From assembly GCA_011049175.1 (NCBI GenBank), contig DSCJ01000003.1, forward strand, positions 1 through 55,908: a stretch of 55,908 nt of DNA, written 5' to 3'. The translations under genes were made by a program, and so were the position numbers. The notes under the pieces are model-generated. The model saw only the letters and a program-made list of their open reading frames with translations, made no database searches and had not been told where the DNA came from. This DNA comes from Bacteroidota bacterium (GTDB taxonomy: Bacteria > Bacteroidota > Bacteroidia > Bacteroidales > VadinHA17). Of this stretch, positions 1 to 55,908 are shown piece after piece. Positions within the stretch are counted from its first letter, which is position 1; every line of letters starts with the position of its first letter.

Positions 1-811
1 CTCGCTGGATTTCGACCGGGAAGGGGTTCCCGAAATACCGCCCCTGGGAAGAAAACAGGAAATAAAGCCTCCGCAGATCGATATCAATACCGGGTACAAT
101 CCTTTTTCCCCTCCGGGGAACACTCCTTCGCGCACCGAACGGCCCCCGGCCGGATGGGAAAGCTTGTATGAAGGGCTATCGCCCCAGCCATCCCTGTATG
201 AAAGGACACATGCGGGGGAAGAACCATTTTCAGGGGAAGCGGAAAGCTTGGGCACCCAATTTTACCAGTTCAAAAACCGGTATATTTTCACACCGGTTAA
301 ATCCGGCCTGATGATCATCGATCAGAAACGGGCCCACGAGCGGATTTTATATGAAACTTTCCTGAACAACCTGGAGCAGTCGGTGCAGGTTTCCCAGAAA
401 AATCTTTTTCCGGTGACACTGGAACTGGAAGCAGGCGATCATGCCCTGCTGATGGAAATGCACGAATCGCTGAAACGGCTTGGGTTCGAAATACGCAACC
501 TGGGGCACAGCAATATCCTGGTGGAAGGAGTTCCGGAGTATGCCAGGCACGTTGACCTGAAACCCTTTATTGAACATTTGCTTGAATCCTATAAAAGCAC
601 AGGCAGAGATACAGAGGCAGGTCCGCATGAGAAAATTGCGCGTTCGCTGGCAGCAGCTTCGGCCATCCCTTACGGAAAACCTCTTACCCAGGAAGAAATG
701 CAGCATCTGATAGACAGCCTTTTTGCCTGCCAATCCCCGAATCATACACCGGGCGGAAAGACCATCGTATTTATTCTGCCCGTACATGAAATGGAAAAAT
801 GGTTCAGGTAA
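1..811 (+). CDS. mutL: DNA mismatch repair protein MutL, C-terminal part (5' truncated)
   Basis: The reading frame is open from base 2 to the TAA ending at 811 and enters from outside the window, so about 269 C-terminal residues are visible. It holds the end of the linker (a PPQIDINTGYNPF stretch seen in Bacteroidota MutL) and the MutL C-terminal dimerisation/endonuclease domain. The metal-binding motif DQHAxxExxxxE of endonuclease-type MutL appears as DQKRAHERILYE (bases 320-355), so the usual His is Lys. The late motif ACQSPNHTPGGK before a hydrophobic strand matches the family's C-terminal metal-site region. MutL couples mismatch recognition by MutS to strand incision and removal. The first Met in frame (164) is internal and is not the start. 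Confidence 0.93.
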   Translation, partial: SLDFDREGVPEIPPLGRKQEIKPPQIDINTGYNPFSPPGNTPSRTERPPAGWESLYEGLSPQPSLYERTHAGEEPFSGEAESLGTQFYQFKNRYIFTPVKSGLMIIDQKRAHERILYETFLNNLEQSVQVSQKNLFPVTLELEAGDHALLMEMHESLKRLGFEIRNLGHSNILVEGVPEYARHVDLKPFIEHLLESYKSTGRDTEAGPHEKIARSLAAASAIPYGKPLTQEEMQHLIDSLFACQSPNHTPGGKTIVFILPVHEMEKWFR

Positions 812-864
812 CCTGGAAACGGTTTGATCCTGACATTTTGTCCCATTTTGAACCGGGGAAAACG

Positions 865-872
865 TATATTTG
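865..872 (+). promoter_or_regulatory. Bacteroidota -7 promoter box for the rhomboid genes
   Basis: TATATTTG matches TAnnTTTG exactly and lies 47 bases before the ATG at 920. It argues that the rhomboid gene starts at 920 and not at the TTG at 824, which lies upstream of this box. No well-spaced -33 TTTG is visible; the nearest is at 837-840, 24 bases upstream. Confidence 0.5.
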
Positions 873-919
873 TTGTTTGGTCTGGTCCTTGTGGAAAAAC
901 TAACTCAAAAATAACTGGT

Positions 920-1738
920 ATGCAATACAGGCCTCCATCCATGAACGTCACCCCGCCGGTTGTTAAAAACCTGCTGATCATCAACATTTTAATGCTGGTT
1001 ATCACCTGGGTATTCGCCACCCGATTCAATTTCGACCTGGTGAAGATCATGGGGTTATACTATCCCGGCTCGGAAAATTTCAGGCCTTACCAGTTTGCCA
1101 CACACATGTTCATGCATGGAGGATTCATGCACCTTTTCTTTAATATGTTTGCCCTGTGGATGTTTGGCAGGATTCTGGAAAGCGTATGGGGCGGGCAGCG
1201 GTTTCTACTGTATTATTTTGTTACCGGCCTGGGGGCCGCCGGCCTGCATACCCTTGTAAACTGGATAGAAATCTCCTCGGTACAGAACGCATTTGAAGCT
1301 TTTGCTGCCAACCCAAATCCCGATGCCTACGCTGCCTTTATCAACAAGCACATCAACAACCCCAATCCGGCGGTGTATGATTTTATCCGGTCGTGGGCCA
1401 ATAATCCCGGCAGCAGCAGCTATGCACAAACCGCCATCAGCAATCTGTCAGGATATATCGAACGGATCATGAACGTTCCCACAGTGGGTGCTTCCGGAGC
1501 TGTTTTCGGGGTTTTGCTGGCTTTCGGCATGCTGTTCCCCAATACCCAGCTCATGTTACTTTTCCCGCCCATTCCCATCAAGGCCAAGTGGCTGGTCATT
1601 GGATACGGCATACTGGAAGTATGGCTTGGATTTACCCAGCCTGGAAGCAATGTAGCACATTTTGCCCATATCGGGGGAATGATATTCGGATTTTTCCTGA
1701 TCAAGTACTGGAACAAAAGAAAGAAAACCTTTTTTTAG
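920..1738 (+). CDS. Rhomboid-family intramembrane serine protease
   Basis: This is a 272-residue polytopic membrane protein of the rhomboid family, which cleaves other membrane proteins within or next to the bilayer. The catalytic serine motif GASGAVFG (Ser about 192) and the catalytic His in AHIGG (His about 250) are both present, so the protease should be active. The HGGFMHLFFNMFALW segment is the conserved rhomboid helix-2 signature. Between the second and third helices there is an inserted hydrophilic stretch rich in Asn, Pro and Ala (about residues 105-180) that most bacterial rhomboids lack. ATG 920 is preferred to TTG 824 because a promoter box lies between them and because MQYRPP then leads straight into the first helix. 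A second rhomboid follows nine bases after the stop. Confidence 0.93.
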   Translation: MQYRPPSMNVTPPVVKNLLIINILMLVITWVFATRFNFDLVKIMGLYYPGSENFRPYQFATHMFMHGGFMHLFFNMFALWMFGRILESVWGGQRFLLYYFVTGLGAAGLHTLVNWIEISSVQNAFEAFAANPNPDAYAAFINKHINNPNPAVYDFIRSWANNPGSSSYAQTAISNLSGYIERIMNVPTVGASGAVFGVLLAFGMLFPNTQLMLLFPPIPIKAKWLVIGYGILEVWLGFTQPGSNVAHFAHIGGMIFGFFLIKYWNKRKKTFF

Positions 1739-1747
1739 CAGATCGAC

Positions 1748-2632
1748 ATGAACGTGTGGGAGGAAATAAAACGGATCTTCAGCCATGCCAATGCCCTCAG
1801 CAAATTGATATATATCAACATTGCGGTATTTCTTGCCGTCAATATTGTATATGTTTTCATTTTTCTGCTGAATGTGAAGGATCCCGCCTGGGCTCCTGTG
1901 AACTGGCTGGCGGTTCCTGCCGACCCGGGAACCCTGGTCAGGAAACCCTGGACCCTGTTTACCTACATGTTTCTGCATGAGCAGTTTCTGCACATTCTGT
2001 TCAATATGCTGTGGTTGTTCTGGTTCGGAAGGATATTCCTGGAATACCTCGATCCGAAACGACTGTTGAACGTGTACCTGCTGGGTGGTCTGGCAGGTGC
2101 TTTTCTGTATATTTTTTCCTTTAATGTATTCCCTGTATTTGATGCCGGCCGGGAAGCATCGGTAGCCCTGGGTGCTTCGGCTGCAGTATACGCCATAGTC
2201 ATTGCCATGGCCGCCTATGTTCCAAATTATACGGTATATGTCTTTCTGATCGGACCGGTCAAAATCAAGTATATCGCCATGGTAGTGGTTTTATTCGACA
2301 TACTGAGCATACCCTCTATCAATGCAGGCGGGCACATTGCCCATCTGGGAGGGGGTTTGTTCGGCCTGCTTTTTGCCCTGAAATACCGGCAGGGAAAAGA
2401 CCTGACGCGCTGGTTCGGCAAAATGATGGATTCGATCGGAACTTTTTTCAAGCCCCGCCCGCGGGTCAGGGTAACATATAAAAAATCTGAGTCGGACATG
2501 GAATTCAGAAAAAGAAAGGCAGATGAGCAGAAAGAAATCGACCGGATTCTTGATAAGATTGCAAAAGGCGGATACGAAAGCCTCACGCGGGAAGAAAAGG
2601 AAATCCTTTTCAGGATGAGTAATAAACCCTGA
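1748..2632 (+). CDS. Rhomboid-family protease with C-terminal DUF6576-like tail
   Basis: This is the second rhomboid in tandem (294 residues). The catalytic serine lies in GASAAVYA (Ser144; the fourth motif residue is Ala where the upstream copy has Gly). The catalytic His is in HIAHLGGG (His199, with His196 nearby), so it is probably active. The membrane domain covers about residues 20-220. A basic soluble tail follows, ending in an acidic helix pair (IDRILDKIAKGGYESLT, then REEKEILF), the pattern of the DUF6576 tail attached to Bacteroidota rhomboids. The two rhomboids differ widely in sequence, which points to an old pair and not a recent duplication. They are almost certainly co-transcribed. 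Confidence 0.92.
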   Translation: MNVWEEIKRIFSHANALSKLIYINIAVFLAVNIVYVFIFLLNVKDPAWAPVNWLAVPADPGTLVRKPWTLFTYMFLHEQFLHILFNMLWLFWFGRIFLEYLDPKRLLNVYLLGGLAGAFLYIFSFNVFPVFDAGREASVALGASAAVYAIVIAMAAYVPNYTVYVFLIGPVKIKYIAMVVVLFDILSIPSINAGGHIAHLGGGLFGLLFALKYRQGKDLTRWFGKMMDSIGTFFKPRPRVRVTYKKSESDMEFRKRKADEQKEIDRILDKIAKGGYESLTREEKEILFRMSNKP

Positions 2633-2713
2633 ATTGTTGAAAAAACATGGCCTGGAAAGTCCCATCTTTATTCATCCCTTATTATTTTTAATTTTTTCAG
2701 AAATATATACCGG

Positions 2714-3811
2714 GTGAAAAAGGCCATCTATCATATCCTGGTTTACATCCACTGGTTCTTTCTGGGATCGCTGGGGCTGTCCTATCTTTCCGTTCTGGTT
2801 TCTCCGGAAGTATGCTGGCCCCTGGCTTTTTTCGGGCTGGCCTATCCCGTATTCCTGGCAATCAATCTGGCATTTCTGTTTTTCTGGGCGATTCGGAGGC
2901 AACTGCTGTTTTTCTCCTCTTTTATCATTATCCTGGCCGGCTGGAATTACCATCAGTCATTTTTCAGGATCAGTTTCCGTGAATCAACCGTTCCGCAGGA
3001 TAAAAACGGTATCAAGGTACTTTCATACAATGTACGGATGTTCAATTACTATTCATGGGAAGAATCGCCACAGACCCTGGAAGAAATTCTCCGTTTTATC
3101 CTGTCGCAGAATGCAGGTGTTCTCTGTTTCCAGGAATTCTATTATTCCGGAAACAGTGATTTTTCACAACAGAATATCACCGGCACCCTGGGAAAGGAAC
3201 GTTACATGCATCTGACACCCGAGGGAAAGCGGAGTGAAGATCTCTATGCCGGGCTGGCCACATTCAGCTCCCTGCCTATCATTAACCAGGCCAGTATTGT
3301 TTTTCCCAACACACGGAACATCTGCATTTACACCGATGTTTTATGGAACGGCGATACCGTTCGTATTTACAACAACCATCTGCAATCGATCAGTCTGAGG
3401 AAAAGCAACCGGCGTTTCATCAAAAATTTTGATCCCCTGGGTGATGATGAAAATCTGGAGAAACTGAAAGACATCTCCTTCCGTTTAAAGCATGCTTTTG
3501 TTGAACGGGCCAAACAGGCCAGGATCATCAGTGAACACATCCGCAAATGCCCATACCCGGTAATCGTCTGCGGAGATTTCAACGATACACCCATTTCCTA
3601 TGCCTATTTCCAGATGAAAAAAGGACTGACGGACGCTTTCACAGGATCAGGAGAAGGTTTTGGAAATACATACCGGGGAAATTTCCCTTCGTACCGCATA
3701 GATTATATCCTGCACAGCAAAGACTTACAATCGGTAAGGTTTCAGCGCCACCGGGTACCCCTTTCCGATCACTACCCCGTTTCCTGTGTCATTCACAAGG
3801 CAGATGAGTAA
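2714..3811 (+). CDS. Membrane-anchored endonuclease/exonuclease/phosphatase family protein
   Basis: This 365-residue protein has three hydrophobic helices at the N-terminus (about residues 5-90), followed by an endonuclease/exonuclease/phosphatase (EEP) domain. Family motifs are in order: LSYNVRMFNYY (metal-site Asn), FQEFYY (metal-binding Glu), CGDFNDTP (catalytic Asp and Asn), YRIDYIL and LSDHYPV (catalytic Asp-His). These are the full active-site set of Mg2+-dependent phosphodiesterases. The substrate cannot be read from sequence; phosphodiester or lipid head-group hydrolysis at the membrane face is as likely as a nuclease. The start is GTG at 2714, 81 bases after the rhomboid stop, and operon membership with the rhomboids is likely. 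Confidence 0.88.
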   Translation: MKKAIYHILVYIHWFFLGSLGLSYLSVLVSPEVCWPLAFFGLAYPVFLAINLAFLFFWAIRRQLLFFSSFIIILAGWNYHQSFFRISFRESTVPQDKNGIKVLSYNVRMFNYYSWEESPQTLEEILRFILSQNAGVLCFQEFYYSGNSDFSQQNITGTLGKERYMHLTPEGKRSEDLYAGLATFSSLPIINQASIVFPNTRNICIYTDVLWNGDTVRIYNNHLQSISLRKSNRRFIKNFDPLGDDENLEKLKDISFRLKHAFVERAKQARIISEHIRKCPYPVIVCGDFNDTPISYAYFQMKKGLTDAFTGSGEGFGNTYRGNFPSYRIDYILHSKDLQSVRFQRHRVPLSDHYPVSCVIHKADE

Positions 3812-3861
3812 ACAAATCCCATGAAGGGATGAATTAATTTTCCCCGCAAGGCATCTTCCGG

Positions 3862-4821
3862 TCAAAACGGAAGGCGGGTCAGATCAACATTCCCGCCCGA
3901 AACAATCAATCCCACTTTTCGGTTTCTGAATACTTCCGGATGGTCGAGCACTACCGCCAGGGGAACGGCAGCAGATGGCTCGGCCACTATCTTCATCCTT
4001 TCCCATATCAGGCGCATGGCTGCCACAATGGAATCTTCCGAGCAGGTCAGGATATCGTCAACCTTTTTGCTGATTACGGCAAAAGTGAGCGGACCCAGGC
4101 TTGTAAGCAATCCGTCGGCGATGGTCCGGGGACTGACCGAAGGAACAATTTCCCCTTTTTGCAGGGAGCGAAAGGCATCATCCGCCCCGGCAGGTTCCGC
4201 ACCGTAAATGATGATTTCCGGTTTGAGCCCTCTGGCAGCCACGGCAGTGCCACTTAACAAACCTCCCCCGCCCACAGGCGGCATCACGACCTCCAGTTCC
4301 GGAACCTGTTCAAGGAACTCCAGGGTGGCCGTACCCTGACCGCATACCACCTCAAAATTGTTGTAGGGATGAACAAACCTTGCCCCCGTTTCAGCCACCA
4401 CTTCCTCCAGTGAAGACTCCCTGGCCTGCAGGGTAGGCTCACAGAAGGTAATATTTGCCCCGTAGCCTGCCACCGCTTTCTTTTTGATCACCGGCGAGTT
4501 TTCGGGCATCACAATATAAGCGGGAATTCCTCTCAGGGAGGCAGCCAGGGCCAGAGCGGCCGCATGGTTCCCCGAGGAATGCGTGGCTACCCCCCGTGCC
4601 GCTTCTTCTTCCCTCAGCCTCATCACAGCATGGGTGGCCCCCCTGAACTTAAAAGCTCCCACTTTCTGGAAATTCTCGCATTTGAAAAACAAATCGGCGC
4701 CGGCAATCTGGTTAATCGCCTTAGAGGTAAACACAGGCGTACGGTGAACATAATTTCTGATCCGCAGGTAAGCAGCCCGGATATCCTCCAGAGCCGGGAC
4801 ATTTTCCGGAACCTGTTCCAT
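3862..4821 (-). CDS. PLP-dependent serine/threonine dehydratase or racemase-like enzyme
   Basis: This 319-residue fold-type II PLP enzyme belongs to the threonine dehydratase / serine racemase / threo-3-hydroxyaspartate ammonia-lyase group. The PLP lysine is Lys58 in GAFKFRGA. SSGNHAAALALAA binds the substrate carboxylate, and PPVGGGGLLSG is the tetraglycine loop that holds the PLP phosphate. There is no C-terminal ACT regulatory domain, so it is not a classical feedback-inhibited biosynthetic IlvA. Length and motifs fit the catabolic or racemase-type enzymes. Its start lies two bases after the stop of the upstream gene (4824), so translation is probably coupled. It sits beyond the terminator of the ilv-leu-glt operon, so a role in making 2-oxobutanoate for isoleucine is possible but not shown. 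Confidence 0.87.
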   Translation of the reverse strand: MEQVPENVPALEDIRAAYLRIRNYVHRTPVFTSKAINQIAGADLFFKCENFQKVGAFKFRGATHAVMRLREEEAARGVATHSSGNHAAALALAASLRGIPAYIVMPENSPVIKKKAVAGYGANITFCEPTLQARESSLEEVVAETGARFVHPYNNFEVVCGQGTATLEFLEQVPELEVVMPPVGGGGLLSGTAVAARGLKPEIIIYGAEPAGADDAFRSLQKGEIVPSVSPRTIADGLLTSLGPLTFAVISKKVDDILTCSEDSIVAAMRLIWERMKIVAEPSAAVPLAVVLDHPEVFRNRKVGLIVSGGNVDLTRLPF

Positions 4822-4823
4822 GA

Positions 4824-5597
4824 TTATTGATTCATTCGGTGTTTGATCATCATGTATTGCCTGAACCAGTATTTAATCTGTCGAATAATATCATAGGAGG
4901 GTGTTTCGGGTGTAAACCAGGCCCGCTGGTTACAGAATATGATGAAATCATCGAGTTCCTTCCCTGTAAGACCCGTGGTACGTGCAATCACCTCCCGGTT
5001 GTATTTGCGGTAAATCAGGATCTGCCTGGCTTCAATCGCCTCGATTTCCCGCAGGCGCTTGAGGGAAGCATCATACCGGGAAGGCAATGAGAATGTAATA
5101 CCTGTGGGGATCTCATAGGCTTCCATTGCTACTTCTTTCGCCTCTTCCCTGATTTCCCTTTTCAGCTGCTCCTCTTCGGTTTCAGGAACACGAAGTTTCC
5201 TCACCTTGTCCTGAAACTGTTCCCAGGTTCCCAGGACAAACACCTCCACCTCATCAATGGGATATGAGCGTTCCTGTAAAAATATCCGTGTCCGGAAGGG
5301 ACTGACCGAAACATAAATGGGAAGAACAAACTGCTGTGATTCATACCCGATGGCGGATACCACCAGGGTATCCATATGACTCATCTGTATGGTAAAATGA
5401 CCCAGAGAATCGGTAACGGTTCCCCACATTCTGTTCTTATTGACTACGTGGGCAAACGGAACCGGTTCTTTGCTCTTCACCCCGATCAGCTGTCCTTCCA
5501 CCGTGATCAGAGGGAAAAGCGTATCCGACTGAGGAAAAACCGGCTTCCCCAGTCCGGCCAGCAGAAAGAAAAGAACTAAAGCTGACCTGGTTTCCAT
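4824..5597 (-). CDS. Secreted hypothetical protein with carboxypeptidase-regulatory-like domain
   Basis: The protein has 257 residues when started at ATG 5597, where a signal-like hydrophobic stretch (SALVLFFLLAGLG) begins. The longer frame to 5663 would add an unlikely polar leader and would start upstream of a promoter-like box. After the signal comes a beta-sandwich domain resembling CarboxypepD_reg-like modules (VEGQLIGV, then PVPFAHVV, then GTVTDSLGHF), as often found in exported Bacteroidota proteins. The C-terminal half is rich in Glu/Arg/Lys and predicted helical. The function is unknown to me. It is translated immediately before the PLP enzyme, with a two-base gap. Confidence 0.72.
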   Translation of the reverse strand: METRSALVLFFLLAGLGKPVFPQSDTLFPLITVEGQLIGVKSKEPVPFAHVVNKNRMWGTVTDSLGHFTIQMSHMDTLVVSAIGYESQQFVLPIYVSVSPFRTRIFLQERSYPIDEVEVFVLGTWEQFQDKVRKLRVPETEEEQLKREIREEAKEVAMEAYEIPTGITFSLPSRYDASLKRLREIEAIEARQILIYRKYNREVIARTTGLTGKELDDFIIFCNQRAWFTPETPSYDIIRQIKYWFRQYMMIKHRMNQ

Positions 5598-5633
5598 ATC
5601 TTCTGCAACAGCTTCTCTATTATAACAAGGGAC

Positions 5634-5641
5634 TAAAGATA
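5634..5641 (-). promoter_or_regulatory. Near-consensus -7 box for the 5597 gene
   Basis: On the minus strand the sequence reads TATCTTTA, seven of eight matches to TAnnTTTG, 36 bases before ATG 5597. It supports that start over the one at 5663. Confidence 0.35.
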
Positions 5642-5698
5642 AATCCCCCGAGGCATTTTTCATAAAATCCCAGGATGAATGTATACAGATTTGAGGCC

Positions 5699-5729
5699 AA
5701 AAAAAAATCCGGCGGGTTGTTTTGCCGGA
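5699..5729 (-). terminator. Intrinsic terminator after gltD
   Basis: On the minus strand, 94 bases past the gltD stop, a TCCGGC/GCCGGA stem (5708-5713 with 5724-5729) with a ten-base loop is followed by nine T. It closes the ilv-leu-gltBD transcription unit. Confidence 0.75.
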
Positions 5730-5823
5730 ATTCCGAGTTTTTTACTTTTCACCGGCCGGAAGTTTTTCTCCCCGGGCCGGTTTTTCAACCGGAAAATTTA
5801 CACCACCAGGCAGTTCAACTTGG

Positions 5824-7266
5824 TTAATCTTTCTTTTCCATGTAGTGCCCGGAAATAAACCGGTGTACTTCCTCTGCCACCTGCATGGCTCCGGCCATGG
5901 CTTTTACCACCAGGCTGGCTCCGATAACCGCATCCCCTGCAGCGAACAAACCCGGAATATTGGTCATGTATTTCTCATTTACCCGAATGTGGGGATTGCC
6001 TCCGGGTTTTCCCTTCAGCTCCTTCGGTAACCCGTCAAATACCGGAGAAATAAATCCCACAGCCAGCAGAACCAGGTCGGCCGCTAACCGTTGTTCCGAG
6101 CCAGCTGTTTTTCCCATACACCATTGACCGGTTTCCTCACGTGTCCACCTGACAGGCTCCAGGCGAACCGCCTGTACACCCTGCTTGTTACCTTCGAAAG
6201 CTACCGTTTTCATGCTCCATAAACGCCGGCATCCTTCCTCGTGGGAAGAGGAAGTTCTTAAAATTTCAGGCCAGAAAGGCCAGTGATTGTCTGGAGGCCT
6301 GGACATTGGAGGCCTGGGGAGGATTTCTACCTGGGTAACCGAGGCAGCATTTTGCCTGATGGCCGTACCCACACAATCCGAACCCGTATCACCCCCACCT
6401 ATCACCACAACATGTTTCCCGGCGGCATGAATCCGCTGTTCATCAGGGATATCCATGCCCGCGTTCACTTTGTTTTGCTGCACCAGGTAATCCATGGCAA
6501 AATGAATCCCCTGAAGCTTTCGTCCCGGCACAAGCACATCCCTGGGCCGTCCGGTACCGATAGCCAGTACCACAGCATCATATTCCTCCATCAGAAGTGA
6601 AACGGATACATCCCTGCCCACACAGATTCCTGTACGGAAAACAATGCCTTCGGCCTGCAATATTTCCAGCCGCCGGTCAATGAAACGCTTATTCAGCTTG
6701 AAATCGGGAATACCGTAACGCAGGAGCCCTCCAGGCCTGGACTCCTTCTCCAAAACATCCACCGAGTGGCTCATTCTGTTCAATCTCACCGATAGAGTGA
6801 GACCCGCCGGGCCGGAACCCACCACAGCCACTTTCTTGCCTGTCCTGTACTTCGGGGGCCGGGGAGTAATCCATCCCCGTTCAAAAGCTTTTTCCACCAC
6901 GGCCGCCTCGTTTTCCCGGATGGTTACCGCTTCGTTATGTATGGCCAGCACGCATGATTTCTCACAGAGAGCGGGACACACCCGTCCGGTAAATTCAGGA
7001 AATTCGTTGCTCAGGTGCAACATTTCGGAAGCTTCTTTCCAGTTGTTTCTGAAAAGGGCATCCTGCCACTCCGGTATATGCGGAGCCAGGGGGCATGCCC
7101 AGTGGCAAAAAGGCACCCCGCAGTCCATGCAGCGGGAGGCCTGCAGTTTTCTGTCCTCGGGGTTCAGTGTCTGCTCCACTTCCCCGAAATCATCAATGCG
7201 TTCTTTCACCGGCCGGTTTCCGGCTTCCTTTCGACCGACCTTTAAAAAACCTAACGGATCACCCAT
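5824..7266 (-). CDS. gltD: Glutamate synthase, small subunit
   Basis: This 480-residue FAD/NAD(P)H-binding subunit passes electrons from NADPH (or NADH) to the large subunit GltB. The N-terminal ferredoxin-like domain has Cys46, Cys49, Cys54 and Cys58 (CMDCGVPFCHWAC), and a second group lies in RVCPALCEKSC for the low-potential 4Fe-4S clusters. Dinucleotide folds follow: VAVVGSGPAGL for FAD and VVVIGGGDTGSD for the pyridine nucleotide. Length matches the bacterial family. It is the last gene of the eleven-gene operon, 33 bases after gltB, and is followed by an intrinsic terminator. Confidence 0.97.
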   Translation of the reverse strand: MGDPLGFLKVGRKEAGNRPVKERIDDFGEVEQTLNPEDRKLQASRCMDCGVPFCHWACPLAPHIPEWQDALFRNNWKEASEMLHLSNEFPEFTGRVCPALCEKSCVLAIHNEAVTIRENEAAVVEKAFERGWITPRPPKYRTGKKVAVVGSGPAGLTLSVRLNRMSHSVDVLEKESRPGGLLRYGIPDFKLNKRFIDRRLEILQAEGIVFRTGICVGRDVSVSLLMEEYDAVVLAIGTGRPRDVLVPGRKLQGIHFAMDYLVQQNKVNAGMDIPDEQRIHAAGKHVVVIGGGDTGSDCVGTAIRQNAASVTQVEILPRPPMSRPPDNHWPFWPEILRTSSSHEEGCRRLWSMKTVAFEGNKQGVQAVRLEPVRWTREETGQWCMGKTAGSEQRLAADLVLLAVGFISPVFDGLPKELKGKPGGNPHIRVNEKYMTNIPGLFAAGDAVIGASLVVKAMAGAMQVAEEVHRFISGHYMEKKD

Positions 7267-7299
7267 TTTCCCAGGATTGTTTCATAAAAAAACCATCGA

Positions 7300-10200
7300 T
7301 CATTCGGCAAAATCAGGATCGTAAGCCGCCTTTTGCAGCTTCAGATTGATTTCACGCAGCTTTGCCTCGTTAAGCACTTTTTTGTATTCCAGGGGAAATA
7401 CCTTCACAAAAACGGGCAGGTATTCATCCCAGCGGGTCAGAATCCTTTCGGCCCGGGCACTGTGGGTAACCTGCCAGTGTGTCGAAATGATCGACTGTAA
7501 CTCCTTTACGTCGTCATAATCAGTTATATGCGATAGTTCTACCAGATCGTGGTTACAGAGTTCCCTGAGTTTTTTTTCCTCATCGAGCACATAAGCGATG
7601 CCCCCGCTCATGCCGGCAGCGAAATTTCTGCCGATTTTCCCCAGGATCACCACCCGTCCTCCGGTCATGTATTCACAACCGTGATCGCCTGTACCCTCGG
7701 CCACTGCATAGGCGCCGCTGTTTCGCACACAAAATCTTTCTCCTGCAATCCCGTTCACAAAGAGCCATCCCCGGGTAGCCCCATACAGAATGGTATTGCC
7801 GATAATGATACTGTTTTCCGCACGGAAACGGGCGTTGGCAGGAGGCACCACCACGATCCTGCCCCCGGAAAGACCTTTCCCCAGGTAATCGTTGGCATCC
7901 CCTTCCAGCCTGAAGGTAATGCCCTGAGCCAGGAATGCCCCGAAGCTCTGACCGGCCGAACCATAAAAGTTGCAATGGATGGTATCGTCAGGAAGACCGT
8001 TCAGTCCATGCTGCCGGATGAGAGCCCCCGACAATTTCGCTCCCACGGCCCGGTCGGTATTCCTGATTTTCCTGGCTATCCATATTTTTTCCTTCTTCAC
8101 CAGGGCCTTTTCCGCCGTCCGGATCAGGTCATCGTCCATAATGCCATCGATGGGATGATGTTGTTCCATAACCTTCCGATGGCTCCGGTTTTTTGCTTGT
8201 TTATCATAATGAAGCAAACCGCTCAGGTCCACAAGGCGAACCTTCGGATGGTTCCATCCTTTCCTGACCGTCAGCAGGTCTCTCCTTCCCACCATATCGT
8301 CGAACTGTCTGAAACCCATCGCAGCCAGATGTTCCCGCACATCTTCGGCCAGGAACCGAAAGAAATGGACCACATACTCCGATTTCCCGGTAAATCTTTT
8401 CCGCAGCTCCCTGTTCTGGGTGGCTATCCCTGCCGGGCAGGTATTCTGGTGGCATTTCCGCATCATCACACATCCCAGGGTAATCAGGCATGCTGTTGAC
8501 AGGCCGAATTCCTCGGCACCCAGCAAACCGGCTATGACCAGGTCACGGCCGGTTTTCAGCTGACCGTCTACCTGGATTTTTACCCTTTCGCGTAATCCGT
8601 TCATAACCAGGGTTTGATGGGTTTCTGCAAGCCCCAGTTCCATGGGCAATCCGGCATACCGTACCGAGCTCAGGGGACTGGCGCCGGTTCCGCCTTCTCC
8701 GCCGCTGATCACGATCAGATCAGCATGCGCTTTCGCCACCCCCACTGCCACGGTTCCCACCCCGTTTTCCGACACCAGCTTGACACTGATCCTGGCGGCC
8801 GGATTGGCGCACTTCAGATCGTAAATCAGCTGGGCCAGGTCTTCAATGGAATATATGTCATGGTGCGGGGGAGGCGATATCAGGGTGATTCCCGGCACTG
8901 AACGCCTTATCCGTGCCACATTCCGGTCGACTTTGTGTCCGGGCAACTGCCCGCCTTCACCGGGTTTTGCGCCCTGGGCAATCTTAATCTGGATTTCATC
9001 GGCATGGTTCAGGTAAAAAATATCCACACCGAACCGACCGGAGGCCACCTGTTTGATGGCACTCCGTCTGACTTCTCCGTTCGCCCCCGGCAGATACCGG
9101 TTCGGATCTTCCCCTCCCTCTCCCGAATTGCTGCGCCCTCCGATGGCATTCATGGCAATGGCGAGGGCCTCGTGGGCTTCCCTGCTAATCGACCCGAACG
9201 ACATGGCCCCGGTTACAAATCGCTTCATGATAGATTCTGCGGGCTCCACTTCCCCTACAGGTATTGGATTCTTTCTGTAATCAAGCATTCCCCGAAGAAA
9301 AGCAGGGCGGCATGTTTCGCTGTCAGCCAGCCGGGTGTATTCCCTGAATTTCCCCGGATCATTCTGTGCGGTGGCCGATTGCAGCCAGGCGATGGTTTCC
9401 GGATTCCATGCATGGAATTCACCCCCCCGTCGGTAGGAATATATCCCCCGGGTTGTGAAAACCGGCTGCCAGGAATCATCTGTACAGGCATCCCGGTGAA
9501 AAGCCTCCGCTTCGGCAGCAATTTCCCTCAGGCCGATCCCTCCAATCCTTGAAGGAGTCCCCGTGAAGTATCTCCCGGCAATTTCCTCACTCAGCCCCAC
9601 GGCTTCGAAAAGCTGGGACCCCATATAACTGAGCAGGGTGGAAATCCCCATTTTCGAAAGGATTTTGAGGATGCCTTTATTGACAGCACGTATATAATTT
9701 TCCCGGGCTCTGGAATAAGGCAGGCCGATTTCTCCCTTTTTCACAAGATCACTGAGCACGGCAAAACTGAGGTACGGATTGATCACACTGGCTCCGTAAC
9801 CAATCAGGAGGGCATAATGCATCACTTCCCGTGCCTCGCCCGTTTCCACGATCAACCCCACCTGCATCCGTTTTTTGTGCTCAATAAGGTAATGGTGCAC
9901 GGCAGCCACTGCCAGCAGGGATGGGACCGGTACCTGATCGCGGTTGGTTTTCCTGTCGGAAAGAATAATGAAATTCTTTTGATTGTCCACCGCTTTTTCA
10001 GCCTCAAGGGTAATCCTTTCCAGGGCTTTTTCCAATCCCCTTTGCCCCGAGTTCTTTTCAAAAACCATATCTATGATCGCATGAGAAAAGGATTCATGCC
10101 GCATATCCTTGATCTTACCCAGATCGGTATTGGTTATAACCGGCGAATCAAACCTGATCAGCCGGCAATGCCCCGGGGTTTCCTCCAGCAGGTTTTTCTG

Positions 10201-11844
10201 CACCGAACCGATATAACTGGTAAGCGACATGACCAGTTCTTCCCGGATGGGGTCGATGGGAGGGTTGGTTACCTGTGCAAAAACCTGCCTGAAGTAATTG
10301 AACAAACGCTGGGGTTTATCGGAAAGGACTGCCAGGGGGGTATCGTTCCCCATGGAGCTGACCGGCTCTTTGCCTTCCAGAGCCATGGGGATCATTACGT
10401 ACCGCAGGTCTTCTTTCGAATAGCCGAATGCCTTCAGCAGGAAGGGATATTCTTCTCCCAGACCGGAAGAAACCCTTTGCTGAACCTCGATATTCTCCAG
10501 AGCCAGCCTGTTTTCCTTAAGCCAGTTGACATAGGGATTCCGTCGGGCCAGCTGCATTTTTACTTCTTCGTCGGGAATGATGATTCCCAGGCGCGTATCA
10601 ACCAGCAGGATTTTACCCGGATGCAGCCTTCCCCTGGCCACAATCCGGCCACCATCGAATTCCTGCACACCGGTTTCCGACCCCATCACAATCAGGTCGT
10701 CTTCCGTTACCAGGTAGCGGGCCGGACGCAGTCCGTTCCGGTCGAGGGTACCACCCACGTAACGACCGTCGGAAAACAACAGGGCAGCCGGGCCGTCCCA
10801 TGGTTCCATAAAAGTGGAATGGTATTCATAATACGCTTTCAGGCTTGGAGGAATTGGATTTTTGTCGTTAAACGATTCCGGCACCAGCATGGTCAGGGCA
10901 TGCGGAAGCGTGCGACCCGTCATGGTCAGAAATTCCAGTACATTGTCGAGTGAGGCCGAATCGCTTTTTCCCGGTTCGATCACCGGAAAAAGCTTCTCCA
11001 GATCGTCACCGAACAGCTCCGATTTCAGCAGGGCCTCCCGGGCGTGCATCCACAGGCGGTTACCCCTGATAGTATTGATCTCCCCGTTGTGCGCCAGCAT
11101 TCTGAACGGCTGGGCCAGGTCCCAGCTGGGAAATGTATTGGTGCTGAACCGGGAATGAACCAGGGCAATGGCACTTTCCATCGAGGGATTAGACAGATCG
11201 GGATAGTAGGCCTGAAGCTGTTCGGGAGTGAACATGCCCTTATAGATCATCACCCTGGTTGACAGGCTGCAGATATAGAAAACCTCCTTTCCGGACAAGG
11301 AAGATTCCCTCACTTTTTTTTCCATGCGTTTCCTGAACACATAGAGCTTACGCTCCAGTTCATCCTGTTCCATGTCGGCCCGGAGAAAAACCTGCCGGAT
11401 GGCCGGTTCCGATCTTCTGGCGATTTCCCCCAGGGAACGGTTGTCCACCGGCACATCGCGTAAAAACATCCATCCCAGGCCTTCTTCCTCTGCCGTTTCC
11501 TTCATCAGTTTGAGTATCCGGTTCTGTTCCTCTTTCCGCACAGGCAGAAAAACCAGGCCGGTACCGTAGGTGCCCGGTTCCGTAACGGGAAAATTTTCTG
11601 CCAGGAAAAACGAATGGGGAATCTGTATGAGGATACCTGCTCCGTCGCCTGTTTTGTTGTCGGCCGATTCGGCACCCCGGTGCCGCATATTGACCAGCAC
11701 TTCCAGGCCCCGGGCAATGATCTCATGCGATGGTTTCCCCCTGATGTGGGCCACGAAGCCAATCCCGCAACTGTCGTGTTCCCTGTCAGGATGATATAAA
11801 CCTGTTTTCTCCGGTCTGTTGATAAAATATTCTTTATGCTTCAT
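7300..11844 (-). CDS. gltB: Glutamate synthase, large subunit
   Basis: This 1514-residue enzyme converts glutamine and 2-oxoglutarate into two glutamates. The order is a short propeptide, then a class II glutamine amidotransferase domain whose nucleophile is Cys26 (DSCGIGF, exposed by cleavage), a central domain, the FMN/2-oxoglutarate synthase domain (GEGGEDPNRY, then KPGEGGQLPG), the 3Fe-4S ligands in CVMMRKCHQNTCPAG, and the C-terminal GXGXG beta-helix. Length is normal for bacterial GltB. It starts only 23 bases after leuB stops, with no terminator or clear promoter between, so it appears to belong to the branched-chain amino acid operon. Glutamate is the amino donor for the last step of that pathway. 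Confidence 0.98.
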   Translation of the reverse strand: MKHKEYFINRPEKTGLYHPDREHDSCGIGFVAHIRGKPSHEIIARGLEVLVNMRHRGAESADNKTGDGAGILIQIPHSFFLAENFPVTEPGTYGTGLVFLPVRKEEQNRILKLMKETAEEEGLGWMFLRDVPVDNRSLGEIARRSEPAIRQVFLRADMEQDELERKLYVFRKRMEKKVRESSLSGKEVFYICSLSTRVMIYKGMFTPEQLQAYYPDLSNPSMESAIALVHSRFSTNTFPSWDLAQPFRMLAHNGEINTIRGNRLWMHAREALLKSELFGDDLEKLFPVIEPGKSDSASLDNVLEFLTMTGRTLPHALTMLVPESFNDKNPIPPSLKAYYEYHSTFMEPWDGPAALLFSDGRYVGGTLDRNGLRPARYLVTEDDLIVMGSETGVQEFDGGRIVARGRLHPGKILLVDTRLGIIIPDEEVKMQLARRNPYVNWLKENRLALENIEVQQRVSSGLGEEYPFLLKAFGYSKEDLRYVMIPMALEGKEPVSSMGNDTPLAVLSDKPQRLFNYFRQVFAQVTNPPIDPIREELVMSLTSYIGSVQKNLLEETPGHCRLIRFDSPVITNTDLGKIKDMRHESFSHAIIDMVFEKNSGQRGLEKALERITLEAEKAVDNQKNFIILSDRKTNRDQVPVPSLLAVAAVHHYLIEHKKRMQVGLIVETGEAREVMHYALLIGYGASVINPYLSFAVLSDLVKKGEIGLPYSRARENYIRAVNKGILKILSKMGISTLLSYMGSQLFEAVGLSEEIAGRYFTGTPSRIGGIGLREIAAEAEAFHRDACTDDSWQPVFTTRGIYSYRRGGEFHAWNPETIAWLQSATAQNDPGKFREYTRLADSETCRPAFLRGMLDYRKNPIPVGEVEPAESIMKRFVTGAMSFGSISREAHEALAIAMNAIGGRSNSGEGGEDPNRYLPGANGEVRRSAIKQVASGRFGVDIFYLNHADEIQIKIAQGAKPGEGGQLPGHKVDRNVARIRRSVPGITLISPPPHHDIYSIEDLAQLIYDLKCANPAARISVKLVSENGVGTVAVGVAKAHADLIVISGGEGGTGASPLSSVRYAGLPMELGLAETHQTLVMNGLRERVKIQVDGQLKTGRDLVIAGLLGAEEFGLSTACLITLGCVMMRKCHQNTCPAGIATQNRELRKRFTGKSEYVVHFFRFLAEDVREHLAAMGFRQFDDMVGRRDLLTVRKGWNHPKVRLVDLSGLLHYDKQAKNRSHRKVMEQHHPIDGIMDDDLIRTAEKALVKKEKIWIARKIRNTDRAVGAKLSGALIRQHGLNGLPDDTIHCNFYGSAGQSFGAFLAQGITFRLEGDANDYLGKGLSGGRIVVVPPANARFRAENSIIIGNTILYGATRGWLFVNGIAGERFCVRNSGAYAVAEGTGDHGCEYMTGGRVVILGKIGRNFAAGMSGGIAYVLDEEKKLRELCNHDLVELSHITDYDDVKELQSIISTHWQVTHSARAERILTRWDEYLPVFVKVFPLEYKKVLNEAKLREINLKLQKAAYDPDFAE

Positions 11845-11867
11845 TGTAAAATCCTTCTTTTTTCCTT

Positions 11868-12935
11868 TCAGGCATTATCAATGTATCCTGCAATCCATTC
11901 TCCGACATCCCGGGTAGAACATGTTTTCCCCCGGGCAATATCGGGGGTGCCAACCCGTTCATTCACCGAAGCTTCCACTGCTGCCCGGATCAAACCGGCT
12001 TCATCCTTCATTTGAAAACCGTATTCGAACATCATGGCCACTGAGAGGATCATAGCCAGCGGGTTGGCAATATTTTTACCGGCTGCCTGCGGATAGGACC
12101 CGTGAATGGGCTCGAAAACAGAGGTATGCAACCCGATGGATGCGGAAGGCAGCAGCCCCAGCGAACCGGCAATTACACTGGCTTCATCGGTAAGGATATC
12201 CCCGAACATATTTTCCGTAACCAGCACATCAAACCGTGACGGATTCAGGATGATCTGCATGGCTGCATTGTCAACAAACAGGTAATCGGTATCCACCCCG
12301 GGGTACCGTTTACTCACTTCCATGGTAACTTCCCTCCAGAGCCGGGATGTAGCCAGCACATTGGCTTTGTCGACCAGGGTTAACCGGTGTTTTCTTTCCA
12401 TGGCAAAACCGAAAGCCAGATCCACGATCCGTTCGATCTCTTCACGCGTGTACAAACAGGTATCAAAGGCCGTGCCCCCGTCTTCCGACCTTCCGCTGGG
12501 CTGCCCGAAATAGATCCCTCCGATCAGTTCCCTCACCACCAGAAAATCGACCTGCTTCAACAAATGGTTTTTCAGAGGCGACTGATCCATCAATGATGCG
12601 AAGGTGAACACCGGCCGGAGGTTTGCAAACAATCCCAGCTTCTTCCTCATGGCCAGCAGGCCCTGCTCGGGCCGTACCTCTGCCCGGGGGTTGCTGTCGT
12701 AGCGCGGATGCCCGATAGCTCCGAAAAGCACAGCATCGGCGTTCATACAAAGCCGATGTGTTTCATCGGGGTAGGGATTACCGGTTTTGTCGATGGCAGC
12801 AGCGCCCACCAGCCCGCCGGCAAATTCCACCTTATGACCATACCTGCGGGCCACAACGCGGGTCACACGTACCGCTTCTTCCATAACTTCCGGCCCGATT
12901 CCGTCGCCGGGCAGCAATGCAATGTTCATTTCCAT
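11868..12935 (-). CDS. leuB: 3-isopropylmalate dehydrogenase
   Basis: This 355-residue NAD-dependent beta-decarboxylating dehydrogenase carries out the third leucine step. Visible family motifs are [11 protein letters not shown] at the N-terminus, [13 protein letters not shown] in the substrate region, VDKANVL (catalytic Lys), [10 protein letters not shown] (metal-binding Asp) and EPIHGSYP. Its start codon follows directly on the stop of the upstream synthase gene (12936), so the two are tightly coupled. Confidence 0.97.
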
Positions 12936-14465
12936 TTACTTATCATTCAGTTTTTCCATCAGATTAAGTGCTTTCACTGTAGCCTGAATGGCTGCCTCGG
13001 TCTGATCCGAGTCCACTGCCCGGGTTTTGAATTCCCTTCCCCTGTATGCCCATGTAATGATGGTTTCCACCAAAGCGTCGGGTTTCCCCCCCGGAGGAAT
13101 GGTCACTACATAATCCAGCAGCCGGGGATGGTCCCTGCCAAGCTTTTCATATATCTTCCAGAGAGCATTCATAAAAGCATCGTATTGCCCGTCGCCTGTG
13201 GCGTTTTCTTCATATTCCGATCCGTTCACAGAAAGGGAGATATTGGCCGAAGGCCGTAATCCCCGCGAAAGCGAGAGCACATAATGCCGGATACTGACCG
13301 GCGGATCGGCTTCTCCGTTGCCCATCACATCGGCCAGGATATAAGGAAGGTCCCCGGTGGTAACATATTGTTTCTTGTCGCCCAGTTCAATAACCCGGCG
13401 GGTAAGTTTTTTCAGGGTTTCCTCGTCGGGATCAAGTCCGAGCTCTTCCAGGTTCTTCCGGATACTGGCCTTCCCCGAAGTTTTTCCAAGGGCATACTTT
13501 CTGATCCTTCCGAAACGTTCGGGCAACAGATCATTATAATACAGGTTGTTTTTGGCATCCCCGTCGGCATGTACCCCGCAGGTCTGGGTAAACACATTTT
13601 CTCCTATCAGTGGCTGATTGGGAGGAATGCGAATGCCGGAAAACGATTCCACTATCCGGCTGAGCGGGGTCAGTACCGATTCGTTCACCGGAACTTCCTG
13701 TTTCAACTGATCTTTCATGATCCCGATCACACTCGACAGGCAGGCATTACCGGCTCTCTCTCCCAGTCCGTTCACGGTAGTATGTATCCCCCGCATTCCG
13801 TGCTTCAGGGCCGCATATACATTGGCTACAGCCAGATCATAATCATTGTGTGCATGAAAATCGAAATGAACCTCCGGGTAGCGTTCCGTCATATTTTGGC
13901 AAAACATACCTGTCTGATCGGGATTCAGTATGCCCAGCGTATCGGGAAGCATGATACGCCGGATATCTTCATTCACCAGGTGATCGGTAAGGTAATACAC
14001 ATATTCAGGCGAGTGGATCATCCCGTTCGACCAGTCTTCCAGGTATATGTTCACGGTGATTCCGGCCTGACGGGCAAGTTTGATCGACAGGCGAATATCT
14101 TCGAGATGCTGTTCGGGTGTTTTGCCCAGTTGCTGCCGTACATGCCTGAAAGATCCCTTGCATAGCAGGTTGAGTACGTTAACTCCTGCCTTCCTGGCCC
14201 AATCGACGGAAATATTCCCATCGATAAAACCCAGCACTTCCACCCGATTGATCCGGTCTTCTTTCCTGGCCCATTCCGCGATCAGCCTGACTCCCTCCCA
14301 TTCACCGCTGCTCACACGCGCGGATCCCACTTCCACACGGTGCACCCCCAGTTCATCCAGAAGAATCCGTGCCACCTGCAATTTTTCCCTTGGATGAAAA
14401 GACACCCCCGAGGTCTGTTCCCCGTCACGCAGGGTGGTATCCATGATCTCAACCATGCTATACAT
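12936..14465 (-). CDS. Second 2-isopropylmalate / (R)-citramalate synthase family enzyme
   Basis: This 509-residue member of the DRE-TIM metallolyase family has [13 protein letters not shown] (metal and acetyl-CoA site), HAHNDYDLAVAN (metal-binding HxH) and VNGLGERAGN, followed by a LeuA-type allosteric domain (about residues 390-505). It condenses acetyl-CoA with a 2-oxoacid. It differs strongly from the other copy at 16490: the substrate-pocket region is GSARVSSGEW, where leuA has [10 protein letters not shown]. Two synthases in one operon suggest a division of labour, with this one perhaps using pyruvate (citramalate route to isoleucine), but sequence alone does not settle it. The start is ATG 14465, two bases after the leuD stop; ATG 14456 is an alternative. 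Confidence 0.85.
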   Translation of the reverse strand: MYSMVEIMDTTLRDGEQTSGVSFHPREKLQVARILLDELGVHRVEVGSARVSSGEWEGVRLIAEWARKEDRINRVEVLGFIDGNISVDWARKAGVNVLNLLCKGSFRHVRQQLGKTPEQHLEDIRLSIKLARQAGITVNIYLEDWSNGMIHSPEYVYYLTDHLVNEDIRRIMLPDTLGILNPDQTGMFCQNMTERYPEVHFDFHAHNDYDLAVANVYAALKHGMRGIHTTVNGLGERAGNACLSSVIGIMKDQLKQEVPVNESVLTPLSRIVESFSGIRIPPNQPLIGENVFTQTCGVHADGDAKNNLYYNDLLPERFGRIRKYALGKTSGKASIRKNLEELGLDPDEETLKKLTRRVIELGDKKQYVTTGDLPYILADVMGNGEADPPVSIRHYVLSLSRGLRPSANISLSVNGSEYEENATGDGQYDAFMNALWKIYEKLGRDHPRLLDYVVTIPPGGKPDALVETIITWAYRGREFKTRAVDSDQTEAAIQATVKALNLMEKLNDK

Positions 14466-14467
14466 AT

Positions 14468-15064
14468 TTAGGTGTTGGAATTTTCTTCATACTTCCGGAT
14501 CTCATTCTGCAATCCCAGCAAATAATCCACATCATCCCATCCGTTGAGCAGGCATTGTTTTCTGAAGGGATTGATCTCGAACCAGTAGATATCTTCTCCC
14601 AGCATCACCTTTTGTTTTTCGAGGTCGATGGTAATCCGGACCTTCGGATCCCTGTCAATAGCCAGGAATATCACATTCAGGTACTGCTCGCTTACCTGAA
14701 CGGGCAGCAGGCCGTTATTCAGGGCGTTGTTCCGGAAGATATCGGCAAAAAAGCTGGAAATAACCGCTCTGAAACCATAATCGACCAGGGCCCAGGCAGC
14801 ATGTTCCCGGCTTGATCCCGACCCGAAGTTACGTCCGGCCACCAGGATTCTGCCCGCGTATTCGGGCCGGTTAAGGGGAAAATCAGGCAGAGGGTTTCCC
14901 GCACTGTCAAAACGCAGGTCTCTGAAGAGATATTCACCAAAGCCTTCCCGGGTTACTGCTTTCAGAAATCTTGCCGGAAGGATCTGATCGGTATCCACAT
15001 TCTCTGCGGGTAGGGGAACGGCAGAAGAAACCAGACGGGTAAATTTTTCAATTGGCATGTTCAA
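14468..15064 (-). CDS. leuD: 3-isopropylmalate dehydratase, small subunit
   Basis: This 198-residue swivel-domain subunit pairs with LeuC to isomerise 2-isopropylmalate to 3-isopropylmalate (and citramalate to 3-methylmalate in the citramalate route). ENVDTDQILPARF near the start and AGRNFGSGSSREHA, which holds the substrate-binding Ser/Arg, identify it. Length is normal. It is 13 bases from leuC and two bases from the following synthase gene. Confidence 0.97.
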   Translation of the reverse strand: MNMPIEKFTRLVSSAVPLPAENVDTDQILPARFLKAVTREGFGEYLFRDLRFDSAGNPLPDFPLNRPEYAGRILVAGRNFGSGSSREHAAWALVDYGFRAVISSFFADIFRNNALNNGLLPVQVSEQYLNVIFLAIDRDPKVRITIDLEKQKVMLGEDIYWFEINPFRKQCLLNGWDDVDYLLGLQNEIRKYEENSNT

Positions 15065-15077
15065 CCGGTTTGAATCG

Positions 15078-16493
15078 TTACATAAGCTCTCTGGGATCGG
15101 TAATCACTCCGGTCACGGCCGAAGCGGCAGCTGTCAGTGGGCTGGCCAGCAGGGTTCGTGAACCCGGCCCCTGACGGCCCCGGAAGTTCCTGTTTGAAGT
15201 GGAAAGACAGTATTTCCCGGGTGGAACTTTGTCGTCGTTCATGGCCAGGCAGGCCGAACATCCCGGTTGCCTGAGTTCGAATCCGGCTTCTTTCAGGATC
15301 CGGTCTATCCCTTCTTTCCGGGCCTGTTTTTCAACCTGCTGTGAACCGGGAACGATCCATGCGGTTACTCCGGGGGCTTTTTTTCTTCCTTTCACAAGGG
15401 AAGCAAAAGCTCTGAGGTCGCTTATCCGTCCGTTTGTACAGCTTCCCACAAACACGTAATCAATTTTTCTCCCCAGCACCGGCTGTCCCGGCTCAAATCC
15501 CATGTATTGCAGGGCATGTTTGAAACCGTTCAGATGGTTTCCAGGGACGGTATCGGGAGTAGGAATCCGGCCGGTGAGCTTTATCCCCATACCGGGATTG
15601 GTGCCGTATGTGATCATAGGATCCAGGGCGGATATGTCGAAACGGTATTCCCTGTTGAATTTTGCCCCCGGATCGGTGAACAATTTTTTCCAGCCTGTAA
15701 GGCGGTCATTCCAGTCTTCTTCCGAAGGAGAGAATTCCCTCCCTTTCAGGTATTCGAAAGTAACCTCATCGGGTGCGATCAGTCCTCCCCGGGCCCCCAT
15801 TTCAATGCTCATATTGCACAGGGTCATCCGTTCTTCCATAGTAAGTGTCAGGACTGTTTCTCCGGCATATTCAATAAAATGTTGTGTTGCCCCCGATGCG
15901 GACAGGACAGACAGTAGATATAAGGCAATGTCTTTGGCCGTTACACCAATGCCGGGTTTACCTTCCAGGTTGATGCGCATTTTTTCCGGCCGGTTCTGAA
16001 GAAGGCACTGGGTAGCCAGCACCGTTTCCACTTCAGTGGTACCTATTCCAAAGGCCACCGTTCCGAAAGCCCCGTGGGTGGAGGTATGGCTGTCGCCGCA
16101 AACAACAGTCATTCCCGGCTGTGTAAGTCCGAGTTCAGGGCCCATGACATGGACCACCCCCTGAAACGGATGTCCCGGCCCGAAGAACCTGATACCGTGT
16201 TCCCGTGTATTCCGTGTTAACTGATCCACCTGTTTCCGTGAAAGCGGGTCGGTCATGGGTTGCTCCTGATTGACAGTAGGTACATTATGGTCGGCAGTAG
16301 CCACCGTTTTGCATGGGCGGAATACTTTCAATCCTCTTTCCGCGAGGCCGGCAAAGGCCTGCGGGCTGGTCACCTCATGCACCAGGTGCAGATCGATATA
16401 CAGCACATCGGGGCCCTGTTCTATCCGGCGTACCACGTGGCTATCCCATATTTTATCAAACAGGGTTTTCGGCTCTTTCATAACTGCAGTCAT
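15078..16493 (-). CDS. leuC: 3-isopropylmalate dehydratase, large subunit
   Basis: This 471-residue aconitase-family protein carries the 4Fe-4S cluster, with cysteines in [10 protein letters not shown] and in [24 protein letters not shown] and [11 protein letters not shown] are further family signatures. It forms a heterodimer with LeuD encoded just downstream. Its ATG overlaps the leuA stop by four bases (ATGA), indicating translational coupling. Confidence 0.98.
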
Positions 16494-18007
16494 TGTTTTA
16501 CAGGTCGTTCTATTTTCGAAACGGCATCCAGGAAAGCTTCCACCGAGGCGGTGATGATGTCGGTGCTGGCTGAAAAGCCATAATACAGCCTTCCCCGGTT
16601 CTCCACCTGCACATGAACTTTTCCAATATCATCACTGCCCCGGGTAATGGCCTGCACCAGGAACTCTTCCAGCTGTACCTTCCGGGAAAGGATCTTTTTT
16701 ACCGCTGAAAAAGCCGCATCTATAGGTCCGTTTCCTGAAGCGGATTCCGTAATTTTTCCGTTTTCCGTACTGACCGTAACGGTAGCCGTGGGCTTTACCG
16801 ATCTTCCGCAAAGAACCTGCAGCCCGGTCAGTTCAAACCCCCTGGTTTTTTCCCGAGAAGTTCCCACAATCACTTCCAGGTCTTCGTCCTTCAGCTCCTT
16901 CTTCCGGTCGGCCAGCTCGAGAAACTTTGCATACACACTGTCCAGTTCGTTTTTTTCCAGGCGGTACCCCATGGATTCCAGCCGGTGCTTTAATGCGGCC
17001 CTGCCGCTTCTGGCTGTCAGAATTATCGACGATTGCCGTACCCCCACATCTTTGGGATCCATGATCTCATAATTCAACCGGTTTTTCAGCACACCGTCCT
17101 GATGGATCCCCGAGGAGTGGGCAAAGGCATTCCTTCCCACCACGGCCTTGTTGGGTTGTACCGGCATGTTCATCAGCGACGACACCAGCCGGCTGGTAGG
17201 AAATATTTTTTTCGACCGGATGCCGCAGTTCAGGGAAAGGTCTTTGCTTCGGCTTTTCAGGATCATGGCCATCTCTTCGAGGGAGGTGTTACCGGCCCTT
17301 TCACCTACTCCGTTGACCGTTACCTCTACCTGACGTGCTCCGTTGACCACTCCGGCCAACGTATTGGCCGTGGCCATTCCCAGGTCGTTATGACAGTGAG
17401 TGGAGATCACTGCCCGGTGAATTCCCTTCACATTTTCCTTCAGGTACCGGATCTTTTCCCCGTACTCCCCGGGCAGGCAGTAGCCGGTGGTATCGGGTAT
17501 ATTCACCACGGTAGCTCCCGCCCTGATCGCTTCTTCCACCACCCGGGCCAGGTATTCATTATCGGTACGTCCGGCGTCTTCTGCGTAGAACTCCACATCT
17601 TCCACAAATTTTTTTGCGTATTTCACCGCTTCGCGGGTTCGTTCAATGATCTTCCCGCGGGTTGAATTCAGTTTGTATTCAATATGAAAGAAGGAAGTTC
17701 CAATGCCTGTATGAATCCGGGGCCTGCGGGCATGCTGCAACGCCCGGGCCGCCACCTCGATGTCCTTTTCTACCGCCCGGGTCAGGGCACAGACCACCGG
17801 TTCCGATACGGCTTTCGAAATTTCCTGTACCGACCGGAAATCGCCAGGGCTGGAAACCGGGAATCCCGCCTCGATCACATCCACCCCCAGGGCTTCAAGC
17901 GTCCTGGCCACTTCGATCTTTTCAATGGTGTTCAGCTGGCAACCGGGCACCTGTTCCCCATCGCGCAGGGTGGTATCAAAAAAATACACTCTATTATCAT
18001 TATTCAT
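16490..18007 (-). CDS. leuA: 2-isopropylmalate synthase
   Basis: This 505-residue enzyme commits carbon to leucine by joining acetyl-CoA and 2-oxoisovalerate. [14 protein letters not shown], the metal-binding HCHNDLGMA and [10 protein letters not shown] mark the catalytic barrel; a C-terminal LeuA dimerisation/allosteric domain (about residues 370-500) is where leucine binds in this family. I use ATG 18007 because it gives the canonical [19 protein letters not shown] opening and leaves a 14-base gap to ilvC. A GTG at 18061 would overlap ilvC by 40 bases and add a non-conserved leader. Confidence 0.96.
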
Positions 18008-18021
18008 TTCCCCGCACGGTT

Positions 18022-19059
18022 TTAAGGTCTGAGTTTTCTCACGGCAGCTCCTGTTTGCCACATTTCCGATTCCCTGAGCTGTTTCAGCTCTTCGGAAAGC
18101 TTTTCGCGGTAGTCGTCCTGCCGGTTGGCTTCAATGGTAATGGCTGCTTCCTTACCGGAAGCTACACTTTCGTAAAGCCGGTCGAACACAGGGGCCACCG
18201 CGTCCCTGAACCGGTTTTTCCAGTCGAGCGCCCCCCGCTGGGCAGTGGTAGAGCAATTAGCATACATCCAATCCATCCCGTTTTCCGCCACCAGGGGCAT
18301 CAGGCTCTGGGTCAGTTCCTCCACGGTTTCGTTAAAAGCTTCGGAAGGAGTATGACCCATGGCCCGTAACTTATTGTACTGAGCTTCCATCAATCCTGCC
18401 AGGGCGCCCATCAGCACTCCCCTTTCGCCGGTCAGGTCGCTGAACACTTCTTTCTGAAAGTCAGTTTCGAACAGATAGGCAGATCCAATCCCGATCCCAA
18501 GAGAAATTACGCGATCCCACGCCCTGCCGGTAGCATCGCGGTAAATGGCGTAGCTGCTGTTGAGGCCTTTCCCCTCGAGGTACAATCTTCTCAGGGAAGT
18601 GCCCGAACCTTTGGGAGCCACCAGGATGACATCCACCCCAGGAGGCGGCACAATACCCGTTTGGTCGCTGTAGGTCACACCGAACCCATGTGAAAAATAG
18701 AGGGCTTTACCCGGTTCCAGGTTCTTTTCAATCACAGGCCATGCACTGATCTGCCCTGCATCGGAAAGAAGGAACATAATCACGGTCCCTTTCCGGCAGG
18801 CAGTTTCTATATCGAACAGGTCTGCGCCTTCCTTCCAGCCGTCGGCCAGCGCTTTTCCCCAGGAAGCACCGCCCCTGCGTTGTCCCACAATCACATTGAA
18901 TCCGTTATCTTTCAGATTGAGTGCCTGCCCAGGCCCCTGTACGCCGTATCCGATCACGGCCAGGGTTTCTTTTTTAAGGATATCCCTTGCCTTTTCGAGG
19001 GAGAACTCCCTCCGGGTGACGACATTTTCCGTCACGCCTCCGAAATTGATTTTTGCCAT
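18022..19059 (-). CDS. ilvC: Ketol-acid reductoisomerase
   Basis: This 345-residue enzyme catalyses the NAD(P)H- and Mg2+-dependent second common step of valine and isoleucine synthesis. The nucleotide site is [14 protein letters not shown] with GQRRGG after beta-2 (the basic residues suggest an NADPH preference). [17 protein letters not shown], holding metal-binding Asp/Glu, marks the knotted C-terminal domain. Size corresponds to a class I enzyme. It lies ten bases after ilvN. Confidence 0.97.
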
Positions 19060-19069
19060 GTTTCGTTTT

Positions 19070-19648
19070 TTAGTATGATTCGTCTTCCTTCAGGATGTAG
19101 TTAAATGCCATTTCTTTTTCTTCCAGGTGAACTGTAAGCTCTTTCATGGGCTTGGTAATGGCCACCCTGCCCGAACGGATAAATTCCAGCAGCTTGTGTT
19201 TCTTCAGTTTTTCGAGCAATTCCTGGGTTTCGGTTTTATGGCCGGTTTTCTCTATCACCGTATATTCCGGTGTTACTTCCAGTACCCTGGCCCCGTAATC
19301 CCTGATCAGGGTTTCCAGTCCGATCGATCCGGTCACCTCGCCGGTAGGAAGCTTGTAAAGCGCAATCTCCTGGTAAATGATCTGGTCAGTCGTGTAATAA
19401 AAAGCTTTCAGCACATCCACCAGTTTTTCGATCTGCAGAGCCACTTTCCTGACCAGATCCTCGTAACTGTTGATCACAATAGTGAAGCAATGGATGCCGG
19501 GAATATGCGATTCCGAAACCGTGAGGCTTTCAATGTTGATCTTTCGCCTGGTAAATATGATGGTCAGGCGGTTGAGTAAACCGATATGGTTTTCGCTGAA
19601 CACATTGATGGTATATTCCCTGATTTCTTTTTTCTGTTCGCTGTTCAT
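19070..19648 (-). CDS. ilvN: Acetolactate synthase, regulatory subunit
   Basis: This 192-residue small subunit binds to IlvB, raises its activity and confers valine feedback inhibition. An ACT domain occupies about residues 10-90 (YTINVFSENHIGLLNRLTII). A C-terminal domain follows (VTGSIGLETLIRDYGARVLEV). The size fits a full-length small subunit. It is 18 bases after ilvB. Confidence 0.95.
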   Translation of the reverse strand: MNSEQKKEIREYTINVFSENHIGLLNRLTIIFTRRKINIESLTVSESHIPGIHCFTIVINSYEDLVRKVALQIEKLVDVLKAFYYTTDQIIYQEIALYKLPTGEVTGSIGLETLIRDYGARVLEVTPEYTVIEKTGHKTETQELLEKLKKHKLLEFIRSGRVAITKPMKELTVHLEEKEMAFNYILKEDESY

Positions 19649-19666
19649 GATATCCTGTTTTGGTGA

Positions 19667-21406
19667 TTATTCAAGACGAACATTGGATACCGATTCCCCG
19701 GTAGGGATCATCGGAAATACATTGTGTTCGGGCTCCACCATGACCTCAAGGAAAGAGCTGTCATCAGAGGCCAGGAGGCGATCCAGTTTTTCATCCAGAT
19801 CTTCCCGTATAATACACCGCTCCGCATGGATGCCGTATGCATTTGCCACGTTAACAAAATCGGGGTTTTGCAGTTCGGTAAAGGAATACCGCTTTCTGAA
19901 GAACATATCCTGCCACTGCCTGACCATTCCCAGAAACTGATTGTTAAGCAGGATTATTTTTACAGGTACTTTCGACTGGGTAATGGTGCCCAGTTCCTGG
20001 ATCGTCATCTGGAAGCCTCCGTCACCCACAAAGAGTACCACATCCCTGTCGGGCCGTCCGATTTTTGCCCCGATGGAAGCCGGCAATCCGAATCCCATAG
20101 TCCCCAGCCCTCCCGAGGTTACAAAACTGCCCGGACGCTGGAACATATAATACCGGGCTGCCACCATCTGGTGCTGCCCCACATCGGTCACCACCACAGC
20201 CTCTCCCTGGGTCATTTCCGATACACGGTGTACCACCTCATCCATTTTGATTTGTCCGTTAACGGGTTTCCTGTTGGGGCGGATCACTGTTTCCTCCTCC
20301 TCTGTCCGGAATGAGCCGAACGTATCGATCCACCCGGTATGGCGGTTTTCTTTCACATAAGAAAGAAGGGTGGATAGCGCTTCCCGGGCATCGGCAACAA
20401 CAGACAGGGTCACCGGCACATTCTTATTGATCTCGGCAGGATCAATATCTATATGGATAATTTTTGCCTGCCGGGCATAACTCTCCAGCCGGCCGGTAAT
20501 ACGGTCGTCAAAACGAAGTCCAACGGCGATCAGCACATCACATTCGTTGGTTTTCACGTTGGGAGCAAAATTGCCATGCATACCCAGCATGCCTGCAAAC
20601 AACCTGTGCCCTGAAGGAAAAGCCGATAAGCCAAGCAGGGTACTGGCCACCGGAATATCGGCCCGGGTAGCCAACTCCATAAGCTGATCCTGTGCTCCTG
20701 ATATCAACACCCCGTGTCCGGCCAGGATGAGCGGTTTACGCGACTGGTTGATCAGCCTGGCAGCCTCCTGTATCTCATTCAGTTTTACCTTCGGATAGGG
20801 GAAGTAACTTCTCAGCCGGGTGCATTTGCGGTATGACCATGTTGTTTCCCCAAACTGGGCATCCTTGGTAATATCTACCAGCACCGGCCCTGGCCGGCCG
20901 GTTTTTGCCAGGTAAAATGCCCGGGCAATGACCCTGGGAACATCTTCCGCCGAGGTGATCTGGGCATTCCATTTGGTTACCGGCATTGAGATCCCTACCA
21001 CGTCGGTTTCCTGGAAGGCATCGGAACCGAGCAGAGGGGAAGCGACCTGCCCGGTGATGCACACCATCGGAACCGAATCGATCATGGCATTGGCCAGGCC
21101 GGTGATCAGGTTTGTGGCTCCCGGTCCGGAAGTAACCAGGCAAACACCCACTTTTTCTGTTACCCTTGCATACCCATCGGCTGCATGCGCGGCACCCTGC
21201 TCATGCCTGACCAGGATATGCCTGAGCCGGTCGCGGTAATCATACAGAGCGTCATAGACAGGCATGATGGCCCCTCCGGGATATCCAAAGATCACATCGA
21301 CTCCTTCTTCCAGAAGGGAAAGCATGAGTGCTTCCGATCCTGTGACGGTACAGCCTGTTTTTGAGGCTGTCGCCATTTTTTGGTTTTCACGATTTTCCCT
21401 GAACAT
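19667..21406 (-). CDS. ilvB: Acetolactate synthase, catalytic subunit
   Basis: This 579-residue thiamine diphosphate enzyme makes 2-acetolactate or 2-aceto-2-hydroxybutanoate. FGYPGGAIMPVYDAL, the catalytic-Glu motif VRHEQGAAHAADGYAR and the ThDP/Mg2+ motif GDGGFQMTIQELG ending at LLNN are all present. Pyruvate decarboxylation by this enzyme is the first common step of the branched-chain pathway. An alternative start at the internal Met (residue 11, MATASKTG) would shorten it slightly. Confidence 0.97.
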   Translation of the reverse strand: MFRENRENQKMATASKTGCTVTGSEALMLSLLEEGVDVIFGYPGGAIMPVYDALYDYRDRLRHILVRHEQGAAHAADGYARVTEKVGVCLVTSGPGATNLITGLANAMIDSVPMVCITGQVASPLLGSDAFQETDVVGISMPVTKWNAQITSAEDVPRVIARAFYLAKTGRPGPVLVDITKDAQFGETTWSYRKCTRLRSYFPYPKVKLNEIQEAARLINQSRKPLILAGHGVLISGAQDQLMELATRADIPVASTLLGLSAFPSGHRLFAGMLGMHGNFAPNVKTNECDVLIAVGLRFDDRITGRLESYARQAKIIHIDIDPAEINKNVPVTLSVVADAREALSTLLSYVKENRHTGWIDTFGSFRTEEEETVIRPNRKPVNGQIKMDEVVHRVSEMTQGEAVVVTDVGQHQMVAARYYMFQRPGSFVTSGGLGTMGFGLPASIGAKIGRPDRDVVLFVGDGGFQMTIQELGTITQSKVPVKIILLNNQFLGMVRQWQDMFFRKRYSFTELQNPDFVNVANAYGIHAERCIIREDLDEKLDRLLASDDSSFLEVMVEPEHNVFPMIPTGESVSNVRLE

Positions 21407-21417
21407 GATATGAAATA

Positions 21418-23250
21418 TTAGGGTTGAATGATTCTTACAGCTCCCCGGTCGGCAGAGGAAACAAACCGGGCATAGACTCTCAGGGCGGCAGTGATATTCC
21501 TGTTTCTCCCATCCGGAGTATAGGCTGCCGCCCCCCTGCCTTTTTCCTGTTCTTCTCTATGTTCCCATTCCCTGTCGTCCACTTCCGCCATGATGGTGCC
21601 GGCTGAGATATCGATACGGATCCTGTCGCCTTCCCGCAGCAATGCGATCTTTCCACCGGCTGCGGCCTCAGGAGAAATGTGCCCGACTGACAGGCCGGAT
21701 GTACCGCCGGAAAACCTGCCGTCGGTGATGAGCGCCACTTTTTTGTCGAGCTTTACCGATTTCAGATAAGAGGTGGGATACAGCATTTCCTGCATTCCCG
21801 GTCCACCGCGTGGCCCCTCGTACCTGATCACCAGCACATCTCCTTCTCTGATCTTTCCGGAAAGAATGGCTTCACATGCGGTTTCCTGTGATTCAAATAC
21901 ATGGGCCCTGCCGGTAAAAACCAGCATGGAAGGATCGACAGCGGCTGTTTTGACCACGCACCCGCCGGAAGCAATATTCCCTTTCAATACCGCCAGCCCT
22001 CCCTTGCGCGAATACGCATGCTCAACCGACCGGATGCATCCCTGTTGCCTGTCGGTATCCAGTTGTTCGGCATATTTTCCCTGTGAGCTGCCCGCAAAAT
22101 TCACGATCCCTCCCGGTGCACTGCGGTACAGTTTCAGGGCTTCGCCGGTAACCCTTTCGCTGCAAATATCATAGCGGGCAATGGCTTCTCCCAGGGACAG
22201 GCCGTCAACCCGGAACACCTCCCGGTCGATCAGGCCGGCCCGGTCCAGCTCACCCAGGATGGAAAGCACCCCCCCGGCCCGGTTAACATCTTCCATATGA
22301 TAGTGCGAACCGGGAGAAACCTTACACAGATGAGGGATCTTTCCTGAAAAACGGGCCACATCATCCAGGGTGAAATCTAGTTGGGCCTCATATGCAATGG
22401 CCAGGAGGTGAAGGACGGTATTGGTGGATCCTCCCATCGCCAGATCAAGAGCCATGGCATTGCCGAACGCTTTTTCCGAAGCGATATTCCGCGGCAGAAC
22501 CCTATCATCCCCGTCGTTGTAGTATCGCATGGCCAGGCGCACTATTTGCTGAGCTGCCGAATGCAGAAGATGCTCTCTGTTCCGGTGAGTAGCCACCACG
22601 GTCCCGTTCCCCGGAAGGGAAAGCCCCAGGGCTTCCGTGAGGCAGTTCATGGAATTGGCAGTGAACATCCCCGCACAGGATCCGCAGGTAGGGCAGGCCA
22701 GGCGTTCCACCTGTTCAAGTAGCGAATCCTCCACGGTGGGATCGCCTGCCATGACCATGGCATCCACCAGATCGATTTTCTTCCCTGCCACCGTACCCGC
22801 TTCCATGGGTCCCCCGGAAACAAAAACAGCCGGGATATTCAGCCTCATGGCGGCCATAAGCATTCCCGGTGTGATCTTGTCGCAATTGCTGATGCAAATC
22901 ATGGCATCGGCACGGTGCGCATTAACCATATATTCCACGCTGTCGGCAATCAGTTCGCGGGAAGGCAATGAATACAGCATCCCGTCGTGCCCCATGGCTA
23001 TGCCGTCGTCAATGGCAATGGTGTTGAACTCGGCAGCAAAACACCCCGCCTGCTCGATCACTTTTTTCACCTGCTGGCCGGCAGGATGCAAATGAGCATG
23101 TCCCGGCACAAACTGGCTGAACGAATTGACCACGGCAATGACAGGCATTCCAAAATGCGCATCCTTCATTCCGTTGGCCCTCCACAGGCTTCGGGCGCCC
23201 GCCATTTTTCGACCCTGTGTACTGGTATGGCTTCTCAGTGGTATCTTCAT
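21418..23250 (-). CDS. ilvD: Dihydroxy-acid dehydratase
   Basis: This 610-residue Fe-S enzyme dehydrates dihydroxy-acids to 2-oxoisovalerate and 2-oxo-3-methylvalerate. The cluster cysteines lie in [12 protein letters not shown] and [17 protein letters not shown]. The start [18 protein letters not shown] is canonical for the Escherichia coli-type long form. It is the first structural gene of the operon, and the transcript reaches it only after passing the attenuator at 23261-23334. Confidence 0.98.
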
Positions 23251-23260
23251 TTTTCTCCAT

Positions 23261-23295
23261 AAAAAAAGAGCCGCTCTCCCTGGTGAGAACGGCTC
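23261..23295 (-). terminator. Attenuator terminator in the ilv operon leader
   Basis: On the minus strand GAGCCG (23295-23290) pairs with CGGCTC (23273-23268). The stem extends inward by four more pairs (23275-23278 with 23285-23288) after one mismatch, has a six-base loop, and is followed by seven T (23267-23261). It ends ten bases before ATG 23250, so it can stop transcription before ilvD. Its 5' arm is shared with the antiterminator. Confidence 0.9.
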
Positions 23296-23334
23296 CGGTT
23301 AACCATTTATAGCTACAAGCATACCATTCTCACC
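23282..23334 (-). promoter_or_regulatory. Antiterminator pairing of the ilv attenuator
   Basis: On the transcript, segment 2 GGUGAGAAUGG (23334-23324) can pair with segment 3 CCGUUCUCACC (23292-23282): eleven consecutive pairs with a single G-U. Segment 3 overlaps the 5' arm of the terminator, so the two structures exclude each other. Segment 2 contains the UGA stop codon of the leader peptide. A ribosome finishing the peptide would cover it and let the terminator form, whereas a ribosome stalled on the upstream Ile/Leu codons would leave it free. Confidence 0.85.
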
Positions 23335-23398
23335 CGCTCATCCTGAGGAGGAGGAGAATCAAAAGGGTAATCATGATATGCTGACCTGTACGTGTCAT
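23330..23398 (-). CDS. Branched-chain amino acid leader peptide
   Basis: This 22-codon open frame (ATG 23398, TGA 23332-23330) lies ahead of ilvD. Its middle holds ten codons HIMITLLILL continuing into LL, giving three Ile and six Leu within eleven residues, including four CTC Leu codons in a row. There is no Val. It opens MTRTGQ and ends RMSG. This is the arrangement of leader peptides that sense charged Ile- and Leu-tRNA. It is too short to be found by normal gene calling. The stop codon sits inside the antiterminator segment. Confidence 0.85.
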   Translation of the reverse strand: MTRTGQHIMITLLILLLLRMSG

Positions 23399-23405
23399 TT
23401 CGATG

Positions 23406-23440
23406 TAAAAGTAAACAATGATTCCATTCGTGGTATCAAA
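23406..23440 (-). promoter_or_regulatory. Candidate promoter of the ilv-leu-glt operon
   Basis: On the minus strand TTTG (23440-23437) and TACTTTTA (23413-23406; seven of eight to TAnnTTTG) are separated by 23 bases, slightly long. The box ends seven bases before the leader-peptide ATG, so the leader would start almost at the 5' end of the RNA. Confidence 0.4.
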
Positions 23441-23453
23441 AGGATAAAAAAAA

Positions 23454-23469
23454 TATGTTATTTAACATA
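23454..23469. repeat. Inverted repeat upstream of the ilv operon promoter
   Basis: TATGTTA-TT-TAACATA is a perfect seven-base inverted repeat with a two-base centre. A further TATGTTA half-site occurs at 23509-23515. It lies just upstream of the candidate -33 element in a very AT-rich stretch, so it could bind a regulator, but AT-rich chance symmetry is not excluded. Confidence 0.35.
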
Positions 23470-23545
23470 ATTTTAAATAAGTAACAACCCTATTTGCATG
23501 TACAATAATATGTTATGTTTTGTAATAATCTATGATACCCAGATC

Positions 23546-23584
23546 AAAAAAAGACATCCGGCCTCAGCCGGATGTCTTTTTTTT
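23546..23584 (-). terminator. Intrinsic terminator after hppA
   Basis: AAAAAAAGACATCCGGC and its exact complement are separated by the loop CTCA, with eight T on the right and seven A on the left. It is a strong terminator that would work in both directions; it lies 27 bases past the hppA stop and insulates hppA from the ilv leader region. Confidence 0.93.
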
Positions 23585-23611
23585 ATTGCATAATAATCTT
23601 ATTATGGTGTA

Positions 23612-25810
23612 TTACAATAAAGAAAATGCAGCGGTAACACCTGCCATCACAATGGAAACCATGCTCATCAGCTTGATGAGGATATTCAGGCTGGGGCCGG
23701 AGGTATCCTTGAAGGGATCGCCCACAGTATCACCCACCACTGCGGCATGATGGTTATCAGAGCCTTTTCCGCCATAATTTCCTTCTTCAATATATTTTTT
23801 GGCATTATCCCAGGCTCCACCGGCATTGGCCATGAAAATAGCCAGAACAAATCCTGCGGCCAGGCCGCCGGTCAACAGTCCGAGCACGCCGGGGACGCCA
23901 AAAATCAGGCCCGTAAGAACGGGAGCTGCAATAGCCAGAGATGCGGGAAGGATCATTTCACGCTGGGCCCCTTTGGTGGAGATAGCCACACAACGCTCGT
24001 AATCGGGCTCGGCTTTCCCTTCCATTATTCCAACGATTTCACGGAACTGGCGGCGAACCTCGTTTACCATCTGCTGGGCTGCCCTTCCCACCGCATTCAT
24101 GGTCAGTCCGCAGAACACGAATGCCATCATGGAACCGAGAAACATGCCGGCCAGCACTTTGGGATTCATCAGGCTCACATTGTAATAATTCATAAAATCG
24201 ACAATGTTGGCTTTGGCCACTTCAATGGTATCGCCGTCGGCAAATTCCAGCACAGTTTCCCCAATCCTTATCAGCCCTATCTTGATCTCTTCAATATAGG
24301 AAGCCAGCAGCGCCAGGGCGGTAAGAGCGGCCGACCCGATGGCGAATCCTTTACCGGTAGCGGCAGTAGTATTCCCGAGGGCATCCAGGGCATCGGTACG
24401 CTGCCGCACTTCGGGCTCCAGGTGACACATTTCGGCATTCCCACCGGCATTATCGGCAATCGGTCCGTACGCATCGCTGGCCAGGGTAATTCCCAGGGTG
24501 GAAAGCATGCCCACAGCCGCAATTCCTATTCCGTAAAGGCCCATGCTCAGGTTTCCCAGGTCAAAGCCTGAAGCAAACAGAAAAGCCAGGATAATACCGG
24601 TAACTACAGCAATCACCGGAATGGCGGTTGACAACATTCCCAGCCCGATTCCTGAAATAATGACCGTAGCAGGTCCCGTTCCGGTGCTTTCCGCCACCTT
24701 TCGTGTAGGCTTGAAGGAATGCGAGGTGTAATATTCGGTGGACTTGCCGATAACCACACCCACGATAAGTCCTACCACTACCGACATAGATATCCAGAAC
24801 CAGTTCTCGAGTTTCAGCATGTACAAAATGCCGAACGCAGCCAGAGCAATGAGTACCGATGAAACATTGATCCCGAATCCGAGAGATTTCAGCAGCTCAC
24901 CCATGCCGGCGCCTTCGCGGGTCCTGACCATATAGATACCCAGAATGGAAAGGACAATACCCACTGCGGCAATCAGCATGGGGGCAATCACCGCCCTCAA
25001 CTGCATGGATTCGTTTGCCAGAAAAGCCGAAGCACCGAGAGCCATGGTTGCCAGGATGGAACCTGCGTACGACTCGTACAGGTCGGCACCCATACCGGCC
25101 ACATCGCCCACATTATCGCCAACATTATCGGCAATGGTTGCCGGGTTACGGGGGTCATCCTCGGGAATACCGGCTTCCACTTTTCCCACCAGATCGGCTC
25201 CTACATCGGCAGCCTTGGTGTATATGCCACCACCCACACGTGCAAAGAGGGCCTGGGTGGAGGCACCCATTCCGAATGTCAGCATGGTGGTGGTAATGAT
25301 CATCAGCTTGTGGCCGGAATCGGCATCTTCAACAAAATGATTCAGCACCAGATACCACACAGTTACATCAAGCAGGGCAAGACCCACAACCACCAGGCCC
25401 ATCACTCCGCCACTCCGGAAAGCCACCTTCAGTCCAGCATCCAATGATGTACGGGCTGCGTTGGTTGTTCGTGCCGAGGCATAGGTAGCTGTTTTCATTC
25501 CGATGAAGCCTGCCAGACCACTGAAAAACCCTCCGGTAAGAAAAGCAAATGGCACCCATTTGTTCTGGAACTCCAGTCCATATGCCAGATAAACGAAGAA
25601 AAGAGACAGAACAACAAATACAATGACAACGACCTTATACTGCTGCCATATGTACGACATCGCCCCTTTTCTGACATGTTCGGCAATTTTTTTCATGGCG
25701 TCGGTCCCTTCGCTTTTCTTCATCATTTGCCTGAAGAAAATATAAGCAAATACCAGGGCCAGAATAGCCGCCGCCAGAGCAACAAAAATCCATGACTCAG
25801 AATTGTTCAT
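23612..25810 (-). CDS. hppA: Membrane-bound ion-pumping inorganic pyrophosphatase, K+-dependent type
   Basis: This 732-residue polytopic enzyme, with about 16 helices expected for the family, hydrolyses pyrophosphate to pump H+ and/or Na+. The substrate loop [20 protein letters not shown] and the acidic [21 protein letters not shown] stretch are intact, as are the C-terminal [17 protein letters not shown] ligands. [17 protein letters not shown] has Ala where K+-independent enzymes carry Lys, so it should be K+-dependent. A dual Na+/H+-pumping enzyme is known in Bacteroides vulgatus; which ion this one moves cannot be told reliably by eye. It recovers energy from pyrophosphate released in biosynthesis. 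Confidence 0.96.
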
Positions 25811-25884
25811 ACCTTTCGGTTTTTAAAGATTCGACGTATCTTCCAAACAGGAAAGAAGGAATGAATGCACCCATTCTTCCTTCC

Positions 25885-25942
25885 TGCCGGAAACACTCTG
25901 CATTTACAATTCCTTTAACAGAAATGCAGGGTGGCTCCGGCA
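25885..25942. repeat. Long imperfect hairpin between the S9 peptidase and hppA
   Basis: TGCCGGA (25885-25891) pairs with TCCGGCA (25936-25942) and CTGCATTT (25898-25905) with AAATGCAG (25922-25929). The bases between give four more pairs (25894-25897 with 25930-25933), leaving only a 2x2 internal loop in a 21-position stem around a 16-base loop. No T-run follows on either strand, so it is not a standard intrinsic terminator. A near-promoter TATTTTTTG on the minus strand (25949-25941) touches its base. Confidence 0.55.
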
Positions 25943-25986
25943 AAAAATAAGCCCTAAAACTACATGCAGAATTGGTATTTTACAAA

Positions 25987-28410
25987 TTATTTCTTCTCTT
26001 TTACATAAGTTTCAAGCCATTCGTTCATTTCCCAGAGGGTATGCAGAACCGATTCACGGGCCGCGTACCCGTGACTTTCCAGCGGTAACATCACCAGTCT
26101 GACGATCCCTCCGTGACCCTTGATGGCGGCATACAATCTTTCACTCTGTATGGGGAATGTTCCAGAATTATTATCTGCCATACCATGGATCAGGAGAAGA
26201 GGTTCATTGATCTTATCGGCATGCATGAACGGTGACATTTGATTGTACACATGGGGTGCCTGCCAGTAGGTGCGGGGTTCGGCCTGGAACCCGAAAGGAG
26301 TAAGTGTGCGGTTATATGCCCCGCTCCGGGCAATTCCGGCAGCGAACAGATCGGAATGTGCCAGCAGGTTGGCAGTCATAAAAGCTCCATAAGAATGCCC
26401 GCCCACAGCAACGCGCTGCCGGTCGGTTACCCCCATTTCCACTGCTTTTTCAATGGCAGCCTTTGTATTGGCCACCAGTTGTTCCACAAAAGTATCGTTT
26501 GGTTCCTGCTCACCCTCACCCACAATGGGAAATGCCGCGTTGTTCAGAACGGCATATCCCTGGGTAACCCAGAGGATGGGAGATGTATTGCCAATCCTTG
26601 TAAAAGTATAAGGAGAACCGCTCACCTGGCCTGCCGCATCGGCACTCTTATACTCCCTGGGGTATGCCCAGAGGAATGTGGGCAGGGGACCCTCTTCCTT
26701 CTTGTACCCAGGAGGCAGGTATAGCTCAAAGCTCAGTTGAACGCCATCCTCTCTTTCATAAAAAACCATTTCCTTATGCATCTCTTTCAGCTCCGGGTAG
26801 GGATGCGGAAAGCTGGTAATTTGCGTTAGCTGCCCGTTGTTAAGGTTTCTGAGATAATAATTTGGCACCTCGGTTTGCGACTGACGGTTGGTGAGTACGA
26901 TCCCTTTCTGTACATTCAACAGAGTAACCGGCGTTTCATACCAGGGAGGATCGGAACGCCACAAACGTTTTATTTCACCGTTCCTGATACGATATCGGTC
27001 GATAAAAGGCCGGTCGCCCTCCTCACTGGCCCCCCTTCCGGTAAGGTAGAGAAATTTCCCGTTCCCTCCGAACAGGAGAACCCTCTTTCCACTCTTATTA
27101 TAAGTAGTTTCAAAACTTCCCGGATCGTTATACCGGTCTTCCGTGTTCAGGTCAAAAACCAGTGTTTTTTCCGTATCCCCGGGAGTAAAAAAGTACACTT
27201 TCATTTGCCGGGTCTTTCTCCAGTATTCAGTGGCAACGGCCAGTTCCTCATTCCCCCAGGTAATTCCCCTGTATCTCATTCCGAAACGGATACCGGGCAC
27301 AGGATCTCCCGTAAAAGGAGCAGGCAGCATGTACAGCCGGTCGCGGTATTCCGCTTCTATTGAAGGATCCCCCTCGTCCAGGGCTTCCACCCAGTACAGG
27401 GTGGCGGGCACATCGCTTCTCCATGCAAAAGAACGGGGGCCTTTCCTTACCGCATCAAATCCCTGAGGAACGTCTTCTGCCAGCGGAATATCGGCCACCT
27501 GCCTGACCAGGTCACCCTGACTATTCCAAATCTCCACACGCTGAGGGAAACTGTAATAAGGCACCAGGTAGGAAAACGGCCGGTGCACTTCTTCCACCAG
27601 CAGGTAGTTGCCGTCAGGGGATACCTCTATTCCGGAAATAATTCCCGGATCACCCAGCAGGGTGCGGTTTTTCTGCATATCGATCCGCACCAGCTGCGAG
27701 GTGGTATAGTATTCAAAAATATCCTCGTCGTAAGGATCCGAAAGCATATCCTGGTATGTTCGCACGGCTGCCTTTTTCCCGATGTTCTCCTGAACTACCG
27801 GTCCGGAAGGAATTTTAGGTTTTTCAGGCGGTTTTTGCCTGCCCGTGGGAACCGCTTTGAATACAATCTCTTTCCCGCCGGGCATCCAGATAAAAGCATT
27901 TCTTCCGAGGGTGGCATTCAGTTCCGGGCCGGTCAGTGCCCTGGCAGCCGCCGTTTCCATATCTGCCACCCACAACTCGATGCCTTCCTCTTTCAGCAGG
28001 CTAAAAGCCAGCCGCCGGCCATCGGGTGACCAGGCTATGTCGAGAATACGCGCATCATCGGGCAAGCCTGTGATCTGGCGTTCCTGGCTTCTGTTCACAT
28101 CCACCACTTTCAGCCCGGTAAGGTAACCTGTCCGGCTGGGGCCGAAAACCGCGGGATCGATCCTGATCCCGCCCAGCCTCAATTCTTCCGAAGCCAGATC
28201 TCTGATCGAAGGCATACCGGGTCGTTCCATCACCACCATCAGGGTCCCCGTGGGGCTGACACTCACCCCCGGTGTGGGAGGCGCCTCGGCAATACGTGCC
28301 ATATTTTCCGGCGGACGCTGATAAACCAGATCTTTCTGGCCCATAGCGGAAATACTCCCTGCAAAGGCCAGAATGAACAATAGAATCCTTTTTATTCCTT
28401 TAGACTTCAT
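25987..28410 (-). CDS. Secreted S9 family serine peptidase (prolyl oligopeptidase superfamily)
   Basis: The protein has 807 residues with an N-terminal signal peptide (RILLFILAFAGSISAMGQ). An eight-bladed-propeller-type region (about 40-540, with WSPDGRRLAFS repeats) leads to an alpha/beta-hydrolase domain. The catalytic triad is visible: Ser673 in GGHSYGAF, Asp746 in HGMADNNSGT and His780 in ESHGY. The GGHSYGAFMTANLLAHSDLF context resembles the S9D group that includes glutamyl endopeptidases and some dipeptidyl peptidases, so cleavage after Glu or of short peptides in the periplasm is possible. Exact specificity is not readable from sequence. The gene is monocistronic or shares its 3' region with hppA. 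Confidence 0.9.
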   Translation of the reverse strand: MKSKGIKRILLFILAFAGSISAMGQKDLVYQRPPENMARIAEAPPTPGVSVSPTGTLMVVMERPGMPSIRDLASEELRLGGIRIDPAVFGPSRTGYLTGLKVVDVNRSQERQITGLPDDARILDIAWSPDGRRLAFSLLKEEGIELWVADMETAAARALTGPELNATLGRNAFIWMPGGKEIVFKAVPTGRQKPPEKPKIPSGPVVQENIGKKAAVRTYQDMLSDPYDEDIFEYYTTSQLVRIDMQKNRTLLGDPGIISGIEVSPDGNYLLVEEVHRPFSYLVPYYSFPQRVEIWNSQGDLVRQVADIPLAEDVPQGFDAVRKGPRSFAWRSDVPATLYWVEALDEGDPSIEAEYRDRLYMLPAPFTGDPVPGIRFGMRYRGITWGNEELAVATEYWRKTRQMKVYFFTPGDTEKTLVFDLNTEDRYNDPGSFETTYNKSGKRVLLFGGNGKFLYLTGRGASEEGDRPFIDRYRIRNGEIKRLWRSDPPWYETPVTLLNVQKGIVLTNRQSQTEVPNYYLRNLNNGQLTQITSFPHPYPELKEMHKEMVFYEREDGVQLSFELYLPPGYKKEEGPLPTFLWAYPREYKSADAAGQVSGSPYTFTRIGNTSPILWVTQGYAVLNNAAFPIVGEGEQEPNDTFVEQLVANTKAAIEKAVEMGVTDRQRVAVGGHSYGAFMTANLLAHSDLFAAGIARSGAYNRTLTPFGFQAEPRTYWQAPHVYNQMSPFMHADKINEPLLLIHGMADNNSGTFPIQSERLYAAIKGHGGIVRLVMLPLESHGYAARESVLHTLWEMNEWLETYVKEKK

Positions 28411-28467
28411 GTTTCTGTAATTTATCCGGTTTCACAAAAAACAGCCTAAAATTATCGATTTTACTCT

Positions 28468-28475
28468 TACTTTTG
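28468..28475 (+). promoter_or_regulatory. -7 promoter box of the dapD operon
   Basis: TACTTTTG matches TAnnTTTG and lies 17 bases before the dapD ATG. No -33 TTTG is evident. Confidence 0.55.
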
Positions 28476-28492
28476 CAATAAACACCTCTCAA

Positions 28493-29320
28493 ATGCAAAA
28501 TATATATAAAGAGTATCAACGCACGATTGACCAACTCTGGGATGACCGTTCCCTTCTGAATGACCAGAAATATCTGAACACCCTTTTTGCAGTGATCGAA
28601 CTGCTGGACAAGGGCAGGGTAAGGGTGGCCGAGCCGGGCAGCCATGGATGGACAGTTAACCAGTGGATCAAAAAGGCAGTGCTTCTGTATTTTCCGGCCC
28701 GGAAAATGGAAACGGTGGAAGCCGGGCCATTTGAGTACCATGACAAAATCCCCCTGAAAAAAGGATATGCCGCCATGGGTGTCAGGGTGGTTCCCCATGC
28801 ACTGGCCCGTTACGGCGCATACCTGGCCCGAGATGTGATCATGATGCCCTCGTATGTGAATATCGGGGCTTATGTGGATGAAGGCACCATGGTAGATACC
28901 TGGGCCACGGTAGGTTCCTGCGCCCAGATAGGTAAACGGGTTCATTTAAGCGGAGGCGTGGGCATCGGAGGGGTTTTGGAACCTGTTCAGGCAGCACCCG
29001 TGATCATTGAAGACGATTGTTTTATCGGGTCGAGAAGCATCGTGGTGGAAGGAGCCCGGGTGGAAAAAGAAGCCGTGCTGGGAGCCAATGTGGTGATTAC
29101 CCAGTCTACCCGCATTATTGATGTCACCGGGAAAGAACCCCGGGAATACCGCGGGGTAGTACCATCCCGTTCTGTTGTGATTCCCGGCTCATTTACCAAA
29201 CGTTTTCCGGCCGGTGATTTTGAGGTCTCCTGTGCCCTGATCATCGGGAAAAGAAAAGAATCGACCGACAGGAAAACCTCTCTGAACGACGCCCTGCGTG
29301 AATACCATGTTGCCGTATGA
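28493..29320 (+). CDS. dapD: Tetrahydrodipicolinate N-succinyltransferase
   Basis: This 275-residue left-handed beta-helix acyltransferase succinylates tetrahydrodipicolinate in the succinylase branch of lysine/diaminopimelate synthesis. The hexapeptide region includes MMPSYVNIGAYVDEGTMVD, GGVGIGGVLEP and SVVIPGSF, all typical of DapD and not of the acetyl-transferring DapH. Length equals the family norm. Its stop codon overlaps the start of the following glycosyltransferase gene by four bases (ATGA). Confidence 0.96.
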   Translation: MQNIYKEYQRTIDQLWDDRSLLNDQKYLNTLFAVIELLDKGRVRVAEPGSHGWTVNQWIKKAVLLYFPARKMETVEAGPFEYHDKIPLKKGYAAMGVRVVPHALARYGAYLARDVIMMPSYVNIGAYVDEGTMVDTWATVGSCAQIGKRVHLSGGVGIGGVLEPVQAAPVIIEDDCFIGSRSIVVEGARVEKEAVLGANVVITQSTRIIDVTGKEPREYRGVVPSRSVVIPGSFTKRFPAGDFEVSCALIIGKRKESTDRKTSLNDALREYHVAV

Positions 29321-30435
29321 TACTGGGTTTCGATGCAAAAAGAGCTTTCTTCAACCGCAGCGGCCTGGGTAATTACAGCCGTGATACCCTCCGCCTGCTG
29401 ACAGAAAACCTTTCCGGCAACCAATTTCATCTGTATACACCGATCCCAAAAGAATCCCTGTTCTCTCAAACTGGAAAAACAAATACGTTCATTCACACTC
29501 CCATGAAACGTATCCACCGCTGGTTTCCCTGGTGGTGGCGCTCGGGGGCCCTGGTTCCTGAACTGAAAATTCACGGCATTCAGATTTATCACGGGCTAAG
29601 CAATGAAATACCGGCAGGCCTGCAACAGGCCGGCATAAGGTCAGTAGTCAGTATTCACGACCTGATATTCCTTAGGTATCCCCGGCAATATTCAGCGGTG
29701 GACCGCACCATTTATACTATCAAAACCAGGAATGCCTGCCGTTCGGCCGACCGGGTTGTGGCCATCAGCGAACAAACCCGCAACGACCTGATCCATTTTC
29801 TGCATATTCCCCCAAACCGGGTCAGGGTAATCTATCAGGGCTGCCATCCTGCCTTCAGTCACAGACTAACAGAGGAACAAATACAACAAACCCTCAGCAG
29901 GTACTCCCTGCCCCGTTCTTATATCTTAAGCGTGGGGACCATTGAGGAACGGAAAAACCTGCTGAATGTGGTCAGGGCCCTGCACCGTCTGCATGCCCGG
30001 ATCCCTCTGGTGGTGGTGGGAAAGGCCCGGCCCTATGCAAAGCGTGTGAAAGAATATATTTGCCGGCATCAGGTTGAACCGGTTACCTTTCTGGAAAACA
30101 TGCCGGTTGAAGAGCTCCCGGCCCTGTATCAGGCAGCCCGCATGCTGGTCTACCCGTCGGTTTTCGAAGGCTTTGGCATTCCCATTCTGGAAGCGCTGCG
30201 GTCGGGGATCCCCGTGGTCACCACCCATAACGGCTGCTTCAGCGAAGTGGGGGGAAAAGCGGCCCTGTATGCCGATCCGGGTTCACCGGAAGAGATCGGC
30301 CGGCAGATCCTCAGGCTGTGGCAGGATGATGATCTGCACGGGGAACTGTCAGCCAGAGCCCGGGAACAGGAAACCCGTTTCCGGGATGAAAAAATTGCCA
30401 GACAGTGGGAGACCCTTTACCGCGAACTGATCTGA
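29317..30435 (+). CDS. GT4-type glycosyltransferase
   Basis: This 372-residue GT-B fold retaining glycosyltransferase uses a nucleotide sugar. The N-terminal acceptor half contains SGLGNYSRDTLRLL and VSIHDLIFLRYP. The C-terminal donor half starts at SVGTIEERKNL and holds the ExxxxxxxE-type motif VFEGFGIPILEALRSGIPV with the catalytic glutamates. Acceptor and sugar are unknown; cell-envelope or exopolysaccharide assembly is the usual setting. It is translationally coupled to dapD and precedes tsaC by one base, but neither neighbour hints at a glycan pathway. Confidence 0.92.
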   Translation: MILGFDAKRAFFNRSGLGNYSRDTLRLLTENLSGNQFHLYTPIPKESLFSQTGKTNTFIHTPMKRIHRWFPWWWRSGALVPELKIHGIQIYHGLSNEIPAGLQQAGIRSVVSIHDLIFLRYPRQYSAVDRTIYTIKTRNACRSADRVVAISEQTRNDLIHFLHIPPNRVRVIYQGCHPAFSHRLTEEQIQQTLSRYSLPRSYILSVGTIEERKNLLNVVRALHRLHARIPLVVVGKARPYAKRVKEYICRHQVEPVTFLENMPVEELPALYQAARMLVYPSVFEGFGIPILEALRSGIPVVTTHNGCFSEVGGKAALYADPGSPEEIGRQILRLWQDDDLHGELSARAREQETRFRDEKIARQWETLYRELI

Positions 30436-30436
30436 T

Positions 30437-31003
30437 ATGGAAAAAGATTTACGAAACGCACTCGAGGTTCTGAGAAGCGGAGGGCTGATCCTTTATCCCA
30501 CCGATACCGTATGGGGTATTGGCTGCGATGCCACCCGTGAGGACAGTGTGGAAAGGATATACCGTCTCAAACAGAGGGCAGAAAAACAGAGCATGCTGAT
30601 TTTGGTCGACACAATCGACCGGATATATTCCTACGTGGATCCTGTCCCGGAAATAGCCGTCGATCTGATGGAGATTGCCGACAAACCTCTTACCATTGTG
30701 TTTTCAGGAGCCAGAAATCTGGCCTCCAATCTGGTGGCGCATGACGGTTCCATCGGGATCAGGGTTTGCCGGGATCCTTTCTGCCTGGAGCTGATCAAAC
30801 GCTTCCGGAAACCGGTGGTATCTACTTCCGCCAACCTGCACGGGGAGCCGCCCCCTTCCTGCTTCGCGGAAATCGGGAAACCGGTCCTGCAAGGCGTGGA
30901 TTATACAGTTACCTGGCGGCAGGATGATATTACCCGTGCCACCCCCTCCGACATTATCCGCATCGGCCCTGGCGGCGAAGTGAAAATACTTCGAAAATCA
31001 TGA
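30437..31003 (+). CDS. tsaC: L-threonylcarbamoyladenylate synthase
   Basis: This 188-residue YrdC/Sua5 domain protein makes threonylcarbamoyl-AMP from threonine, bicarbonate and ATP for the t6A37 modification of tRNAs that read ANN codons. LILYPTDTVWGIGCDA and RLKQRAEKQSMLILV (substrate-site KxR...K/S region) and VVSTSANLHGEPP are family signatures. It is the short form, without the C-terminal Sua5 domain. It ends four bases from a convergent gene. Confidence 0.94.
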   Translation: MEKDLRNALEVLRSGGLILYPTDTVWGIGCDATREDSVERIYRLKQRAEKQSMLILVDTIDRIYSYVDPVPEIAVDLMEIADKPLTIVFSGARNLASNLVAHDGSIGIRVCRDPFCLELIKRFRKPVVSTSANLHGEPPPSCFAEIGKPVLQGVDYTVTWRQDDITRATPSDIIRIGPGGEVKILRKS

Positions 31004-31007
31004 ATAT

Positions 31008-31436
31008 TCAGGCCACCTTCCATACCGGAAGGAACGGCCAGAAGCAATATATAAAAAAGGCTACGGAAATTAGTGCATCCATTGCCGCCAGATAACCGGT
31101 CTTCCATCTGCCGGTAGCTGCCAGAGTGGTAAACAAAATGCGAAGGAAAAACTGCAGGAAGAAAAAGGAAAACAATCTTATTCCGTGAGGATGATAGGCT
31201 TTTGCCGCCTGGAAGTTCAACCTGACCGTTTCTGAAAAGCTTCTTGACAGGCCGGAACTGGGGGATGTTTCTCCCGTAACCAGTTCATAAAAGGATGGAA
31301 TGGGATGATGTCTCCCGCCGGCAGAAAAAATACCGGCATATAAAAACATCATCCCGATCAATGCGGCAAAAATCAGATTAATGGTCCGGTACGCAGCCCT
31401 GTGGCCTGTGTCAGTCAACGGGAACGGTATCTCCAA
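31008..31436 (-). CDS. DUF2752-like small membrane protein lacking the usual cysteines
   Basis: This protein of about 142 residues has two to three hydrophobic helices. Its middle follows the DUF2752 plan: SFYELVTGETSPSSGLSRSF, then about 13 residues later HPHGIRLFSFFFLQ. In that family the core is normally C(P/x)xCG(L/M)TR; here both cysteines are Ser (SPSSGLSRSF). The likely start is TTG 31436, which overlaps the upstream gene by 26 bases; this suggests coupling but makes the start uncertain. Function is unknown. DUF2752 proteins often sit next to TM2 or DUF4190 membrane proteins, as here. Confidence 0.65.
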   Translation of the reverse strand: MEIPFPLTDTGHRAAYRTINLIFAALIGMMFLYAGIFSAGGRHHPIPSFYELVTGETSPSSGLSRSFSETVRLNFQAAKAYHPHGIRLFSFFFLQFFLRILFTTLAATGRWKTGYLAAMDALISVAFFIYCFWPFLPVWKVA

Positions 31437-31947
31437 GTTCCTCTCTGAACTCTTTCAGAGCCTTTCCCGCAGCACGGCCTACCCGGGCAGCTTTCTCTTC
31501 ATCCGACAGCCCTTCCATATCCTGCAGGAAAGAATCCATTTCCATTTCCAGCTCTTCCAGTGTTTTGTCCAGTTCCTTGTCGATTTCCTTTACCGCCTCA
31601 TCGAGGCTCTTCCCGTAACCCGATTCAAATTCCTTTTCAAATTCATCCGTAGCCCTGTCCAGGGAACGGAACCACTCTCTTCCCCACTGATTACTGTGCG
31701 AGGCTACGACGGCAGCTACGCTGGTTCCCAGAATGGAAATCACCAGGGCCGCAATGATCATCCCTTTGGGAGCCCTTGCCTGGCTGGCCTGGGAAAGGGC
31801 CACAACGGCCAGAATAATGGCAATAATTCCGGGAATGAGGGCAATCCAGCCAAAGCAGGGAATAAACGCCAGGATCAGGGCTACAATACCCAGAACCAGA
31901 GCAGCAATTCCCAGACCCTGACCCGCATTTGATGTTTGTTCTTCCAT
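31411..31947 (-). CDS. DUF4190-like membrane protein with helical acidic tail
   Basis: The protein has 178 residues. A Gln/Asn-rich opening leads to two hydrophobic helices separated by PCFGWIALIPG (about residues 12-45), then KGMIIAALVISILGTSVAAVV (about 60-82), the DUF4190-like arrangement. The remainder is a soluble, strongly acidic amphipathic helical tail (EKEFESGYGKSLDEAVKEID and beyond) that could form a coiled coil. Function is unknown. A good -7 box precedes it, and it appears to be the first gene of a two-gene unit with the DUF2752-like gene. Confidence 0.75.
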   Translation of the reverse strand: MEEQTSNAGQGLGIAALVLGIVALILAFIPCFGWIALIPGIIAIILAVVALSQASQARAPKGMIIAALVISILGTSVAAVVASHSNQWGREWFRSLDRATDEFEKEFESGYGKSLDEAVKEIDKELDKTLEELEMEMDSFLQDMEGLSDEEKAARVGRAAGKALKEFREELGDTVPVD

Positions 31948-31977
31948 GAATTACCGGTTTTTAAGGGTTGTTTATAT

Positions 31978-31985
31978 CAAAGATA
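31978..31985 (-). promoter_or_regulatory. -7 promoter box of the DUF4190-like gene
   Basis: Minus-strand TATCTTTG, an exact TAnnTTTG match, lies 30 bases before ATG 31947. Confidence 0.55.
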
Positions 31986-32015
31986 GAAAAAAATCAAAAA
32001 GGCTGCACGGAAAGG

Positions 32016-32534
32016 TTATTCCTTCAACAGAATACCGGCCAGGTCTTCCTCCAGTCGCTGCACCGGATGCTCAATAATCCGGCCTATTTCGTCCCCGTTC
32101 CTGAAGACGACCATGGTGGGAACAAATTGTATATCCAGTGAACCGAGGTCGATACCCGGGGCAAGCTTATTCCGGTTCACGTAGATCACCTGAAGGCGGG
32201 ATTCGTTGAATCCCAGCTGGTCAAGAATTTTGTAGAACCTTGGCACTTCCCTTCTGGAGTCAGGGCACCAGGTTCCCAGTACCATGGTAATGGTCACCCC
32301 ATCCAACGCCTCGGGTTCAATTCCGATGATGCTTTGCTTGTTTACAGAATAGGCATCGTATTCTTCACTGAACCAGGAGAAGAAAGGTTCCAGCAGCAAC
32401 CCCCGGCGGTTCCCATAACCGACAAGCATCTCATCACCGGTCACTTCATCGTGAACCACCCGGTTCATTTCCTGCGCTGTAGCCATAAGGGCTATAATTA
32501 AAAGAAAACCGGATAAAAAAAGGATACGTTTCAT
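32016..32534 (-). CDS. Exported thioredoxin-fold protein with CPDS motif
   Basis: The protein has 172 residues from ATG 32534, which starts a clean signal peptide (MKRILFLSGFLLIIALMATA). The thioredoxin fold is marked by GTWCPDSRREVPRF and the cis-Pro region FVPTMVVFRNGDEIGR. The active site reads CPDS in place of CxxC, so it has one redox Cys. It could form mixed disulfides or sense oxidation but cannot act as an ordinary dithiol reductase. It follows the mutase large subunit by 51 bases and may be co-transcribed, without an obvious functional link. Confidence 0.82.
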   Translation of the reverse strand: MKRILFLSGFLLIIALMATAQEMNRVVHDEVTGDEMLVGYGNRRGLLLEPFFSWFSEEYDAYSVNKQSIIGIEPEALDGVTITMVLGTWCPDSRREVPRFYKILDQLGFNESRLQVIYVNRNKLAPGIDLGSLDIQFVPTMVVFRNGDEIGRIIEHPVQRLEEDLAGILLKE

Positions 32535-32585
32535 GGCAGATGTCTTTACCTGCCCCAAGGTAATAAAAAATCCGATCCGGTTCAG

Positions 32586-34724
32586 CTACTGGCCGATCAG
32601 TATCTCGAGGATTTTAACAGCAGCCTGGCTGACCGGCGTCCCCGGCCCGAATATCGCCACCACACCGGCATTGTACAGAAAATCGTAATCCTGGGAAGGA
32701 ATCACTCCCCCCACAATGACCATGATATCTTCTCTCCCCAGCTTTTTCAACTCTTCTATTACCTGGGGAACCAGGGTTTTATGGCCGGCAGCCAGGGTAG
32801 AGATGCCCAGTACATGCACATCATTTTCCACAGCCTGGCGGGCCGCTTCGGCAGGGGTCTGGAAAAGAGGACCGATATCCACATCAAATCCGATATCGGC
32901 ATACCCCGTAGAAACCACCTTGGCTCCACGGTCGTGCCCGTCCTGTCCCAGCTTGGCGATCATGATCCGTGGTTGACGGCCTTCTCTGGCGGCAAATTCC
33001 CGGGCAAGATTCCGGGCTTTCTGAAATTGTTTGTCTTCCATAGATTCTGAGGAATATACTCCGGAAATGGAACGGATCACAGCCTTATAGCGTCCGAACA
33101 CCTTTTCCATAGCTTCGGATATTTCACCCAGCGTAACCCTGTTTCTGGCTGCTTCTACCGACAGTTCCAGCAGATTGCCTTTCCCTGTCCGGCATGCTTC
33201 GGTAATGGCTTCCAGTGATTTTTTCCCCGCTTCCCCATTCCGTTCCGACTTCAGCTTTTTCAGCCGCCTGATCTGGGCTTCCCGCACAGCCGTATTATCC
33301 ACTTCCAGGGTTTCGATCGGGTCTTCTTTTTCAAGCCTGTATTTATTCACCCCCACGATGGTTTCCTTCATGGAATCGATGCGTGCCTGTTTCCTGGCCG
33401 CCGCCTCCTCGATCCTCATTTTGGGCAAGCCGGTCTCAATGGCTTTGGCCATCCCTCCCAGGTCCTCCACCTCCTGAATGAGCTTCCAGGCTTTGTGAAC
33501 CAGTTCATGGGTAAGTGATTCCACGTAATACGATCCGCCCCAGGGATCCACGCTGCGGCAAATCTGCGTTTCCTCCTGAATATACAGCTGCGTATTCCTG
33601 GCAATGCGGGCTGAAAAGTCTGTGGGCAGGGCAATGGCCTCATCCAGGGCGTTGGTGTGAAGCGACTGGGTGTGCCCCAGGGCAGCGGCCATGGCCTCAA
33701 TGCAGGTTCGCGTTACATTGTTGAAAGGATCCTGTTCGGTCAGGCTCCATCCCGAGGTTTGCGAATGGGTCCGCAGGGCCATGGATTTGGGATTCTTCGG
33801 ATTGAACTGTTTCACGATCCGTGCCCACAACAGGCGGGCCGCCCGCATTTTGGCAATTTCCATGAAATGGTTCATACCAATGGCCCAGAAGAATGATATG
33901 CGTGGTGCAAAACGGTCAATGTCCAGCCCGGCAGAGATCCCGGTACGCAAATACTCCAGTCCGTCGGCCAGGGTATAGGCCAGCTCCAGATCGGCCGTGG
34001 CCCCTGCTTCCTGCATGTGGTAGCCGGAAACGGAAATGGAATTGAACCGGGGCATGTATTTCGAGGTATACTCGAAAATGTCGGCGATGATCTTCATCGA
34101 TTCCCGGGGAGGATAGATGTATGTATTGCGCACCATGAACTCCTTCAGGATATCGTTCTGAATGGTCCCGGTCAATTGTTCCAGCGTGGCTCCCTGCTCC
34201 AGTGCCGTTACAATATAAAAAGCCATGACCGGAAGTACGGCTCCGTTCATGGTCATGGAAACCGACATCTTATCCAGGGGTATCTGATCAAAAAGCACCT
34301 TCATATCCAGCACCGAATCGATAGCCACGCCTGCCTTGCCGACATCTCCCACCACCCGTTCATGATCGGAATCATACCCCCGGTGAGTAGCCAGGTCAAA
34401 TGCCACCGACAGGCCACGCTGCCCGGCAGCCAGGTTCCTTCGGTAGAAAGCATTGGATTCTTCCGCCGTGGAAAAACCGGCATACTGCCTGATGGTCCAG
34501 GGCCGGGTAACATACATGGTGGAATAGGGCCCGCGAAGAAATGGCGGCAGGCCAGCCGCGTAGTGCAAATGCTCCATCCCTTCCAGGTCTTCCCGGGTAT
34601 ACAGGGGCTTCACACCAATGTATTCGGGAGTTTCCCACCGGTTCTCTCTGTCATGGTTTTCCGGTTTCCGGTCTGCCAATTTCCGGTATTGACGAATATT
34701 GATCCTGGAAAAATCGGGTTTCAT
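32586..34724 (-). CDS. mutB: Methylmalonyl-CoA mutase, large (catalytic) subunit
   Basis: This 712-residue adenosylcobalamin enzyme interconverts succinyl-CoA and methylmalonyl-CoA. The N-terminal TIM barrel includes [20 protein letters not shown]. The C-terminal cobalamin domain (about 580-712) has the base-off ligand motif DGHDRG with His597, then [12 protein letters not shown]. Length and motif match the catalytic chain. It lies 30 bases after the small subunit. In anaerobic Bacteroidota this reaction leads to propionate; in aerobes it runs the other way. Confidence 0.97.
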
Positions 34725-34754
34725 ATTGTTTCTGTTTGAAATACACCAGGTTAA

Positions 34755-36629
34755 TTATGAGGCAATGATTCCCAGTTCTTTCTGAAATTCTCTGAGGGCC
34801 TGAGGCACATCCTGGCGAATATGGATAAAATGCTTTACTCCGGCCTCCCTGAGTTTGTCCATATGTTCCTTCGGATAACCGGCCACCACCACCAGGGTTT
34901 TCTCTTTCAGCTTTTCTATAACAGAAGGCACAATCTCAGGATATTCCTCATCGGAACTGCAAATAACGGTAATATCCGCACGGTTTTTCACACTGGCGGC
35001 CATTCCTTCTTCCAGGCTGGCATACCCCGGATGATCCATGATCTCGAATCCGGCACAGGCAAAGAAATTCCATGCAAAAGAAGCACGGGCACGCCGCATG
35101 ACCGGATCGCCGTATGTCAGCAGCAACACCCTGGGACGCTTCCCGGATTTTTCCGTCTGCATCCGGATCTCCTCGTAAACCCTGGCAACACGGCATGGCC
35201 GGAGAGGCTGCAGAGGCATTTCGGAAGGGATCTCTTTTGCCTTATCAATCTTCACATCACCGGGTAATGTTTCATCGCTGTCGGCATACATGCTGGTTCC
35301 CACCAGCACATCTTTTCTGAGAGCCACATTACGGTCACGTTCTGCAACCACCTTTTCCACCTGTTCCTGAATCCATCCTTTCCGGAATGCTTCGGTAAAC
35401 CCTCCCATATTGTCCACTTCTCTGAAAAGCTCCCATGAGGCACCGATCATTGAATCGGTAAGGTTTTCCAGATAATAGGATCCTGCCGCCGGATCAGCCA
35501 CCCTGTTGAAATAGGCCTCCTCTTTCAGGATGATCTGGGTATTGCGGGCAATCCTTTCGGAAAAAGCAGAAGGATCGCGGACCAGGATATCAAAGGGTTC
35601 CACACTCAGCGAGCCCGTCCCGCCCAGTACGGCAGCCATGGCTTCGGTGGTCGACCGCAGCATATTTACGTAAGGATCATATATGGTTCTGTTTCGTTGT
35701 GAGGTGATACAATGCAGGTGCATGGGAGGTATGCGGCCGGGTTCCATGCCCCATGCCTCCAGTATTCTGCTCCACAGGTAACGCGCAGCTCTCAGCTTGG
35801 CTATTTCCAGGAAGTAATGCGATCCGGTCACCATGGAGAACTGGATCCTCGGGGCAACCTGCCGCACATCGAATCCCCTGCCGGTCAGAAAAGACAGATA
35901 TTCCTGTCCCATGGCCAGCCCGAAAGCCAGTTCCTGCACCAGGCTGGCCCCTGCATGATGAACGGCAGAGGTATGTACCGTGATCAGCCGGTATGCATTC
36001 AGTTTGTCCTTCCAGCCGGTAAAAACATGGACCAGCCGGTCCATCCCTTCGGCAGGATCATGGCCGGTAACACAGGTAGCCCCCAGCGGGTCGATCCCTG
36101 CCGAGCCCGATATTTTCTCCGGATGGCTGCCTCTGCCTGTAGCGTATCCATACAGCCAGGCAGGCAGATCGGCGGCGCAGGGAAATCCCTCGAAATACAA
36201 GGGCACCTTTTCCGGGTCAATGCCCTGAATCAGCCGGTCGAGCTTATCCACACAGGCTTTATCGCTGCCCGTATGCCTGAAGTTAAATACAAATCCGATG
36301 GCTTCGGCTCCCCGATCCAGCGCCTCCAGGGCTTTCCGGTTTGCTTTCGCAGGGTCGCTCACCCGGATGTCCTGCCTGATTTCCCAGTTGTTCGCGGAAT
36401 TACGTCCACCCCTCACAAAAGGGAACACGCCCGGCCGTCCTTCCAGGTAAGAAATGTTCTTCAGGTCTTCCGCCATATAATACGGCTGTACCTGAAAACC
36501 TTCCAGGGTTTTCCACACCAGCATTTTTTCATAATCCGCCCCCTTCAGGTCTTTCCTGATCTGGTCTTCCCATTCTTCGCGACTGACAGGGGGAAATGCG
36601 GAAAACAGCGGTTCATCTTTCCGGTCCAT
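34755..36629 (-). CDS. mutA: Methylmalonyl-CoA mutase, small subunit
   Basis: This 624-residue non-catalytic partner of MutB has the same two-domain plan (barrel plus Rossmann-like C-terminal domain) but lacks the cobalamin ligand: the equivalent of DGHDRG reads YGDPVMRRA. The region GTGSLSVEPFDI with RIARNTQIILKEE aligns in kind with the large subunit, showing their common origin. It is first in the two-gene unit and has its own promoter. Confidence 0.95.
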   Translation of the reverse strand: MDRKDEPLFSAFPPVSREEWEDQIRKDLKGADYEKMLVWKTLEGFQVQPYYMAEDLKNISYLEGRPGVFPFVRGGRNSANNWEIRQDIRVSDPAKANRKALEALDRGAEAIGFVFNFRHTGSDKACVDKLDRLIQGIDPEKVPLYFEGFPCAADLPAWLYGYATGRGSHPEKISGSAGIDPLGATCVTGHDPAEGMDRLVHVFTGWKDKLNAYRLITVHTSAVHHAGASLVQELAFGLAMGQEYLSFLTGRGFDVRQVAPRIQFSMVTGSHYFLEIAKLRAARYLWSRILEAWGMEPGRIPPMHLHCITSQRNRTIYDPYVNMLRSTTEAMAAVLGGTGSLSVEPFDILVRDPSAFSERIARNTQIILKEEAYFNRVADPAAGSYYLENLTDSMIGASWELFREVDNMGGFTEAFRKGWIQEQVEKVVAERDRNVALRKDVLVGTSMYADSDETLPGDVKIDKAKEIPSEMPLQPLRPCRVARVYEEIRMQTEKSGKRPRVLLLTYGDPVMRRARASFAWNFFACAGFEIMDHPGYASLEEGMAASVKNRADITVICSSDEEYPEIVPSVIEKLKEKTLVVVAGYPKEHMDKLREAGVKHFIHIRQDVPQALREFQKELGIIAS

Positions 36630-36651
36630 AGTCCCGTTTTTAAACTTTTCA

Positions 36652-36684
36652 CAAAGTTAAACGAATTTATGTGACAGCCTCCAA
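36652..36684 (-). promoter_or_regulatory. Promoter of the methylmalonyl-CoA mutase operon
   Basis: Minus-strand TAACTTTG (36659-36652) matches TAnnTTTG, with TTGG at 36684-36681 in the -33 position (21-base spacing). It lies 23 bases upstream of the mutA start and is one of the few promoters here with both elements. Confidence 0.6.
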
Positions 36685-36698
36685 TGACTTTTGTCATT
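36683..36698. repeat. Hairpin/inverted repeat over the mutA -33 region
   Basis: AATGAC-TTTT-GTCATT is a perfect six-base inverted repeat. It overlaps the -33 element of the mutA promoter in the divergent intergenic region and so is a candidate repressor or activator site. Confidence 0.35.
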
Positions 36699-36783
36699 CA
36701 ACCCGGCGTCCATCAACCGCATACTGCGGAGAGGAACAAACTCCTTTTTCATTCCCTGCATCCGAAAGGCTGAGGAAAAAACA

Positions 36784-36791
36784 TATCTTTG
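36784..36791 (+). promoter_or_regulatory. -7 promoter box of the cupin gene
   Basis: TATCTTTG is an exact TAnnTTTG match ending 18 bases before ATG 36810. It overlaps the TTG at 36789, which rules that codon out as the start. Confidence 0.6.
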
Positions 36792-36809
36792 AGCATAAAA
36801 ACACTGAAG

Positions 36810-37160
36810 ATGAAAGTCATTCGTTTCAAATCGGCTGAGAGCTATGAGCCGGAAAAGGACTGGAAGCGCCTGAGCCTGTGTGCGGAAAAGGACATATCCA
36901 TCGAGCATTTCATTAAACCGCCGGGGCATGCTTCCCCGAAACATGATCACCCGAACGCTCAGGTATTGCATGTTCTGGAAGGCAGGCTTTCGATCATCAC
37001 CGACGAAGAAGGGGAAGAATTCCTGGAACCCGGTGATACGGTTTACATTCCGGGCGGGCAGTCTCATATTGTCAGGAATCCTCTCAACAGGCCTTCTTCC
37101 GGCCTGGATATTTTTGTGCCCGGCCGTTCCTTCGATTTCTGGCTGAAACGGAAAAAATAG
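36810..37160 (+). CDS. Small cupin-domain protein
   Basis: This 116-residue single-domain cupin has metal ligands in the first motif HASPKHDHPNAQVLHVLEG (His, His, Glu-type spacing) and GDTVYIPGGQSHIV for the second motif (His). The GD and PGG signatures are classic. Small stand-alone cupins act as dioxygenases, isomerases, or sugar or metal sensors, and nothing around it decides which. The start at 36810 follows a promoter box at 36784. Confidence 0.85.
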   Translation: MKVIRFKSAESYEPEKDWKRLSLCAEKDISIEHFIKPPGHASPKHDHPNAQVLHVLEGRLSIITDEEGEEFLEPGDTVYIPGGQSHIVRNPLNRPSSGLDIFVPGRSFDFWLKRKK

Positions 37161-37165
37161 CCGGC

Positions 37166-37852
37166 TTATCTTGCCCGGCGGGTAGTGATCAGGATCACTC
37201 CGTTGGCTCCCTGAATTCCATATATGGCCGCGGTACCGTCTTTGATCACATCAATTGATTCCACATCGTGCGGATTTACTGAATTCAGATCGTGTATCCG
37301 CACTCCGTTCAGCAGGATCAGGGGCTCGGAATCCCGGTTGCTACTGCGACCCCTTATCCTGAGGGTAACTCCTCCGCCGGTCCTGAATACCTCCAGTCCA
37401 GGTACCTGTCCTGCCAGTGCCTGCCATACATCAGAATACCCAGCATAATTCACCCGGCAGGCATTCACAGAGGAAACAGAACCAGCCACCTCATCCCTGT
37501 TCTGCTCTCCATACCCTATATTTACAGTATTCCCTGATGGTAAAGAAACTGCCAGCGGAAAAGTACAGTTGATCTTTTTCCTTCCGCCGATGGCTTCTTC
37601 ATACAAACCTGCCAGGGGATGCCTGAAACCGATCGTGTCTGCTTCCGCCGTGATTTTAAGCCGGTAAAATCCCTTTTCATTGGTTACCCGGGGCGTTTCC
37701 TGCCCGTCAATCAGGACCCTCACACCGGATATGGGCGAGCCCAGGCTATCTGTCACCACGCCCCTGACCACCCCTTTCTGAGCCGAAGTTTCCGCAATGG
37801 CAAAACAAGCCAGCACAATAATGACGAGCGGTATTTTCACAGGGTTTCCCAT
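37166..37852 (-). CDS. Stand-alone TonB plug-domain protein with carboxypeptidase-like domain
   Basis: The protein has 228 residues with a signal peptide (PLVIIVLACFAIAETSAQ), then a CarboxypepD_reg-like domain (GVVRGVVTDSLGSPISGVRV), then a TonB-dependent receptor plug: VWQALAGQVPGLEV, LRIRGRSSNRDSEPLILLNG, VESIDVIKDGTAAIYGIQGA and NGVILITT. These are the SusC-type plug motifs, but the protein stops right after the plug. There is no 600-800-residue beta-barrel and no downstream open frame that could supply it, because the cupin gene converges five bases away. It therefore looks like a natural soluble plug, or an old remnant of a SusC-like receptor. Confidence 0.85.
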   Translation of the reverse strand: MGNPVKIPLVIIVLACFAIAETSAQKGVVRGVVTDSLGSPISGVRVLIDGQETPRVTNEKGFYRLKITAEADTIGFRHPLAGLYEEAIGGRKKINCTFPLAVSLPSGNTVNIGYGEQNRDEVAGSVSSVNACRVNYAGYSDVWQALAGQVPGLEVFRTGGGVTLRIRGRSSNRDSEPLILLNGVRIHDLNSVNPHDVESIDVIKDGTAAIYGIQGANGVILITTRRAR

Positions 37853-37926
37853 TTTGTTGTTTGGTCATGTGATACAATGCCAGGTATTAACAGGATGTAT
37901 CAGACAATTATATCGATTGGTGTATA

Positions 37927-39016
37927 TCAGTTCTTCCCGAACTCCATGAGGTATTCCTTGATGAAATCATTCAGATCCCCATCGAGTACAGCCTGTACAT
38001 TGGAAGTTTCATAGCCTGTGCGAAGGTCTTTCACCAGCTTGTAGGGATGAAGCACATAGCTGCGTATCTGTGAACCCCATTCAATCTTTTTCTTCTGGCC
38101 TTCGATACGCGCCTGTTCTTCCTGCCTTTTCCTCAGCTCAAGCTCGTACAGGTGCGATTTAAGTAATCGCATGGCATTTTCCTTGTTTTTCAGCTGCGAC
38201 CGGGTTTCCTGGTTTTCGATAACAATACCGGTTGGATGATGCCTCAGTCTGACCGCCGTTTCCACCTTGTTCACATTCTGCCCCCCGGCACCGCTCGAGC
38301 GGTAGGTTTCCCAGGTAATATCGGCCGGGTTGACCTCGATTTCAATATTATCGTCCACCACCGGGGAAACAAATACCGAAGCAAAGGTAGTTTGTCTTTT
38401 CCCCTGGGCATTGAAGGGAGAAATCCTTACCAGCCGGTGCACCCCGTTCTCACTTTTCAGGTTTCCGTAGGCAAAATCGCCCGTAAATTCCAGGGTAGCC
38501 GACTTAATGCCGGCCTCTTCACCCGGAAGCAGGTCAATTTCTCTTACCCGGTAATGATTCCTTTCCCCCCACCGGATATACATCCGCATAAGCATGGCTG
38601 CCCAGTCGAGCGATTCGGTTCCTCCTGCCCCCGAATTTATCTTCATGATGGCGCCCAGCCGGTCTTCTTCCTTGCCCAGCATATTCTTCAGCTCCAGTTC
38701 ACTGATCAGATCAAGGGCTTTCCGGTATTGTTGATCCACCTCTTCTTCTGAAGCTTCTCCCTCCCTGGCAAAATCGTACAGCACCTGCAGGTCATCCAGC
38801 GCCGTTTTGATCTTCCCGTATGCCAGGGTATATTCCTTCAGGGAAGCAATGTGCCTCAGTTTTTCTTCGGCTGCTCTGGGATCATTCCAGAAACCGGGGT
38901 CCCGGGTAACTTTCTCTTCTTCGGTAATGGCCTGCTGTTTCTTATCGATGTCAAAGATGCCTCCTCAGCGCATCCAGGCGCTCTGAAAGCTCTCTGATCT
39001 GTTCCTGATTGATCAT
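37927..39016 (-). CDS. prfB: Peptide chain release factor 2 (programmed +1 frameshift)
   Basis: RF2 ends translation at UGA and UAA. Translation starts at ATG 39016 ([14 protein letters not shown]...) and runs 21 codons to CTT TGA C, where the in-frame UGA (38953-38951) would stop it. A +1 shift at CTT resumes in the frame of GAC (38952-38950) and gives a continuous protein of 362 residues, the usual RF2 length. The stop-codon-recognition tripeptide SPF (ISPFNAQGK) and GAGGQNVNK with the GGQ catalytic motif are present. RF2 limits its own synthesis by recognising this UGA. prmC, encoding the methylase of the GGQ glutamine, is two genes upstream. Confidence 0.96.
38950..38965 (-). other. prfB programmed +1 frameshift site with AGGAGG stimulator
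   Basis: The minus strand reads AGGAGG CAT CTT TGA C: an anti-16S-like purine block (38965-38960), one codon, then the slippery CTT and an in-frame UGA followed by C. This is the classic RF2 recoding arrangement. A strong Shine-Dalgarno block is striking in a genome whose start sites mostly lack them. Confidence 0.93.
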
Positions 39017-39051
39017 GGTCTGTCAGTCTATTTTCCCTGTTCAACAATCCA

Positions 39052-39059
39052 CAAAAGTA
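39052..39059 (-). promoter_or_regulatory. -7 promoter box of prfB
   Basis: Minus-strand TACTTTTG, an exact TAnnTTTG match, lies 35 bases before ATG 39016 and after the recX stop. Confidence 0.5.
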
Positions 39060-39074
39060 CGAAAACTCCCGCTT

Positions 39075-39566
39075 TTATCCCATTTCGAAAGGATCACCGT
39101 GTGACAACCCCTCAATAAGCCTGTTGGCAAGCTCCGGCTCAAATCCGCGCGAAAAGGCAAAACGCTGTAATCTGGCCCTGACGGCCAGGGTATTCCCCTT
39201 TACCGTGCGCCTTTTTTTCTGCAGTTCCACCCGCATCATCTGCAGGTACTCATTGGAATCGACCTCATCGAGCGTCGGTTCGATCACCTCGTTATTTACC
39301 CCTTTCATCCTAAGAGCGTGTCTGATCTTCAGTTTTCCCCATTTATTGAACCTTACCCTGTCGCGAACGAAAGCTCTGGCATAGCGGAATTCGTCAAGAA
39401 ACCCTTCCTCCCGCAAACCGTCAATTACCTCCTTCACCTCCTCCCCGCTCAGTCCCCACCCACTCAGCTTCTGCTCGATTTCAGCCGTGCAGTATTCCCT
39501 CCGGGCACACATGGCCCGGGTTTTTTCCAGGGCTTCCTGTTTTGTCAAACGGATCATTTTCGTCAT
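39075..39566 (-). CDS. recX: Regulatory protein RecX
   Basis: The protein has 163 residues made of three-helix repeats, with the RecX signature KLSGWGLSGEEVKEVIDGL and GFLDEFRYARAFVRDRVRFNKWGKLKI. RecX binds RecA filaments and usually inhibits recombinase and coprotease activity. recA is not adjacent here. The ATG overlaps the prmC stop by four bases (ATGA). Confidence 0.93.
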   Translation of the reverse strand: MTKMIRLTKQEALEKTRAMCARREYCTAEIEQKLSGWGLSGEEVKEVIDGLREEGFLDEFRYARAFVRDRVRFNKWGKLKIRHALRMKGVNNEVIEPTLDEVDSNEYLQMMRVELQKKRRTVKGNTLAVRARLQRFAFSRGFEPELANRLIEGLSHGDPFEMG

Positions 39567-40444
39567 AATGAATCACTTTCCGGTTGTCTGAAGGCACGGA
39601 GCATTCTCCACCTGCCGTGGATATCCCGTGCGGGTGTGACCTGTTCCCAGCCTTTTTTACTGAAAAGTCCGGCCAGCGGTTCCATCATCTTTTCATGCAT
39701 TTCCACATAGATGGCTCCTCCCGGGATAAGCCGGCTTCTTCCGAATTCCTCCAGGGTCCGGTAAAATAAAAGCGGATCCTGGTCGGGTACAAACAGGGCC
39801 TGGCCCGGCTCCGCCTGTGCTACATGGGGCGCAAGGCTGTTCTTTTCACTTTCCGGGATATAGGGTGGATTTGAAACAGCCACTTCATATTGCTCAAGCG
39901 CAGGCCAGAAGCAAGGATCAAGGATATCTCCCTGAATCCACTTCACTTCCAGTTGCAGTTCCTTCCCGTTTATCCGCGAACAGGCCAGAGCCCTTTCATC
40001 CGCATCCACCCCGGATATTTTCCAGGCGGGCCGCTGTTCTTTCAAAGCCAGGGCAATACACCCGCTTCCGCATCCTATGTCGATCACCCGGCGGGGGTGT
40101 GAATCATTTTCCTCTAAAACCCACTGTACCAGTTCTTCCGTTTCGGGGCGGGGGATCAGCACACCTGGGTTAACCCCCATCTTCAATCCGCAGAACCAGG
40201 TATGACCCAGGATGTATTGTATGGGAACATGGTTTTTTAACCTTTCCAGGGCATCCAGCATCCAATCCTGTTCCCTGTCCTTCAAATTGGCAGAAAGATT
40301 CAGGTAAATTTCGGTTTTTTTATAATTTAGCTGCTCCATCAGAAGGTGGAACAGGTTCCTGATCTCCCGTTCGGGGTATAGTTCCCCGAGCTCATCCCTG
40401 AAGCGGCTGATCAATGCTGATATAGTCACTGGCTGGAAAGTCAT
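39563..40444 (-). CDS. prmC: Release factor glutamine N5-methyltransferase
   Basis: This 293-residue SAM-dependent enzyme methylates the Gln of the GGQ motif in RF1 and RF2. The N-terminal helical substrate domain spans about residues 1-75, and GHTWFCGLKMGVNPGVLIPRPETE leads the Rossmann fold; the SAM site is IDIGCGSGCIALAL and the catalytic NPPY lies in VSNPPYIPESE. It shares the locus with its substrate gene prfB. The promoter box lies only four bases ahead of the start codon, suggesting a leaderless message. Confidence 0.95.
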   Translation of the reverse strand: MTFQPVTISALISRFRDELGELYPEREIRNLFHLLMEQLNYKKTEIYLNLSANLKDREQDWMLDALERLKNHVPIQYILGHTWFCGLKMGVNPGVLIPRPETEELVQWVLEENDSHPRRVIDIGCGSGCIALALKEQRPAWKISGVDADERALACSRINGKELQLEVKWIQGDILDPCFWPALEQYEVAVSNPPYIPESEKNSLAPHVAQAEPGQALFVPDQDPLLFYRTLEEFGRSRLIPGGAIYVEMHEKMMEPLAGLFSKKGWEQVTPARDIHGRWRMLRAFRQPESDSL

Positions 40445-40448
40445 TACG

Positions 40449-40456
40449 CAAAGTTA
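40449..40456 (-). promoter_or_regulatory. -7 promoter box directly at the prmC start
   Basis: Minus-strand TAACTTTG matches TAnnTTTG. Only four bases separate it from ATG 40444, so transcription would begin at or next to the start codon. Confidence 0.45.
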
Positions 40457-40471
40457 ATCATTTCGTTCGGG

Positions 40472-41527
40472 ATGGAAGATCACAGGGTATACATGCAACG
40501 TTGTCTTGACCTGGCGGCCCAGGGTACCGGGAATGTGGCCCCCAACCCCATGGTAGGTTCGGTAGTGGTTTGCGATGGCAAGATCATCGGGGAAGGTTAT
40601 CACCGCCGATACGGAGGGGATCATGCGGAAGTGGAAGCCATCCGGTCGGTACGCAATCCCTCTCTGCTGAAAAACAGTACCCTGTATGTAAACCTCGAAC
40701 CCTGTGTCCATCACGGAAAAACACCGCCCTGTGCCGATTTGATTATGGCCCGGGATATCCCGCGGGTTGTGATCGGCACTCCCGATATCCATCCCCTGGT
40801 GGCCGGAAAGGGTGTGGAAAAACTCACAAAAGGAGGATGCCGGGTAGAAACGGGTGTTCTGGAAAAGGCCTGCCGGGATCTGAACAAACGGTTTTTTACC
40901 TTCCATGAAAAAAAGCGCCCTTTTGTGATCCTGAAATGGGCACAGTCGGCCGATGGTTTTATCGACACCGACCGGCAGCCCGGGGATCGGACTCCCCCCG
41001 TCTGGATCACCGGTGAATTCGAGCGGCGCCTGGTGCATAAATGGAGGGCCGAAGAATCTGCCATCATGATCGGAACCCATACCGCCCTCAAAGACAATCC
41101 CAGGCTCAATGTACGGCACTGGGACGGCCCGCAGCCTGTGCGGATGGTGCTCGACCGAACAGACTCACTGCCCCGCCGTCTGCATCTGTTCGACGGCAGC
41201 CAGGATACATGGGTTTTTACGGAAGAACCCTCCCGGAAGGAAGGACGGACAGAGTGGATACAGGTTGGTTTTCATGAAACGCTTTTGCAACAAATAATGA
41301 ATATCCTGTACCAGAGAAATATACTGTCGCTTTTCGTCGAAGGAGGAGCCATTTTGCTCCGCTCTTTCCTGGACGAAGGATGCTGGGATGAAGCGCGCGT
41401 ATTCACTGGCCACCAGCTATTTCAAAAGGGGGTCAGGGCACCCGCAACTCCCAAAGAACCAGCCTCCTGTACCCTCTTTGAAAAAAGCCGCCTGGCATGT
41501 TTTGTGAACAAATCCCGGGGCAGGTGA
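40472..41527 (+). CDS. ribD: Bifunctional riboflavin biosynthesis deaminase/reductase
   Basis: This 351-residue fusion carries out two riboflavin steps. The N-terminal cytidine-deaminase-like domain binds zinc through GGDHAEVEA (His and catalytic Glu) and NLEPCVHHGKTPPCADL (two Cys). The C-terminal NADPH-dependent reductase starts near PFVILKWAQSADGFI and contains VEGGAILLRSFL. Length matches full RibD. It is transcribed divergently from prmC with 27 bases between the start codons; no other rib gene is in the window. Confidence 0.96.
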   Translation: MEDHRVYMQRCLDLAAQGTGNVAPNPMVGSVVVCDGKIIGEGYHRRYGGDHAEVEAIRSVRNPSLLKNSTLYVNLEPCVHHGKTPPCADLIMARDIPRVVIGTPDIHPLVAGKGVEKLTKGGCRVETGVLEKACRDLNKRFFTFHEKKRPFVILKWAQSADGFIDTDRQPGDRTPPVWITGEFERRLVHKWRAEESAIMIGTHTALKDNPRLNVRHWDGPQPVRMVLDRTDSLPRRLHLFDGSQDTWVFTEEPSRKEGRTEWIQVGFHETLLQQIMNILYQRNILSLFVEGGAILLRSFLDEGCWDEARVFTGHQLFQKGVRAPATPKEPASCTLFEKSRLACFVNKSRGR

Positions 41528-41613
41528 TCATCTTTTTATCCGGAAAAACATTTTACCGGTCAAATACGTACAATATATGATCAAATTGTTCCTGCTGAAA
41601 GGGTTTTTCTTTT

Positions 41614-41621
41614 TATCTTTG
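41614..41621 (+). promoter_or_regulatory. -7 promoter box of the caspase gene
   Basis: TATCTTTG, an exact TAnnTTTG match, lies 62 bases before ATG 41684. A TTG at 41586-41588 is 25 bases upstream, a loose -33. Confidence 0.55.
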
Positions 41622-41683
41622 AAAACAGGCCTGTTCTTACTTATGACCTGAATTTATTGACGAAACCATTTAAAAAACATACC

Positions 41684-44038
41684 ATGAAGCGCACCGCCAT
41701 GAAACACCTTTTGTTGCTTTTCCTGTGTATTTTCAGCCTGAATGTTACTGCACAAAGCGCCAGGAAACTATTCAAGGCAGGCGAAGAATTTGTTGAAAAC
41801 GGGAAATATGCCGATGCCGTTGAACAATACACCAATGCCCTCAAGGTAGACCCTGAATACACCCGGGCCTATATCGCACGCGCCAGGGCCCTGATCCAAA
41901 TGGAAGAATACGAACAGGCGCTGGAAGACTGCACCCGGGCCATGGTGTTCAGTCCGAAAGACCAGGAAATATACACCATGGCAGGAAAAATACAGTTCAT
42001 CCTGGGCAGGTACGAGGAAAGCGTGGACAACCTCAATACGGCTACCAGCCTGAAGAAACGGGACCATGACCCATACCAGTACAAGGCACGCAGCCTGATG
42101 GCCCTGGAAAAATTCGAGCGGGCCCTGGAGGTTATTGATACGGCCCTGATCATCGATAAAAATAATTATTACGATAACTACCTGAAGGGGCAGATCCTGG
42201 AGAAACTGCGCGACTACTCCCAGGCGGAAGTGTATTACCGGAAAGCCACGAATAACAAAGACCGGTTTGTTGACCCCTACCTGGCCCTGGCCCGTTTGAA
42301 GCTGGAACAGAAACGGATGGATGAGGCCATCGGTTTCTGCAATACCACCCTCAGCCTTGACGACAGAAATACGGAAGCCCATTACATCAGAAGTCTGGTT
42401 TATGTGGAAAGGCTTGATTTCCCTTCGGCCATCAATGATATTTCCAAAAATATCATTATCGACCCGGAGAATCCCCGCTGGTATATGGTACGCGGGGAAT
42501 ACTACCAGAAATTCAACCAGCATCAGTATGCCATCAACGACTTCAACAAACTGATCCAGTTAACGCCTGACGATCCCGATGCCTACTTCAAGCGGGCCCG
42601 TTCATTTGAGGAAATCCTCGATTACTCGTCGGCCATCAAAGATTATGAAAAGATCGCCAGCCTTTCGGAATATGACGTAAAGGCACGGCAGTTGCTTGAT
42701 GAGGCCCGCAAGCGCCTGTTCGAGCTGAACCGGGAAATCGATCCCCCCGTCATAACCCTCACCGAACCTGTACCGACGCGAAACGAACGCATCCGGATCA
42801 GGGGAGACAAAGAAGAATTAGTGATCAAGGGAGAGATCAAAGAAGCCAGTGAACTGGCCATGTTCCGCATCAACGAAACCGATATCCATACCGAGCGTAC
42901 GCGCGACGGATACACCTTTCTGGCCAGCATACCGGTGAGCCGGAAAGACACGATCAGCTTCACCGTAAAGGATATTTACGATAATCTGCAGGAGGTAACG
43001 TATGGTATCGAATGGACAGAAACAAACAAGCCGGAAGTTAAACTCATCGCTCCCTATGCTTCCGACAACGGGGAGATATACCTCAGCAGTGACGATTCCC
43101 GCCTGTACGTGGAAGGGCAGATCAACGACGAAAGCCCCATCCGTTCCATCATGGTGGAAGGGCTGAACGCCAGCTACCGGGTCAATGAAATGAACCCCAC
43201 CTTTTCCGCTACTATTGATATCCTGAATAAGAACAAATTTACCGTGGTGGCGGAAGATGTCAACGGCAACCGGATGGAAAAGGAATTTTCCTTCAACCGG
43301 GAAGGAGCCACGATTTCAGAAAGCAATCCCATGGGAAAAACCTGGGTGATCTTCATTGAGAATTCACAGTACCAGACCTTTGCCAGCCTCGACGGTCCAA
43401 CCAAGGATGTGAGCCTGATGAAAATGGCCCTGGCAAAATATGATATACATAATATCATCACCAAAAAAGACATGACCAAGGAGGAAATGGAGAAATTCTT
43501 CTCCATCGAGCTTCGCGACCTGGTCAGAAGCAACCATGTGAATTCGCTCCTGATATGGTATGCCGGGCATGGCAAGTTCATCAATGAAACCGGGTACTGG
43601 ATCCCGATCGATGCCCGCCGCGACGATGAATACACCTACTTCAACATCAATTTTCTGCGGGCTGCCATGCAAAGCTATCGCCAGCACCTCACCCACCTGC
43701 TGGTGGTAACCGATGCCTGCGAGTCGGGGCCTACCTTCTACCAGGCCATGCGGTCCACCCCTGTTCCCAGGAGTTGTGACGATGAAACGGCCACCAAATT
43801 CAAATCATCTCAGGTACTCAGTTCCGCCGGGTACGAGCTGGCTGTCGACAATTCCCAGTTCACCCGCACCTTTGCCAATACCCTGGCCAATAACCCCAAT
43901 GCCTGCCTTCCCATTGAAAACGTGGTGGCGCAGGTTACCGTGGCAGTGGCACAGAATAACCAGCAACGACCCAAATTCGGGAAAATTGCCGGCCTGGAAG
44001 ATGAAAACGGAACCTTTTTCTTTATCCTGAAAGATTAA
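41684..44038 (+). CDS. Exported TPR-repeat protein with caspase-like C14 peptidase domain
   Basis: The protein has 784 residues from ATG 41684, which opens a signal peptide (MKHLLLLFLCIFSLNVTAQ). About seven to nine TPR repeats follow (residues about 25-345, for example YADAVEQYTNALKVDPEYTR). Then come two similar beta-sandwich modules (about 355-465 and 470-575). The C-terminus (about 580-784) is a caspase p20-type domain with the catalytic His629 in WYAGHGK and Cys679 in TDACESG. Such domains cleave proteins after Arg/Lys or Asp; specificity is not known here. Being exported, it is unlike cytoplasmic caspase defence effectors. A large sensor phosphatase gene follows 19 bases later. Confidence 0.9.
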   Translation: MKRTAMKHLLLLFLCIFSLNVTAQSARKLFKAGEEFVENGKYADAVEQYTNALKVDPEYTRAYIARARALIQMEEYEQALEDCTRAMVFSPKDQEIYTMAGKIQFILGRYEESVDNLNTATSLKKRDHDPYQYKARSLMALEKFERALEVIDTALIIDKNNYYDNYLKGQILEKLRDYSQAEVYYRKATNNKDRFVDPYLALARLKLEQKRMDEAIGFCNTTLSLDDRNTEAHYIRSLVYVERLDFPSAINDISKNIIIDPENPRWYMVRGEYYQKFNQHQYAINDFNKLIQLTPDDPDAYFKRARSFEEILDYSSAIKDYEKIASLSEYDVKARQLLDEARKRLFELNREIDPPVITLTEPVPTRNERIRIRGDKEELVIKGEIKEASELAMFRINETDIHTERTRDGYTFLASIPVSRKDTISFTVKDIYDNLQEVTYGIEWTETNKPEVKLIAPYASDNGEIYLSSDDSRLYVEGQINDESPIRSIMVEGLNASYRVNEMNPTFSATIDILNKNKFTVVAEDVNGNRMEKEFSFNREGATISESNPMGKTWVIFIENSQYQTFASLDGPTKDVSLMKMALAKYDIHNIITKKDMTKEEMEKFFSIELRDLVRSNHVNSLLIWYAGHGKFINETGYWIPIDARRDDEYTYFNINFLRAAMQSYRQHLTHLLVVTDACESGPTFYQAMRSTPVPRSCDDETATKFKSSQVLSSAGYELAVDNSQFTRTFANTLANNPNACLPIENVVAQVTVAVAQNNQQRPKFGKIAGLEDENGTFFFILKD

Positions 44039-44057
44039 TCATTCAAAATCCATCCCC

Positions 44058-47000
44058 ATGAATTTTTCTCATGCCTTCCAGGGCGTAAAAATGATTTGCC
44101 GGAACCGGCAAATCATTTTTTTTACCGCTGTCTGCCTGCTTTCCACGGCAGTAATACAGGCACAGACCTATTATTTCGATAATTACGGTGTTGCCGAAGG
44201 ACTGAGCTCTTCCAAAGTTTATACCGTAATCCAGGACAGGGAAGACTATATCTGGCTGGGAACCGATGCCGGTCTGTCTCGCTTCGATGGGGTCAGTTTC
44301 CAGAATTTCACCTCGGAAAACGGACTGGCTGAAGGCGGAGTGTATTCCATGATGCAGGATTCCCGCGGGCTCATCTGGCTGGGGCATCTCGACGGCAGGC
44401 TGAGCCGCTACAACGGGGAAAAATTTGAAGCCATCCCCATTCTCTCCGGGGAGATCAGAGGCGATATCACTTCCATCCTGGAAGATGTTGCGGGCAATAT
44501 ATGGATCACCACCCAGGGATCGGGAGCTTTCCGCCTGGAGAACCCGGAAGTCGCACCGGCTGAGATCACCTCCCGGCATTTCATCGGTGGCGATCTGAGC
44601 GACCAGGTCTTCGCCTCCCTGAAAACACGCAATAACGACATTTACTTGCTCACCGACCAGGGTGTCCGGGTGTTCAACCCCGATTCATCCGGATTTGAAG
44701 CCCTGCATATCGAAAACCTGCCCCGGTATTTCATGATCATCACCATGTTCGAGGATTCGGAAGGCGACCTCTGGTTCGGAACATACAACGGGGGCCTGTA
44801 CCACTACAACAAGAAAACAGGAGATGTTACCATTTATGATTCTGTACGCGACGGACTGGCCAAAAACTGGGTAAGCTGCATTACCCAGGACAGCCGGGGA
44901 AGAATGTGGATCGGAACCTGGGGAGGAGGGATCAGCCTGCTGGAAGACGGAAGCTTCCGTAATTTCGATCAGTCTAACGGTTTGCAGGATCTGAACATCA
45001 AATGCCTGGTGGAAGACCGGGAAGGAAACATGCTGATCGGGACATACGACCACGGCCTGTCGGTGTTCAAGGGCGACCATTTCGTGACCTTCACCGAAAA
45101 CGACGGCCTTTCCAATCCCATTGTGTGGGCCATTCACCAGGACCGTACCGGTAAATACTGGTTCGGCACAAACGGCGGGATCACCGTTTACGATCCGGAA
45201 GCCGCTCCCGGCCAGCAGTATACCTACTATAACCAGGACAACCGGTACATCGAAAACAAGATCCGGTTCTTCCGCGAAGACCGGCGGGGAAACATCTGGA
45301 TTGGAACTGAGGGAGGTGGACTGATCAGGTACGAAACTTCCAGCCAACGGTTCGTCAACGACATATACCTCAATGAACGTCTTTACCGCGACCAGATCAT
45401 CACCGCACTGGAAATTGACAAGAACAACAACCTGTGGATCGGCACCAACGAGGGCCTGGGGTATTTTGAACCTTCCACCGGCTACATCGAACGGGTTACC
45501 CAGAGCGGAGGCCTGGCCGGGAACCTGATCTCCTCGCTGTATTACGATTCCGGGGGAAACCTGTGGATAGGCTCACAGGTAACGGGATTGACACGCTGCG
45601 TAAAGGAAGGCGATCAATATGTGTTCACCATCATGCCCATGCCCCGCAACTTCACCCCGGTTTCCATGACCGAGGATGCCGAAGGAAATATATGGATCGG
45701 AACGGAAAAAGGCGTATACGTGTTCAACAGCGATACCATCATCAGGCACCTCACAGAAAACGACGGCCTGCTGGCCAACAATGTGAACCTGGTGGACCAC
45801 GACCGGGAATGGAACATGTACATAGGAACGAATAAAGGACTGAACAAATACGTTCCCGAAAAAGACAAAATATACACCTATTCCCGGAAAAGCGGTTTTG
45901 TCGGCATCGAAACCAAGGAAAACGCCTCGTTCTGCGACAACGACGGCAGGATGTGGTTCGGGACCGTGGCCGGAGTTACCCGGTACGACCCCCACCGGGT
46001 AGCCGATACCGAAATGGAGCCCCTGACCCACATCCGGGCCATGCAGATCAATTATCAGCCGGCCTCGCTCATCCCCGGGCAGAAACTCAGCTACCGGCAG
46101 AAAAACATTGTGTTCGACTACAACAGCATCTGCCTCAGAAACCCCGATGCCGTGAGATACAAGGTGATGCTGGAAGGAGCCGACGACGACTGGAGGCCTT
46201 CCACCACCCAGACCAGGGCCATCTACCCTGCCCTGTCGCCCGGGAAATACACCTTCAAGGTCATTGCCCGCAACAGCACCGGAAAATGGAACTCGGAACC
46301 GGTTACCTACCGTTTCATGATCCGCCCCCCTTTCTATCAAACCTGGTGGTTCATCCTGATATGTGTAGTGGTGGGCATTTCGGCCATTCTGGCCTATATC
46401 CGCATCAGGGAACAGCATCTGAAAAGGGAAAACCGTATTCTGGAAGAAAAGGTGGCTGAAAGAACGGCCGAGGTGGTGCAGAAAAGCAAGGAACTGGAAG
46501 AAAAAAACAAAGACATTACCGACAGCATCAGATATGCCAAACGCATACAGAATGCCATTCTGCCCCCTCAGGAATCGTTTACCGAAACCTTTATTCTGTT
46601 CAGGCCCAAGGATATTGTGAGCGGTGATTTCTACTGGCTGGCCCGCACCGAACACAAACAGCTGATTGCAGCCGTGGATTGCACCGGGCATGGCGTTCCC
46701 GGGGCATTCATGTCCATCATCGGGCACAATTCACTGAACAAGATCGTGAAGGAATACCATCTGGATGAACCGGCAGCCATTCTGGACCAGCTGAACCGCG
46801 AACTCATCCTTACTTTGCACCAGCAGAGCGAGGACGAAGAGGTAAAAGACGGCATGGACATTGCCCTGATCAGCATCGATATCAAAACCCGCGAACTGCA
46901 GTTTGCCGGAGCATACAATCCGCTGTATCATTTCCGCAACGGCGAGCTGACCGAGATCAAAGGCGACCGTACCGCCATCGGAAGAACCGTTCTTTCCCGG

Positions 47001-47258
47001 CCCCATTCTTATACCAATCATTCGCTGATGCTGGAAAAAGGCGATGTGGTTTATATTTTCTCCGACGGATATGCCGACCAGTTCGGAGGACCCCAGGGCA
47101 AAAAATTCAAGTACAGCGCCCTGAAAAACCTTTTGAAGGAAATCAAAGACAAGCCCATGGAAGAGCAAAAGCTCATCCTCGATGAAACCCTGGAAAAATG
47201 GAGAGGCAACCTGGAACAGGTGGATGATGTGCTGATCATCGGCAGCCGTATCAACTAA
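44058..47258 (+). CDS. Giant two-component-like sensor: Reg_prop propeller, Y_Y_Y domain and SpoIIE/PP2C phosphatase
   Basis: The frame gives 1066 residues from ATG 44058. An internal ATG at 44091 starts the likelier signal peptide (QIIFFTAVCLLSTAVIQAQ). Outside the membrane come about fourteen Reg_prop propeller strands (WLGTDAGLSRFDG-type repeats, to about residue 670) and a Y_Y_Y domain (about 690-757). One helix (TWWFILICVVVGISAILAYI, about 762-783) leads to a cytoplasmic coiled coil (about 785-820) and a SpoIIE/PP2C serine phosphatase (about 830-1066) with metal-binding Asp in AVDCTGHGVPGAFMS and FSDGYADQFGG. The layout is a hybrid sensor whose kinase is replaced by a phosphatase; its usual target is an anti-anti-sigma partner. 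The start region lies inside a terminator-like hairpin (44087-44123). Confidence 0.9.
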   Translation: MNFSHAFQGVKMICRNRQIIFFTAVCLLSTAVIQAQTYYFDNYGVAEGLSSSKVYTVIQDREDYIWLGTDAGLSRFDGVSFQNFTSENGLAEGGVYSMMQDSRGLIWLGHLDGRLSRYNGEKFEAIPILSGEIRGDITSILEDVAGNIWITTQGSGAFRLENPEVAPAEITSRHFIGGDLSDQVFASLKTRNNDIYLLTDQGVRVFNPDSSGFEALHIENLPRYFMIITMFEDSEGDLWFGTYNGGLYHYNKKTGDVTIYDSVRDGLAKNWVSCITQDSRGRMWIGTWGGGISLLEDGSFRNFDQSNGLQDLNIKCLVEDREGNMLIGTYDHGLSVFKGDHFVTFTENDGLSNPIVWAIHQDRTGKYWFGTNGGITVYDPEAAPGQQYTYYNQDNRYIENKIRFFREDRRGNIWIGTEGGGLIRYETSSQRFVNDIYLNERLYRDQIITALEIDKNNNLWIGTNEGLGYFEPSTGYIERVTQSGGLAGNLISSLYYDSGGNLWIGSQVTGLTRCVKEGDQYVFTIMPMPRNFTPVSMTEDAEGNIWIGTEKGVYVFNSDTIIRHLTENDGLLANNVNLVDHDREWNMYIGTNKGLNKYVPEKDKIYTYSRKSGFVGIETKENASFCDNDGRMWFGTVAGVTRYDPHRVADTEMEPLTHIRAMQINYQPASLIPGQKLSYRQKNIVFDYNSICLRNPDAVRYKVMLEGADDDWRPSTTQTRAIYPALSPGKYTFKVIARNSTGKWNSEPVTYRFMIRPPFYQTWWFILICVVVGISAILAYIRIREQHLKRENRILEEKVAERTAEVVQKSKELEEKNKDITDSIRYAKRIQNAILPPQESFTETFILFRPKDIVSGDFYWLARTEHKQLIAAVDCTGHGVPGAFMSIIGHNSLNKIVKEYHLDEPAAILDQLNRELILTLHQQSEDEEVKDGMDIALISIDIKTRELQFAGAYNPLYHFRNGELTEIKGDRTAIGRTVLSRPHSYTNHSLMLEKGDVVYIFSDGYADQFGGPQGKKFKYSALKNLLKEIKDKPMEEQKLILDETLEKWRGNLEQVDDVLIIGSRIN
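44087..44123 (+). terminator. Perfect 16-bp hairpin with T-run at the start of the sensor phosphatase gene
   Basis: Bases 44087-44102 and 44105-44120 are exact complements around a two-base centre, and eight T (44116-44123) form and follow the 3' arm. This has the form of a strong intrinsic terminator, 49 bases past the caspase stop. It lies inside the next open frame: ATG 44091 is at the foot of the stem and the arms encode ICRNRQIIF, part of the signal peptide. No promoter is visible between it and usable start codons. Confidence 0.8.
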
Positions 47259-47263
47259 CCGGC

Positions 47264-47857
47264 CTATACCAGGGCAAATCCGATGGCCGAGGAATCCCAT
47301 CCGTCGGACGAACGGATGGCTTCCATCAGGTTTTCCGGACGGTCGGTCACCGTCCACATCCGTCTGTGCTCGGGCCTCAGAAAATGTTCTTCCACCATCT
47401 TTTCCAGAAAGGAGAGCAGGGGATCATAGAATCCTCCGGTATTGATCAGAACAATGGGGCAGGTCAGCATCCCCAGGCGTTTGAGGGTAATGCTTTCCAT
47501 CAGCTCTTCCAGGGTGCCGGTTCCTCCGGGCAGGGCAATCACAGCATCGGTCGCTTCCAGAAAGGCTCTTTTCCGCTCATGCATGGTTTCCACCACCACC
47601 AGTTCGTTCAGCCCCCGGTGAGCCCATTCTGCATCGATCATGAAGCGCGGGATGATCCCGCGAATGTATCCTCCTTCCCTGATCATCCGGTTGGCAAGGC
47701 TTCCCATCAAACCCAGGGATCCGCCTCCGTAAATCACCTTCACCCCGTTAGCAGCCAGCACACGGGCCGTATCCTCGGCAGCCTGCAGATACCGGGCAGG
47801 CACCCTGCGGCTCGAGGCGGCAAAAACGGTAACCTGTTCAATCATATCTGAATGCAA
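47264..47857 (-). CDS. LOG family protein (TIGR00730)
   Basis: This 197-residue Rossmann-fold nucleotide phosphoribohydrolase has YGGGSLGLMG and PGGTGTLEELMESITL, the two LOG signatures. Relatives remove ribose phosphate from nucleoside monophosphates, including cytokinin precursors; in bacteria without cytokinin signalling the role is likely nucleotide salvage or detoxification. It follows trxA by ten bases and converges on the sensor phosphatase gene. Confidence 0.92.
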   Translation of the reverse strand: MHSDMIEQVTVFAASSRRVPARYLQAAEDTARVLAANGVKVIYGGGSLGLMGSLANRMIREGGYIRGIIPRFMIDAEWAHRGLNELVVVETMHERKRAFLEATDAVIALPGGTGTLEELMESITLKRLGMLTCPIVLINTGGFYDPLLSFLEKMVEEHFLRPEHRRMWTVTDRPENLMEAIRSSDGWDSSAIGFALV

Positions 47858-47867
47858 TGACCGCAGG

Positions 47868-48185
47868 TCAGAGCAGGGGTTCCAGTTTCGAAACCAGCTT
47901 TGCCTTCGGAACGGCTCCCACCTGCTTGTCGGCTACCTTTCCATCCTTAAAGTACAGAATGGTGGGAATATTCCGGATGCCAAAACGGGAGGCAATCTCC
48001 GGACTGGAATCCACATCCACCTTGCCTACCACCACTTTCCCTTCATACTCTTCGCCTATCTCTTCCACCAGGGGGCCCACCAGCCGGCACGGGCCGCACC
48101 ATTCAGCCCAGAAATCAACAATCACCGGTTTGTCGGATTTGAGTACCATTTCTTCAAAGTTTGAATCTGTCAATTCAACCGCCAT
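47868..48185 (-). CDS. trxA: Thioredoxin
   Basis: This 105-residue cytoplasmic thioredoxin has the active site FWAEWCGPCRLVGPL (WCGPC) and the cis-Pro segment IRNIPTILYF. It reduces protein disulfides. There is no signal peptide. It has its own promoter at the end of dnaE and is followed by the LOG gene. Confidence 0.97.
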   Translation of the reverse strand: MAVELTDSNFEEMVLKSDKPVIVDFWAEWCGPCRLVGPLVEEIGEEYEGKVVVGKVDVDSSPEIASRFGIRNIPTILYFKDGKVADKQVGAVPKAKLVSKLEPLL

Positions 48186-48226
48186 AGTATTCAGTTTAGG
48201 TTTATTATTCTACTTTCCAATGCGCA

Positions 48227-48234
48227 CAAAGATA
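48227..48234 (-). promoter_or_regulatory. -7 promoter box of trxA
   Basis: Minus-strand TATCTTTG, an exact TAnnTTTG match, lies 41 bases before ATG 48185 and directly next to the dnaE stop codon. Confidence 0.55.
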
Positions 48235-48235
48235 A

Positions 48236-51200
48236 TCAATTCACCAGATATTCTATCCCTGGATGCTGATCCAGAAATTTCAGCAACTCGTCGGTAATCA
48301 GGATATTCCTGTTCCTGGAAAACATCTCGACAAGCATTTTTTCAGCCGGATCGTACACACAGAACCGCAGCTGTGTTTTGCCTTTCTTCCGCCCGAGCAC
48401 CGCCTGGATCCCTTCCAGCAGCTCTGCATTAAGCCGGTCGAGTGGAATGCGCAGGGTGAACCGCTCAATATACTCCTCACGCACCTTTGTCAGCAGGTCG
48501 ATCTGCCTGATACGGAACTCCAGTTCGTTTTCCCGGTAAGGATTGGGCTGTACCTTCCCTTTTACCATCAGGAAATAATCTTCCGTGAAATACTTGCTGT
48601 TATCAACATAGTCGTGGTTGAACATGCGAAAGCGATACGTATCGGTATAATCCTGCAGGGTAAACTGCCCCCAGGGTTTCCCGTTACGGGTGGTTCCTTT
48701 CTTCACGGCGGTCACCACACCGGCCACACTGACCTCTTTCCCCTTCAGCGCTTCCAGGTCAGACAGTTCGGCCAGTGTGCAGTTACAGAAATGCCTGATC
48801 TCGAGCCTGTAATCATCCAGGGGATGAGCCGTCAGATAAATCCCGATCAGTTCCCTTTCCCTGCTCAGCTTCTCCAGCTTCGACCAGTCTTCTCCGGCGG
48901 GCAGTTCGGGCCGTACCGTTTCGGGAGCGCTGGCAGCCCCAAACAGGGAGGGCTGGGAGGCCAGGGTATCGTTCTGAAAAATACTTCCGTACCTCAGCAG
49001 GCTTTCAATGAAGTTGCTTCCCCGGCCATCGTCGGCAAAATACTGGCCCCGGCTGATGCCCTTGAAGCAATCGAAAGCCCCCGAAGCGGCCAGCACTTCA
49101 ATATTCTTCCGGTTCACCACCGTCAGCTTCACCCTTTCCACAAAATCGAAAATATCCCGGTAGGGGCCGCTGGCTTCCCTTTCTTCAATAATGGCCCGGG
49201 CCGCTCCTTCTCCCATTCCCTTGATGGCACCCAGCCCAAAACGGATATTCCCTTCCTTGTTTACAATGAAGCGGATATGGCTTTCATTCACATCGGGGCC
49301 CAGCACCTGAATACCCATTCGCCGGGTTTCATCCATAAAAATGGTGATCTTCCTGATATCGCTTACATTCCGGCTGAGCACCGCCGCCATGAACTCGGCC
49401 GGGTAATGGGCTTTTAGGTAGGCGGTGCGGTATGAAACCATGGCATAGCAGGTGGAATGCGATTTGTTGAAGGCATACTGGGCAAAAGCTTCCCAGTCCC
49501 TCCATATCTTTTCCACCGTTTCCTGCTCATAATGGTTTTTCAGGCATCCCTGGATGAATTTTTCCTTCATCCGGTCCATCACGTCCTTCTTCTTCTTCCC
49601 CATGGCCTTTCTCAGCTCATCGGCCTCGCCTCCCGTGAATCCGGCCATGGCCCGTGAAAGCTGCATCACCTGTTCCTGGTAAACCGTAATACCGTAGGTA
49701 GCCTGCAGGTACTTTTCCATTACCGGAAGCTCGTAATGGATCTTTTCCACCCCGTGTTTCCGGTTGATGAAGCTGGGAATGTATTCCATGGGGCCGGGGC
49801 GGAACAGGGCATTCATGGCAATAAGGTCTTCAAACCGGTTGGGTTTGAGCTCACGCAGGTTCTTTTTCATTCCCTCGCTTTCGAACTGGAACAAGCCGGT
49901 GGTTTCTCCCCGGCTGTACAGTTCGAACGTTTTTTCGTCGTCCAGCGGTATATCTTCAATCACAAGCCTCCGTCCGGTACTCAGCTCGATGTTGTCCAGT
50001 GTATCCTTTATAATGGAAAGGGTTTTCAAGCCCAGGAAATCCATTTTCAGCATGCCCACGCTTTCCACATGATCGCCGTCGTACTGGGTCACCAGTAGGT
50101 TGGAATCTTTTGAGATGCACAGGGGAATGTGTTCAATCAGGTCGTCGCGGCCGATGATCACCCCGCAGGCATGCAGGCCGGTATGCCGCACCGAACCTTC
50201 GAGGGTTTCGGCATACTTCAGTGTCTGGCTTATCAGTTCGTTTTCCGAGTTCCGGGCCTCCGCCAGTTCCTTCACTTCCCGGTACGCTTCCTTCAGCGAT
50301 ACGCCCTGCCGGTCGGGGACCAGCTTGGCCAGGCGGTCGGCATCGACCAGGGGAAGCTTCTGAACGCGCGCCACATCGCGGATGGCCATTTTCGCAGCCA
50401 TGGTTCCAAAAGTGATGATGTGCGCCACGCGGTCGCGGCCATATTTCTCCACCACCCACCGCAACACCTGGTCGCGGCCGTCTTCATCGAAATCTATGTC
50501 GATATCGGGCATGGAAATGCGGTCGGGATTCAGAAAACGTTCGAACAGAAGATCGTATTTCAGGGGATCGATATCGGTGATGCGGGTACAGTAGGCTACC
50601 ACCGAACCGGCAGCTGATCCTCTTCCCGGGCCCACCGACACTCCCATTTCCCGCGCCGCTCGTAAAAAATCCTGCACAATGAGGAAATACCCGGGAAATC
50701 CCATTCGTTTGATCACCTCCAGCTCGAAATCAATGCGTTCCCTGATCTCACCGGTCATCTCTCCGTAACGCTCACGGGCTCCATCATAAGTCAGGTGCCT
50801 GAGGTATTCGTCTTCATTGTCAAAGCCTTCAGGCAGCGGGAAAGCCGGGAGGATGGGGTCGCGGTTCAGATCGTACTCCTCCACCTTGCCGGCCACTTCC
50901 ATGGTATTCAGCAGCGCCTCCTCCACATCGGCAAAAAGCCCGTACATCTCTTCCCGGGTTTTGAAATATTCCTGCTTGGTATACCGAAGCCTGTTGGGAT
51001 CATCCAGCTCCGTGCCGGTATTCAGGCAGATCAGCCGGTCATGGGCCTCTGCATCCTCGGCCTCCAGAAAATGCACGTCGTTGGTGGCAATCAGCTTGAT
51101 GCCATGTTTTTTGCCCAGTTCCATCAGCTTGTGGTTCACTAGTTGCTGACGGTCGTACGTTTCCCTGTCCATCTCAGGGTTCCCCGTGGGATGGCGCATC

Positions 51201-51721
51201 AGCTCCAGGTAATAATCATCGCCAAAAACCCCCTTGTACCACAACACAGTTTCTTCTGCCAGCGCATCGTCTCCGTCCATAATAGCCTGGGGAACCTCCC
51301 CCCCCAGGCAGGCCGAGGCCACCATGATCCCTTCATGGTATTTTTCGAGTATCTCACGGTCGATCCGGGGCTTGTAGTAATGCCCCTCTATCCAGCTCAG
51401 AGAAACCAGCTTAACCAGGTTGTGATACCCGGTTTTGTTTTTGGCCAGCAACAACAGGTGCGCTCCGGCCCGGTCTTCCCTGTCGTCCTTGTCGAACCGG
51501 CTTTTTCTGGCAATATACGCCTCACAGCCAATAATGGGTTTGATCTTCGCCTTCCGGGCCTCGTTGAAAAATTCCTTTACCCCGAACATATTGCCATGGT
51601 CGGTAATGGCCACGGCGGTCATCCCGTCGGCTTTGGCTTTGGCTATCATCTTCGATATCTTCGCAGCCCCGTCGAGAATGGAATACTGTGTATGAACGTG
51701 CAGATGGGTAAAGGGTTTCAT
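48236..51721 (-). CDS. dnaE: DNA polymerase III, alpha subunit
   Basis: This 1161-residue replicative polymerase begins with a PHP domain (THLHVHTQYSILDGAAKI). The palm region has GPGRGSAAGSVVAYC and the catalytic aspartates in SMPDIDIDFDEDGRD. Fingers and a helix-hairpin-helix region follow, then an OB domain near the C-terminus (GKEVSVAGVVTAVKKG). Length is that of a DnaE1-type enzyme and not the shorter error-prone DnaE2. The PHP histidines look intact, so proofreading-type or structural metal binding is possible. Confidence 0.97.
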   Translation of the reverse strand: MKPFTHLHVHTQYSILDGAAKISKMIAKAKADGMTAVAITDHGNMFGVKEFFNEARKAKIKPIIGCEAYIARKSRFDKDDREDRAGAHLLLLAKNKTGYHNLVKLVSLSWIEGHYYKPRIDREILEKYHEGIMVASACLGGEVPQAIMDGDDALAEETVLWYKGVFGDDYYLELMRHPTGNPEMDRETYDRQQLVNHKLMELGKKHGIKLIATNDVHFLEAEDAEAHDRLICLNTGTELDDPNRLRYTKQEYFKTREEMYGLFADVEEALLNTMEVAGKVEEYDLNRDPILPAFPLPEGFDNEDEYLRHLTYDGARERYGEMTGEIRERIDFELEVIKRMGFPGYFLIVQDFLRAAREMGVSVGPGRGSAAGSVVAYCTRITDIDPLKYDLLFERFLNPDRISMPDIDIDFDEDGRDQVLRWVVEKYGRDRVAHIITFGTMAAKMAIRDVARVQKLPLVDADRLAKLVPDRQGVSLKEAYREVKELAEARNSENELISQTLKYAETLEGSVRHTGLHACGVIIGRDDLIEHIPLCISKDSNLLVTQYDGDHVESVGMLKMDFLGLKTLSIIKDTLDNIELSTGRRLVIEDIPLDDEKTFELYSRGETTGLFQFESEGMKKNLRELKPNRFEDLIAMNALFRPGPMEYIPSFINRKHGVEKIHYELPVMEKYLQATYGITVYQEQVMQLSRAMAGFTGGEADELRKAMGKKKKDVMDRMKEKFIQGCLKNHYEQETVEKIWRDWEAFAQYAFNKSHSTCYAMVSYRTAYLKAHYPAEFMAAVLSRNVSDIRKITIFMDETRRMGIQVLGPDVNESHIRFIVNKEGNIRFGLGAIKGMGEGAARAIIEEREASGPYRDIFDFVERVKLTVVNRKNIEVLAASGAFDCFKGISRGQYFADDGRGSNFIESLLRYGSIFQNDTLASQPSLFGAASAPETVRPELPAGEDWSKLEKLSRERELIGIYLTAHPLDDYRLEIRHFCNCTLAELSDLEALKGKEVSVAGVVTAVKKGTTRNGKPWGQFTLQDYTDTYRFRMFNHDYVDNSKYFTEDYFLMVKGKVQPNPYRENELEFRIRQIDLLTKVREEYIERFTLRIPLDRLNAELLEGIQAVLGRKKGKTQLRFCVYDPAEKMLVEMFSRNRNILITDELLKFLDQHPGIEYLVN

Positions 51722-51772
51722 GCTTTCATGCTACTGATTTTCAACCAACTGTATTTTGTGTGGTTTTGCATT

Positions 51773-51780
51773 CAAAATTA
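51773..51780 (-). promoter_or_regulatory. -7 promoter box of dnaE
   Basis: Minus-strand TAATTTTG matches TAnnTTTG and lies 51 bases before ATG 51721. Confidence 0.45.
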
Positions 51781-51918
51781 CGGAAAAGGATTCACCCTAC
51801 CGACCGGTGTTCAAAAGTATTGAATAAAAAATTTTTGCCTGCGGAAAGGCTTCACAGCCAGAACAATGAAAATGCGGGGAAAATTCTGAAAAAATATTCC
51901 GCAAGCTAAAATAAATTG

Positions 51919-51926
51919 TATCTTTG
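51919..51926 (+). promoter_or_regulatory. -7 promoter box of rpsP-rimM
   Basis: TATCTTTG followed by CACCC is an exact TAnnTTTG match of the kind found ahead of highly expressed Bacteroidota genes, 49 bases before the rpsP ATG. Confidence 0.65.
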
Positions 51927-51975
51927 CACCCACTTTACAAAATAAGTAAGATCAAACAAACCATCAAGCGACAGT

Positions 51976-52812
51976 ATGCCAACAAGAATCAGATTGGCCA
52001 GACATGGCCGGAAAAGAAAACCGCATTTTCACATTGTGGTTGCAGACAGCAGGGCGCCACGGGATGGCAGATACATTGAAAAAATCGGGATATACAATCC
52101 CAATACAAATCCTGCTACGATTGAACTGGATTTTGATCGTGCACTGGATTGGCTTCAGAAGGGAGCACAGCCTTCTGATACATGTCGCGCCATCCTCTCT
52201 TACAAAGGCGTCCTTTACAGGAACCATCTCCTCAACGGCGTGAAAAAAGGCGCCTTTTCAGAGGAAGAAGCAGAAAAAAGATTCCAGGCCTGGCTCAGCG
52301 AAAAGGAAAGCAAGATCGAAGCCAAAAAAGACCACCTGAAAAAGGCCTGGGAAGACGAACAGAAAAAACGCCTGGAAGCCGAGGCCAAAGTAAACGAAGC
52401 CCGCGCAGCCGAACTGGCTAAAAAACAATCGGAACTGGCTGCCGAAGCAGCAGCCGGCGGAGCCGATGCAGGTGAGCAGGCCGAAAGCCAGGCAGGTGAG
52501 GAAACACAGGCTGAAGTGAAGGAAGAAGCCGCCGAAAAGAAAGAAATGCCGGAAGCAAAGGAAAAAGAAGAACCGGAAGCAAAGGAAGAAGAACCGGAAG
52601 CAAAAGAAGAAAAGCCGGAAGCAAAGAAAGCAGAGCCGGAAGCAAAGGAAGAAACCGGAGTGAAGGAAGATCCTGAAGCAAAAAAGGAGGAGGCCGGGGA
52701 AGCAAAAGGCGAAACGGAGGAAAAGGCTGAACCTGCATCCGGAGAAAAGGAAGAAGAAAAACCGGGCGAAGAGGCCGGAGAAAAAGACCGCACGGAAGAG
52801 GAAAAGAAATAA
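51976..52812 (+). CDS. rpsP: 30S ribosomal protein S16 with very long acidic C-terminal tail
   Basis: The total is 278 residues. The first 80 or so are a normal S16 ([30 protein letters not shown]), which binds 16S rRNA in the 30S body. A charged helix (about 90-155) and then a low-complexity tail of Glu, Lys and Ala with PEAK repeats (about 156-278) follow. Plain bacterial S16 is about 80-90 residues; Bacteroidota versions are known to be longer, but this tail is large. The ORF is uninterrupted and ends cleanly before rimM, so the tail is probably real. It leads the usual rpsP-rimM operon. Confidence 0.95.
52549..52683 (+). repeat. PEAK coding repeats in the S16 tail
   Basis: CCGGAAGCAAAG-like units start at 52549, 52573, 52594, 52615 and 52636, spaced 24, 21, 21 and 21 bases, with a degenerate copy at 52672. 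Each encodes PEAK plus acidic residues, an in-frame repeat of seven or eight residues that could expand or shrink by slippage. Confidence 0.85.
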
Positions 52813-52833
52813 GCTTCCTTCCCGTCTTTTCTG

Positions 52834-53355
52834 ATGGACAAAAAAAACTGTTTTTTACTGGGTGAGATCCGGAAGGTTCACGGATACCGGGGCGAACTGA
52901 TACTCCGGATAAACGAACCTTCCGGGATATCCCGCATGGAACCGGGAGAACCGGTCTTCCTGGATATTGAGGGGGGACTGGTTCCTTTTTTTCTCACAAC
53001 CGTGGAAGAACGCGATCAGCGTACCGCGGTGATCGCCCTCGACGATGTTGATACGGAAGAAAAAGCCCGCCGCCTGACAGGGATCGCCGTATACCTGCCC
53101 GGAACCCGGCCCGGTGGAAACGGAATGAACGAAACAGGCCTTTCTTCCCTGGTTGGATACGAAGTGTTTACCCCGCAGGGAAAGTCGCTGGGACTGGTGG
53201 AGGAGGCGGAAGAACTGCCCATGCACTGGGTGCTCAGGTTAAGGAGTCCGGAAGGGGAAAAACTGATCCCACTGCATGAAGACCTGATTGTGGAAATCGA
53301 TCGCGGAAGAAAAAGAATGGTGATGGATCTGCCCGAAGGGCTGACTGAAATTTAA
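52834..53355 (+). CDS. rimM: Ribosome maturation factor RimM
   Basis: This 173-residue protein assists 16S rRNA processing and 30S head assembly and binds S19. The N-terminal RimM beta-barrel opens with LGEIRKVHGYRGELILR. The PRC-barrel half contains GYEVFTPQGKSLGLV and LIPLHEDLIVEID. It starts 21 bases after rpsP, the conserved neighbour. trmD and rplS, which often follow, are absent here; a convergent thioesterase gene comes next. Confidence 0.95.
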   Translation: MDKKNCFLLGEIRKVHGYRGELILRINEPSGISRMEPGEPVFLDIEGGLVPFFLTTVEERDQRTAVIALDDVDTEEKARRLTGIAVYLPGTRPGGNGMNETGLSSLVGYEVFTPQGKSLGLVEEAEELPMHWVLRLRSPEGEKLIPLHEDLIVEIDRGRKRMVMDLPEGLTEI

Positions 53356-53376
53356 TACCGGGTACCCGTTGGTTCC

Positions 53377-53805
53377 TCAGAACCGGGCATGTTCAAACCA
53401 GGATATCCTTTCCCTCCACTCCTGTGGAATGGAAAAAGTAGCTCCTTTTTTCCTGTCGTATCCCACCAGCACCGACTCACTGTACGATTTGACCGTCCCT
53501 GTGTGGGTGCTGACAATTCTCTGGGCCATTCCGATGCTTTTGTTCCCTATGCGGGTAATTCGCGTATGCACCTCGATTTGCTCGTCCAGTCCGATGGGCT
53601 CCTGGTAATTGACATGAATGCTCGCCAGTACCAGGGCCTGTTCATTCCAGCTGATCAGCCGGCCGAATACATCCCTGAAATACTGCAACCGGGCATAATC
53701 GTAATAATACTGATGTACGGCATTGTTCACATGGCCCATGATATCGATGTCGTTAAACCGTATCTGCACGGGCGTTACATGAGAATAGGTCTCCACTTCT
53801 TCCAT
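53377..53805 (-). CDS. Hotdog-fold acyl-CoA thioesterase
   Basis: The protein has 142 residues from ATG 53805, the usual size for the 4-hydroxybenzoyl-CoA thioesterase / YbgC-like group. The signature RFNDIDIMGHVNNAVHQYYYDYARLQYF contains the catalytic Asp and the HVNN helix start. It hydrolyses acyl-CoA or acyl-ACP thioesters; the chain length is not clear. An earlier in-frame Met at 53886 would add 27 residues with no family match. Confidence 0.88.
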   Translation of the reverse strand: MEEVETYSHVTPVQIRFNDIDIMGHVNNAVHQYYYDYARLQYFRDVFGRLISWNEQALVLASIHVNYQEPIGLDEQIEVHTRITRIGNKSIGMAQRIVSTHTGTVKSYSESVLVGYDRKKGATFSIPQEWRERISWFEHARF

Positions 53806-53934
53806 AAGGAACAATAAAGGATATTTTTTCCACTGCAATGTTGCTGAATCCCCGGCATATTTGCAAGAGAAAAGACAAAATTTCATCGAACCATGATGGC
53901 ATAGTCAACATAATCAACTGATATTCTATCATTT

Positions 53935-53948
53935 ATTGTTCGAACAAT
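53935..53948. repeat. 14-bp perfect palindrome upstream of the GIN-domain gene
   Basis: ATTGTTCGAACAAT is fully self-complementary. It lies 72 bases before the ATG at 54020, in the divergent region between the thioesterase and GIN-domain genes, where a dimeric regulator could bind. Confidence 0.4.
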
Positions 53949-54019
53949 TTTCAGGCCCGAACCGTGCAGCAGATCACAAACGAAACCGTCTTTTGAATGA
54001 AACCAATTTTTTAGCCATT

Positions 54020-54721
54020 ATGAAAACAAAGACATTGCCCTTACTCACGATTATTTTTCTGCTGGTAACCGGTATGGTTTCCGTCCATGCCCAAAAACTG
54101 ATAAAGGAAACCCGGCAGGCAGATGAATTCGACCGGCTCAGCCTGTCTGTAGCAGGCGACGTATACCTGAAGCAGGGACCGTTCTCACTGGTGATCGAGG
54201 CAGAAAAAGACATCCTTGCCCTGATCGATACGGAAGTGAAAGACGGTCTTCTTACCATTAAATTCAACAAACGCACAGTGCCCCGGTACGAAAAAATAAA
54301 TATCTATGTCTCCATGCCCGAGGTCAGGGGGCTGAGTGTTGCCGGCTCCGGAGACATCCTGGCCGAGGGAACCATTACGAGCGATGATTTAAAGCTATCG
54401 ATCGCCGGCAGCGGCGATATTTCCCTGAATGATCTCAGGGTAGCCGACCTGAAGGCATCCATTGCCGGTTCAGGGGATATCTTTCTGGCCGGCACCGGCC
54501 GCCAGGGAAACCTGAAAGCCTCCATCAGCGGGTCGGGCGATATGGAAATCCCGCTGGAATTTGAAAACGCCACGATTGCCATCAGCGGATCGGGCGATTG
54601 TTCGGTGAATGTAACCGGTTCGCTCGAGGCGTCTATTGCCGGCAGCGGGTCGGTTACCTACGAAGGCAACCCCGTGGTCAATGCCCGGGTTTCGGGGTCG
54701 GGGACGGTAAAGCAGAAATAA
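54020..54721 (+). CDS. Exported DUF2807 (GIN-domain) protein
   Basis: The protein has 233 residues with a signal peptide (PLLTIIFLLVTGMVSVHAQ). The mature part is the GIN/DUF2807 beta-solenoid typical of Bacteroidota: repeated SIAGSGDI, SISGSGDM and AISGSGDC motifs give a right-handed parallel beta structure. Family members are outer-surface or periplasmic proteins of unclear function, sometimes next to anti-sigma systems. ATG 54020 is chosen because it begins the signal peptide; the frame extends to 53936 without family match. An intrinsic terminator follows directly. Confidence 0.9.
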   Translation: MKTKTLPLLTIIFLLVTGMVSVHAQKLIKETRQADEFDRLSLSVAGDVYLKQGPFSLVIEAEKDILALIDTEVKDGLLTIKFNKRTVPRYEKINIYVSMPEVRGLSVAGSGDILAEGTITSDDLKLSIAGSGDISLNDLRVADLKASIAGSGDIFLAGTGRQGNLKASISGSGDMEIPLEFENATIAISGSGDCSVNVTGSLEASIAGSGSVTYEGNPVVNARVSGSGTVKQK

Positions 54722-54739
54722 ACAGGAACCATCTGCAGT

Positions 54740-54777
54740 AAACCGGATGAATCAACCCCTGCTTCATCCGGTTTTTT
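54740..54777 (+). terminator. Intrinsic terminator after the GIN-domain gene
   Basis: A 12-bp perfect stem (54740-54751 with 54763-54774) carries an 11-base loop, and six T (54772-54777) end the 3' arm. Confidence 0.9.
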
Positions 54778-54805
54778 GTTTCTCTTTCCTGCCCGGTTCA
54801 CATTC

Positions 54806-55651
54806 TCATATCCATTCTTCCAGGGTAAAGGTCCGGGCGGGCCGTATTCCCTTCGGGCCTTTTTCCAGTATGCAGCACTCATGATACAGGTCATGCTGGA
54901 AGAACAGCACGTACCCGTTTTCCACCGCCTCTTTCAGAAAAGCTTCCTTTTCCTCCAGCATTTTCACGGGGTATACATCGTAGCTCATATTGTACTTCAG
55001 GGGGATATGAGCCACCGATGGGATCAGGTCGGCCATAAAAACAACGGTGCGGTTACGGTACTGGATGAAGGGGATCAGTTGCCCTTCGGTGTGCCCGTGG
55101 TACATTCTCAACCGGAAACCGGGCACCGGCTCGTATTCTTCCTCCTCAACGAACTGCAATTGCCCGCTTTCCTTCATGGGCAACAGGTTTTCTTCGGGGT
55201 AGGCATCTGCCTCGCGCACATTGGGAGTCATGGCCCAGTCCCACTGCCTGCGGCTTACCAGGTAGGTTGCCCGTGGGAAGGTCATCTCATACCCGGAGCC
55301 ATCTGCCTTCCGCTTCACTCCCCCTCCGCAATGGTCGGAATGCAGGTGAGTCAGCACCATATCGGTTACCTGTTCCGGCGCATATCCGGCTTTCGCCAGA
55401 GCCCCTTCCAATCCGTCCCCTCCGTTCAGGTGCACGTGGGAAAAAAATTTCTCGTCCTGTTTGTCGCCGTACCCGTTATCAACCAGGATCACCCGGTTAC
55501 CGGTCACGGCCAGGATGGAACGCAGGGCCCAGTTGCACAGGTTGTTTTCATCGGCAGGGTATTTTCGTTGCCACAGCAGTTTGGGCACCACCCCGAACAT
55601 GGCGCCGCCGTCGACTTTGAAATTGGATATGTGAATGGGAAATAATTCCAT
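54806..55651 (-). CDS. MBL-fold metallo-hydrolase
   Basis: The protein has 281 residues from ATG 55651. The zinc-binding motif HLHSDHCGG (HxHxDH) is intact, with later ligands in MYHGHTEGQL (His) and VVFMADLIPS (Asp). VTGNRVILVDNGYGD resembles the lactonase-like and N-acyl-homoserine-lactone hydrolase branch of the superfamily, but the substrate cannot be assigned. An upstream start at 55684 is rejected because a promoter box lies right there. Confidence 0.9.
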   Translation of the reverse strand: MELFPIHISNFKVDGGAMFGVVPKLLWQRKYPADENNLCNWALRSILAVTGNRVILVDNGYGDKQDEKFFSHVHLNGGDGLEGALAKAGYAPEQVTDMVLTHLHSDHCGGGVKRKADGSGYEMTFPRATYLVSRRQWDWAMTPNVREADAYPEENLLPMKESGQLQFVEEEEYEPVPGFRLRMYHGHTEGQLIPFIQYRNRTVVFMADLIPSVAHIPLKYNMSYDVYPVKMLEEKEAFLKEAVENGYVLFFQHDLYHECCILEKGPKGIRPARTFTLEEWI

Positions 55652-55681
55652 AGGAATACGGTTAAGTGCATGTCGATTTGC

Positions 55682-55689
55682 CAAAGATA
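55682..55689 (-). promoter_or_regulatory. -7 promoter box of the MBL-fold gene
   Basis: Minus-strand TATCTTTG, an exact TAnnTTTG match, lies 30 bases before ATG 55651. Confidence 0.6.
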
Positions 55690-55761
55690 CAACTTTGAAA
55701 GAGAACCGAACCGGATCGGTTCAGACCGATGAAATTCCGTGAAGAGGCAGGGGGTTTCCTC

Positions 55762-55785
55762 AACTACGTAGTTTACTACGTAGTT
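55762..55785. repeat. Double palindrome, two ACTACGTAGT boxes
   Basis: Two identical ten-base palindromes, ACTACGTAGT at 55763-55772 and 55775-55784, have centres 12 bases apart and an A and a T flanking the pair. This is the look of a tandem operator for a dimeric repressor, such as BlaI/CopY-type (TAC...GTA half-sites) or a toxin-antitoxin regulator. The gene it would control is not certain. Confidence 0.55.
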
Positions 55786-55791
55786 ATCAGG

Positions 55792-55908
55792 CTATGTACT
55801 AATATATGGTGTGCCCATTTTTAATTTTTTCAATTCAGCAAGTGCATTTACAACACTTAATGACAGCCAGAACCATAATTTAACCTTCTCGCTTTCTTTG
55901 ATTTGATC
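55792..55908 (-). CDS. Possible C-terminal end of a gene entering from the right
   Basis: On the minus strand a frame is open from the window edge to TAG (55794-55792), 38 codons. It contains VKLWFWLSLSVVNALAELKK and ends KMGTPYIST. The composition is plausible for protein and no start codon is needed within the window, but 38 open codons can occur by chance and I recognise no family. Confidence 0.3.
   Translation of the reverse strand, partial: DQIKESEKVKLWFWLSLSVVNALAELKKLKMGTPYIST

Follow-up and report, generated by a model that had tools for sequence, protein, structure and literature searches.

An eleven-gene operon, ilvDBNC-leuACD-cimA-leuB-gltBD, is very probably controlled by a transcription attenuator of the trp/his/leu type, ribosome-mediated and situated just before ilvD on the minus strand of the window, the 55,908-nucleotide stretch of a Bacteroidota genome analysed here. 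The parts of this device, the mutual exclusion of its helices, its conservation, the covariation in its stems and the match between its codons and the pathway are all observed, and the last of these is the strongest independent support for an attenuator. The Ile/Leu attenuator that a first-pass annotation had read in these letters is thereby supported by anatomy, by conservation at 47 loci, by covariation and by modelling.

According to NCBIfam and Pfam matches, the gene order is ilvD-ilvB-ilvN-ilvC-leuA-leuC-leuD-cimA(-like)-leuB-gltB-gltD (Table 1). Intergenic gaps do not exceed about 35 nt and some of the genes overlap, the order through leuB, often followed by gltBD, is seen again in relatives of the same GTDB family, and a terminator-like hairpin closes the array after gltD, all of which supports the eleven-gene unit of the first-pass annotation. 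This last hairpin escaped the terminator scan, its loop being longer than 8 nt. The cimA-like product scores 631 bits with NF042433, a model of Leptospira-type citramalate synthase, against a cut-off of 950, so that its family and reaction are likely and its exact function uncertified. Past the operon terminator, positions 3862-5663 encode a CarboxypepD_reg-like product and an enzyme that is PLP-dependent (PALP, threonine/serine dehydratase-like), and the threonine route to isoleucine may thus coexist with the citramalate route. On the other side, hppA, the gene upstream of the leader, is closed by a terminator, which leaves the leader with a promoter region of its own.

Table 1. Features of the operon and its leader, with three further leaders from the same genome. 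Positions are those of the window, except where a locus handle is given.
Feature	Position	Strand	Basis
Terminator of upstream gene hppA (H_PPase PF03030)	23546..23582	minus	sequence
Putative Bacteroidota -7 box TACTTTTA	23406..23413	minus	sequence
Leader ORF, 22 codons, MTRTGQHIMITLLILLLLRMSG, then stop TGA (23332-23330)	23398-23330	minus	sequence and relatives
Segment 1, pairs with 23327-23319 (9 pairs, protector 1:2)	23373..23381	minus	
Control codons 12-18, CTT TTG ATT CTC CTC CTC CTC (Leu/Ile run)	23345..23365	minus	constrained folding
Segment 2, antiterminator 5′ arm, holds UGA stop	23323..23334	minus	covariation in 9/12 pairs
Segment 3, common to antiterminator (23293-23282) and terminator (23296-23285)	23282..23296	minus	
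Segment 4, terminator 3′ arm	23267..23278	minus	terminator scan and covariation
Terminator U-run, 7 T, first T paired	23261..23267	minus	sequence
ilvD, first operon gene	21418..23250	minus	NF009103/TIGR00110 over cut-off
ilvB	19667..21406	minus	TIGR00118 over cut-off
ilvN	19070..19648	minus	TIGR00119 over cut-off
ilvC	18022..19059	minus	TIGR00465 over cut-off
leuA	16490..18061	minus	TIGR00973 over cut-off
leuC	15078..16493	minus	TIGR00170 over cut-off
leuD	14468..15064	minus	TIGR00171 over cut-off
cimA-like (citramalate synthase)	12936..14465	minus	best match NF042433 CimA, E = 1.2e-189
leuB	11868..12935	minus	TIGR00169 over cut-off
gltB, glutamate synthase large subunit	7300..11844	minus	NF008730 over cut-off
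gltD-like, glutamate synthase small subunit	5824..7266	minus	Fer4_20 and Pyr_redox_2; after gltB in relatives
Terminator-like hairpin TCCGGC...GCCGGA and T9, operon end after gltD	5699..5729	minus	sequence
hisG leader MNQLTASVLHHHHHTG, stop, five His, then terminator	L171 (G000:C54)		
trpE leader MKQTTINSMWWWPAVFPNGFRR, stop, three Trp, then terminator	L173 (G000:C12)		
pheA leader MNLSRFFGFFFFGTG, stop, six Phe, then terminator	L174 (G000:C89)		

The leader contains three Ile and six Leu codons, with four CTC in a row, and no Val codon. An ORF with nine I/L/V per 12 codons turns up in 16 of 1000 dinucleotide shuffles of the upstream region (p ~0.016); the peptide alone is therefore modestly unlikely, and the case is settled by conservation across the 47 loci. 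Its UGA stop lies in an antiterminator of 12 pairs (23334-23323 with 23293-23282), 11 of them followed by a terminal U-G, whereas the competing terminator joins 23296-23285 to 23278-23267, also by 12 pairs, and is the strongest terminator-like site in the 19 kb scanned. Since both helices use 23293-23285, they are mutually exclusive. In all these points, the 22 codons with their Ile/Leu run and lack of Val, the 11-pair antiterminator over the UGA and the rival terminator with its seven T before ilvD, the first-pass annotation is borne out. It did not contain a third element, the nine-pair protector hairpin, which forms with P = 0.998 when the leader is folded without a ribosome. Segment 1 consists of the G of CAG, CAT, ATC and the AT of ATG in the leader, and a second protector helix pairs ACCC (23368-23365) with GGGU (23335-23332). 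Strong in the window, the protector is clear in close relatives and weaker in some others; with it the 1:2, 2:3 and 3:4 set is complete. The fold of the whole leader has z = -4.1, none of 200 shuffles being as stable, with z = -4.8 for the antiterminator alone and -3.6 for the terminator region.

So structured a leader could in principle be a metabolite- or tRNA-binding element, a riboswitch or T-box, instead of being translated. Yet the features that are conserved are codon type and alternative helices, with no aptamer, and we consider such an element extremely improbable. At the Rfam gathering threshold no family matches in the window, including amino-acid leader, T-box and riboswitch models; at E <= 10, the leader yields chance-like terminator or sRNA models below threshold and nothing else.

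In the attenuator model, enough charged tRNA-Leu and tRNA-Ile would let the leader ribosome reach the UGA and cover segment 2, whereupon the 3:4 terminator would halt transcription before ilvD. When Leu-tRNA or Ile-tRNA runs short, the ribosome would stall in the LLILLLL run, covering segment 1 and leaving segment 2 free; the 2:3 antiterminator would then form before segment 4 is made, and polymerase would read through. If the leader is not translated at all, 1:2 would form and the terminator would prevail. The co-transcriptional order, the stalling and the change in expression are inferred steps of this model.

We placed a ribosome at each leader codon in turn, with its footprint edge 12-15 nt beyond the first A-site base, and folded the RNA that remained free downstream of it. 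Modelled in this way, the antiterminator of the window is favoured only while the A site is at about codons 12/13 to 17/18, a permissive stretch that coincides with the LLILLLL run, while the terminator is favoured at codons 1-9, from codon 19 to the stop and without a ribosome. The stop codon is so placed that, with standard footprints, a modelled ribosome there masks segment 2, which a stalled one leaves free. When full-length leaders are folded at equilibrium, the window and some relatives fit the switch, but in most relatives the terminator beats the antiterminator at any ribosome position; equilibrium folding was rejected as a test of the switch and replaced by folding up to segment 4. 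This behaviour means that the model requires kinetic, co-transcriptional folding in which the antiterminator forms first. With folding up to segment 4, I, L and V make up 55% of the permissive codons at the 47 loci versus 12% of those between the end of the permissive stretch and the stop, a contrast weakened by the constraint that the segment 2 sequence also imposes on codons near the stop.

About 110 ilvD loci were collected and their upstream regions scanned regardless of outcome. A strong terminator precedes ilvD at 54 of 67 Bacteroidota loci, and it is combined with an I/L/V-rich leader ORF ending just before it at 47 distinct ones (the scripted count of 49 includes one near-duplicate and one false leader). 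The terminator test failed at 13 of the 67, several of them Prevotella-like and some with little upstream sequence; L036, L047, L061, L066, L069, L077 and L079 belong to this set. At least seven I/L/V in 12 codons are found in 50 of 65 Bacteroidota upstream regions versus 12% of shuffles; outside Bacteroidota the figures are 3 of 39 regions versus 4% of shuffles. The peptide sequences themselves diverge widely, codon type and stop position being what remains constant.

Covariation was assessed in a MAFFT alignment of 48 loci (A1) that was not fitted to any structure. In the terminator, 98.1% of cells are paired and 10 of 11 pairs show changes on both sides; in the antiterminator, 79.5% are paired versus at most 51% when the arms are slid, and 9 of 12 pairs carry double changes. 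The covariation scores, 0.578 for the terminator (0.255 shuffled) and 0.257 for the antiterminator (0.181 shuffled), are reached by none of 500 shuffles in either case, with shuffles that ignore relatedness, which the slid controls retain. Unpaired antiterminator cells come mostly from a nine-member subgroup whose segment 2 lies two columns off (A2). Moreover, segments 2 and 3 of the same leader pair at -16.3 kcal/mol versus a permuted mean of -12.2 (best of 5000, -13.8), and segments 1 and 2 at -16.3 versus -13.0 kcal/mol permuted over the 47 loci (best of 5000, -14.6). The codon run thus recurs in relatives and both stems covary, two of the points by which the first-pass annotation had let its reading stand or fall.

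Codon choice follows the pathway. Within the same GTDB family, leaders are Ile/Leu/Val-rich before ilvD (22/22), His-rich before hisG (23/24), Trp-rich before trpE (18/21) and Phe/Tyr-rich before pheA (26/30), with 0-4 wrong-amino-acid matches in each of these gene sets. The genome of the window itself carries leaders of the last three kinds, and no clear leader with terminator at its thrA. Elsewhere in Bacteroidota, a Thr/Ile-rich leader, MTINNTIITTIITTGIKDGGR, stands with a terminator before a thrA-like gene (L123, G273:C2:317972-318055) and is a candidate thr attenuator. Other lineages of the phylum have Ile/Val-rich leaders with terminators before ilvE (L119, L127), a second type of ilvD (L128, L126) and an ilvN-like gene (L142); the attenuated first gene would thus differ between lineages. 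When 296 Bacteroidota genomes were searched with a covariance model built from the ilvD leaders, 104 of them gave matches, a tally that we rejected as a count of attenuators because most matches of 40-50 bits are generic terminators that follow unrelated genes. The informative matches are the ilvE, ilvD and ilvN leaders of other lineages and the Thr/Ile-rich thrA leader.

The terminator might instead be constitutive or tied to another signal, the peptide acting alone through translational coupling or as a trans-acting leader peptide or sRNA (cf. peTrpL). Leader peptides can indeed act in trans (PMC7298713), and changing the control codons of the similar Streptomyces coelicolor ilvB leader is reported to have no effect (PMC1262725), a caution for the attenuator reading as well. 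In our case, however, the peptide sequence varies and what persists is codon type, stop position and antiterminator. In four operons codon type matches the pathway encoded downstream; moreover, the leader stop and ilvD are 79 nt apart, a distance too great for ordinary translational coupling. An independent role of the peptide is, in our opinion, very unlikely.

As to what the attenuator senses, the first-pass annotation proposed isoleucine and leucine. Both codons are present and Val is absent, as it held; the modelling, though, points mainly to Leu with one central Ile within codons 12/13-18. Ile8 is inside segment 1, Ile10 at or beside it, and only Ile14 falls in the modelled permissive stretch, so that the response may be mostly to leucine. 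Pushed further, the same attenuator would effectively be a leucine sensor in which codons 12-18 matter, Ile14 is a minor input and Ile8 and Ile10 are kept for their segment 1 bases. Consistent with this, the modelled antiterminator probability is about 0.01 at Ile8, within segment 1, and 0.01-0.45 at Ile10 depending on the footprint, whereas it reaches 0.76-0.97 at codons 13-18 with a 13-nt footprint. But before segment 4 exists the antiterminator forms also with the ribosome at Ile8 or Ile10, and most family relatives have as many Ile as Leu codons. We regard an effectively leucine-specific device as a real possibility, on balance somewhat doubtful.

A sensor of both amino acids fits the operon content, since LeuCDB serve the synthesis of Leu and also that of Ile when it is made through citramalate. 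Val represents 0.09 of I+L+V in leaders of the GTDB family of the window versus 0.39 in other Bacteroidota leaders (p = 1.4e-7), a contrast that is confounded by phylogeny, the low-Val group being one family, and is kept as a correlation. In this low-Val family leuACDB and cimA are joined to the ilv operon. Outside it, ilv genes alone follow the three Bacteroidota leaders for which the downstream 18 kb was read, and in two lineages leuA comes after ilvC as well. The Val-free Ile/Leu sensor coincides with the fusion of leuACDB and cimA into the operon, a new point that is put forward as a correlation.

The leader ATG comes 7 nt after the end of the putative -7 box, which predicts an RNA 5′ end within about 0-4 nt of the AUG. 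In the congener G001 (L083), whose leader, MTRSGQHIIITHILLLLLLGMSG, differs in length and preserves the frame, this distance is 8 nt. Most relatives have their TAnnTTTG-type -7 box 17-37 nt away, and the TACTTTTA octamer itself is also found 18-22 nt before the leader in five members of the GTDB family. The leader AUG is therefore likely at or within about 4 nt of the RNA 5′ end in this genus; the earlier suggestion that it may lie at the very 5′ end holds as a prediction for this genus and does not extend to most relatives. Translation could otherwise start at the internal AUG9 (M-ITLLILLLL), 31 nt after the box and so inside the usual range of relatives. This codon is however ATT in the congener, whose only in-frame start here is AUG1, and AUG1 and the reading frame are kept between both species, two being all that the genus comparison includes. 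We find an AUG9 start unlikely and retain AUG1 as the predicted one. Short 5′ UTRs are rare across Bacteroidota in published maps (PMC7366714, PMC9723704), those below 10 nt amounting to 3.7% in B. thetaiotaomicron (PMC7366714) and leaderless ones to 5.5% in Flavobacterium psychrophilum (PMC9723704). Among trp leaders of the GTDB family, L209, L210, L213, L220, L224 and the L173 of the window's own genome start 8-9 nt after a -7 box. Near-leaderless leader peptides may have arisen repeatedly.

A joint reading of these observations is that attenuation is the default control of Bacteroidales amino-acid biosynthesis (ilv, his, trp, phe; thrA elsewhere in the phylum) despite rare Shine-Dalgarno use, that codon sets follow operon content, Val being dropped and Leu and Ile read where leuACDB and cimA are joined, and that in this genus (ilv) and some relatives (trp) the ribosome that does the sensing loads very near the 5′ end. 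We give it nearly, and not quite, an even chance. If true, 5′-end loading would keep the polymerase and the first ribosome in close step. As attenuation needs a ribosome close behind RNA polymerase, these leaders offer a ready means of probing how transcription and translation are coupled in a phylum whose translation initiation is unusual. The attenuator is shared by a large group of Bacteroidota from gut and environment, for which Rfam offers no matching family, and the family of the window has parallel His, Trp and Phe leaders in its genomes. Bacteroidales, including Bacteroides and Phocaeicola, thus gain a concrete, testable candidate mechanism for branched-chain amino-acid control. Annotation easily misses ORFs as short as these leaders.

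The first-pass annotation considered attenuation notable in a Bacteroidota genome. A 2004 survey of attenuation reportedly also lists Bacteroidetes/Chlorobi cases. Contrary to that first impression, attenuation is widespread in the phylum and has already been proposed there, from the transcriptome of F. psychrophilum, for leader peptides before amino-acid biosynthesis operons, pheA and hisG 5′ elements being named as conserved in its family (PMC9723704). These candidates come from the same phylum and a different class, and the main text of that paper presents neither an ilv case nor a covariation test. In B. thetaiotaomicron, sORFs reminiscent of leader peptides have been noted (PMC7366714), and according to a survey of 2010 leader-peptide attenuation had been demonstrated in no phylum other than Proteobacteria and Actinobacteria (PMC2965389). 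The openly accessible literature searched yielded no description of the Bacteroidales ilvD leader.

Candidate ilvB leaders of Actinobacteria (PMC1262725, PMC11857589, PMC10272879) present the same combination of an Ile/Val/Leu-rich leader and a terminator before an ilv operon, but in a different phylum and with a different first gene. The Veillonella ilvD motif (PMC8632094) is likewise a structured element always found before ilvD, sometimes with a terminator; it is however a weak riboswitch candidate in Firmicutes, for which a leader peptide is not reported. The mechanism itself is of the classical proteobacterial type and is not new. The attenuators of trp, his, leu, thr and ilvGMEDA (Rfam RF00512-RF00514, RF00506) have the same short ORF rich in pathway codons, the same 1:2 protector, 2:3 antiterminator over the stop and 3:4 terminator, with the first gene directly after. 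Compared with them, the leader of the window has no detectable sequence or Rfam relationship, carries a TAnnTTTG-type -7 box promoter, places ilvD first and reads Ile and Leu without Val. It also differs from them by an ATG almost at the predicted 5′ end, and this likely near-leaderless start, in this genus only, is a further new feature.
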